Shown here: piece after piece, positions 1-40,861 of the stretch
Layout of the letters: every line of letters starts with the position of its first letter
Position numbering within the stretch: the first letter of the stretch is position 1
Source: Nitrospirota bacterium
Lineage (GTDB): Bacteria; Nitrospirota; Thermodesulfovibrionia; Thermodesulfovibrionales; UBA6898
NCBI GenBank assembly: GCA_021783515.1
Contig: JAJXTV010000032.1
Span: 1 to 40,861, forward strand
Length of the DNA: 40,861 nucleotides
Direction: 5' to 3'
The notes under the pieces: model-generated
Told to the model about the DNA's origin: nothing
Seen by the model: only the letters and a program-made list of their open reading frames with translations
Databases searched by the model: none
Translations under genes and position numbers: made by a program

Positions 1-214
1 GCTGTTCTTGCTAATATATAATGCATCCCCCATGCCAACTATAACTTGCTGATTGTAAACGATATTCATCAGGCACACCCATGCATCGGCGCGAAACGGT
101 TTGCAGAATTGCGAAAATGTGGGGGGGGAAAGGAAATGCGTTTCGGGGAATACTCGTGGCACTATTCCGGTGGATGCGTTAGAATGAGGATATATCGTAT
201 CAAGGAGGCATCGC

Positions 215-340
215 ATGAGCAAAGAGAAGGACAAGCAAAAGGCAAACGCAAAGAAGAAACCACAGCACACACTGAAAGAAAAAAGACAGGCAAAGAGGGA
301 TAAAGCCGAAGGCAAGTCACTGCCGCTGATCTCCCATTGA
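215..340 (+). CDS. Tiny Lys-rich basic protein (41 aa)
   Basis: A 41-residue frame starts with ATG at 215 behind a strong ribosome-binding site (AAGGAGG at 202-208, six bases before the start) and stops at TGA 338-340. The product begins MSKEKDKQKANAKKK and is dominated by Lys, Ala, Gln and Glu, with a second basic run (KEKRQAKRDKAE) before a short hydrophobic end (SLPLISH). It has no Cys, Trp or membrane segment. Short Lys-rich proteins of this general type, carrying a KEKRxAKR-like run, occur in several phyla with no established function; that comparison is from memory. The Shine-Dalgarno site and the compositional bias are the reasons for calling it real. A nucleic-acid-associated role is a guess from charge only. 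Confidence 0.55.
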   Translation: MSKEKDKQKANAKKKPQHTLKEKRQAKRDKAEGKSLPLISH

Positions 341-466
341 GCGTATATCGGGCAGGCCTGGTCATCGATCCGAAGGGATCGTCCATATAATTTCTTGGCT
401 GCCGCTCCGTTGGCGCGGTAACGGGCCGCTTTTCGATATTTTTATTATCCTTCCCCAGAGGTGCTC

Positions 467-1135
467 ATGATTCCCTGGGAATTGCTCGATTCTGCTCAGA
501 TGCCCGGAAGCAGCGGAGAGATTCGTTTATACTGCCGGGGCAAAGAGTTCTCGATCAGAGTGAACAGATGTGAGCTCATGAATAGCAGATCACATGGATC
601 AGAAGATGCCCTGGCCGAGCGTGCGATCGCATTAATAGTTGATAGACCGCGTCCGCGCATCCTGATCGGAGGGCTGGGAATGGGATATACCACTTCTGCG
701 GCGCTGCGGCGGCTTGGTGCCGGCAGTCAGGTAGTAGTTGCCGAACTGGTGCCGGCAGTAGTGAAGTGGAACCGTGGTCCCCTTGCGGACCTGGCCGGCC
801 GGCCCCTTCAGGATAAGAGAGTCGCTGTCCTGGAGGTCGACGTTGCCGCTATCCTCAGGACTGAGCGCCGGACCTTCGACGCCATATTGCTCGACGTAGA
901 CAATGGTCCCGACGGCCTGTCGCGGGAGGGCAACGACTGGCTCTATTCCCAGACCGGACTGGATGCCGCTCACGCTGCGCTGACGAATAAGGGCGTATTG
1001 GCGATATGGTCGGCCGGTCCCGACCGCGCCTTTGCCAAACGGCTGGCCCGCTCCGGGTTCGAGGTCAACGAGGTCTGCGTGCGGGCGAGGGGTGCTGGCG
1101 GCGGCAAGCACACGATCTGGCTCGCCGTCAGCTAA
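467..1135 (+). CDS. Spermidine synthase-like SAM-dependent methyltransferase domain protein
   Basis: A 222-residue soluble protein with the Rossmann fold of the spermine/spermidine synthase superfamily. Visible motifs are the nucleotide-binding glycine loop GGLGMGYT (about residues 68-75), the acidic end of the next strand (VVVAELVPAVVKWN) and LLDVDNGPDG (Asp at about 143), where polyamine synthases hold their catalytic Asp. It is shorter than true SpeE (about 280 aa) and lacks its N-terminal beta domain, so it is more likely one of the SpeE-like proteins of unknown substrate. ATG at 467 is preferred over GTG at 461 because the AGAGG at 457-461 is correctly spaced only for the later codon. 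It is convergent with the large glucan synthase. The fold is clear; the substrate is unknown. Confidence 0.75.
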   Translation: MIPWELLDSAQMPGSSGEIRLYCRGKEFSIRVNRCELMNSRSHGSEDALAERAIALIVDRPRPRILIGGLGMGYTTSAALRRLGAGSQVVVAELVPAVVKWNRGPLADLAGRPLQDKRVAVLEVDVAAILRTERRTFDAILLDVDNGPDGLSREGNDWLYSQTGLDAAHAALTNKGVLAIWSAGPDRAFAKRLARSGFEVNEVCVRARGAGGGKHTIWLAVS

Positions 1136-1274
1136 AGCAGCGCGATCCCGGTTTAATCTCAGGCGTTCATGGCTGAGGGCTTCGGTGTGCATCATCGAGC
1201 TGCGTCTCCCGGCCCGGAGAGTGCACATCGGCATGTATGCCGGGTTCCCCGAATATTTCATAAACTGGCAGAAA

Positions 1275-4200
1275 TTAAATAGTGCGGACCTGTACCCGCA
1301 CCTCGACCGCGTGTTCCTGACGGTCGTCAACAAGAGGAATAGCATTATCGGGTTGTCCAACGCCATCGACGGTCACACCCGGCGCGCTGCCGTTATCCGC
1401 TTGCAGCACGGCGATATGGTAGACGGTTTCCCTGTACCGGTAATGCACCATGAACGACTCCCAATCCTCAGGCAGGCACGGAACGACATGCAGCCTGTCA
1501 GCTTCAAGCCTCAGACCGAGGAGCGATTCAAGGACAAGGCGGTACATCCAGCCGGCCGATCCCGTGTACCACGTCCATCCACCGCGGCCCACGTGGGGAG
1601 AGAGCGAATATACGTCGGCAGCGACAACGTAGGGTTCCACCTTATACGTCGCTATTTCCTCCCTGGTCCTCCCATGGTTTACCGGGTTGATCATCGCAAG
1701 CAGTTCCCATGCGCGTCGGCTGTCACCCAATTGAGCGAAGGCCATCGCCGTCCAGATTGCGGCATGGGTGTATTGTCCTCCATTCTCCCTTACGCCCGGG
1801 ACGTATCCCTTGATGTAACCCGGGTTCAGGTCAGATCTGTCGAACGGTGGGTCCAAGAGCTGGATCAGACCATGGTCCCGCCGGACAAGGAGCTTGTCGA
1901 CCGCTTCCATCGCCATGCGCGAGCGTTCGGCATCCCCGGCGCCCGAGAGAACGGACCAGCTTTGAGCGATGGAATCAATCCTGCATTCTGGATTTCCTGC
2001 CGAACCCAGCGGCGAGCCGTCGTCAAAGTACGCGCGGCGATACCAGCCGCCATCCCAACCGTTCTCCCCGATATTCCGGCCCAGTTGTGCCGCCTCATTC
2101 TGGCAGCGCTCGGCAAAGGGCAGGTCATTATGCAGGCGCGCAACCGCGGCAAACCGCATAAGCACGTCATAAAGGAAGAACCCCAACCAAATGCTTTCGC
2201 CTTCGCCGTGTTCGCCCACCATGTTCATGCCATCGTTCCAGTCACCCGAGCCGATGAGCGGCAGTCCGTGCCTGCCGAGTCTGAGGCCGTTCAGAATGGC
2301 CCGCACACAGTGTTCGTACAAAGTGGCGGTTGCGTCAGACCTGCCGGGAAGATCGTAATACGAGTCTTCGTCAGCAGTTACCGGGCGGCCTTCAATAAAA
2401 TGGATAGGTTCATCCAACACCCCGGTGTCTCCGGTGCAGAGCACGTAGCGGCACGCCGCCAAGGGAAGCCAGAGGAAGTCGTCCGAACAGTGCGTACGCA
2501 CGCCGCGGCCTGACGGGGGATGCCACCAATGCTGAACATCTCCTTCCTCAAATTGACGGGCAGCACAAAGGAGGAGATGCTCGCGTACCAGGCGCGGTTC
2601 TGTGTGAATGAGCGCCATTGCGTCCTGCAACTGGTCGCGGAAACCAAAGGCGCCTCCCGACTGGTAGTATCCGGACCTGGCCCAAAAACGGCACGCGAGT
2701 GTTTGGTACAAGAGCCAGCCGTTGACGAGCACATTGACTGAAGGGTCCGGTGTTTCCACCTGCACCGCGCCGAGGGTGTGGTTCCAGTACTGCCAGACCG
2801 CTTCGAGCGCCCTTCGCGCGGAAGCAGATCCGCGGAACCGGCGCACCAGGTTGCCGGCGTCATCGGCACCCTGCCCTACTCCAAGCAGGAAGACGATCTC
2901 ACGCTCCTGCCCGTCGGCCAGATCGAAGGGGACCTGGATAGCAGCGCACGGGTCCAGTGCGACCCCCACCTTGCCGGAAAGCCGCGCACGGGTCATTGCC
3001 TCCGGCCGCCGAAGCGTGCCGTTACGGCCAAGGAACTCAGTCCGGTCGCCGCTCGCCGTCCGGGTCGCATCATCCACGTCGAAAAACGTGGTTCGGCCGG
3101 AGAACTGCGTGTTGTATGGGTTTGATGCCAGGAGAGCTCCGGTCCCAGGGTCAACTTTGGTGATTACGTGCATCCCTGCTTTCGGCCGCAGATCTCCCAG
3201 CACCCATTCCGTGTAGCCGGTAGCGGACAGGCGGCGGGACCGGCCAGACCCGTTGCGAACCTTCAGGACCGTGAACTTTACCGATGCGTCTATGGCCACG
3301 TAAATCCAGACCTCGGAGCTGATGCCGTCCTCTGTGTGTTCAAAGACGCTATAGCCGAGCCCATGCCGGCTGACATACGGCGCGGAGCCGCGGCTGGGCA
3401 GCGGCGTGGGCGACCAGAAGAGGCCGCTTTCTTCATCGCGCAGGTAGAAGGCTTCCCCGCCCGAATCGCCCACAGGATCGTTGTGCCAGGGAGTAAGACG
3501 GAACTCGTGGGCATTCTCTCCCCAGGTGTAGGCGGTGCCGCTTTCCGAGACGACTGTCCCGAAGCGCGGATTCGCCAGCACATTTACCCATGGCGCCGGG
3601 GTCACCTGCCCCCGCGTAGTCGTGATTATGTACTCACGCCCATCAGGACTGAACCCCCCCAACTCGTTGGAAAAAAGCAGATCGCGGCGGGGCATTGCCA
3701 CGAATGTTACGGATTCGTTGCGAAGGGGCCGGGTCGTATTGAGCCGCGGTATTATTGCCTTCGCACTGTCGCGGCGGTTGATTTGTTCCTCCAGCGTTCC
3801 CCACCTGTCGCTGATGACGGCGCGGGAGACTGTTTGGAGCAGAATGCGGTCCTCGTTCGATATCTGCTCAACGAGCCTTACAAAAATGCCGCCCGGCCGG
3901 TCTTTCACGTTGGCTTCAAGGCCTGCGGCAATGAGCCCCATGATCTGGTCCTGAAGAAGCTGCCGGTACCCTGCGTGATCTTCGTTCCAGATCACCAGGT
4001 CCACCGCCAGTCCTTTCAAACGCCAGTATGCATGGGCCTGGACAAGCTGCCGCACCAGTTCGATATTGGCCGGATCTTCTATCCTCAACAGCACGATAGG
4101 CAGGTCACCGGAAATAGCGTATCCCCACAAACCGGATTGCCCGCGGCGGTTTTTCCTGAGAATGCCCGTGTCGGCGCGCAGCGAGGGATTGGCGTAAATG

Positions 4201-7200
4201 ATGGAGCCGGCGATACGTCCATAGAGCTGCGCATCGGCCTCCGAGGCATTGATCTGCCGCAGCAGCACCTGGCTGTGTGTCCACGCCAGGTCGAAGACAC
4301 GGTTCGCGAGACGCCGGTCCTGATATTTCTCTACAAGGCCCATACAGGCGTCACGGGTTTCCCCCATGCCCGACACGATATCTATCGTTGCCGAGGCTTC
4401 AGCATCGAGCGTTATCCGGTATCTGATGGCGACAATCGGATCGAGCACCGAGCCCTCGCTGTCCGATAGCGCCCCTGAGACAGTAGATCGGCCGCTCATG
4501 GCTTGCGGATTGACGACAGACCTTCCCCTGCCGATGAACTGCATGCGGTCGGTCTCATAGGAAACTTCTTCGATCTCAGCCCCGTGAGCGGTCATCATAT
4601 GAAACATCCACGGCGCCTGCTCGCCCTGGGAGCGGGGCCGGCGGGTGCAGAGGATCGCCCGCCTTTGGTCGATAATCTCCGTCTGAACAAAAAGATTGCT
4701 GAAAGCGGGATGCAGCGCATCCGCAGCGGGAGGCGCAAGGACGACTTCCGCGTAACTCGTGACGTCGATCGTTCTGCGTGTCCGGGAGGAGTTGGTGATA
4801 CGGGTGCGACGCAGTTCGATGTCATCTTCCGGCGAAACAACGATCTCCGTATGCGTCTTATAGTCGTGGTCGCGACGCCGAAACTCAGCCCGCGCATCCG
4901 AGAAAATCGCTTCGTATGTGTCAGACCGTTTGAGCGTGGGCTGATACGCGGTTGACCAGAATTTCCCGCTTGCCACGTCGCGAAGGTAACAAAACGTGCC
5001 CCAGTTGTCGCGGGTGGTGTCTTCGCGCCATCGTGTTACTGCCATGCCCTTCCAACTGCTGTACCCGCCGCCGGCGTTCGTGACCACCACGTGATATCTG
5101 CCGTTAGACAGAAGCTGCACCTCCGGCATCGGGGTGTTGGGGCTGTTGAAAACACGCACAGGCATCTCCGCCCCGCTGGGAATCGCACGAACGTCGGAGG
5201 TCCCCGGGGTCTCAAGATAGAAGGCAGTCGCCCTGGGGATTCGCTCCTGGAGAAGGAGCATAGCAGCCTGGAACAAAGGGTCCGACTCGAATCTTTTCTG
5301 CATCGGACGGTCCAGGAGCAGATGGGCCAGCGAGAGTAAACTCATGCCCTGGTGGTGTGCCATGAACGACCGCACTGCCGTGCTCGATTGTCCGCGGCGC
5401 TGACGCGAGGGAGTATAGTCGATCGCTTCGTAGAAACCATAGCGGGTCTCTAATCCTTCGCTACTGAGTCGCTGCAGGTTCACACAAGCCTCTTCAGGCG
5501 CCACCATCAGCGCAAGCACCGAGGCATAGGGCGCAATGACCAGGTCGTCGGTAAGCCCTCGTTTGAGCCCCAGGCCGGGCACGCCGAAGGCGCGGTATTG
5601 ATAGTTAAGATGGACATCGACCGCGTTGTAGCCTGATTCCGACATGCCCCACGGCACGCTGCGCTGCCTCCCATACCCGATCTGCCTTTCCACCGCGGCC
5701 TTATAGGTCTGGTCGAGCAATGTGTGTTCGTACGTCGGCATCACCAAAAGAGGCATCAGGTATTCGAACATCGAACCGCTCCATGAAAGAAGTACCGGTT
5801 CTCCGCCGGAGGTGGTGAGCAGGCGTCCCAGGCTGAACCAGCTTTCCTGCGGCAGTTGCCCCTGCGCAATCGCCACAAAACAGGATAATCTCGCCTCCGA
5901 AGCCAGCAGGTCGTAAAAACCCCCGTCCCTCCGGCGCTCACTCACATTGTACCCGATAGCAAGTAAATGGCGTGACCTGTCATACAGGAACTCATACTCC
6001 ATGCGGCTGAGTTGGCTTAACTGCAGTGCGAGACGCTCGATAGAAGATATCCTCTCGCCGGCCCGCTGGTTCCCTGTCCCGGCCAGTTCGCGCAGGGTAG
6101 GAATCTCATCGGTATTGCTCACTGTCGACAAAGCGAAAAATGCCAGATCATCGAGGGCAGCCCTGCATTGACCGGCAAAGGCGCGCGCCCACCACACGGC
6201 GTCCTCATCCGTAGCCGCCTGATCCGCATTCGGGGCATCGAGACTCACGGCCACTTCATCGGCGGATGCAGCGAGGTGCCCGAGACAAAGCCGCGCAGCG
6301 GCGAGCGTAGCGGGAGGGGAATTATATACGAGCTCGAGGTCCTTCCGGAGTTGAGCCAGTCGCTTATGAACGTCTCTTCCGGGAGCCATTGCGGCCGCAG
6401 CGTCCAGGAGAATCATTACGGTATCGGTAAGCCCGTCAAATAATCGTGGGCTCAGGATCTTTTGATCGGGAAGTGCGAGCAGACCGGGCCGCAATGTCAG
6501 CATGTGAGCGGCGAGGTTTCCGCTGTCGACCGTCGAAATGTACATCGGCAGCAGCGGTTTCAGAGACTGCGTGTCGTACCAGTTATAGAAGTGGCCCCAG
6601 CGCCGTTCCATGGCTTCCATCGTGCGCAGCGCATTCTCCGTGCGCTCCAGGAGATGTCCGGCTGAAAGGTAACCGAAGTCATATGCGGACAAATTTGCCA
6701 GCAGTGCAAGTCCCATGTTGGTCGGCGACGTGCGATGCGCAACCGTAGCAAGGCGATACTCCTGATAGTTATCAGGGGGCAGCCAATGATCTTCCGGGCC
6801 GACGAAGGTCTCGAAAAAAGCCCACGTTTTGCGTGAAAGCTTCCGGAGAAAGAGAGTTCCTTCAGCCGTCAGCCTTGCGCCGCGGCGCGTGAGAGGCCGG
6901 CTGATCCACCACGCGATAATAGGGGAGGCAAACCAGAGACCCAGCACAGGTCCGGCCACAGCGACCGCAGCCGGCCTCGAAAGCGCCAGATACAGCACTG
7001 CGGCGGCAGCGATGAGAGGCGCGATCCACATCGTTCGGCAGAAGTAGACGAGGTGGCCGGTATGGCTCTTAAGACTATCGCGGTCCGGAGCGTTGGACAG
7101 GTTCCATTCAAGCAGTCGTCTGTGCACTACCAGCATCCGCCACGCGGTACGCACAATCGCATCCAGGCAGTAACCCGCCTCGTAAGGCAGACACGCTAAC

Positions 7201-9968
7201 GAAAAAGAGGCCTGAGTGAAGCGTCTGAGCGCAGAGCGCACTGTGGCAGTGATATGCTGACCCGGAAGTACCTGGTCCGGCTTACGGAACATTTCCAGAA
7301 GAGAGGCAATCAGGGGCGGGACCAGGACAATTCCGATAACCGATACGGTCCATAACCATGGCGATGACGAGACGGTCCAGCCCAGCAGCAGGAGGAGTGT
7401 CAATGCCACCGGCACGAGACTGCGTCGCAGGTTATCGAAGATCTTCCATTGGGACAGTCCCGAGAGCGGATTTTTCCGGAATCGCGCTTCGGGGCCGGGG
7501 CCAGGCACGTCCGACAGCAGCCACCGCGCAATCTGCCAATCGCCCCGAACCCAGCGGTGCCGGCGGCCCACGTCTGCGCGGTAGGAGGACGGATATTCCT
7601 CGTACAACAGCACATCGCTCAGCAGCCCAGCCCGTGCATAACACCCTTCCAAGAGGTCGTGACTGAGGATCCGGTTATCAGGGAAACGCCCGCCGAGCGC
7701 CCGCTCGAAGGCGTCGACGTCATAGATCCCCTTGCCGATGAAAGAGCCTTCACCGAAGAGGTCCTGGTAGACATCCGAGACGGCCCGCGTGTACGGGTCG
7801 ATCCCGGGCTCACTCCCGCACATGCGCGCATAGCGCGACCGGTTTGTGCCCGGCAGGCTCGCCGCCACCCGTGGCTGAAGAATGCCGTACCCGGCAGTAA
7901 CGCGCTGTTTGTCATCGTCGTAGTGTGCGCGATTCAGCGGATGCGCCATGGCACCCGCAAACTGACGCGCCGAGTCGCGCGGTAATTGCGTATCCGTGTC
8001 GAGCGTGATCACATACTTTACATGCGACAGGATTTCAGTATTTCCGACGATGAGCGAAAAACGATCTTCATTCCCCCTGCCGCGCAATAAGGCGTTCAAG
8101 TCCGCCAGCTTCCCCCGTTTGCGCTCGTAACCCATCCAAATCTGCTCCTGGGGATTCCATCGGCGGGGACGGTGAAAAAGAAAAAACGTGTCACCATTTG
8201 CATTCCTGTATTTTCCATTCAGCTCTTCGATTTTCTTCCGGGCCGACTGCAACAGCGGCTTGTCCTCAGGAGTCGTTTCCTCGTTGGCGTCCCGAAAATC
8301 CGTCAGCAGGCCAAAGTGCAAGTTCTCGTCCCTGTTTGCCAGGAACCGGACTTCGAGCGCCTCGATCAGGTCCTCGATGTTCTGAGCGCTTATGAGCATG
8401 GCAGGAATCACCGCCAAGGTACGCGATTCCGAAGGGGTCCCTTTGGAGAAGTCCATTCGCGGCAGCGGATGCGGCGTCACCAGCAGCGTGGCCAGCCAGT
8501 TAACCAGGTCCACCGCCAGTTGACTGGCGCCGAGCGTCGAGAGCATGCCGAACAGCGCAAGCAGCCAGTCAGGGTGCCCGCCGGCGCGCGCTTCCGCCAA
8601 TAAGCTCCCGGCAACAATCATCGTAATCAGCGCAATCGTGCCGACATAGAACAGCAAAGGAAACGCGTAGAGGATTTTTCGGAGAGACTCTGAGATGGGG
8701 AGTTGCACCCCCACGACTCGTTCGAGCTGCGGCAGTCCCTTGTCGATCAGGTAGAACCCTACATGCGCCGCCCGGTCGTCTCTGTCCTGCCTGTCGTCTT
8801 TATGGGCCGCGGCCTCGCGCGCAAGCCCGACTGCTTTGGCTGCCACCTCTCTTTCGGATAGCAGGCTGCCTTTCGCAATCTTCTCCACTACGTGGCGGTA
8901 ACGGTCACGTGTGGCGAAATCCATCTTGTCGTAGACTCCGGCGGGGTCCTCACGCAACGCCTGCTCGACCGGACTCATCCTCTCGACGAACTCGGGCCAA
9001 TCCTTTGCCCCCAGAAAGCGGAGGCTGCCGATGCTGTTACTGATGGAAACCTGGTTGGCGGCCTGCTGCTGGTTCTCTGAATGCACCGACTGCTCTATGG
9101 TCAGACCGGACTCGGAGAGCCGCTGCTCAATCCAGGTAAGCGGCAATGCCAGGGCGGGACTCTGCCCCTGCAGCCGGCGGGCAAATTCCGCAACGAAGGA
9201 ACTCACCATAGGCGGGTCCGACCGCACCATGTCCGCAATCACAAGAATCAGACCATTGGGGTCTTTCTCCGCTGCCTCCATCATCCGGTCCGCCCAATAA
9301 TCAGCGAGGTCCCGGCTGATCCTGTCAGCGGCGACCAGGGCTGCAACGCGACGAAGGTTCTCGATCAGCGCCAGGCGCAGCATAATGGGGATTGCCCACA
9401 ATTCGCCCAGCTTCAGGACGCTCACCGTCTGGTAGGCCGCAACGAAGCTGCTCAGGGTTTCCGGGTCCACCCTGCCATCGCCGTGAGAGATCGTCTCCAG
9501 CGCAATGTCATAGACGCGCGGGATCCCGTCGGAGTGAACGTTGAGCAGGCGCGGCAGTTCCCGGCTGTAGCCCTTCGGCAGATGTCTCCTGGCGGTGCGG
9601 ATCTGTTCTTCGATCAGATAGAAGTTGTCGAGCAGCCATTCGCCTGCCGGCGTAATCCTGCGGTCAGTTTTGACAGCATCGGACAGCAGGTTGCGGGCGG
9701 AGATCAGGATTCCTTCATTCTCGGATAGCCGCGACAGAAGCCGGTCGGGCGCATGCCCCGGACTCAACTTGTGCGAGGCCGCCAGGGTCTTGCCATGCTG
9801 TTCCATCTGATCTCTGCTGAAGAGTTCCGATCGCAGTGGTGGCTTGTCACCGGCATACTTCTGTGCGGGGCCGTCTCTGCGAAGGCCCGTTCTCAAATGG
9901 GGCAGGTTCCCGAGAATGTTCTTGTTGCTCACCTTCAACCTTGAGGTCCCCCCTTTTTCTGAAGACAC
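1275..9968 (-). CDS. ndvB: Cyclic beta-1,2-glucan synthase (NdvB/ChvB/Cgs family, GT84-GH94)
   Basis: A 2897-residue membrane enzyme expected to polymerise UDP-glucose into beta-1,2-glucan, trim it and cyclise it at the inner membrane. The length matches the family (about 2800-2900). Order of parts: an N-terminal region (1-430), membrane segments near 432-500, a GT84 glucosyltransferase domain with DTDT (656-659) and RHRWVRGDW (about 803-811), further membrane segments near 845-890 and 979-1024, a glycoamylase-like domain (about 1290-1560, with FYEAIDYTPSR near 1511 and HHQGMSLLSL near 1538), then GH94 phosphorylase-type modules to the C-terminus with the acid motif GDWNDGMN (Asp about 2579). 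The start is GTG with AGAAGG four bases upstream; an out-of-frame ATG overlaps it. It is monocistronic as far as can be seen. Products of this family are periplasmic osmoregulated glucans, and no dedicated exporter (ndvA) is in the window. Confidence 0.93.
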   Translation of the reverse strand: MSSEKGGTSRLKVSNKNILGNLPHLRTGLRRDGPAQKYAGDKPPLRSELFSRDQMEQHGKTLAASHKLSPGHAPDRLLSRLSENEGILISARNLLSDAVKTDRRITPAGEWLLDNFYLIEEQIRTARRHLPKGYSRELPRLLNVHSDGIPRVYDIALETISHGDGRVDPETLSSFVAAYQTVSVLKLGELWAIPIMLRLALIENLRRVAALVAADRISRDLADYWADRMMEAAEKDPNGLILVIADMVRSDPPMVSSFVAEFARRLQGQSPALALPLTWIEQRLSESGLTIEQSVHSENQQQAANQVSISNSIGSLRFLGAKDWPEFVERMSPVEQALREDPAGVYDKMDFATRDRYRHVVEKIAKGSLLSEREVAAKAVGLAREAAAHKDDRQDRDDRAAHVGFYLIDKGLPQLERVVGVQLPISESLRKILYAFPLLFYVGTIALITMIVAGSLLAEARAGGHPDWLLALFGMLSTLGASQLAVDLVNWLATLLVTPHPLPRMDFSKGTPSESRTLAVIPAMLISAQNIEDLIEALEVRFLANRDENLHFGLLTDFRDANEETTPEDKPLLQSARKKIEELNGKYRNANGDTFFLFHRPRRWNPQEQIWMGYERKRGKLADLNALLRGRGNEDRFSLIVGNTEILSHVKYVITLDTDTQLPRDSARQFAGAMAHPLNRAHYDDDKQRVTAGYGILQPRVAASLPGTNRSRYARMCGSEPGIDPYTRAVSDVYQDLFGEGSFIGKGIYDVDAFERALGGRFPDNRILSHDLLEGCYARAGLLSDVLLYEEYPSSYRADVGRRHRWVRGDWQIARWLLSDVPGPGPEARFRKNPLSGLSQWKIFDNLRRSLVPVALTLLLLLGWTVSSSPWLWTVSVIGIVLVPPLIASLLEMFRKPDQVLPGQHITATVRSALRRFTQASFSLACLPYEAGYCLDAIVRTAWRMLVVHRRLLEWNLSNAPDRDSLKSHTGHLVYFCRTMWIAPLIAAAAVLYLALSRPAAVAVAGPVLGLWFASPIIAWWISRPLTRRGARLTAEGTLFLRKLSRKTWAFFETFVGPEDHWLPPDNYQEYRLATVAHRTSPTNMGLALLANLSAYDFGYLSAGHLLERTENALRTMEAMERRWGHFYNWYDTQSLKPLLPMYISTVDSGNLAAHMLTLRPGLLALPDQKILSPRLFDGLTDTVMILLDAAAAMAPGRDVHKRLAQLRKDLELVYNSPPATLAAARLCLGHLAASADEVAVSLDAPNADQAATDEDAVWWARAFAGQCRAALDDLAFFALSTVSNTDEIPTLRELAGTGNQRAGERISSIERLALQLSQLSRMEYEFLYDRSRHLLAIGYNVSERRRDGGFYDLLASEARLSCFVAIAQGQLPQESWFSLGRLLTTSGGEPVLLSWSGSMFEYLMPLLVMPTYEHTLLDQTYKAAVERQIGYGRQRSVPWGMSESGYNAVDVHLNYQYRAFGVPGLGLKRGLTDDLVIAPYASVLALMVAPEEACVNLQRLSSEGLETRYGFYEAIDYTPSRQRRGQSSTAVRSFMAHHQGMSLLSLAHLLLDRPMQKRFESDPLFQAAMLLLQERIPRATAFYLETPGTSDVRAIPSGAEMPVRVFNSPNTPMPEVQLLSNGRYHVVVTNAGGGYSSWKGMAVTRWREDTTRDNWGTFCYLRDVASGKFWSTAYQPTLKRSDTYEAIFSDARAEFRRRDHDYKTHTEIVVSPEDDIELRRTRITNSSRTRRTIDVTSYAEVVLAPPAADALHPAFSNLFVQTEIIDQRRAILCTRRPRSQGEQAPWMFHMMTAHGAEIEEVSYETDRMQFIGRGRSVVNPQAMSGRSTVSGALSDSEGSVLDPIVAIRYRITLDAEASATIDIVSGMGETRDACMGLVEKYQDRRLANRVFDLAWTHSQVLLRQINASEADAQLYGRIAGSIIYANPSLRADTGILRKNRRGQSGLWGYAISGDLPIVLLRIEDPANIELVRQLVQAHAYWRLKGLAVDLVIWNEDHAGYRQLLQDQIMGLIAAGLEANVKDRPGGIFVRLVEQISNEDRILLQTVSRAVISDRWGTLEEQINRRDSAKAIIPRLNTTRPLRNESVTFVAMPRRDLLFSNELGGFSPDGREYIITTTRGQVTPAPWVNVLANPRFGTVVSESGTAYTWGENAHEFRLTPWHNDPVGDSGGEAFYLRDEESGLFWSPTPLPSRGSAPYVSRHGLGYSVFEHTEDGISSEVWIYVAIDASVKFTVLKVRNGSGRSRRLSATGYTEWVLGDLRPKAGMHVITKVDPGTGALLASNPYNTQFSGRTTFFDVDDATRTASGDRTEFLGRNGTLRRPEAMTRARLSGKVGVALDPCAAIQVPFDLADGQEREIVFLLGVGQGADDAGNLVRRFRGSASARRALEAVWQYWNHTLGAVQVETPDPSVNVLVNGWLLYQTLACRFWARSGYYQSGGAFGFRDQLQDAMALIHTEPRLVREHLLLCAARQFEEGDVQHWWHPPSGRGVRTHCSDDFLWLPLAACRYVLCTGDTGVLDEPIHFIEGRPVTADEDSYYDLPGRSDATATLYEHCVRAILNGLRLGRHGLPLIGSGDWNDGMNMVGEHGEGESIWLGFFLYDVLMRFAAVARLHNDLPFAERCQNEAAQLGRNIGENGWDGGWYRRAYFDDGSPLGSAGNPECRIDSIAQSWSVLSGAGDAERSRMAMEAVDKLLVRRDHGLIQLLDPPFDRSDLNPGYIKGYVPGVRENGGQYTHAAIWTAMAFAQLGDSRRAWELLAMINPVNHGRTREEIATYKVEPYVVAADVYSLSPHVGRGGWTWYTGSAGWMYRLVLESLLGLRLEADRLHVVPCLPEDWESFMVHYRYRETVYHIAVLQADNGSAPGVTVDGVGQPDNAIPLVDDRQEHAVEVRVQVRTI

Positions 9969-10538
9969 ATGGCCTTCTATAATTAAGAGTTTACTGCATT
10001 TGCCGGGGCATACCTATGCCCCGGCACAAGCAATCCTGTCCTTTTGGAAATCTCGATCATTCCGGCATGCTCAGGAAACAATACTCCCCCGCTGTTATAA
10101 AAGAGCTACTTGGGCCCCGTACAAAGAGGGTACTGGGCTATATAAAGGGAGCCCCGTGAGGGAAAGAGAGTGTATCCACTAATAGAAGACTGATGGAATC
10201 GTTCTTTAAAGGGCGCAAGAGGGCTGCTTCTCTTACAGTTAACTATAGCACATACGAGGCGTTCACGTTTGAAGTGATTGCGGGGCATGCCGGGATTTCC
10301 TGAGCTGATGGCGGAGTTCTCCCGCCTTTGAATCTTGTCCGCTATTGTATTTCAGCGTCCTTCTTTTCACAATCGGACCTCTTTATCCGATGTCGGCAGG
10401 CGTAAAACGTGAGGTCATGCCCGCAATTAAACCAGGAGCGATCCCTTTTAAAGGACACAGCCATTTCTTTTAATCGCAGGGGCGGGATCGCGCGTGACAT
10501 GCTCCCCGCCCCAAAGGCCGTCCGGCCGGGCAAACCTC
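9969..10538. other. Intergenic region (570 bp) upstream of the glucan synthase
   Basis: No convincing gene is present. The stretch is the presumed promoter and leader of the divergently placed minus-strand glucan synthase. It holds a perfect 11-bp hairpin at 10001-10026 (annotated separately) and a short GGCGG/CCGCC hairpin followed by TTT at 10310-10329. A 40-codon minus frame at 10342-10464 has a Cys/His-rich product but only a weak ribosome-binding site, so it is not called. Confidence 0.5.
10001..10026. repeat. Perfect inverted repeat in the glucan synthase leader
   Basis: TGCCGGGGCAT at 10001-10011 is repeated in inverse at 10016-10026 around a 4-base loop (ACCT). It lies 33-58 bases upstream of the glucan synthase start codon, so on the minus strand it would form a very stable stem in the leader RNA, or a symmetric protein site in DNA. 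No T-run follows on either strand, which argues against an ordinary intrinsic terminator. Confidence 0.6.
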
Positions 10539-10727
10539 TTACTTCTCGAACTGAGGCTCATACCAGACGGAAACCAGGGAGCAGAGCGCGTTATTCTTGG
10601 TGTCATAGATATAGTTCTGCTTGATTTGAGAAGATGACAGGCTGACGTTTTTTTCACGAAGCCACTGGTTGATTTCTTCTTCCAGCTTTGCCTCATCGCC
10701 CTGGCTGGTAAATATTTTCACTTTCAT
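10539..10727 (-). CDS. Small Cse60-like protein (62 aa)
   Basis: The ATG at 10727 follows a strong AAGGAGGGA ribosome-binding site, so the frame is translated with good confidence. The product starts MKVKIFTSQGDEAKLEEEIN, has a central helix-like acidic stretch (KLEEEINQWLREKN), then a beta-rich end (NYIYDTKNNALCSLVSVWYE). This pattern of short strand, amphipathic helix and strand ending in an aromatic-Glu resembles the Cse60/DUF2758 family of about 60-residue proteins, first named in Bacillus sporulation, whose biochemical role is unknown. The match is by eye only. It lies 70 bases downstream of the YkgJ-type gene end and could share its transcript. Confidence 0.6.
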   Translation of the reverse strand: MKVKIFTSQGDEAKLEEEINQWLREKNVSLSSSQIKQNYIYDTKNNALCSLVSVWYEPQFEK

Positions 10728-10797
10728 CGTCCCTCCTTCCGCATGCCGTGAAACAGGATCGTATGACTTGAACTGATTGCGTCAGTGACTTATCGGC

Positions 10798-11739
10798 TCA
10801 TTCGCCCCGGTCGGCCTCTTTCATCACCTCTTCGGGCTTCTTGGCGAGGGCTTTTTTCGCCCGCTCTTCCTTCAGTCTCGCATTTTCACGCGCCGCGGCC
10901 TTCTGCCGTTCTTTTGCAAGCCGGCGCGCCTCGTCCTTGACCTTGAAGTCGCCTTCGCCGAACATCGTGAATCGCAGCCATTTAAGCGAGAATTTCAGGA
11001 GCTCCAGCTCGTCAGCCTTGATCTTTGCGACGACCTCGGGAGCGATTTCGTAGGAATCGAGGAAGTTGCTGTTGAAGACGAAGTCCCTGAACATGTCGAG
11101 GTTCGAGCTGACCATAAAGAAGAGATCGAGCGACTTCTGGCCGAACTCCACGATCCCGAGAGTCTTGGCCTTCAGAACTACCTCCATCCAATCGTTGTTC
11201 ATCTCGTCATAGAGGTCCGATTCCTGGTCGGCCCGCCACTCGTCGATCGTCCAGTCTTTTTCCTCCTTGTGGCCCAGGCAGTGGTCCTCCTTGATCTTGA
11301 TAAAGAAGTCCTGCCCGGTCTCCTTGTCGTGCTTCTTCATGATCGCCATGCCGATCGGATAGTAGCGGCAGGTGACCGGACGGTCGGAGTATACAGTGCA
11401 CCCTTCGGGCGTAACAAAGGGGCAGGATTTTTCTTTGTCGTCCTTCAGTTTGAGCACCGCGATCGGCAGCGGCGTGCCGTCGATCGACCTCGGGACGGTA
11501 TATTCCATAAGGAAATCGTGATAGGACATGCCGAGCCGTTTTTTCAGGCGAAAGATATCATAAGGGGTAAGGTTTATCCGTATCCCGCTACAGCACTTGG
11601 TGAAGCAGCCGATCCCCGGATAGCACCTGAAATTAAGCCTGTCCTTGCGGGTGAGCTGCTGCGGAACGACCACGCTCTGCGCAAGCGACTCCTTCACCTT
11701 CTCCATCTTCTTTTTGAATTCTTTCTCATCAATAGCCAT
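10798..11739 (-). CDS. YkgJ-family cysteine-cluster protein (putative metal-binding)
   Basis: A 313-residue cytoplasmic protein of the YkgJ (CxBxC...CC) family, thought to coordinate zinc or an Fe-S cluster. The first motif is C39, C45, C49, C50 (CYPGIGCFTKCC), followed by the family's NLTPYDIFRLKKRLG helix, and the second is CPFVTPEGC...YSDRPVTCRYYPIG. Family members are often only 100-250 aa; the extra length here is a C-terminal domain ending in a charged Lys/Glu/Arg/Ala helix (about residues 265-313), probably a coiled coil. The start is ATG with GAAAGGAAG upstream. It is preceded on the same strand by the terminator hairpins of hppA, so it is probably a separate transcript. The exact function is not known for the family. 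Confidence 0.85.
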   Translation of the reverse strand: MAIDEKEFKKKMEKVKESLAQSVVVPQQLTRKDRLNFRCYPGIGCFTKCCSGIRINLTPYDIFRLKKRLGMSYHDFLMEYTVPRSIDGTPLPIAVLKLKDDKEKSCPFVTPEGCTVYSDRPVTCRYYPIGMAIMKKHDKETGQDFFIKIKEDHCLGHKEEKDWTIDEWRADQESDLYDEMNNDWMEVVLKAKTLGIVEFGQKSLDLFFMVSSNLDMFRDFVFNSNFLDSYEIAPEVVAKIKADELELLKFSLKWLRFTMFGEGDFKVKDEARRLAKERQKAAARENARLKEERAKKALAKKPEEVMKEADRGE

Positions 11740-11887
11740 CTTTGCTTCCTTTCATTATCACCGCAGCGGAATCCGCCCTGCGTCATACTCCCGGGAATAG
11801 GCCGGATGTCGGTTTGTTTCGTGGTAAATCACGGCTCTATATTTTAACTTTATCCCGCGGGCTAAATAAACCCCACAACAACCGGCA

Positions 11888-11921
11888 CGGGCAGCGGCAA
11901 TTCATAAATTGCCGCTGCCCG
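11888..11921. repeat. Perfect 15-bp hairpin between hppA and the YkgJ-type gene
   Basis: CGGGCAGCGGCAATT at 11888-11902 pairs perfectly with 11907-11921 around the loop CATA. It lies immediately beyond the hppA terminator in the direction of transcription, so it may be a second, backup terminator (followed on the minus strand by a moderately T-rich stretch) or part of the leader of the YkgJ-type gene, which starts 149 bases further on. Confidence 0.55.
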
Positions 11922-11935
11922 AACCACCCAAAACA

Positions 11936-11971
11936 AAAGGGCCGATCCCGATGCCCCGGGATCGGCCCTTT
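11936..11971 (-). terminator. Intrinsic terminator of hppA
   Basis: A perfect 14-bp stem (AAAGGGCCGATCCC at 11936-11949 with its complement at 11958-11971) around an 8-base loop. Read on the minus strand, the stem ends in CCCTTTTGTTTTGGG, the U-rich tail expected for a rho-independent terminator. It begins 20 bases after the hppA stop codon. Confidence 0.8.
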
Positions 11972-11990
11972 CTCTATGCAATGCGCAAAA

Positions 11991-14069
11991 CTACTTGAGA
12001 AGCGGAACGATAAGCAGGGCCACGATATTGATGACCTTGATCATCGGGTTGATAGCCGGACCCGCGGTATCCTTGTAAGGATCGCCGACCGTATCGCCCG
12101 TGACGGAGGCCTTGTGTCCTTCACTGCCTTTCTTGTGCATTACCCCTTTGTCGTCGGTAACGCCGTCTTCAAAGGACTTCTTGGCATTGTCCCATGCGCC
12201 GCCGCCGCTGGTCATGGAGATAGCCAGGAAGAGACCGGTGAGGATGGTGCCGATAAGCATGCCGCCCAGGGCCACAGGACCGAGGACGAAGCCTACAATA
12301 ATCGGAGAGACAACCGGCAGAAGCGCAGGAAGCATCATCTCTTTGATGGCTGACTTTGTCACGATGTCAACGCACTTGCCGTATTCCGGCTTGCCCGTTC
12401 CTTCCATAATGCCCTTGATTTCGCGGAACTGTCTGCGGACTTCTTCAACGACGCCGCCCGCAGCCCTGCCGACTGCAAGCATCAGCCTGCCGGCGAAAAA
12501 GTAGGGGATCAGCCCGCCGATAAAGAGACCGGCGATAACGAGGGGATCAGACAGGTCGAAGGAAACGCCTCCGCCCCTCCTTGCCAACTCCCTCGAATAC
12601 TCCGCAAAAAGGACGAGGGCCGCGAGGCCTGCGGAGCCGATAGCATATCCCTTCGTGACGGCCTTCGTGGTGTTGCCGACCGCGTCGAGGGGGTCTGTGA
12701 TGTCCCTGACCGAAGGGGGAAGCTCGGCCATTTCGGCAATACCGCCCGCGTTGTCCGTTATCGGGCCGTAGGAGTCGATCGCAACGACGATACCGGTCAT
12801 CGAGAGCATCGAAACCGCCGAAAGCGCGATGGCAAAGAGGCCGCCGCCGGTATTCCCGGCAAAGCCGCCGCCCAGGTAATATGCGCCCATGATGGCGCCG
12901 ACGATGACGATGGCCGGAAGCGCCGTCGCTTCCATGCTCATCGCAAGCCCTGCGATAACGTTCGTCCCGTGACCGGTAAGGCTGGCCTTGGCAATAACCT
13001 GGACAGGCCTGTATTCCTTAGCGGTGTAATACTCTGTAATCCAGACTATCAGGCCTGTAAGAACAAGTCCGATCAAGGCTGTCAGAAATACGCTCATAGG
13101 CGTAAAGACGCCCGCATCAGTACCCTGCAGTGATCCGATGAACTGCTGAGAAACAAAATAGAAAGCAGCAGCAGCGATAACACCCGCGACAGCCAGCCCC
13201 TTGTAAAGGGCGCCCATGATGTATTGGCTCTTGCCAAGCTTGACAAAAAAAGTGCCGATGATCGATGCAATAATCGATACGCCGCCCAGCATCAGCGGGA
13301 ACTCAACCCACGGGCTCTCCGGACCGAATACCGACTTGGCCAAAAGCATCGACGCTACCAGTGTGACGGTGTAGGTTTCGTAGAGGTCGGCTGCCATGCC
13401 TGCGCAGTCGCCGACGTTGTCACCGACATTGTCCGCGATAACCGCAGGGTTTCTCGGGTCGTCTTCGGGGATACCCGCCTCGACCTTGCCGACGAGGTCT
13501 GCGCCTACGTCAGCAGCCTTTGTATAGATACCGCCGGCGATACGGGCAAACACCGACATGAGCGAGCAACCGAAGCCAAGCCCGATGAGGGCGTGGAAAG
13601 CGCCTTCTCCTGCCATGCTCTTGGCAATCGTGAAGTATCCTGCCAGTCCGAGGATGCCCAGACCGACGACCATAACGCCGGTCACCGAGCCGCCCTTGAA
13701 TGAAAGCGTGAGCGCGTTCTGAAGGCCCTTCGATGCCGCCTGCGTCGTACGGACGTTTGCCCGGACCGTCACCCACATGCCGACAAATCCCGCCAGCGCG
13801 GAGCCGCACGTTCCGATAAGGAAGCCGATAGCCGCCCAAATGCCCAACTGCGGGATCGCCGCTATCGCGATAAAGAGAACAACCGCGACCATGGCCACGG
13901 TCTTGTACTCGCGGGCAAGAAACGCATAGGCCCCTTCCTTGACCGCATTGGAGATCTGCTGCATCCTCTCACTGCCGGCATCCTGCTTGGATACCCACAC
14001 CGCGGTTATGAGGGCATAGATGACGCCCAGCACGCCGCAACCCAAAGCAAAAAGTATGGTATTACTCAT
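11991..14069 (-). CDS. hppA: K+-independent proton-pumping inorganic pyrophosphatase
   Basis: A 692-residue, roughly 16-helix membrane enzyme that splits pyrophosphate and pumps protons. Signature residues include the Asp-rich substrate site in [20 protein letters not shown] and the C-terminal [20 protein letters not shown]. The motif GNTTKA carries Lys at about residue 469, where K+-dependent enzymes have Ala; established family knowledge assigns Lys forms to the K+-independent H+-pumping class. The start is ATG behind AAGGAGGAG, and a strong intrinsic terminator follows. It lies on the same strand as, and downstream of, sat-apr-qmo and the CBS gene, so it is well placed to consume the pyrophosphate made by Sat. 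A 139-bp gap upstream could hold its own promoter. Confidence 0.96.
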
Positions 14070-14208
14070 TCAACTCCTCCTTCTGTATTAAATATCTTTA
14101 AAAAGTAATAAATCCCACTATAGTCCAAATCTGCCCCCCGTCATGCTTCTGATGCGCTGGCCGTCACCTCCTTTATCCTTTGCTCGAATTCATTCACAGA
14201 AAAACTGT

Positions 14209-14652
14209 TCACCCGGGATATTTATCGGAAATATAGTCCTTGAGATAATGGTTCTCAGCCCTGAGGTCGGTGACCTGGGCCTTGACCACGTCCCTGATCG
14301 AGAGCATGGCGACGATCTTGTTTTTGTCGAGGACCGGCAGATGCCTGATCCTGTTTTTGATCATAATCGTCGTGACATAACAGAGGTCGTCGTCGGCCTC
14401 GGCGATGATGAGGTTCGTGCTCATCACCTCGGAAATCCCGATGTCCTTGAAATGGCGGTCGCCCTTACGCGTCCAGCACTTGACGACGTCCCTCTCGGTA
14501 AACATGCCGACCGGGCTTTCGCCGTCGACCACGACCAGAGCGCCTACCTCGTGCTCGACGAGCTGGTTCACCGCGTCCGCAACAGTCTTGTCCTTATCGA
14601 TCGAGAAGATATGCCTTCCGGTCGCCCCCAGAATTTCCTTTACTGTTGCCAT
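14209..14652 (-). CDS. Two-CBS-domain protein
   Basis: A 147-residue stand-alone CBS pair (about residues 7-60 and 72-128). Typical CBS features are seen in each half: GALVVVDGESPVGMFTERDVV in the first and HLPVLDKNKIVAMLSIRDVV in the second. Such modules bind adenosyl ligands (AMP, ATP, SAM, NAD) and act as energy sensors; the ligand here cannot be read from sequence. The start is ATG with GAGGTG upstream. It begins only 41 bases after qmoC ends, so co-transcription with the APS reduction genes is likely, and an adenylate-sensing role for the pathway is a reasonable but untested inference. It ends 139 bases before hppA. Confidence 0.88.
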   Translation of the reverse strand: MATVKEILGATGRHIFSIDKDKTVADAVNQLVEHEVGALVVVDGESPVGMFTERDVVKCWTRKGDRHFKDIGISEVMSTNLIIAEADDDLCYVTTIMIKNRIRHLPVLDKNKIVAMLSIRDVVKAQVTDLRAENHYLKDYISDKYPG

Positions 14653-14693
14653 GCTTTCACCTCAGTTCCTTTCGCTGTGTGAGACAATCCAGT

Positions 14694-15866
14694 CTACGCG
14701 ATCTCCTTGTCCCTGCCGGTGCTCTTTGCGAAGACAAGCGCGGTCGTCCGATAAACCATATGCGCCATCTTCGAAAACGGGGCATAGGCGAAGAGGAAGA
14801 AGATCGCAGTCAGATGAATGAAATACACGGGATATGCCAGCTGCGCGATTCCGAACAGCCTGAGGAGTTCGGAGAGAAGGCCGGAGACGACGATCGTCAG
14901 GACGACGCTGATGAAGAGCCAGTCGTAGTAGCTCCCCATGCCGGCCTTCGGAGCGTTTCTTCTCCTGTTGCCGATCACCCATGATATACCGAGCAAGAGC
15001 CCGATGCCGCTGGCGTTGCCGAGGATCTTCATCGGGTCGTAAAGCGGGTACGGTGAAGGCCTGTGAAGCCCGTAGAGATAAAATATCGCCCATGTCGTGG
15101 TGATCGCAAGACCGACAAACCCATAGAATACGAAGAGATGCGACTGGGACCTGTCGACCGTCACGTCGCATTTCTTGAACTTTTTATGCGCGAGGAATTC
15201 CGTGATCGTCGCCACGCCGGCGCTGAAAATAGACCCCTTGGGCTTCCCGTTCGCTCCAGCCAGGTCTTTCCAGTATCTCGTGATGCCCAGGAAAAAGCCG
15301 AAGGCCGCAAAGAGCGCCGAGAGGCCGAAAATGGTGTCGATAATCGGGACAGGCATGAATCTCTCTGCGTACACGATCGGCTCAGTAGAAGTCATCGCCT
15401 GAAACAGATTCCCCGGGGTGCTGCCCTCCAGATACTGCGGGGGTATCATCTGTGCCACAATGGGAGCGATGATCCCGAAGAGCACGACCGGGATCGCGAG
15501 CAGGAAGATAAGGAACTTCGGGTCGCCCACCATCCTTCCGAGGAACCTCGGGAACGAATAATGCTCGATGCTGAGTTTCCGTATCGCGCCGAGCACCTCG
15601 CCCGGCTTCGCCCCTCTGGGGCAAAAGGCGGTGCAGTCGCTGCACTGATGGCAGAGCCAGATGTCGGGGTTCGCGAAGAGTTTGTCCTTGAGCCCCCACT
15701 GCGCCTGGATCATCTCCTTCCTCGGGAAGGGCTTGTCGTCCGGCGTCATGTTGCAGACAACGGAGCAGGTAGCGCACTGGTAGCACTTCTTCAGCGACTC
15801 GCCCCCGGAGTTGACGATCTTTTTTACAAAATCTAAGTCAGGTGAGATCAACTTGCCTTCAGCCAT
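14694..15866 (-). CDS. qmoC: Quinone-interacting membrane-bound oxidoreductase subunit C
   Basis: A 390-residue fusion of an HdrC-like ferredoxin domain and an HdrE-like cytochrome b domain. Cysteines C28, C31, C34, C38 and C72, C75, C78, C82 form two 4Fe-4S motifs of the CxxCxxCxxxC type; each is followed by the usual charged helix. From about residue 110 several hydrophobic segments follow (FLIFLLAIPVVLFGIIAPIV, SALFAAFGFFLGITRYW, FVFYGFVGLAITTTWAIFYL and others), the heme b and menaquinone-binding part. It passes electrons from the quinone pool to QmoAB and on to AprAB. The ATG is preceded by AGGAGG. It lies ten bases after qmoB in one operon. Confidence 0.95.
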   Translation of the reverse strand: MAEGKLISPDLDFVKKIVNSGGESLKKCYQCATCSVVCNMTPDDKPFPRKEMIQAQWGLKDKLFANPDIWLCHQCSDCTAFCPRGAKPGEVLGAIRKLSIEHYSFPRFLGRMVGDPKFLIFLLAIPVVLFGIIAPIVAQMIPPQYLEGSTPGNLFQAMTSTEPIVYAERFMPVPIIDTIFGLSALFAAFGFFLGITRYWKDLAGANGKPKGSIFSAGVATITEFLAHKKFKKCDVTVDRSQSHLFVFYGFVGLAITTTWAIFYLYGLHRPSPYPLYDPMKILGNASGIGLLLGISWVIGNRRRNAPKAGMGSYYDWLFISVVLTIVVSGLLSELLRLFGIAQLAYPVYFIHLTAIFFLFAYAPFSKMAHMVYRTTALVFAKSTGRDKEIA

Positions 15867-15876
15867 GTATTACCTC

Positions 15877-18243
15877 CTAAAATCCCTTCATCGGGTTGAA
15901 GCCTACGCCTTCGATTACCTCGACAAACTTGCCGATCACTTCCGGAATCTTCTCGTATTCGTCGATCGAGAACTGTACCTGTTGCACCCTGACCGGCTCG
16001 AGTCTCAGCTTGCCGAGAGTCTCTGCCACGTTGTCCATTCTCCTGTTGCAGAGCTCGCTCCCTTTAACGAAGTGGCACTGATAGTCGTCCCCGTACTTGC
16101 ATCCGATGAGGAGCACACCGTCATTTCCCTTGGACATCGCGTCGGCAATCCAGATCGTGTTCACCGAGCCGAGGCACCGGACCGGGATGAACCTGATGTC
16201 GGCGGAGTATTTCAGTTTGTGGAGACCCGCCATGTCGAGTGCGGGATATGCGTCGTTTTCGCAGACAAAGGCGATAATCCGGTACTTTTCTTCATCTTCG
16301 TCCGGAACGTTGACCGCCTTCACCATCGAGCCGATCATGTCGATATGGTAGTTCTTGAACGAGATGATTCGCTCGGGGCATGCGCCCATGCATGTACCGC
16401 ACCTTCTGCAGCGCGAGGGGTTCGGCTTCGGCGTTCCCTTTTCATCGTCGTCGAGCGCGCCGAAGGGGCATTCCTCCGTGCAGCGCTTGCACTGCGTACA
16501 CCGCTGGAAGAAGAATTCGGGGAACGACATGTCGCCCGATCTCGGGTGCACCGCCATACCGCGATTCGTGGACTCGAGACACTGGATCGCCTTGAGCGCC
16601 GCGCCGGTGGCGTCCTCGATGCACTCGCCGTTCGTCATCGTCTGCCGGACGTTGCCGGCGGTATAGATACCGGTCCTTCTCGTCTCGTACGGGAAGCAGA
16701 TATAGTTAGAATCGGCATACCCGTCGAAGAGCTCGAGGTCCCTGAAGGCCGGGCCCTGCCGGTAAGCGAGGTTGATCACCGGCTCGAACTGCGTCTCGGG
16801 CGTCATTCCCGACGCCAGGACGACCATGTCCACATTCACCGCCACCTTCTCCCCGAGAATAGTATTGTCCACTTCCACGGTCAGCCCCTTGTCGGCATTT
16901 TCGGTGACCGAGAGGACCTCGCCCCTCGTCAGAAAGACACCAGGGTTGTTCTGGGCGTTCTTGTAGAAGTTCTCGTAGAGGCCGGGCGTCCGCATATGCT
17001 TGTAGAAGATATATGCCTTGCCGTCCGAATAATCTTCCGTCAGATAATTCGCCTGCTTCAGCGATATCATGCTCGTAACGGACGAGGCGTACGGAAAGTC
17101 GCTGTCATCGCCGTTGAGGCCGGGGCTCTGGATGAAGGCGATAGACTTTGCGGCCTTGCCGTCGGAAGGCCTGACGATCTTGCCCTTCGCGGCGGTCTCC
17201 TCGAGCATGGTGTTGGTGACCACGTTTGCGAATTTGCCGTAGCCGAGATGCCCGAACTGCGAGGGGTCGGCCGGCCGGCCGCCGGCGGCCACGACCACCG
17301 CGCCGAAGACCTCAGCATCGGGATCGGACGTAAGGATATCCTCGCACTTGACCTGGTCGGCGGGCAGCTCCTTCGGCTCCTCCGGCTCGCCCTCGGCCGG
17401 TTTCTCGGCAGCCGGGGCGGCCGCGTCCTTTTCCTCCTTCTTCTTCGGAGGGATGTCCCACTGGGACTTCGTGCCGGCAGGCTTAAACGACACCGCAAAC
17501 TGGCCGGGCGCGCCGCTTATCCTGGCGATCTCGGTGCTCAACTTAACAGTAATCTGGGGATGGCTCGATGCCGCCTTGATCTGCTCCCGGATCGTGTTCG
17601 GCTCAAGCGACGTAAAGGGGGACTTGGTCGGGATCTGCTTCCGCTGTTTGGCCGCGTACCCGCCGAGTTCCGCCGCTTTCTCGACGATCGTCACCGGATA
17701 TCCCGTAGCTGCGGCCTCGAGCGCCGCGGTCAGGCCGGTGATCCCGCCTCCGATAACCAGGATACTCTTTTCGACGTTCTCGAGGAGGTAGGGGTCGACG
17801 TCATTGGTCTTCTGGGCCTTGACGATGCCCATCCTCAGGTAGTCCTCCGCGAGCATCTGGGTATCGTCATTCGGCTGGGTCTCTTCCTTAACGACTTCCT
17901 TGCCCTCGGCATCTTTGGACTTGACCTTCACCTGCTTGGTCCAGTCGTGGCTCCATACCACCTGCTCCCTTATGTTCACCCTTTCGACGATGTTTGCGGG
18001 GCCAAAGTCAAAGACGTCGTACTTGACCCTCGGAGAGCATGCCGCGATGATGATCGTATTGACTCCCTCCGCCTCCATGTCACTTTTTATCAGCGCAACG
18101 CCTTCCTCGCCGCACATGGCCTGGTGGGTCTTGCAGACAGGCGCCTTGTATTCCTTAGTCGCGACGACGGAAAGTTTCTCGAGGTCGAGGCCTTCGCCTA
18201 TCGAGCACCCTCCGCATATATATACACCCAGTTTCTTCTCCAT
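15877..18243 (-). CDS. qmoB: Quinone-interacting oxidoreductase subunit B (HdrA-like, with MvhD-like C-terminus)
   Basis: A 788-residue cytoplasmic iron-sulfur flavoprotein. It opens with CGGCSIG and a second Cys-rich turn, as in HdrA/QmoB. The FAD loop VIGGGITGLTAALEAA is near residues 163-178. Two 4Fe-4S motifs follow (CTQCKRCTEECPFG near 583-597 and CRRCGTCMGACPE near 611-625), and the last 150 residues resemble MvhD, the small Fe-S subunit that couples HdrA to its partner (CLGSVNTIWIADA, GCKYGDDYQCH). Residues about 262-301 are a low-complexity Lys/Ala/Glu/Pro insertion, probably a flexible linker. The start ATG follows GAGGAGG, six bases after the qmoA stop. It is part of the QmoABC electron-transfer complex. 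Confidence 0.95.
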   Translation of the reverse strand: MEKKLGVYICGGCSIGEGLDLEKLSVVATKEYKAPVCKTHQAMCGEEGVALIKSDMEAEGVNTIIIAACSPRVKYDVFDFGPANIVERVNIREQVVWSHDWTKQVKVKSKDAEGKEVVKEETQPNDDTQMLAEDYLRMGIVKAQKTNDVDPYLLENVEKSILVIGGGITGLTAALEAAATGYPVTIVEKAAELGGYAAKQRKQIPTKSPFTSLEPNTIREQIKAASSHPQITVKLSTEIARISGAPGQFAVSFKPAGTKSQWDIPPKKKEEKDAAAPAAEKPAEGEPEEPKELPADQVKCEDILTSDPDAEVFGAVVVAAGGRPADPSQFGHLGYGKFANVVTNTMLEETAAKGKIVRPSDGKAAKSIAFIQSPGLNGDDSDFPYASSVTSMISLKQANYLTEDYSDGKAYIFYKHMRTPGLYENFYKNAQNNPGVFLTRGEVLSVTENADKGLTVEVDNTILGEKVAVNVDMVVLASGMTPETQFEPVINLAYRQGPAFRDLELFDGYADSNYICFPYETRRTGIYTAGNVRQTMTNGECIEDATGAALKAIQCLESTNRGMAVHPRSGDMSFPEFFFQRCTQCKRCTEECPFGALDDDEKGTPKPNPSRCRRCGTCMGACPERIISFKNYHIDMIGSMVKAVNVPDEDEEKYRIIAFVCENDAYPALDMAGLHKLKYSADIRFIPVRCLGSVNTIWIADAMSKGNDGVLLIGCKYGDDYQCHFVKGSELCNRRMDNVAETLGKLRLEPVRVQQVQFSIDEYEKIPEVIGKFVEVIEGVGFNPMKGF

Positions 18244-18249
18244 CTCCGT

Positions 18250-19512
18250 TTACCTCCTCACCATTTGAATGGCCTTGAGCGCCGTGCCGGTAGCCGTCTG
18301 ACCCGAAGACATCACGTCGGAAGGCTTCTTCACGCATCCCGTGGCCAGTATCTCTGCCGGTACGACAAAGCCGTTGTCGTCGTATTTCGCGTTGCCGGGG
18401 ACCTTCACCTGCGCGGTGGAAGGCTCCATGCCGGTGGCGAGGACGACCATCTCGTGCCGCGACTGGATCTTCTTGCCGGAAAGGGTGTCTTCGACCGTCA
18501 CAATGACGTCCTTCGTGGCGGGGTCCTCTTCGATCTTCGCCACCTTACCCTTGACGAACGAGACGTTTCCGTCGGCCTTCACCTTCTTGTAGAACTTCTC
18601 GTACCTGCCGGGGGTCCTGAGGTCGATATAGTAGATCGTCGCCTTCGACTCGGGGTTGGCCTCCCTGATATAGGTGGTCTGCTTCAGCGAGGCAAGACAG
18701 CATATATAGGAGCAGAAGGCCAGATGGTTCTCGTCCCTCGAACCGGCGCACTGAACGAACGCAATATCGTTGACCGCCTTGCCATCCGACGGTCTGACGA
18801 TCTTGCCGCCCGTGGGGCCGTTGACCGCGGCGAGCCTCTCCATCATCATGTTCGTAATCAGGTTGCCGACCTTCCCGAAAGAAAGGTTCGTCATCTTTGT
18901 TGCGTCATAGGGGTTCCACCCGGTGGCCCAGACAATCGATGCGACCTTGATAGTGAAGGTCTTCGCCTTTTCTTCCAGATCCACCGCGTTGTAGGGGCAT
19001 GCGTCCCTGCACTTTTGGGCAGATGCAGTCCCGATAATCGAGGGATCAATGACGTACCTCTGAGGGAAGGACATTTCATGCGGCAGGTAAGCCGCCTTTC
19101 TCTTGTCCATTCCGAAATTAAAGGTATTGGACACTTCGACATCACACGCCTCGCCGCATTTGCCGCAGCAGGTGCAGTTGCCGTTGACGTGCCGCGGGCT
19201 CTGCTTGAGGGTGACGTCGTAATTGCCGGGGCCGCCCGATATCTTCTCGACCTCGGTAAGCGTGAACCACTTCACGAGCTTGTTCTTCTTTATTCTCTGA
19301 AAGTTGATCTCCAGACCGCAGGTCGGCGGGCAAAGCTTCGGGAAATACTTGTTGAGCTGGGCAACCCTGCCGCCCAGATAGGGGTTCTTTTCGACGATAA
19401 ACACTTCGTAGCCCACCTCGGCAGCCTCAAGCGCCGTAGTGATACCGCTGATTCCTCCCCCGACGACCAGGATCGTTCCTGTCTCGGGAGTGCCGGTCTT
19501 CTCATCCGCCAT
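18250..19512 (-). CDS. qmoA: Quinone-interacting oxidoreductase subunit A (HdrA-like flavoprotein)
   Basis: A 420-residue soluble flavoprotein related to HdrA. The dinucleotide loop VVGGGISGITTALEAA is at residues 16-31, followed by the family's EKNPYLGGRVAQLNKYFPKLCPPTCGLE, and a Cys-rich segment (NCTCCGKCGEAC) sits near residue 105. It lacks the classic pair of ferredoxin motifs that QmoB carries, as is usual for QmoA. The start ATG follows GGAGGAAT. It is the first gene of qmoABC and is separated from aprA by 256 bases that contain strong hairpins, so its level may be set separately from aprBA. Confidence 0.95.
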   Translation of the reverse strand: MADEKTGTPETGTILVVGGGISGITTALEAAEVGYEVFIVEKNPYLGGRVAQLNKYFPKLCPPTCGLEINFQRIKKNKLVKWFTLTEVEKISGGPGNYDVTLKQSPRHVNGNCTCCGKCGEACDVEVSNTFNFGMDKRKAAYLPHEMSFPQRYVIDPSIIGTASAQKCRDACPYNAVDLEEKAKTFTIKVASIVWATGWNPYDATKMTNLSFGKVGNLITNMMMERLAAVNGPTGGKIVRPSDGKAVNDIAFVQCAGSRDENHLAFCSYICCLASLKQTTYIREANPESKATIYYIDLRTPGRYEKFYKKVKADGNVSFVKGKVAKIEEDPATKDVIVTVEDTLSGKKIQSRHEMVVLATGMEPSTAQVKVPGNAKYDDNGFVVPAEILATGCVKKPSDVMSSGQTATGTALKAIQMVRR

Positions 19513-19707
19513 GTTATTCCTCCATGTTGGGTTGTCTTGCCGTACGTTTATTTTGGGGGCTCAGTGTGCGCTAGCCCCGCTCGATCGGTCGGCACCGCCT
19601 GGTCGGGCCACTTGCCCTGAGGCAGTGCGCCGCTTTTCAGTCTGTAGACTGAGCGGAAGAATCCGGCACCCGCTTTCTTCCGCTTAACCCGCAGACGCAT
19701 AATCTGC

Positions 19708-19742
19708 GTGTGCCCAGGAGCCGGGGCCGGCCCTGGGCACAC
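19708..19742. repeat. Strong inverted repeat between aprA and qmoA
   Basis: GTGTGCCCAGG at 19708-19718 pairs perfectly with 19732-19742; the loop itself can form a short GCCGG/CCGGC stem. On the minus strand it begins 27 bases after the aprA stop. There is no U-tract after it, so it looks more like an RNA-stabilising or attenuating hairpin between aprBA and qmoABC than a full terminator. A smaller CAGTCT/AGACTG hairpin lies further towards qmoA. Confidence 0.55.
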
Positions 19743-19768
19743 ACATGAGACAAACAGAGAGATCCGGA

Positions 19769-21733
19769 TCAGTCAGGGATTATCTGGATATAATCCTTCT
19801 TGAATACAGACCATTCCTTCTTCTCAGGATCGAACTTGGAGTTCACGAAGCACTTCCAGTTCTTCTCATCCACGAGGTCGAAGTCTGACCTGTAGTAGAA
19901 GCCGGGGTACCTGGACTCTTCCCTGAAGAGAATATGCCTGAGGTGAGACTCGACGGTGCCGAGCCTGTGGTAGTTCTCCCAGGCCCTGAGCAGCTCGTGG
20001 AGGTCGCCTGCGGCCATCTTCTCGGAGTCTTCCCTGAGCATACCAAGGAGATGGAAGGCCTTGTCGAGCATTGCCTTGCTGGTAACGTAAGAAGTGGCAA
20101 CGCCTGCGCCGTACTCGTCCGTGATCTTCATCAGCCTTCTCTGGAAACCGGCAGGCTTGATGTAGTTCGGGTTGACGTCGGTAGACGTAGACTTCTGATA
20201 GTGCTCCATAAAGGTCTTGACCGGCTTGTAGACGATGTCGGCAAGCTCTTTAGCGGTCTCTTTAAGGGTAGGCTTGAAGGAGCCGTTGTCCCTTATGAAC
20301 CTGACCATGGACTTTGCTACCATTCTGCCTTCGGCATGCGAGCCGGAGGAGAACTTGTGGCCCGATGCTCCTGTGCCGTCACCTGCGGTGAAGAGGCCGT
20401 TGACGGTGGTCATGCCCTTGTAGTTCTTGCCTTTGTACATGACCTTGTAGGATTCGGGGACCCAGTCCTCGTTCGGGCCTGCTACCCAGATGCCGCAGCA
20501 GCCTGAGTGGGATCCGAGGAGATAGGGCTCTGTAGGCATAATCTCGGAGCCGACCTTCTCGGGCTCGGTGTTCGTGCCCGCCCAGAGGCCTGCCTGGCCG
20601 ACGGACATGTCGAGGAAGTCTTCCCATGCCTCTGCGAGGAGGTGCTTCACTTCCTTCGGGGTCATATTTGCGGAGAGAGCTGCCAGTGCAGTAGGTGTAT
20701 CCATGTAGATCGGGCCTCTGCCTTCCCTCATCTCTTTCAGCATGAGGTGGTTTCTCAGGCAAGACGCCGGTACTTTTGCAAGGCCGTAAGGCGGATACGA
20801 CTTAAGCATCTCCGCGTTTGTAGACATGTAGTTTTCGCCAAGGGTGTTGGTCGCCTTTGCCTTAAAGAGAAGGAACCAGGCGCCGACCGGGCCGTAGCCA
20901 TCCTTGAACCTGGCGGGGACGAACCTGTTTTCCATCATCGTCATCTCGGCGCCGACTTCCTGGCACATCGTGTAGGTCGAGCCCGCGTTCCATACAGGAT
21001 ACCAGCATCTGCCCATACCTTCACCGGTAGACCTCGGCCTGAAAACGTTGACCGCGCCGCCGCAGGCAACCATCATCGCGTTGGTCCTGATGACATATAC
21101 TTTGTTCTCCCTGACGCTGAAGCCTACCGCGCCTGCAATCCTGTTGCCCTCGTTTTTGTCGAGGACGAGCTTGACGATAAAGCATCTTTCGATGATGTTC
21201 TCGGAGCCGAGAGCAGCCTTTGCGGCTTCGGCAACGATCCTCTTGTAGGACTCACCGTTGATCATGATCTGCCAGCGGCCGGAGCGGACCGGCTTCGTGC
21301 CGATCTTGAGGATCGGTGCGCCCTGTGCGCCGTCGACGGTCTTGCCGTCTTCGAGCGTCTTCCAGATGGGGAGGCCCCACTCTTCGAAAAGATAGACCGA
21401 CCTGTCAACGTGCCTTCCGCAGTCGAAGATAAGGTCTTCACGAACGATACCCATAAGGTCGTTCCTGATCATCCGGACGTAGTCGTCGGGCGTGTTCTCG
21501 CCGAGGTAGGTATTGATCGCGGAGAGTCCCTGTGCAACTGCGCCGGACCTTTCGAGGGCGGCCTTGTCGCAAAGAAGGATCTTGGTTCCTTCAGGTGCCC
21601 ATTTCTTTATTTCATATGCTGTCCCGCAGGCAGCCATTCCGCCGCCGACGATGAGGATATCGGTATCGAGTTCAACCACAGCAGGGTCCAGTGTTGCCAG
21701 TAATTCTCCGGCTGGCTTATTCGGTAATGCCAT
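19769..21733 (-). CDS. aprA: Adenylylsulfate (APS) reductase alpha subunit
   Basis: A 654-residue FAD enzyme that reduces APS to sulfite and AMP in dissimilatory sulfate reduction (or runs in reverse in sulfur oxidation). The N-terminal FAD loop is VGGGMAACGTAYEI, followed by LERSGAVAQGLSAINTYLGE, a hallmark of the fumarate reductase-like AprA fold. Further conserved blocks are SYKRIVAEAAK, ASCLRNHLMLKEMREGRGPIYM, GSHSGCCGIWV and the second FAD-contact block GDGTGASGHKFSSGSHAEGR. The length agrees with the family (about 620-665). The start ATG is supported by an upstream AGGAGG. aprB lies 33 bases upstream in the same operon. Together with QmoABC this indicates the reductive direction. Confidence 0.97.
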   Translation of the reverse strand: MALPNKPAGELLATLDPAVVELDTDILIVGGGMAACGTAYEIKKWAPEGTKILLCDKAALERSGAVAQGLSAINTYLGENTPDDYVRMIRNDLMGIVREDLIFDCGRHVDRSVYLFEEWGLPIWKTLEDGKTVDGAQGAPILKIGTKPVRSGRWQIMINGESYKRIVAEAAKAALGSENIIERCFIVKLVLDKNEGNRIAGAVGFSVRENKVYVIRTNAMMVACGGAVNVFRPRSTGEGMGRCWYPVWNAGSTYTMCQEVGAEMTMMENRFVPARFKDGYGPVGAWFLLFKAKATNTLGENYMSTNAEMLKSYPPYGLAKVPASCLRNHLMLKEMREGRGPIYMDTPTALAALSANMTPKEVKHLLAEAWEDFLDMSVGQAGLWAGTNTEPEKVGSEIMPTEPYLLGSHSGCCGIWVAGPNEDWVPESYKVMYKGKNYKGMTTVNGLFTAGDGTGASGHKFSSGSHAEGRMVAKSMVRFIRDNGSFKPTLKETAKELADIVYKPVKTFMEHYQKSTSTDVNPNYIKPAGFQRRLMKITDEYGAGVATSYVTSKAMLDKAFHLLGMLREDSEKMAAGDLHELLRAWENYHRLGTVESHLRHILFREESRYPGFYYRSDFDLVDEKNWKCFVNSKFDPEKKEWSVFKKDYIQIIPD

Positions 21734-21766
21734 ATTTATATTCCTCCTGTTTAATGTATTTGTAAA

Positions 21767-22213
21767 TTATTTGCCGTATATGGCAATAGGCTTCGCAAGC
21801 GAAAAATTATCGATTTCTTCGTCCGTCAGCCTTTCGTCATCAAGGTTCTTCCCTTTATGGGCAGCGTTCTTAGGGTCGATCGAGCCTTCGGGGGTGGTCC
21901 TGATCGGGAACTTGAACCTCTGAAGGTTGCCGTTCCTGAACTGGATCGTCCACATGATCGAGTCGGAGCTCATCATCGGCTGGACAACACCGCCGAGGGG
22001 GACGATGTCGGAGTAGGCCCTGACCGCGATCGCGCCCTGGGGGCAGATCTTCACGCAGGAGTAGCACTCCCAGCACTGGTCGGGCTCCTGGTTGTAGGCC
22101 TTCATGTTTTCAACGTTGAGAACCATTAAGTCGCTCGGGCAGATGTACATGCAAGCGGTCTTCTCGCCGCCCTTACATCCGTCGCACTTTGCGGGATCTA
22201 CAAAACTTGGCAT
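21767..22213 (-). CDS. aprB: APS reductase beta subunit (ferredoxin-like)
   Basis: A 148-residue iron-sulfur subunit that carries two 4Fe-4S clusters and passes electrons to the FAD of AprA. The cluster ligands are visible as C10, C13, C21, C25 (with the characteristic long CDGCKGGEKTAC spacing) and C47, C50, C53, C57 (CWECYSCVKICP). The C-terminal tail (about residues 90-148), which wraps around AprA in known structures, is present in full. The start ATG follows AGGAGG. It is transcribed just before aprA. Confidence 0.97.
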   Translation of the reverse strand: MPSFVDPAKCDGCKGGEKTACMYICPSDLMVLNVENMKAYNQEPDQCWECYSCVKICPQGAIAVRAYSDIVPLGGVVQPMMSSDSIMWTIQFRNGNLQRFKFPIRTTPEGSIDPKNAAHKGKNLDDERLTDEEIDNFSLAKPIAIYGK

Positions 22214-22310
22214 ATCTCTAAACCTCCTGTTTGAATTAGTTGTTTAAGCCGTCCTGTTCACTGCCTGCACTTCATTCAATTCGCTTCCTACTTCACCCCC
22301 TCTCGCTTGC

Positions 22311-22361
22311 GTAACGGGTGAGGAGTAATGGGCGGGATGCCTTCCGCCCATTACCCGTTAC
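22311..22361. repeat. Long imperfect hairpin between sat and aprB
   Basis: Nested inverted repeats: GTAACGGG at 22311-22318 pairs with CCCGTTAC at 22354-22361, and TAATGGGCGG at 22326-22335 pairs with CCGCCCATTA at 22344-22353; the bases 22319-22325 form a bulge. The following sequence (CCATAACCGATTACCG) repeats the same vocabulary of GTAA/CGGG units. It resembles dispersed palindromic or microsatellite-like repeats more than a simple terminator. On the minus strand it lies between sat and aprB. Confidence 0.6.
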
Positions 22362-22439
22362 CCATAACCGATTACCGTTCTTTATGCGCCTTCAAATATA
22401 TGTACCTTTATCAAAACTCCCCGGACAAATATCCGTTAT

Positions 22440-23651
22440 TTATTTTTCAAGACTCTGATAATACTTAATCAGGATCTCAGCCACCTCGGGGCGTGAAAAT
22501 TCTTTAGGCGGGGCAATACCCTTACCTAACATTTCACGAACTTTCGTGCCTGACAGCAGAACAAAATCTTCCTTTGTATGATCAGGTGCTTCGCACATCA
22601 TCATGACCTTGTTCAGTTTCTTCGAGTACGCGGTATGGTCCGCCTTGAAGATCTCAATTAGCAGAGCGCCCTTGGGAACTTCTTTATCAAATATGATCTG
22701 CGCATCGAAAGGACCGTAGTGATCACCCACGCCTGCATGGTCGCGGCCGACAATAAAGTGAGTTGCACCCATGTTCTGACGGAATATCGCGTGCAAGACG
22801 CCTTCGCGGGGACCGGCGTACAGCATATCGAACCCGTACCCCGTGACCATCGCGCTGTTTTTCGGGAAGTACAGCTCGACCATTTTGCGGATCGCAGCAT
22901 CACGAACAGGCGCCGGAATATCTCCCTTCTTCAATTTACCGAGCAGCATATGAATCACCAGGCCGTCACATCCTAAACGGTCCATTGCCATGTGGCAAAG
23001 TTCTTCGTGGGCCAGATGCATGGGGTTACGAGTCTGGAAAGCAACAACCTTTTTCCAGCCGCGCTCGGCGATTTCGTTGCGGATTTCAACTGCGGTACGG
23101 AAGGTGTCAGGAAATTCTTCCTGAAAGTATGAGAAGTTCAGGACCTGGATGGGACCGGAAAGACACACCTTACCCTGCGCGTTAAATGCATCGACCCCCG
23201 GATGCGCTTCCTTATGGTTAGGGCGGTAAACGTTTTCAGACATCATCGCCATGTCTTCATCGCTGAATTCTTCGACCGCCTTCACTTCCATAACTGCGAG
23301 GACCGGATTGCCGTCGACATTCGGATCCTTCAGCGCAATGCGGTCACCGGCCTTGATTGAGCCTGCATCTTTCACCAGGTTTAAAATGGGCACCGGCCAG
23401 AACAAACCTGATGTTGTCTTCATGGTTTTCGCGACAGACAGGGCATCGGCTTTGTTCATGTAGCCCGTTAACGGATTAAAGTAACCGCCGCCCAGCATAA
23501 CGGCATTAGCCGCGGTAGCTGAACTCACAACAATAGAAGCCAGACCCGCAGCTTCTTTCTGCAGGGCTTCATTTTTCGCCGAGTCATATACGAATAGCGG
23601 ATTTAGCTCGTCTGAACCATGCGGCTTAATTAATTTTCCTTTTGCTGCCAT
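22440..23651 (-). CDS. sat: Sulfate adenylyltransferase (ATP sulfurylase), dissimilatory
   Basis: A 403-residue homo-oligomeric ATP sulfurylase that makes APS and pyrophosphate from ATP and sulfate. The active-site motif QTRNPMHLAHE starts at about residue 206 and the second nucleotide motif GRDHAGVGD at about 302. There is no APS kinase domain, as expected for the dissimilatory type. The start ATG is preceded by AGGAGGAAG. It is the first gene of the sat-aprBA-qmoABC run, separated from aprB by 226 bases with a hairpin. Its pyrophosphate product is the substrate of HppA encoded downstream. Confidence 0.97.
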   Translation of the reverse strand: MAAKGKLIKPHGSDELNPLFVYDSAKNEALQKEAAGLASIVVSSATAANAVMLGGGYFNPLTGYMNKADALSVAKTMKTTSGLFWPVPILNLVKDAGSIKAGDRIALKDPNVDGNPVLAVMEVKAVEEFSDEDMAMMSENVYRPNHKEAHPGVDAFNAQGKVCLSGPIQVLNFSYFQEEFPDTFRTAVEIRNEIAERGWKKVVAFQTRNPMHLAHEELCHMAMDRLGCDGLVIHMLLGKLKKGDIPAPVRDAAIRKMVELYFPKNSAMVTGYGFDMLYAGPREGVLHAIFRQNMGATHFIVGRDHAGVGDHYGPFDAQIIFDKEVPKGALLIEIFKADHTAYSKKLNKVMMMCEAPDHTKEDFVLLSGTKVREMLGKGIAPPKEFSRPEVAEILIKYYQSLEK

Positions 23652-24106
23652 TCTTCTTCCTCCTGTATTAGGTTTTATATATTAGTAATAAGTCCTTACA
23701 AACTTAATACTAAAAAAGCCAAGATCCTGCCTTCCTTCAACGGAACTGCGCACCTGCTGGACGATCTCCGCAGAGATCTGAGGGGATAGCGAACTTCTCA
23801 ATGGACTGTTCTGTCCGGGTTCCTTTCCCGGACCGGGCGCACCAAGTAGTACTGACCTCAATATGCCTCCTTGTCTCGACCTCAATAAAAAGCTTAAAGC
23901 AGTGAAGAATAAAACAACATATTGATTTTAAAACAAAAAACAAACACCATTCAGGCGGCAATGAACTTCTAAAACCCTATAACTATATGCTCCCGCATTT
24001 TTTTAAGTCAAATTCATATTTCTGATATATAGATAAAAATTACTTATCAACCTGATTTTTAAATTATATAGTCAGTTAAAAACTGCGCTGTCCATAATAA
24101 ACCATT
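23652..24106. other. AT-rich intergenic region upstream of sat (455 bp)
   Basis: No credible gene is seen. The part nearest rdgB (about 23880-24080) is markedly AT-rich compared with the surroundings. The part nearest sat holds two small perfect hairpins, GATCTC/GAGATC at 23763-23778 and GTCCGGG/CCCGGAC at 23813-23833, which on the minus strand would lie upstream of or within the sat leader. This is the most likely place for the main promoter of the sulfate reduction genes. Confidence 0.5.
23674..23701 (-). promoter_or_regulatory. Possible sigma-70-type promoter of sat
   Basis: On the minus strand TTGTAA (23701-23696) and TATAAA (23679-23674) are separated by 16 bases. Transcription would start close to the sat ribosome-binding site, giving a very short leader, so this is only one possibility; other promoters may lie in the AT-rich stretch further upstream. 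Confidence 0.28.
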
Positions 24107-24113
24107 TCAGCGC
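24078..24113 (-). terminator. Probable intrinsic terminator of rdgB
   Basis: On the minus strand GCGCTG (overlapping the rdgB stop codon) pairs with CAGCGC 17 bases later and is followed by AGTTTTT. The stem is short (6 bp) and the loop is large, but the position at the gene end and the U-tract support termination. Confidence 0.5.
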
Positions 24114-24709
24114 GGATTGAAAAATTGTTTTTTTAAATAAATGTATAACTTCTTTAAAGCCTTTCCCCTGTGGCTGAGGCTGTCTTTTTCGGCATCGCTC
24201 ATCTCGGCGAAGGTCCGGTGATGACCGGCCGGATAGAAGACGGGATCGTAGCCGAACCCATTGTAACCCCTGGATTTTTCCCCTATTTCCCCCTCTGCGT
24301 GGCCGGTAAAGGTCTTGACCTTGCCGTCCGGAAGGGCAATGGCGATGCAACAGACGAACCGGGCCTGCCTCTCTGCGCCCTCAAGCCCCTTCATCTCCCG
24401 GAGGAGTTTTCTGAGGTTCTTCCGGTCGTCGGCGCCTTCGCCCGCATATCTTGCCGAAAAAACGCCGGGGGCTCCCGCCAGCGCCTTAACTTCGAGTCCA
24501 GAATCGTCCGCAATCGCAAGACAACCGGTAAATTGAGCGATGCTGACCGCCTTTTTTACCGCATTCTGCCTAAACGTCTTTCCGTCCTCCTCAACCTCGG
24601 GACAGCCGGGGAAGGAGTCGACGGGAAGAAAGCGGACGTCGTATCCCCGGAAGATCCTGCCGATCTCCTCGACCTTCTTTCTGTTGCGTGTTGCAAGAAC
24701 GATATTCAT
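24107..24709 (-). CDS. rdgB: XTP/dITP diphosphatase (RdgB/HAM1 family)
   Basis: A 200-residue nucleotide-pool cleaning enzyme that hydrolyses dITP and XTP to monophosphates. It begins MNIVLATRNRKKVEEI, the family N-terminal substrate motif, and shows ADDSGLEVKALAGAPGVFSARYAG, NGFGYDPVF and the C-terminal SHRGKALKKL. The ATG at 24709 is chosen because homologous proteins start at this motif; an upstream in-frame TTG (24760) would add 17 hydrophobic residues with no support. There is no clear ribosome-binding site, so a leaderless or weakly translated message is possible. It is divergent from the sensor kinase gene and ends before the sat promoter region. Confidence 0.93.
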   Translation of the reverse strand: MNIVLATRNRKKVEEIGRIFRGYDVRFLPVDSFPGCPEVEEDGKTFRQNAVKKAVSIAQFTGCLAIADDSGLEVKALAGAPGVFSARYAGEGADDRKNLRKLLREMKGLEGAERQARFVCCIAIALPDGKVKTFTGHAEGEIGEKSRGYNGFGYDPVFYPAGHHRTFAEMSDAEKDSLSHRGKALKKLYIYLKKQFFNPR

Positions 24710-24856
24710 GAAAACGCAGAATAATAAATAAAGGAGTGAAGATTTGTCAAAAAATTGCAATAAATCAAAATTTCTGGGACAATATTACCAGAGTTGGTTG
24801 TCCTGTTTCCAGCCGGCTTTTGCAAATCAAATAGCCCTGGCGGCCCGGAGGAATTC

Positions 24857-26032
24857 ATGTTGAGATGGCTGGAAGACCTTATCCCGGCCAACGAAAAACG
24901 CATTGCGCAACGCATGCGCGTCTATGCAGCGTCGTGCCGCATGCGGCATCATTCCCCCGAAAACGACGTGGGACTGCAGGGCTTTCTGACCTCCGTCTCG
25001 GCGCTTCTGCCGGCTGCGCTTTCCGAGTTCTCCGGCAAGGAGTTCCGGCCTGGTTCGGGACGCGACGAAGATCGCTTTCCTCCTTTTTGTGCCTCCGAGG
25101 CCCGCGCACGCCGGGCTAGGGGCGAATCCCCTGCCGACTTCGTCGACAAGACCAGGCACTGCTTGTCGGGCTATCGTGACATTATAGAAGAGGCCGGGGC
25201 ATCACCGGACGAAAAAAAGGAGGCCGACCGTTTTCTGGAGTGTTTTTTTGACCGCCTGGCATTGGGCTTCTGCCTGGAATGGTTCCGCCTGGCCGAAGAG
25301 CAGGCCGCGGACCTCAAGGGGAAGGAGATGCAGGCCGACAGGCGCCGCGCACGGGAGCAGCTCGCCGGGTTCGCTTCGGGAGTTGCCCACGAGGTACGCA
25401 ATCCGCTCCATGCGCTAATGTCCGTGACCGAGGCCCTCGGCCAGGAGCTGCAGGACAAGCCGGAAGCCGACACCTATCTGTACCATATACGGACCCAGAT
25501 TGACCGCCTGTCTCAGTTGATGAGAGATCTACTTCAGGTCGGCAAAACGGTTGACCCGTCAAAAATACGCCGGGAATCCCTGCGGGAGATATGCCTTGCC
25601 GCGATCAGCACATGGAGGGGCTCGCGGTCGGGAGAGGGGCTCGCGGTTTCCTTCGTGTGTCAGCCGGGAGATGAAGAGGTTGCGGTGCTGACCGACGGAG
25701 TCACTCTGCAGCAGGTACTGTTGAGTCTGCTCGACAACGCCGGACAGCATAGTCCGGCGGGGAGCGAAATAGAAGTCGCCATTTCCGTCCCCCGGGACGA
25801 ATTCGCCGCGGTCCGGGTGACCGACAGAGGGTCCGGGATACCGGAAGAATTCCGGCAGAGGATTTTCGAACCCTTCTTCTCAACCCGCCGGGGCGGGACA
25901 GGGCTCGGCCTCACCATCATCAAGGATTCATTGGAGAGTCAGGGCGGCTCCGTGGCCATATGGAACAATGACCCGCCTCCGGGGGCCACTGCGGAGATAA
26001 CCCTTCCGCGTGCCGAAGGGGGGCCGGAGTGA
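24857..26032 (+). CDS. Soluble sensor histidine kinase (NtrB-like)
   Basis: A 391-residue kinase without membrane segments. The H-box GVAHEVRNPLHALMSVTEAL places the phospho-His at about residue 178; then follow the N-box (LLSLLDNAGQHSP), the G1 box (DRGSGIP), the F-box (FEPFFSTRRGGTGLGL) and G2. The first 160 residues, rich in Arg, Cys and Glu, show no domain I recognise and are presumably the sensory part. The ATG at 24857 with GGAGGAA upstream is preferred over the in-frame TTG at 24794. The stop overlaps the start of the sigma-54 activator (GTGA), so the two are a cognate pair. Stimulus unknown. Confidence 0.9.
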   Translation: MLRWLEDLIPANEKRIAQRMRVYAASCRMRHHSPENDVGLQGFLTSVSALLPAALSEFSGKEFRPGSGRDEDRFPPFCASEARARRARGESPADFVDKTRHCLSGYRDIIEEAGASPDEKKEADRFLECFFDRLALGFCLEWFRLAEEQAADLKGKEMQADRRRAREQLAGFASGVAHEVRNPLHALMSVTEALGQELQDKPEADTYLYHIRTQIDRLSQLMRDLLQVGKTVDPSKIRRESLREICLAAISTWRGSRSGEGLAVSFVCQPGDEEVAVLTDGVTLQQVLLSLLDNAGQHSPAGSEIEVAISVPRDEFAAVRVTDRGSGIPEEFRQRIFEPFFSTRRGGTGLGLTIIKDSLESQGGSVAIWNNDPPPGATAEITLPRAEGGPE

Positions 26033-27351
26033 ACCCGCAGGTCCTTCTGGTAGACGACGAACCCGCAACGCTCTTCGGCTTTTCCCGCTTCATGACAAAG
26101 GCCGGATATGCGGTCACCGAGGCGACAACCCTGGCTGAGGCACGGGAGGCGATCTCCTCCCGGCGTTTCGATGTCGTCATTCTCGATCTCAACCTTCCGG
26201 ACGGCAACGGGATCGACTGGATACCCGACATACGGGAAGGGCATCCTGCCACCGCAGTCGTCGTTATCACCGGCTCCGCCGATATCCCGCTGGCGGTGGA
26301 GGCGATGCGGCGCGGTGCCGACAATTTTCTCACCAAGCCGGTCAGCCTTGTCGATCTCGATATTTTTCTCCGGAAAAGCCTCGAACTCGGCAGTCTTCGG
26401 AGAAAGAACCTGGCGCACCAATGGCTTTCTAAAGGCTTTGAAGCCTATTTCGGCGAAAGTAACGCGATCGCCAAGGTGATGGAGTTCGCCGCGATCGCGA
26501 GCCAGAACGATTCCGCCATCCTCCTTCAGGGGGAAACCGGGACGGGGAAGGGAGTTCTGGCGAGGTGGATCTATCATCATTCCCCACGCAAGTCCGGCCT
26601 CTTCGTCGAGATCAACTGCTCCGGACTGAAGGGAGAGCTTCTTGCCAGCGAGCTCTTCGGCCACGTCAAGGGGGCCTTTACGTCGGCCGTGCAGGACAAA
26701 CCCGGGCTGATCGAGGTGGCTGACGGCGGGACGCTTTTTCTGGATGAGATCGGGGACATGGACCTTGCGGTGCAGGCCCAGTTCCTCAAGGTGATCGAAG
26801 AGAAGAGCTTCAGAAGGGTGGGCGACGTCAGGGTCCGTCGAAGCAATTTCCGTCTCATCGCCGCAACCAACAAAGACCTCGCCGCCGAAACCGCTGGGGG
26901 CCTCTTCCGCAGCGACCTCTTCTTCCGCATCAACGTCTTCCCGATCCTGCTGCCCCCTCTGAGGGAAAGGGTAGAGGATCTCGAAGGACTGGTCCCGCGC
27001 ATCCTTGCTTCTCTCCGGGCTTCCTTTCCTGAGATCTCTCCCGAGGTGATGAACCTGCTGAAATCATACCCCTGGCCCGGCAACGTAAGGGAGCTGCGAA
27101 ATGTACTCGAGAGAGCTTTGTTAATTTCCCAGGGGCTTCCGCTGAAACCGGAGCATTTCCCGGGGATCGGCGCGGCACCCAAGGCGCCGGCCGCAGGCGC
27201 CGCTGCGACACCGGGTCTTGCCTCTGTCGAAGAGGCGTATATCAGGTCCGTTGTCTCAAAAGCAGGGGGTGATATAAGGAAAGCCTCAGCAGAGCTGAAC
27301 ATGTCCAGGGCAACCCTCTACCGCAGACTCAAAAAGATGCGGACCGATTGA
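26029..27351 (+). CDS. NtrC-family sigma-54-dependent response regulator
   Basis: A 440-residue activator with receiver, AAA+ and Fis-type helix-turn-helix domains. The receiver has D9, D10 and the phospho-acceptor D53 (LDLNLPDGNG). The AAA+ domain has Walker A GETGTGKG (168-175), the sigma-54 contact loop as GAFTSA (215-220, instead of the usual GAFTGA), Walker B GGTLFLDEIGDMD, and the Arg-finger region. The C-terminus ends GDIRKASAELNMSRATLYRRLKK, a typical DNA-binding helix-turn-helix. It starts with GTG overlapping the kinase stop. Immediately downstream lie two matched palindromes and a sigma-54 promoter, which are its probable targets. Confidence 0.95.
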   Translation: MNPQVLLVDDEPATLFGFSRFMTKAGYAVTEATTLAEAREAISSRRFDVVILDLNLPDGNGIDWIPDIREGHPATAVVVITGSADIPLAVEAMRRGADNFLTKPVSLVDLDIFLRKSLELGSLRRKNLAHQWLSKGFEAYFGESNAIAKVMEFAAIASQNDSAILLQGETGTGKGVLARWIYHHSPRKSGLFVEINCSGLKGELLASELFGHVKGAFTSAVQDKPGLIEVADGGTLFLDEIGDMDLAVQAQFLKVIEEKSFRRVGDVRVRRSNFRLIAATNKDLAAETAGGLFRSDLFFRINVFPILLPPLRERVEDLEGLVPRILASLRASFPEISPEVMNLLKSYPWPGNVRELRNVLERALLISQGLPLKPEHFPGIGAAPKAPAAGAAATPGLASVEEAYIRSVVSKAGGDIRKASAELNMSRATLYRRLKKMRTD

Positions 27352-27355
27352 GCCC

Positions 27356-27374
27356 GAAGGCTTTGTAAGCCTTC
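27356..27374 (+). terminator. Short hairpin after the sigma-54 activator gene
   Basis: GAAGGCTT at 27356-27363 pairs with AAGCCTTC at 27367-27374 around TGT, four bases after the activator's stop codon. The tail is only pyrimidine-rich (CCTCT), so termination would be weak; it separates the regulator pair from the chemotaxis promoter. Confidence 0.4.
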
Positions 27375-27398
27375 CCTCTGCATCATGCATACGCACCA

Positions 27399-27435
27399 GT
27401 CTCATTTGTGAGACTTCCGGTCTCAGGTCTGAGAC
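27399..27435 (+). promoter_or_regulatory. Pair of palindromic upstream activator sites (GTCTCA-N4-TGAGAC)
   Basis: Two perfect copies of GTCTCA-N4-TGAGAC lie at 27399-27414 and 27420-27435. Their centres are 21 bp apart, two turns of the helix, so two dimers would bind on the same face. They sit 63-99 bases upstream of the -24 element. This is the classical layout of enhancer sites for an NtrC-type activator, and the gene for such a protein ends 48 bases earlier. That the encoded activator binds here is inference. Confidence 0.8.
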
Positions 27436-27497
27436 TGTTTCCTTGCCCGTCAGGCACGATCTTCTTTCGGTACAATGCCTTTCTGCTCCCATCCCGC

Positions 27498-27512
27498 TGG
27501 CACAGCTATTGC
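27498..27512 (+). promoter_or_regulatory. Sigma-54 promoter (-24/-12) of the chemotaxis operon
   Basis: TGGCAC at 27498-27503 and TTGC at 27509-27512 with five bases between, followed by T: an exact match to the consensus TGGCAC-N5-TTGC. Transcription is expected near 27524, about 33 bases before the first start codon of the operon. Confidence 0.85.
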
Positions 27513-27556
27513 TATTACCTGTAGTGTCGCAAATATCGATAGCCCTTGAGAGCGAA

Positions 27557-27781
27557 ATGGAAAGCAGAGAGAGCATCAGTCGGAACTGCCCTTACCGTCC
27601 AAAGAATACGAAAGGGCATTGCGCTGCCGAGACCTCGCAGGCGTATCTGCCCAGCGCATTTCAGATCCAGGAATATTGCGAGAACCCGGACTATATGAAA
27701 TGTCCTTTTTTCCAGTCTGCGCGCAAGGGCGGCGGAGAGGCATCAGCAACCCTGTCAGCGCCCCTGCGTCATGGAGGATGA
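27557..27781 (+). CDS. Small cysteine-containing protein of unknown function (74 aa)
   Basis: The first frame after the sigma-54 promoter. Starting at ATG 27557 (GAGAG upstream) it gives 74 residues with four Cys spread as CPYRP...GHC...EYC...CPFF. The block with PSAFQIQEYCENPDYMKCPFF looks like a conserved small zinc- or cluster-binding motif: I recall similar short hypothetical proteins with a YC...Y..CP ending in other anaerobes, but cannot name a family. The last 20 residues are low-complexity. It ends 79 bases before the CheY start, so it should be co-expressed with the chemotaxis genes. Confidence 0.55.
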   Translation: MESRESISRNCPYRPKNTKGHCAAETSQAYLPSAFQIQEYCENPDYMKCPFFQSARKGGGEASATLSAPLRHGG

Positions 27782-27860
27782 CATGCTTACGGTAAACATC
27801 GAACATAAGAGAGGTACCCAGATTCGGACAGATGGAGGAAATGCAAGGGGGGAGGGATCA

Positions 27861-28226
27861 ATGGCAAAGACTATCTTATTGGTAGACGATGCGGCCGTCG
27901 TCAGACACGTCGTATCGCTTACCCTCAGAAAAGCGGGGTATGAGGTGATCGAGGCTGTCAACGGAAACGACGCCCTGCAGAAGCTCGCCCAAAACAAGGT
28001 GGGCATGGTGATCACCGATCTTAACATGCCGGAGATGGACGGCATCGAGTTGATACGGCATCTTCGCGAAAAGGCGGTCTACCGCTTTCTGCCGGTCGTC
28101 ATGCTGACGACGGTATCTCAGGAAGAGAGGAAGAAAGAAGGGAAACAGGCGGGCGCAAGCGGCTGGATTTATAAACCCTTTCAGTCCAAAGACCTTCTTG
28201 ATACCGTCCGGCGGTTTGTTGCATGA
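27861..28226 (+). CDS. cheY: CheY-type single-domain response regulator
   Basis: A 121-residue receiver. The acidic pair is D9-D10, the phosphorylation site D53 (VITDLNMPEMDG), then the Thr of MLTTVS and the Lys of YKPF, all in the CheY order. ATG 27861 is chosen because it lies just before the canonical KTILLVDD strand and follows GGGAGGG; the frame is open back to 27771 but the extra residues are not receiver sequence. It is close in sequence to the second CheY at 29854 (both have the EERKKEG/EEKKREG loop and GWI-KPF), suggesting duplication within the cluster. Likely to act at the motor or as a phosphate sink. Confidence 0.9.
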   Translation: MAKTILLVDDAAVVRHVVSLTLRKAGYEVIEAVNGNDALQKLAQNKVGMVITDLNMPEMDGIELIRHLREKAVYRFLPVVMLTTVSQEERKKEGKQAGASGWIYKPFQSKDLLDTVRRFVA

Positions 28227-28277
28227 GAACCATAATGGTTGCCGGAAGGAACATCCAAACGGAGTGAAAGCGCAACA

Positions 28278-28652
28278 ATGGACCAAAAGAAAGTGCTGTT
28301 AGTTGATGATGAGACCGCCTTTCTGCTGTCTGCCAGAAAGGTGCTGGAGGGGCCTGACCTGTCGATCGATACTGTTGACAACTTTGAAGAAGCGATAGAA
28401 ATGATCGAGCACAGCCACTACGATATCGTCGTCACCGACATACGGCTTACCGACGTGACCAGCAGGGAGGGGATGGACATTCTCCGCTACGTCACCGAGC
28501 GCCACCCTGGGACAAAGGTGATTCTCCTGACCGGCTACGGCTCCCCGGAGATCATGGAAAAGGCGTATGCCATGGGCGCGGCCAACTATCTCGAAAAACC
28601 GCTCTCCGGAAGCATCCTCAAGAGCATTCTGAAGAACGCGAGGTGCGGATGA
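28278..28652 (+). CDS. Receiver-domain response regulator (stand-alone)
   Basis: A 124-residue receiver with D10-D11, phospho-acceptor D54 (VVTDIRLTDVTSREGMD), the Thr of LLTGYG and the Lys of LEKPL. The loop after the Asp has an insertion (TDVTSREG) and the second half resembles the receivers of NtrC/AtoC regulators rather than CheY, so it is unlikely to bind the flagellar switch. It has no output domain. The stop overlaps the next start (ATGA), showing translational coupling with the DxxxQ protein. Its partner kinase could be CheA or the upstream kinase. Confidence 0.88.
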   Translation: MDQKKVLLVDDETAFLLSARKVLEGPDLSIDTVDNFEEAIEMIEHSHYDIVVTDIRLTDVTSREGMDILRYVTERHPGTKVILLTGYGSPEIMEKAYAMGAANYLEKPLSGSILKSILKNARCG

Positions 28653-29452
28653 CCGGAAAATTTTACCCCGGCCGCCAGGGGCCGGGATCGATAGCGTCCT
28701 GCCGGTCATCAACAGGAACCAGGGCCTGGCCCGACATCGCGAGGAGCGCCCGGCAGGCGCTTCATTGCTGCGTCCGCGGACTCAGCATGCTCTCTTCCTC
28801 CACAGAGGACGAATTTATCATGATTGCCGAGACCCTTGAGGATGTGAGCCGGCAGACACGGAAGGCGCCGGCGTCGGCCGGGGGCGTTGAACTGAACGTC
28901 GAAGATGTCGTGACCCTCATCCAGTTTCATGACATTACCCGTCAGCAGTTCGAAAGATCCTCCGCGGCCTGCCGCGCCATGATCAAAAAACTCGCCGCCG
29001 CGGACAGCGGAAGACCGGAGACCGCACCGGGTCAAAAAAGCGGCGGCGCTTCAGCCGAAGAGCTTGCGCGTTTCTGCGTATGCCAGGCGAAGGCAATCGA
29101 AGAAACGAGGGAGACGTTCGTTGCCTCGGTCACCCGCCTCATCCGGAAGATCGGACTGATTGCCGATGAGATCCGCAAGACTGCCGGCAACGGGGCGGAT
29201 GCCGGGATCGAAACCGCCGTTCACGGCATTTGTGTTCATAAGTTCGTAAACATCGTCGCCGAAGAAGTGCTCTCGGCCTTGAACGATCTGAGGGTGGAAA
29301 TGCGACCGTTCGTCCCCGAAGAAATGTGGGAGAAAATAACGGTCTCCTCAGGCCGGACGGAGACGGCGACCGGGGGAGAGACTTCCGGTATCGGGACGGA
29401 CATTTCTTCGGAGACAGGGAGTTCCCTCGGAGACAACGTGCAGCTCTTCTGA
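28649..29452 (+). CDS. Chemotaxis-cluster protein with CheZ-like DxxxQ motif
   Basis: A 267-residue, mainly helical soluble protein. The start ATG at 28649 overlaps the preceding stop and follows GAGGTGCGG. Its clearest feature is the helix VVTLIQFHDITRQQFERS with D95 and Q99. CheZ phosphatases use an Asp and a Gln spaced exactly this way (DFQDLTGQ) to dephosphorylate CheY. A second helical region (ETFVASVTRLIRKIGLIADEI and FVNIVAEEVLSALNDLRVEM) may form the long helical hairpin expected for such a protein. The C-terminal 35 residues are Gly/Ser/Thr-rich. No CheC, CheX or classical CheZ is seen in the cluster. I assign only a candidate phosphatase role. Confidence 0.6.
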   Translation: MTGKFYPGRQGPGSIASCRSSTGTRAWPDIARSARQALHCCVRGLSMLSSSTEDEFIMIAETLEDVSRQTRKAPASAGGVELNVEDVVTLIQFHDITRQQFERSSAACRAMIKKLAAADSGRPETAPGQKSGGASAEELARFCVCQAKAIEETRETFVASVTRLIRKIGLIADEIRKTAGNGADAGIETAVHGICVHKFVNIVAEEVLSALNDLRVEMRPFVPEEMWEKITVSSGRTETATGGETSGIGTDISSETGSSLGDNVQLF

Positions 29453-29512
29453 AGAGACCCGGCCCTCGGCCGGAACATGCAGGCCATCGAGCAGAGAAAA
29501 AGGAGGACCACC

Positions 29513-29857
29513 ATGGAGGAACTGAAGATTGCCGCTTCAGGGCCGGAAGAAATCACGATGAACGGCAGCCTGACCGTGGCAAATGCGTCGGCTATCGTAA
29601 AAGCAATCCGCGAAGCCCTCGCCGTAACAGACCGTCTCACGGTGACGGTAGGGGAAGGCTCGGAGGTGGATGTTTCGTTCTTTCAGATCCTCTGCTCGGC
29701 GCACCGTACCGCTGCAAAGCTGAATAAATGCCTGCGTTTGGACACCGGAAAGGCCCGCAGATTCTTCGGCGAAGCCCGGGCGTCCGGCTATGTGAGGACC
29801 AAGGGCTGCGCCCGCGACCGCGACGGCAGCTGCCTCTGGGCAAGGGAGGGGAAATGA
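29513..29857 (+). CDS. STAS-domain protein
   Basis: A 114-residue STAS (anti-anti-sigma-like) protein, starting at ATG 29513 with AGGAGG upstream. The strand-helix pattern ITMNGSLTVANASAIVKAIREAL and TVGEGSEVDVSFFQILCSAHRTAA matches STAS proteins found in chemotaxis clusters of other anaerobes. The usual phosphorylated Ser of the DSSG loop corresponds to DVSFFQ here, so regulation by Ser phosphorylation is uncertain. The last 20 residues, with two Cys (GCARDRDGSC), are unusual. Its stop overlaps the next CheY start (ATGA). Confidence 0.82.
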   Translation: MEELKIAASGPEEITMNGSLTVANASAIVKAIREALAVTDRLTVTVGEGSEVDVSFFQILCSAHRTAAKLNKCLRLDTGKARRFFGEARASGYVRTKGCARDRDGSCLWAREGK

Positions 29858-30219
29858 AGAGGACGATCATGACCGTCGACGACTCTGCCAGCGTGCGGCT
29901 GATGGTGAAGTTCTCACTCGCCGAACTGGGGTTCGAGATCGTCGAGGCGGTAGACGGCGTCGATGCGCTCCGGAAGATCGAAAAGAAACCGGTCCACATG
30001 CTGATCACCGATATCAACATGCCCGAACTCGACGGCATCAGTCTGGTGAGAAAGGTCCGGGAAATCCCGGCCTGCAAATTTATCCCGATCATTATGCTCA
30101 CCACCGAATCACAGGAAGAAAAAAAGAGGGAAGGCAGGAAGGCGGGGGCTACCGGCTGGATCGTGAAGCCTTTCAGGCCGGACCAGCTCGTGTCGGTCGT
30201 GAAGAAGGTGCTGGGATGA
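29854..30219 (+). CDS. cheY: CheY-type response regulator (second copy)
   Basis: A 121-residue receiver with D9-D10, D53 (LITDINMPELDG), the TT of MLTTES and the Lys of VKPF. It starts at ATG 29854 overlapping the STAS stop, and its own stop overlaps the CheA start (ATGA), so it is translationally coupled on both sides. Being directly before cheA it is the more likely main phospho-acceptor of CheA. It is a paralogue of the CheY at 27861. Confidence 0.92.
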   Translation: MKRTIMTVDDSASVRLMVKFSLAELGFEIVEAVDGVDALRKIEKKPVHMLITDINMPELDGISLVRKVREIPACKFIPIIMLTTESQEEKKREGRKAGATGWIVKPFRPDQLVSVVKKVLG

Positions 30220-32336
30220 GCGAAGAATTCGAGAAGCTGGTCGAGACCTTCAGGGAGGAGACGTACGAGCTGCTGTCGGAGCTGGAATCCTCCCTTTTCG
30301 AGCTCGAAAAAGACCCCCACAACAGTGGTGAGGCGGTATCCTCCATCTTCCGCGCGTTTCACTCGATCAAGGGGGCCGGAGGAATGTTCGGCTTCGACGA
30401 GGTCTCGCGCTTCACCCATGAGATCGAAACCGTCTATGACCTGGTGCGCGCCGGAAAGGTCCTGGCGGACAAATCGCTTGTGGACCTCAGTTTCGCCGCC
30501 AGCGACCTGATCCGCGAGATGATCACCTCTCCGAAGGAAGTAGCGGAACAGAAAAAGAAGGCGGACGAGCTGCTCGTCTCTCTGAGGCAGCTCTTCCCGG
30601 AGATTACCGAGGCGAAAAAAGCAAAGAAGAGCGCCCTCCCGAAAGAAGGGGAGCCGGTCATGCTCGCCGCGAAACTGAAGGCCTACCGGATACGCTTCAG
30701 GCCGTCGGCCGACATCTTCGCCACCGGGACGAACCCCTCGCTTTTGCTGAGGGAGCTCTGCGGTCTCGGCCAATGCAGCGTAATCGCCCACAGCGATGCG
30801 ATACCGGACCTCGACGAGATCGATCCGGAGCTCTGCTATACGAGCTGGGACGTCATCCTGACAACCGGGCGGGACCTCGACGCAATCCGGGACATCTTCA
30901 TCTTCGTCGAGGACACGTCCGAGCTGAGCATCGAGATGATCGATGACGGCGAAAGCGCCGTCGACTCCGCCGATTACAAGAAGCTGGGCGAGATCCTTGT
31001 CGAAAAACGGGACATCACGCCGGAAGACCTCCAGCGGGTCCTCGGCGGCAGAAAGCGGCTCGGTGAGATGCTGATCGATGAAGGTTTGGTGCAGCCCGAG
31101 AGCATCCAGGCGGCCCTGCTCGAACAGGAGCACGTCCGGCTGATCCGGGAAGGCCGGCTGAAGAAAGAGGTGATCTCGAACATCAGGGTCTCTTCCGAAA
31201 AGCTGGACAAGCTGGTCAACCTCGTCGGCGAACTCGTCACCGTCCAGGCGCGCCTGAGCAGAAACGCCTTGTATACCGGCGATTCCGAACTCGCCTCGAT
31301 CGCGGAAGAGGTCGAGCGCCTCACCGCAGAGCTCCGCGACAATACCATGAATATCCGCATGCTACCGATCGGCACCACCTTCAGCAGGTTCAGGCGCCTC
31401 GTCAGGGACCTGTCGAAGGACCTCGGCAAAGAAGTCGAGATGGTGACCGAAGGCGGCGATACCGAGCTCGACAAGACGGTCATCGAAAGGCTGGGAGACC
31501 CCCTCGTCCATCTCATCAGAAACTGCATCGATCACGGCATCGAGCCGCCGGAAGAGAGAATATCCGCCGGGAAGCCCCGGAAAGGGACCGTCCGGCTTTC
31601 GGCGACCCATTCAGGGGCGAACGTGCTGATCGAGATAGAGGATGACGGGGCCGGGCTCGACGCCGGCGCGATACGGGCAAAAGCGGTCAAGAAAGGTCTC
31701 GTTGATCCCGATGCGGAGCTGGGAGGCGGCGAGATACTCTCGCTTATACTTGCGCCGGGTTTTTCGACTACCGAAAACGTCACGAACATCTCCGGCAGGG
31801 GGGTCGGCCTCGATGTGGTGAAGAGGGCGGCCGATTCCCTCAGGGGCGAGATCTCAATCCGCAGCGAACAGGGGAAGGGGACCTCGATCACCCTGAGCCT
31901 GCCGCTGACGCTCGCCATCATCGAAGGGCTTCTCATCCGGATAGAGGATGAGCATTTCGTCCTTCCGCTTTCTGCCGTGGAGGAATGCGTCGAGCTGATC
32001 GGCGGCGACCGCCACGGAAGGCATATAGCAAATGTACGGGGCCATATCATTCCCTACATCAGGCTGAGGGAACAGTTTACGATCTCCGGGACCCCGCCTG
32101 AGATCGAGCAGATCGTGATCGTCAAGAACGAGACCACGAAGGTCGGGTTCGTCGTGGACACCGTCATCGGGGAGAACCAGACGGTGATCAAGACCCTTGG
32201 CAGGGTCTATAAAGGCGTGGAAGGAATATCGGGCGCTACGATCCTCGGCGACGGAACGGTCGCCCTGATCCTGGATGTCTCGAAACTGATACGAATCGTG
32301 GAAGAAGGGGAGGTGAGCGAGCAGGCGTCACGGTGA
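30216..32336 (+). CDS. cheA: Chemotaxis histidine kinase CheA
   Basis: A 706-residue kinase. The HPt domain carries H49 in FRAFHSIKGAGGMFGF. A P2-like region (about 150-245, YRIRFRPSADIFATGTNPSLLL) follows. Residues about 254-313 form an inserted segment with two copies of a LGEILVEKRDITPEDLQ / LGEMLIDEGLVQPESIQ pattern, resembling the N-terminal domain of PilB/GspE ATPases. Then come the dimerisation helices (NLVGELVTVQARLSR), the ATPase (N-box HLIRNCIDHGIE, GRGVGLDVVKRAADSL) and a CheW-like C-terminal domain. It is coupled to cheY by a 4-base overlap. Confidence 0.96.
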   Translation: MSEEFEKLVETFREETYELLSELESSLFELEKDPHNSGEAVSSIFRAFHSIKGAGGMFGFDEVSRFTHEIETVYDLVRAGKVLADKSLVDLSFAASDLIREMITSPKEVAEQKKKADELLVSLRQLFPEITEAKKAKKSALPKEGEPVMLAAKLKAYRIRFRPSADIFATGTNPSLLLRELCGLGQCSVIAHSDAIPDLDEIDPELCYTSWDVILTTGRDLDAIRDIFIFVEDTSELSIEMIDDGESAVDSADYKKLGEILVEKRDITPEDLQRVLGGRKRLGEMLIDEGLVQPESIQAALLEQEHVRLIREGRLKKEVISNIRVSSEKLDKLVNLVGELVTVQARLSRNALYTGDSELASIAEEVERLTAELRDNTMNIRMLPIGTTFSRFRRLVRDLSKDLGKEVEMVTEGGDTELDKTVIERLGDPLVHLIRNCIDHGIEPPEERISAGKPRKGTVRLSATHSGANVLIEIEDDGAGLDAGAIRAKAVKKGLVDPDAELGGGEILSLILAPGFSTTENVTNISGRGVGLDVVKRAADSLRGEISIRSEQGKGTSITLSLPLTLAIIEGLLIRIEDEHFVLPLSAVEECVELIGGDRHGRHIANVRGHIIPYIRLREQFTISGTPPEIEQIVIVKNETTKVGFVVDTVIGENQTVIKTLGRVYKGVEGISGATILGDGTVALILDVSKLIRIVEEGEVSEQASR

Positions 32337-32394
32337 AATCCGGAATCGGTCAGGCCGGTTCTTTCGTGTAAACATTTCTTAAGGAGGAAGGGTT

Positions 32395-34092
32395 ATGCTC
32401 GGCAACATGAAAATAGGATCCCGGCTTCTTCTGGGGTTCGGTGTGGTAGTGGCAATAGCGCTGGCGATCGGCGCCGCAGGCTATTGGGGTATCGGTTCTA
32501 TTAACACCCAGATTCTCAGTATTCTGCACGGAGACGCTGCCATCGCGATGACGTCAATGGACACTAATGTGGGCGTTCTTCAGATGCGCCGCTCGGAAAA
32601 GGATTTCTTCCTGAATATAGGAGCGCCCGAGAAACAGGCCGACTATATGAATAAGTGGGAGACTGCCAATAAAGACACCCATGAGGCGGTAGATAAACTC
32701 GACAAGATCCTCTATGTCCAGGACGAAAAAGACATTTTGAAGGATATGAAATCGGAGATGGCAAATTATGAAACCGGCTTCAAGAAAGTCTCCGGCATGG
32801 TGACGGCCGGCACGCTGAAGACCCCTCAGGATGCGAACAAGGCGATAGGCGAATACAAGGACGCGATCCATAAAATGGAGGCCGCAGCCGAGAACATCGA
32901 ACTGGCGGCGTCCAAGCGACTCGACGGAGCGGAAAAGACGATGACCGACTTCGCAAAGCGCATCGCCATGGTTCTCATCGTCTTCATCGTGATTGCGATA
33001 GCGATTAGTATCGTGATCAGCCTCTTCATCACGAAGAGCATCACCGCGCCCCTCGCCATCGGCGTCGGGGTCGCGAACAAGCTCGCCGAGGGAGACCTCA
33101 CGCTGACGATCGACGTGAAGAGCAAGGACGAAACGGGGCAGCTGCTCGGCTCGATGAAAAACATGGTCGAGAAGCTCAGGGAGATCGTGGCGGACGTCAA
33201 GACCGCGTCGGACAATGTGGCGTCGGGAAGCCAGCAGATGAGCTCCGGCTCGGAGGAGATGTCCCAGGGCGCCTCCGAGCAGGCCAGTTCGGTCGAGGAA
33301 GTCTCTTCCTCCATGGAGGAGATGGTCTCGAACATCCGCCAGAACGCCGACAACGCCCAGCAGACCGAGAAGATCGCGCAGAAGTCCGCCGGCGACGCGA
33401 AGGAAAGCGGCAAGGCGGTCTCGGAGACGGTGACGGCGATGAAGGACATCGCAGGCAAGATATCGATCATAGAAGAGATCGCGAGGCAGACTAACCTCCT
33501 GGCGCTGAACGCCGCGATCGAGGCGGCCCGGGCGGGAGAGCACGGAAAGGGCTTTGCCGTCGTCGCCTCCGAAGTGAGAAAACTGGCCGAACGGAGCCAG
33601 GCCGCGGCCGCGGAGATCAGCAAGCTTTCGGCGTCGAGCGTACAGGTGGCCGAGATGGCGGGCCAGATGCTCGACAAGCTCGTGCCCGACATCCAGAAGA
33701 CGGCTGAGCTCGTCCAGGAGATAAACGCGGCGAGCGGCGAGCAGAACAGCGGGGCCGAACAGATCAACAAGGCGGTCCAGCAGCTCGACCAGGTGGTGCA
33801 GCAGAACGCCGGAGCAGCGGAAGAGATGTCCTCTACGGCTGAGGAGCTCGCCTCTCAGGCCGAGCATCTGCAGAGCGTAATCGAGTTCTTCAAGGTGGGA
33901 GGCAACGGCCGGAAGCGGTTCGGCGCCGAAAGGGTCTCCTACAGGGGTAAGGTCGCCCATATCGGTCACGAGGGCGCCAAGAGGGCGCAGATGTCGGTAA
34001 AGACCGAGACGACGGGCAAGAAGGCCGGCGTTGCCCTCGAAATGGGCGACGGGGGCCGGGACGCCGAAGACGACGAATTCGAGCGGTTTTAG
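32395..34092 (+). CDS. Methyl-accepting chemotaxis protein
   Basis: A 565-residue transmembrane receptor. TM1 is at about residues 11-33, followed by a periplasmic helical-bundle sensor (about 35-185, with [10 protein letters not shown] as in HBM/4HB sensors), TM2 at about 189-212, HAMP (about 213-265) and the cytoplasmic signalling domain, whose tip [23 protein letters not shown] lies near 360-382. The long acidic and Gly-rich tail ends in DDEFERF, which could serve as a tether for CheR/CheB. The start ATG follows AAGGAGGAAG. It sits 58 bases after cheA in the same operon, so it is the receptor most likely to feed this pathway. Ligand unknown. Confidence 0.95.
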
Positions 34093-34103
34093 GAGGTGAA
34101 GCG

Positions 34104-34628
34104 ATGAGCGGCGTATCGGAGATTACCGAAACAACGCAGTACCTCACCTTCAAGCTCGGCGACGAGGTCTTTGCGATCGAGATATCGAAGGTGAGAGAGG
34201 TGCTCGACTTCACGACGATCACGAAGGTGCCGCGCACCCCTGATTTCATGAGAGGGGTGATCAACCTCCGCGGCAACGTCGTGCCGGTCGTCGACATGAG
34301 GCTGAAATTCGGCATGACGAAGACCGAAAATACGGTCAACACCTGCATCATCATCGTCGAGATATCGCTCGACGGCGATACCACGGTGCTCGGGGCGCTT
34401 GCCGACTCGGTCCAGGAGGTTATCGAACTCGACCCGGAGAAGATCGAGCCGGCGCCGAGGATAGGCACTCGCCTCAGGACCGAATTCATCAAGGGAATGG
34501 GCAGGCGCGACGAGACCTTTATCATCATTCTCGACATCGACAAGGTCTTTTCGGTCGATGAGCTGTCTCTAGTCCGGGACGCGGGCGATCTCCCCGCCCC
34601 CGGCGGCGCGGAACCCTCCGGCGCATAA
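34104..34628 (+). CDS. cheW: Chemotaxis coupling protein CheW
   Basis: A 174-residue adaptor joining receptors to CheA. It shows the CheW pattern YLTFKLGDEVFAIEISKVREVLDF, MRGVINLRGNVVPVVDMRLKFG and the second half with LGALADSVQEVIELDPEKIEPAP. The start ATG is behind AGGAGGTGAAG that overlaps the end of the MCP gene, 11 bases after its stop. Confidence 0.96.
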   Translation: MSGVSEITETTQYLTFKLGDEVFAIEISKVREVLDFTTITKVPRTPDFMRGVINLRGNVVPVVDMRLKFGMTKTENTVNTCIIIVEISLDGDTTVLGALADSVQEVIELDPEKIEPAPRIGTRLRTEFIKGMGRRDETFIIILDIDKVFSVDELSLVRDAGDLPAPGGAEPSGA

Positions 34629-34725
34629 CCGGAGTAAGGTCCGTCCCGGCTTCCTGCCCGCCATTCCCCCGGCCTGGCAGGGAGCCGGAGCCCGGACGCT
34701 TTCGGGAAGAATCGAAAGGCACCAA

Positions 34726-35589
34726 ATGATGAAAACAGGCAACATGATCATGTCGGCGGCCCTGTCGAGGAATGATTTCGAGAGGCTGAGCGCCTTCATC
34801 CGTTCGGAATGCGGGATAAAGATGCCCGAGCAGAAGAGGGTCATGCTCGAGGCGAGGCTCAGGAAGAGACTTCGGGCGCTCGGCATCGAATCCTTCGGGG
34901 AGTACTGCGACTTCCTCTTCAGCCCCGAAGGGCTGCTGCAGGAAAAGGTGCATATGATCGACGTGGTCACCACGAACAAAACCGACTTCTTCCGGGAGCC
35001 GAAGCATTTCGATTACCTTGTCCGGCATGCCATTCCGGAGCTTTCCCGTTTCCGTGGAGCCGGCGCGAGACAGCCTCTTTCGCTCTGGTCGGCCGGATGC
35101 TCCAGCGGCGAGGAGCCCTACACGCTGGCGATGGTGCTTACCGAATATGCCGAGTCGCAACCCGGATTCCGCTTTTCGGTCCTCGCCACCGACATCTCGA
35201 CGAAGGTCCTCGACAAGGCCTTTCGCGGCGTCTACAAGGAAGAGCGGGCCGGACTGATGCCGGAGGCGATGAAGAGGAAATACCTGATGAGGAGCAAAGA
35301 CAGGGACAAGGGGCTGCTGCGGGTGGCGCCGGAACTCAGGTCCTGCGTAAAATTCAGAAGGCTCAATTTCATGAACAACGACTTCGGCATCGACGAGTCC
35401 TTCGATATCATATTCTGCAGAAACGTCATCATTTACTTCGACAGGCCAACGCAGCAGAAGGTCCTTGAGACGATCTGCCGCCACCTGAGACCGGGCGGGT
35501 ATCTCTTCATGGGACATTCCGAAACGCTCAGCAGCCTGAGCATGCCTCTCGTCTCGGTCGGCTCCATGGTATACCGAAGGCCGTCATGA
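34726..35589 (+). CDS. cheR: Chemotaxis protein methyltransferase CheR
   Basis: A 287-residue SAM-dependent enzyme that methylates receptor glutamates. The N-terminal helical domain (ECGIKMPEQKRVMLEARLRKR) is followed by the catalytic domain with TTNKTDFFREPKHF, the SAM loop LWSAGCSSGEEPYTLAMVL and FCRNVIIYFD. The ATG at 34726 has AAGG six bases upstream; an adjacent ATG at 34729 is possible. Its stop overlaps the cheD start (ATGA). No TPR extension is present. Confidence 0.96.
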   Translation: MMKTGNMIMSAALSRNDFERLSAFIRSECGIKMPEQKRVMLEARLRKRLRALGIESFGEYCDFLFSPEGLLQEKVHMIDVVTTNKTDFFREPKHFDYLVRHAIPELSRFRGAGARQPLSLWSAGCSSGEEPYTLAMVLTEYAESQPGFRFSVLATDISTKVLDKAFRGVYKEERAGLMPEAMKRKYLMRSKDRDKGLLRVAPELRSCVKFRRLNFMNNDFGIDESFDIIFCRNVIIYFDRPTQQKVLETICRHLRPGGYLFMGHSETLSSLSMPLVSVGSMVYRRPS

Positions 35590-36128
35590 CCCATGGTAAT
35601 TCCCCTCACCGGACGACCGTTTATCTTCAGCCGGCCGAATTCTACATCGGCGAAAAGCCGACGAAGGTGGTGACCGTCCTGGGCTCATGCGTCTCGGTCA
35701 CGCTCTTCAACAAGAGGCTCGGCATCGGCGCGATCTGCCATGCCACCCTGCCCGTCTGCCGGACCAGGAAAGGCTGCAGGAAGTACTGCAAAGATGCGTT
35801 CAAGTATACCGACTGCTCGATAAAGTTCATGCTGAAGAAGTTCCGGGACCTCGGGATCGCCGAACACGAAATCGAGATCAAGGTCTTCGGCGGGGCCGAC
35901 ACCCTCGCCTCCCGGAGGGAAAACACGATAGGGACGATGAACGTCAGGACGGCCCTGGAGACCATCCGCGCAAAAAGTCTCCAGATCATCGCCGCGGACG
36001 TGGGAGACTCTTTCGGCAGGAAGCTGATCTTCCATACCGATACCGGCGACGTATTCCTGAAGCGCCTTCCGAACAACCGCGAGCGCCGGGGCATCCCCGG
36101 CGTCACCTTCAAAAAGAGGGGCGTATGA
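35586..36128 (+). CDS. cheD: Chemoreceptor glutamine deamidase CheD
   Basis: A 180-residue CheD. The catalytic Cys is C35 in [10 protein letters not shown] and the His is H52 in ICHATLP, in the order known for CheD. The chain continues with KVFGGADTL and the closing GGxxGR-like portion ([17 protein letters not shown]). It is coupled to both cheR and cheB by 4-base overlaps. CheD deamidates receptor Gln residues and in some species cooperates with CheC; no CheC is visible here. Two extra Cys pairs ([11 protein letters not shown]) after the active-site His are a local peculiarity. Confidence 0.95.
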
Positions 36129-37195
36129 GCCGGAAGGTCAGGGTGCTGCTTGTCGACGACTCCTCGGTCGTTCGCCAGACGCTTTCGGAGATCCTCTCGT
36201 CGGAGCCGGGAGTGGAAGTGATGGCGACCGCGCCGGACCCCTTCATCGCCGCCGAAAAGCTCAGGAAGGAAGTCCCTGATGTGATCCTGCTCGACGTCGA
36301 AATGCCCCGGATGGACGGGATCACCTTTCTCCACAAGATCATGAGCCAGCACCCCATCCCCGTCGTGATCTGCTCAAGCCTGACGCAGGCGGGAGCAGAG
36401 ACGACTCTCAGGGCGCTCGAATACGGCGCCGTCGAGATCATCCTGAAGCCGCGGATCGGCGCAAAACAGTTTCTGGAAGAATCAAAGGTCCGCATCTGTG
36501 ACGCCGTCAAGGCGGCGGCAATGGCAAAGGTAAAGCCGATCGCCTCCCGCGCTCTCGCGGTCGCGCCAAAGCTTTCGGCCGACGCCGTCATCGCCAAGCC
36601 GAAGAACCGCGCGATGGTCCAGACGACCGAGCAGGTAGTGGTGGTCGGCGCATCGACGGGCGGGACAGAGGCGCTCAGGGAGTTCCTTGTGGCGATGCCG
36701 CTTGATGCCCCCGGGATCGTCATCGTCCAGCATATGCCGGAGAACTTCACCGCCGCCTTCGCGAAGCGACTCGACGGTCTCTGCAAAATTACGGTGAAGG
36801 AGGCCGAAAACGACGATACTGTCATCACCGGACGGGCGCTGATCGCGCCGGGCAACCGGCATACGCTGTTGAAGCGGAGCGGAGCGCGTTATTATGTCGA
36901 GGTAAAGGACGGCCCTTTCGTCTGCAGGCACAGGCCCTCCGTCGACGTGCTCTTCCGGTCCGCCGCCCGTTATGCCGGCAAAAACGCCGTCGCGATCATC
37001 ATGACCGGCATGGGGGACGACGGGGCAAAGGGCATGCGCGAGATGCACGATGCAGGGGCCTTCACCATCGCCCAGGATGAAGAGACTTCGGTAGTCTTCG
37101 GAATGCCGCACGAGGCGATAAAGCTGGGCGGGGTCGACAAGATTGCGCCGCTCGGCTCGATCGCACGGGAGATGCTGAAGAGAGCTGCGGGATAA
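36125..37195 (+). CDS. cheB: Chemotaxis methylesterase/response regulator CheB
   Basis: A 356-residue protein with receiver (D11-D12, phospho-acceptor D57 in [11 protein letters not shown]) and methylesterase domains. The catalytic triad is visible: S177 in [12 protein letters not shown]203 in VQHMPENFT and the Asp of MGDDGAKGM (298/299). ATG 36125 overlaps the cheD stop; the frame is open further upstream but that is shadow of cheD. It is the last gene of the chemotaxis operon and ends only 13 bases from the convergent alkD, with no clear terminator between. Confidence 0.96.
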
Positions 37196-37208
37196 GCGCA
37201 CCCCGCGA

Positions 37209-37928
37209 CTATCTCTTGAGGAAACTCTTCCTTCTTTTTTTGTCGAATCGTTCTATTGCATACCGGAGCATCGTCCGCGGCATCCGGCGGTAATGTTTTC
37301 TCAAAAAACCTTCTTCAGCCTTCTGGTCTCTCTTGCCGATCTCGCGCAGCATCCATCCGACCGCCTTATGGATCAGGTCGTGATCATCGCGGAGAAGGAT
37401 TTCCGAAACGCGGAGCGTGTCGGCGAAATCGTTTTCCCGTATAAAGGCAAGAGTGGACAGGACCGAGATCCTTCTTTCCCAGAGGTTTCCTGATCTCGCA
37501 AGCCTGTAAAGCACCGACCGGTCCTTATCAAGGAGATAATCTCCGGGAATATTCGGCGCCGAGAGGTCGACGAGGTCCCAGTTGTTGACCTGTTTTGTAT
37601 GCTCCAGGTAGAACTGCGCTATCTCTCCCTTCGCCTTGCCGTCCGCTTCTTTATATTTGTTTACGAGGATGAGCAAGGCAACAAGCCTGTGTTCGTGAAT
37701 CTTGCTCGAAAGGAGTCTATGGATATCGCTCAGGGAAAGCTCCAAGTATTTCTTTGCGACCGCCCGCTGCTTCGGGACAACAATCCCGAGGAACACATCT
37801 CCCTCGCCGTACTGCCCCCTTCCCGTCTTGAAAAAACGGGAGAGAATCTTTGCCTTTTCGGGATCGGCAAGGCTTTGAAGGTCTGATTTGAGGCTCTTGA
37901 GGATCGAGGATTTCTCGCTGCGCGACAC
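37209..37928 (-). CDS. alkD: DNA alkylation repair enzyme, AlkD-like HEAT-repeat glycosylase
   Basis: A 239-residue all-helical protein of the AlkC/AlkD family, which removes bulky or cationic alkylated bases such as 3-methyladenine and 7-methylguanine. Recognisable blocks are FFKTGRGQYGEGDVFLGI near the N-terminus, EHRLVALLILVNKY, NNWDLVDLSAPNIPGDYLL (Trp and Asp of the substrate cleft) and HKAVGWMLREIGKRD. The start is GTG with only a distant AGG upstream; no in-frame ATG is available nearby. It begins 13 bases after hicA, so it may be expressed with the toxin-antitoxin pair. Confidence 0.9.
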   Translation of the reverse strand: MSRSEKSSILKSLKSDLQSLADPEKAKILSRFFKTGRGQYGEGDVFLGIVVPKQRAVAKKYLELSLSDIHRLLSSKIHEHRLVALLILVNKYKEADGKAKGEIAQFYLEHTKQVNNWDLVDLSAPNIPGDYLLDKDRSVLYRLARSGNLWERRISVLSTLAFIRENDFADTLRVSEILLRDDHDLIHKAVGWMLREIGKRDQKAEEGFLRKHYRRMPRTMLRYAIERFDKKRRKSFLKR

Positions 37929-37941
37929 TGGGAGTAAGTGA

Positions 37942-38133
37942 TTACCTGGGATCGGGAATTCCCAGTTGACGGCAGATTTTTATCGCAAGAAGATCGGCGA
38001 TTTCGTTATGTCTTGGGATAGTGCCTGATCTGGTCGTATCGGCGAGATTTATGTAACGGGAATGTTTTGCACCTTGCCTGGCGAGAACACAACCGTGGCG
38101 CTCTACATACCGGATGAGTTCTTTTCTCTTCAC
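37942..38133 (-). CDS. hicA: HicA-type mRNA interferase toxin
   Basis: A 63-residue dsRBD-like toxin that cuts mRNA. It has the family pattern MKRKELIRYVERHGC, the catalytic H24 in GAKHSRY, and the ending IPRHNEIADLLAIKICRQLGI. It starts with GTG overlapping the hicB stop (GTGA), so synthesis is coupled to that of the antitoxin. Nothing suggests inactivation. Confidence 0.93.
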   Translation of the reverse strand: MKRKELIRYVERHGCVLARQGAKHSRYINLADTTRSGTIPRHNEIADLLAIKICRQLGIPDPR

Positions 38134-38330
38134 ACTTCGATTTCTTCTAAGATAATTTCGCGCTTCGGCAGCGCAGTAAGATCGACAGTTTTTTGCATTT
38201 CCGCTATTGCGTCAATGAGATTCTCCCTGGCTTCTTCAATTGTTTTTCCTTGAGTCATCGCGCCCGGCACATCGTCCGTCCACGCTACCCACCAGTCCCC
38301 GTCCTTAACAAAAGTTGCCTTAACTTTCAT
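38130..38330 (-). CDS. hicB: HicB-type antitoxin
   Basis: A 66-residue antitoxin with the degenerate RNase H-like HicB fold: MKVKATFVKDGDWWVAWTDDVPGAMTQGKTIEEARENLIDAI (strands with the W-x-x-x-x-D-V-P-G signature, then the helix). ATG 38330 has GGAGGT upstream and starts at the family N-terminus; an upstream in-frame start at 38390 is not needed. There is no C-terminal DNA-binding domain, the short form of HicB. A possible promoter (TTGCCA, 17 bases, CAGAAT) lies upstream and its -35 overlaps the repeat at 38389-38402. The antitoxin gene comes first, the toxin second. Confidence 0.9.
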   Translation of the reverse strand: MKVKATFVKDGDWWVAWTDDVPGAMTQGKTIEEARENLIDAIAEMQKTVDLTALPKREIILEEIEV

Positions 38331-38368
38331 CGGATACCTCCCATCTGTCCTTTCCGTGCCTCCTGCCT

Positions 38369-38749
38369 TTATTCTGCCACTTGGCTGCATTTATGGCAAC
38401 TGCGTTCATTTCGGCCGGCGAAGAGTTGTTGAGTTTTACGCACGCTTACTGTTGGGAAAGGCAAACCCTTAGTGCCTGAGTCCCATCCGTTGAGGTAGTT
38501 CCAGCGGGCCATGATATTGCCCATCGTCTCCTGAGCCTGCTCCATAGTCTCGAAATTGGCGCCCTCTTTGCCGAAAATTTCCGGCATAAGCGTTGAGGGC
38601 ATAACAAGCCTGGGGGCGGCAAGACAGCCAAAGAGAAGTCCGTAAAGTCCGAAGATCGAGAGCCGCGACCCGGCCTTGTCGAGATACTCTTCCATCTTGT
38701 CGTCGCCGCAATAGTCAGGGGGTAAGATGTTCATATGATAGTTTGCCAT
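38369..38749 (-). pseudogene. YecA/UPF0149-like protein, probably truncated with damaged SEC-C motif
   Basis: The frame encodes about 126 residues from ATG 38749 (or 137 from 38782). The block YGLLFGCLAAPRLVMPSTLMPEIFGKEGANFETMEQAQ, followed by an RWNYL helix, resembles the core of YecA/YgfB (UPF0149) proteins. Near the end, LFAGRNERSCHKC recalls the start of a SEC-C zinc motif (xGRNDPCPCGSGKKYKKC) that has lost its middle. The protein is much shorter than YecA proteins that carry SEC-C (about 200-250 aa). The break coincides with the 14-base repeat at 38389-38402. Neither start has a good ribosome-binding site. I read it as a decayed gene; a short functional protein cannot be excluded. Confidence 0.5.
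38389..38402 (+). repeat. 14-bp direct repeat, copy 1 (ATTTATGGCAACTG)
   Basis: An exact copy occurs at 40545-40558 in the same orientation. The similarity extends imperfectly on the upstream side (GCCACT-like sequence before both copies). The two copies enclose the YecA-like remnant and the toxin-antitoxin-chaperone genes. Confidence 0.5.
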
Positions 38750-38832
38750 TTTTCTGCATGAAGGGGGGAAGCGCTTCATCATAAGAAAGCTGTTGCCGCG
38801 ATTTGTAATTTCGCAGAATTGGCACTTTGCTT

Positions 38833-38880
38833 TTGGTGTATTCCATGATAAATTAATAATATGCTATCATATGATATCAT
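38833..38880 (+). promoter_or_regulatory. AT-rich promoter/operator candidate of the toxin-antitoxin-chaperone operon
   Basis: A possible -35 TTGGTG (38833-38838) and -10 TAATAT (38857-38862) are 18 bases apart. Directly after the -10 lie overlapping palindromes, TATCATATGATA (38865-38876) and ATGATATCAT (38871-38880), a suitable autorepression site for the helix-turn-helix antitoxin encoded downstream. Both assignments are from pattern only. Confidence 0.45.
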
Positions 38881-38963
38881 TTTGCTTTACTTTTCTCATT
38901 CATTTCCATTACACTTCGCTAGGCCCAAAAAGACGACAACCGGCTTGTGGTATATTAGTTCCC

Positions 38964-39341
38964 GTGGGGATACCGACTCAAGCCGAAATAGAGGAGTTTC
39001 TAAAGGAGTTCAAGCGCTGTTGGGACGGGAAAGTCATCGACAGGGTTAACAGGAAAAATGATGATACCTTGGCTGAACTCGGCTTTCTGCCTCAGCACCG
39101 CACATATGAGATACACAGGTTAGTGCACACGGACTTCTACAGGGGACCGTCGCCCGACCATGATATCGCCGGGCACGAATGGTGGGAGTTTGGGCGGAAG
39201 GTAAAGGGCCGCGAGATATACATAAAGATAAAGGTGTATGTCACTGAAGATGGGGAAAAAGGGGGAAGATGCATGTCATTCCATTTTCCGGAAAAGAAGA
39301 TAACCTATCCCTACAAAAAGAAAGGACGGGGTCGTGTTTAA
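38964..39341 (+). CDS. MqsR-like toxin of a toxin-antitoxin-chaperone module
   Basis: A 125-residue protein whose second half follows MqsR (RelE-fold mRNA interferase): a LAELGF helix end, HRLVHTDFYRGPSPDHDIAGHEWWEFG and the strands KGREIYIKIKVYV...CMSFHFPEK, comparable to the LSESDFYKS...IWQDVY...QVYLKITV...VSFKEK pattern of E. coli MqsR. The chain is slightly longer than MqsR (98 aa), with a charged N-terminal helix and a basic tail (YPYKKKGRGRV). The GTG at 38964 is chosen because it precedes the first plausible helix; no clear ribosome-binding site is seen and the frame is open further upstream. The antitoxin start overlaps its end. Family assignment is by eye; catalytic residues were not assigned. 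Confidence 0.72.
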   Translation: MGIPTQAEIEEFLKEFKRCWDGKVIDRVNRKNDDTLAELGFLPQHRTYEIHRLVHTDFYRGPSPDHDIAGHEWWEFGRKVKGREIYIKIKVYVTEDGEKGGRCMSFHFPEKKITYPYKKKGRGRV

Positions 39342-40095
39342 GAGAATCAGGGAAACGAGAGACGAATGTCCGATCTGCGAGAAGAAAAGAAACCTGGTCT
39401 ATGGCACACGGATCGAAGTCGTAAGAATTCGCGGCGAGGAAATACCTGTAAGGGTGAACGCTTATCATTGTAGTGAGGGCGACCACTATTTTTATGATGC
39501 GCAAGACGAGGAGAACAAATTTCAAACCGCCTATAGAGAGTTCCGCAGGCGTAAGGGCCTTCTCCAGCCCGAAGATATCAGGCAATTAAGAGCTAAGTAT
39601 GGTCTGAGCCAAAGGGCCTTTGCCAGGATGCTCGGGTGCAGTTCGATAACGATACAACGGTATGAAAGTGGCGCACTGCAAGATGACGTCCACAACAACT
39701 TGATGCTTGTTCTAAGGGACCCCTACAGCTTCAAGCAGTATTTTAGAATCGAAGGAGCGTCCTTGCCCGACAAGATATCGCGGACCGTCGAGGAAAGGCT
39801 GCAAGCCATTGAAGAAAAAGAGAGGCAGATGGAAATCGATTTCGTCTTTAAGCAGCCATCGCTCGAGAGGGTCAAGGTCGATCTTTCTTCCCTGACTGAC
39901 GAGGGCGTAAACAGAGAACCGCTCGACAACATTCTTGGAGTCTTCTCCAGGCATGGCAAGACCAAATCCTTAATAGGCCCTGACCGGATTTTGAAGATGA
40001 CGATCCTTTCACCCAGGCAACCAGGGGGGAAATGGGCCGTCAAGCATGGAAAGTTCTCGATCACTAAGAAAGGAGATTTAGCCCTTGCCGCCTGA
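39334..40095 (+). CDS. MqsA-like antitoxin with long C-terminal extension (candidate chaperone-addiction region)
   Basis: A 253-residue antitoxin, about twice the length of MqsA (131 aa). N-terminal zinc-binding part: C12 and C15 (CPIC) and C46 with H45/H51 (YHCSEGDHYF), where a fourth Cys is usual. Helix-turn-helix at about residues 82-115: LRAKYGLSQRAFARMLGCSSITIQRYESG, with the MqsA-type YESG end. Residues 138-253 are an extra domain with a charged helix (VEERLQAIEEKERQMEID) and a hydrophobic, aromatic end (GGKWAVKHGKFSI). The GTG start overlaps the toxin gene. In known SecB-linked systems such an extension makes the antitoxin unstable without the chaperone; that role here is inferred. Confidence 0.8.
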   Translation: MFKRIRETRDECPICEKKRNLVYGTRIEVVRIRGEEIPVRVNAYHCSEGDHYFYDAQDEENKFQTAYREFRRRKGLLQPEDIRQLRAKYGLSQRAFARMLGCSSITIQRYESGALQDDVHNNLMLVLRDPYSFKQYFRIEGASLPDKISRTVEERLQAIEEKERQMEIDFVFKQPSLERVKVDLSSLTDEGVNREPLDNILGVFSRHGKTKSLIGPDRILKMTILSPRQPGGKWAVKHGKFSITKKGDLALAA

Positions 40096-40525
40096 GATGA
40101 AGTTCGCCGATCTGAAATTACTGAAGGTCGACTTTGCGATAAACCGGGAATTCGCCCCTAAGAACAAAGAACAGGCCGGGAACCCGAAATTGTCCTTGAA
40201 TTCTGAATTTAGGGCTAAGGAGCAAGAGTTGGTTGTTTTAGTTGGGATTATGCAGAAATCAGGCAATATTCCCTATTACTTTGAGGTCCAGGCAGGCGGG
40301 CTCTTTACATTCAACGGCAAGCCGGACGAGAAGATGTTGAAGCAGCTGGCTTCTGTAAACTGCCCGGCCATCATTTTCCCTTATATCAGAGAAACCGTTG
40401 CCGATTTGACCCGAAGAGCGGGCTTCCCTCCCCTTCATCTCGCGCCGATTAATTTTGTCGAGTTGGCGAAGAGTGCGCCGGGGAAGAAGAGCGCGAAGAG
40501 GAAGAGCAAAAAAAATCAGAAATAA
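40085..40525 (+). CDS. SecB-like chaperone of the toxin-antitoxin module
   Basis: A 146-residue protein with the SecB fold pattern. The C-terminal half reads YYFEVQAGGLFTFNGKPDE, NCPAIIFPYIRETVADLTRRAGFPPLHLAPINF; SecB ends its core with FPxxxLxPVNF in the same way. The tail is very basic (GKKSAKRKSKKNQK). TTG 40085 is preferred because AGGAG at 40071-40075 is nine bases upstream; ATG 40097, just after the antitoxin stop, would give 142 aa and is the alternative. The reading frame overlaps the antitoxin end by 11 bases. SecB-like proteins encoded third in toxin-antitoxin operons protect the antitoxin from degradation (prototype Rv1957 with HigB1-HigA1 in M. tuberculosis). General export function is less likely in this context. 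Confidence 0.85.
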   Translation: MPPEMKFADLKLLKVDFAINREFAPKNKEQAGNPKLSLNSEFRAKEQELVVLVGIMQKSGNIPYYFEVQAGGLFTFNGKPDEKMLKQLASVNCPAIIFPYIRETVADLTRRAGFPPLHLAPINFVELAKSAPGKKSAKRKSKKNQK

Positions 40526-40544
40526 CTGGAAGGCCACTGCCGAT

Positions 40545-40558
40545 ATTTATGGCAACTG
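40545..40558 (+). repeat. 14-bp direct repeat, copy 2 (ATTTATGGCAACTG)
   Basis: Identical to 38389-38402. It lies 19 bases after the SecB-like gene and is followed by TGCCTGCCCC, a G/C-rich arm of the kind found in REP-type elements. It may mark a recombination or insertion boundary on the right side of the toxin-antitoxin-chaperone module. Confidence 0.5.
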
Positions 40559-40667
40559 TGCCTGCCCCGATCCCCAGAGAAGCTGATCCTCGAAGGATTT
40601 CTTAGAAGTCTGCTATTCAGCCGCTTCCCCATTCCTCAGCCGCCGGCCTTTATTATGCTGGGACTTC

Positions 40668-40861
40668 TTAATTCTTCCTCCGCTTTCGTTTCGGCTTCTC
40701 CGGCGACGGCAGGAGGCTGGTGTATTTGTGGTAGAGCTCAAAGAGAAACGCCACCCGCTCGGCATCGGACGAGAAGGTCTTTCTGCCGTATGCGGCATCT
40801 ACCGCCTTATCCAGCGCCTGATGCGCCTTGCGCAAATCCGGCGGCATGGCACTGCATCTAT
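40668..40861 (-). CDS. C-terminal end of an MmeI/type IIL-like DNA methyltransferase (partial)
   Basis: The last 64 codons of a minus-strand gene that enters from the right edge, ending at TAA 40668-40670. The visible part contains AMPPDLRKAHQALDKAVDAAYG, RVAFLFELYHKYTSLL and a basic tail (EKPKRKRRKN). The pattern MPPxLxKAHQxLDxAVD...RVxFLFxLYxxYT is the usual C-terminus of large class I SAM-dependent N6-adenine DNA methyltransferases of the MmeI/YeeA type, which serve in restriction-modification or related defence. The catalytic domains are outside the window, so activity and completeness cannot be judged. Confidence 0.7.
   Translation of the reverse strand, partial: RCSAMPPDLRKAHQALDKAVDAAYGRKTFSSDAERVAFLFELYHKYTSLLPSPEKPKRKRRKN

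Follow-up and report, generated by a model that had tools for sequence, protein, structure and literature searches.

In NtrC-type systems, the phosphorylated activator binds its sites, forms a ring and remodels the sigma-54 polymerase. In the sigma-54 regulome of Desulfovibrio vulgaris, variants of the GAFTGA loop are common (12 of 37; PMC4641369), and changes of the second glycine of this loop in NorR, serine included, were found to keep or free transcription activation, with serine at this position giving activity without inducer (PMC2941729). Sigma-54 promoters have been predicted before several che clusters of Geobacter, with predicted starts 16–50 nt from the start codon (PMC2577667), and in Myxococcus xanthus phosphorylation of the NtrC-type activator CrdA depends jointly on its kinase, CrdS, and on the Che3 system (PMC3510030).

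The 40861 bp contig of a Nitrospirota bacterium (GenBank accession number JAJXTV010000032.1) was analysed over its whole length, here called the window, and was found to include two palindromes and a promoter that, judged from the sequence, very probably form a local, essentially single-target sigma-54 switch for a che operon (coordinates 27557–37195). The two perfect GTCTCA-N4-TGAGAC palindromes recorded in the preliminary description are exact, and are predicted to be enhancer sites 1 (GTCTCATTTGTGAGAC, spacer TTTG; 27399–27414) and 2 (GTCTCAGGTCTGAGAC, spacer GGTC; 27420–27435), with a centre-to-centre distance of 21 bp. The TGGCAC-N5-TTGC promoter of that description is likewise present without mismatch on the plus strand (TGGCACAGCTATTGC; 27498–27512), with a predicted start near 27524, 33 nt from the start codon at 27557. 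As described, the palindromes lie between the activator gene and the promoter, and all three elements fall within the 205 bp gap separating the activator stop (27351) from the next co-directional open reading frame (ORF). The GG and GC elements are properly spaced near a start codon in a genome that carries rpoN, as expected of a sigma-54 promoter, and TGGCAY-N5-TTGC recurs at the equivalent position in orthologous loci. Site 2 is 70 bp upstream of the promoter TGG, and the site centres, at about −117 and −96 from the predicted start, fit the range of upstream activator sites (roughly 80–150 bp before the start). Perfect dyads of any sequence with 6 bp arms and an N4 spacer occur 17 times in the window. 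This is the sole case of two dyads with the same arms less than 60 bp apart, and no such pair arose in 200 mononucleotide shuffles of the window. The second palindrome also scores as terminator-like (27418–27437, tail TTTCCTTGCC). A separate perfect hairpin sequence, GAAGGCTTTGTAAGCCTTC, is located right after the activator stop codon (27356–27374) and has no T-run.

Upstream, on the same strand, are genes for a soluble-looking sensor histidine kinase with HisKA and HATPase_c domains (24794–26032, starting at 24794 with TTG or at 24857 with ATG), the N-terminal region of which has no Pfam match, and for the activator (26029–27351). The latter combines a receiver, a sigma-54 AAA+ domain (PF00158) and a Fis-type HTH (SRATLYRRLKK), and is assigned to the NtrC-type enhancer-binding proteins by these Pfam matches, its translation and its clade. 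Its L1 loop reads GAFTSA rather than the canonical GAFTGA, the F and T of this loop class being kept. As loop variants are common in Desulfovibrio and the serine variant of NorR is active, GAFTSA is no argument against function. Literature searches found nothing on the loop variant GAFTSA and nothing relevant on a GTCTCA-N4-TGAGAC site. The genome has one rpoN gene and 21 sigma-54 activator genes with strong, long matches, one of which is cut by a contig end.

The run of plus-strand genes from 27557 to 37195, with intergenic gaps of at most 98 bp, is closed by a convergent gene at 37209. It starts with a 74-aa Cys-rich ORF with a CPY...C...C...CPFF pattern and no Pfam match (27557–27781), followed by genes for a CheY-like receiver, RR1 (27864–28226; ORF listed from 27771, conserved part from ~27864), a stand-alone receiver, RR2 (28239–28652), a 269-aa protein, as listed, of unknown family (28643–29452), a STAS-domain protein (29477–29857) and another CheY-like receiver, RR3 (29728–30219, true start probably ~29850), all but the unknown-family protein identified with Pfam. 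CheA (30216–32336) and a methyl-accepting chemoreceptor with 4HB, HAMP and MCPsignal domains (32395–34092) were also identified with Pfam, and domain matches identified CheW (34104–34628), CheR (34726–35589), CheD (35586–36128) and CheB with receiver and methylesterase domains (36125–37195). A single co-directional cluster therefore includes CheA, CheW, MCP, CheR and CheB, as expected of a che operon. A scan of the run for internal sigma-70 promoters gave a near-chance number, none above chance; promoters of other sigma types may still lie inside the run, and the 98 bp gap preceding CheR may have signals of its own.

The preliminary description had named this run a chemotaxis operon; the che genes are indeed co-directional up to 37195, but swimming is doubtful. 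FlhA (PF00771), which was taken as the mark of flagellar chemotaxis and was the one flagellar family tested, had no match in the 98.7% complete genome, in which positive controls were detected. As there is no FlhA match and several PilT-type ATPases (four above the cut-off) are encoded in the genome, the operon is better named chemosensory, and pilus-based movement or another output is probably likelier than swimming. CheW-domain genes form three main clusters in the genome, with one further partial match. The minus strand of the window also includes sulfate-reduction-like genes (14694–23651) for ATP sulfurylase, APS reductase subunits and three Qmo-like proteins, and the host probably reduces sulfate or is related to a bacterium that does. 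A giant ORF of 2897 aa on the same strand (1275–9968) has GH94, glucoamylase-like and glycosyltransferase-like domains and resembles a cyclic beta-glucan synthase.

A scan of the genome for GTCTCA-N4-TGAGAC had been proposed as a means to find a regulon. However, the palindrome is not scattered over the 3.16 Mb genome, as exact matches were found in two places, both in this locus (27399–27435), and a reversed-pattern control gave no match in the whole genome. Six places elsewhere have one mismatch, close to what chance would give for a 12-base pattern. The relaxed form TCTCA-N3/4-TGAGA was found at seven places in the whole genome, two of them at this locus. The relaxed copies elsewhere are inside long open frames, and no good sigma-54 promoter was found within 200 bp of the copies elsewhere, the best candidate being a string with three mismatches next to the C12 site. 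A genome-wide regulon was therefore ruled out and, as the only palindrome pair of the genome is the one found here, a local switch with one target is indicated. The promoter string has eight exact copies in the genome, again about the chance number; it is not special alone, and gains its weight from position and conservation.

Orthologues of the activator were collected in a phylum-wide search, in which relatives with at least ~50% identity were set apart from the rest at 45% or less. A search of genome contigs added Nitrospirota bin746, Pelotalea chapellei and one Desulfuromonadaceae record; bin746 duplicates a match of the phylum search and was counted once among the 26 orthologue rows. These 26 group as one clade, separated from 80 paralogues by a branch with an SH-aLRT of 100. 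In all of them, Ser or Thr replaces the second G (fifth position) of the GAFTGA loop; since 11 scored paralogues share the Ser, this residue characterizes the clade without being confined to it. An orthologous kinase is encoded upstream of the activator in most of the loci. In a Desulfuromonadaceae record, kinase and activator are fused in a 1044-aa ORF (L029, coordinates 4123–7257) with the order PAS-HisKA ... receiver-AAA-HTH and no HATPase match listed.

When up to 400 bp after the activator stop was scanned for the dyad TCTCA-N3/4-TGAGA, allowing one mismatch in 10, a dyad was found downstream of 18 of the 26 orthologues, compared with 0 of 83 paralogues and 0.4 of 26 in shuffled regions. 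The promoter TGGCAYN5TTGCT with at most one mismatch was present in 13 of 26 orthologous loci versus 11 of 83 paralogous ones. When positions are counted from the promoter, most loci have right half-sites TGAGA at about −89 and/or −69 relative to the T of TGG, and 20 of the 22 loci with an identifiable promoter have TGAGA or TGATAA at either or both positions. In the eight loci with both dyads within 400 bp, the second dyad centre is 68.5–72 bp upstream of TGG (70.0 in the window). IHF-like matches with at most one mismatch were detected in 10 of the 22 spacers that separate site 2 from the promoter (2.1 expected from simple shuffles) and may account for the near-fixed distance in the relatives; the spacer in the window has none, its best candidate having three mismatches. 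The closest comparison is the same-genus locus L147 (activator 85% identical), which has GTCTCA-N4-TGAGAC, a second site with one mismatch at a distance of 21 bp, and the promoter, followed by che genes in the same order as in the window. RR1 is 94% identical in L147 and the 269-aa protein has a 50% identical counterpart, whereas the Cys-rich ORF is missing there, its relatives being found at several signalling loci of the family. The earlier view that these elements are the enhancer–promoter unit of the adjoining activator, set before the che operon, is thus strongly supported by the conservation of sites, spacing and promoter beside orthologues and by the copy in L147.

Within 400 bp, eight of the 26 orthologues lack a dyad, and some loci (L163 and L165) have none whatever. 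L149 retains left half-sites only, and L160 has no half-sites. A convincing promoter is absent from L163, L165 and L029, and those in L028, L157, L164 and L166–L169 are imperfect, with 2–3 penalties. In L167–L169, the recognition helix is SQATLYRR instead of SRATLYRR, an Arg-to-Gln change, and the half-sites are TGATAA instead of TGAGA in about the same places. As all three belong to one subclade, this represents one evolutionary event with no independent replication, and the joint change of helix residue and half-site is suggestive of a pairing of activator and site.

Of the 26 loci, 17 encode a stand-alone receiver related to RR2 downstream of the activator, and in most orthologous loci such a relative is the first gene there or nearly so. 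In 14 of 26 loci the activator is followed by che-type genes (at least MCP or CheW), five of these loci having CheA; L148 is counted on a weak match to MCP, and several of the loci are short contigs. With 17 loci against 14, the receiver is the more frequent target, with che genes added repeatedly, and we infer that the receiver was the original target, before che genes. The examined stretch of ten che clusters from the same family (CheA 58–63% identical) that do not have this activator beside them includes no exact dyad, which indicates that the sites accompany the activator and rules out that they are a property of the che operon. The small Cys-rich ORF was also tried as an operon marker, and was discarded as it led to another group of activators that are not orthologues. 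In these family relatives (L015, L016, L019 and L021–L023), the gene for a different NtrC-type activator (37–40% identical) is followed by small Cys-rich ORFs and, in most cases, by a CheY-like gene. GCCACA-N4-TGTGGC palindromes are present in L015, L016 and L019, and several of these loci have a TGGCAY-N5-TTGT-like promoter. Loci of the L015, L016 and L019 type apparently represent a second, parallel enhancer–promoter unit.

In the proposed mechanism, the kinase would phosphorylate the activator, as suggested by the adjacency of their genes, and the activator would bind both palindromes on one helical face, as suggested by their conservation. The AAA+ domains would then assemble into a ring and, by looping across ~70 bp, open the sigma-54 polymerase at 27498–27512, with transcription beginning near 27524 and probably extending over the length of the operon. 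If adjacency is a guide, the upstream kinase would have the che operon expressed on demand. The enhancer sites belong to the activator clade and travel along with it. A dedicated on-switch is very probable because the sites are real, are the only such pair in the genome and recur with nearly the same spacing beside the activator in distant bacteria.

The terminator-like score of the second palindrome and the separate hairpin sequence that follows the activator stop would also suit palindromes that act in the activator transcript, as an intrinsic terminator or RNA hairpin, and not as DNA bound by protein. This is extremely unlikely, as the base sequence of the arms, beyond mere pairing, is kept across the clade, the distance to the promoter is nearly fixed, and second sites often retain one half only, which would ruin a hairpin. 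Adjacency alone is no proof of binding in a genome with 21 long-match activators, and the sites could be bound by a repressor or by another of the ~20 sigma-54 activators. That too is very unlikely, given that the sites are found beside this activator clade and beside none of 83 paralogues, that they co-vary with a recognition-helix residue in one subclade, and that ten che clusters lacking this neighbour include no exact dyad.

By analogy with the joint action of CrdS and Che3 on CrdA, CheA and CheB could also set the phosphorylation of the activator, making the operon both output and regulator of the same protein. Several receivers of the operon could exchange phosphate, and a non-swimming output is needed where no flagellar export gene was found. 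However, many orthologous loci have the activator and no che neighbours, so input from che proteins is no inherent feature of the activator, and such two-way wiring appears rather unlikely.

Taken as a dedicated switch of the che operon, the locus turns a pattern spotted by eye into a testable regulatory unit, each component of which (activator, DNA sites, promoter and target) is named and conserved. The locus is also a clear example from Nitrospirota of one dedicated predicted sigma-54 switch serving a complete che cluster, and the natural pairs of helix and site (Arg with TGAGA, Gln with TGATAA) are material for studies of DNA choice by Fis-type HTH domains. We give even chances to the broader reading that an undescribed NtrC-type clade with a Ser/Thr loop, mostly from Nitrospirota, carries, as a portable unit, a fixed-geometry two-site enhancer with promoter, the ancestral target of which was probably a stand-alone receiver, and which was repeatedly put before chemosensory genes, including in a bacterium apparently without flagella.

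Switches of this type are well known, and this is one further well-supported case. As in D. vulgaris, a kinase–activator pair adjoins a sigma-54 operon, the upstream sites are ~100 nt from the promoter, and many activators there control one or a few local operons; however, the palindrome differs, GAFTSA is missing from the variants listed for that species, and the target here is a complete che cluster (PMC4641369). The che clusters of Geobacter share a predicted upstream sigma-54 promoter, with a distance of 33 nt here falling within their 16–50 nt, but those promoters were predicted without enhancer sites or an assigned activator (PMC2577667). The loop variants of NorR are laboratory mutants of a one-component activator, whereas Ser or Thr is the natural state of the whole clade described here (PMC2941729). 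In the CrdS-CrdA/Che3 system of M. xanthus, an NtrC-type activator and its kinase are also functionally tied to a chemosensory system, but with the che proteins acting on the activator, while the sequence here indicates the reverse, an activator acting on the che operon (PMC3510030); by analogy, wiring of the Che3-CrdSA type could coexist with it at this locus.
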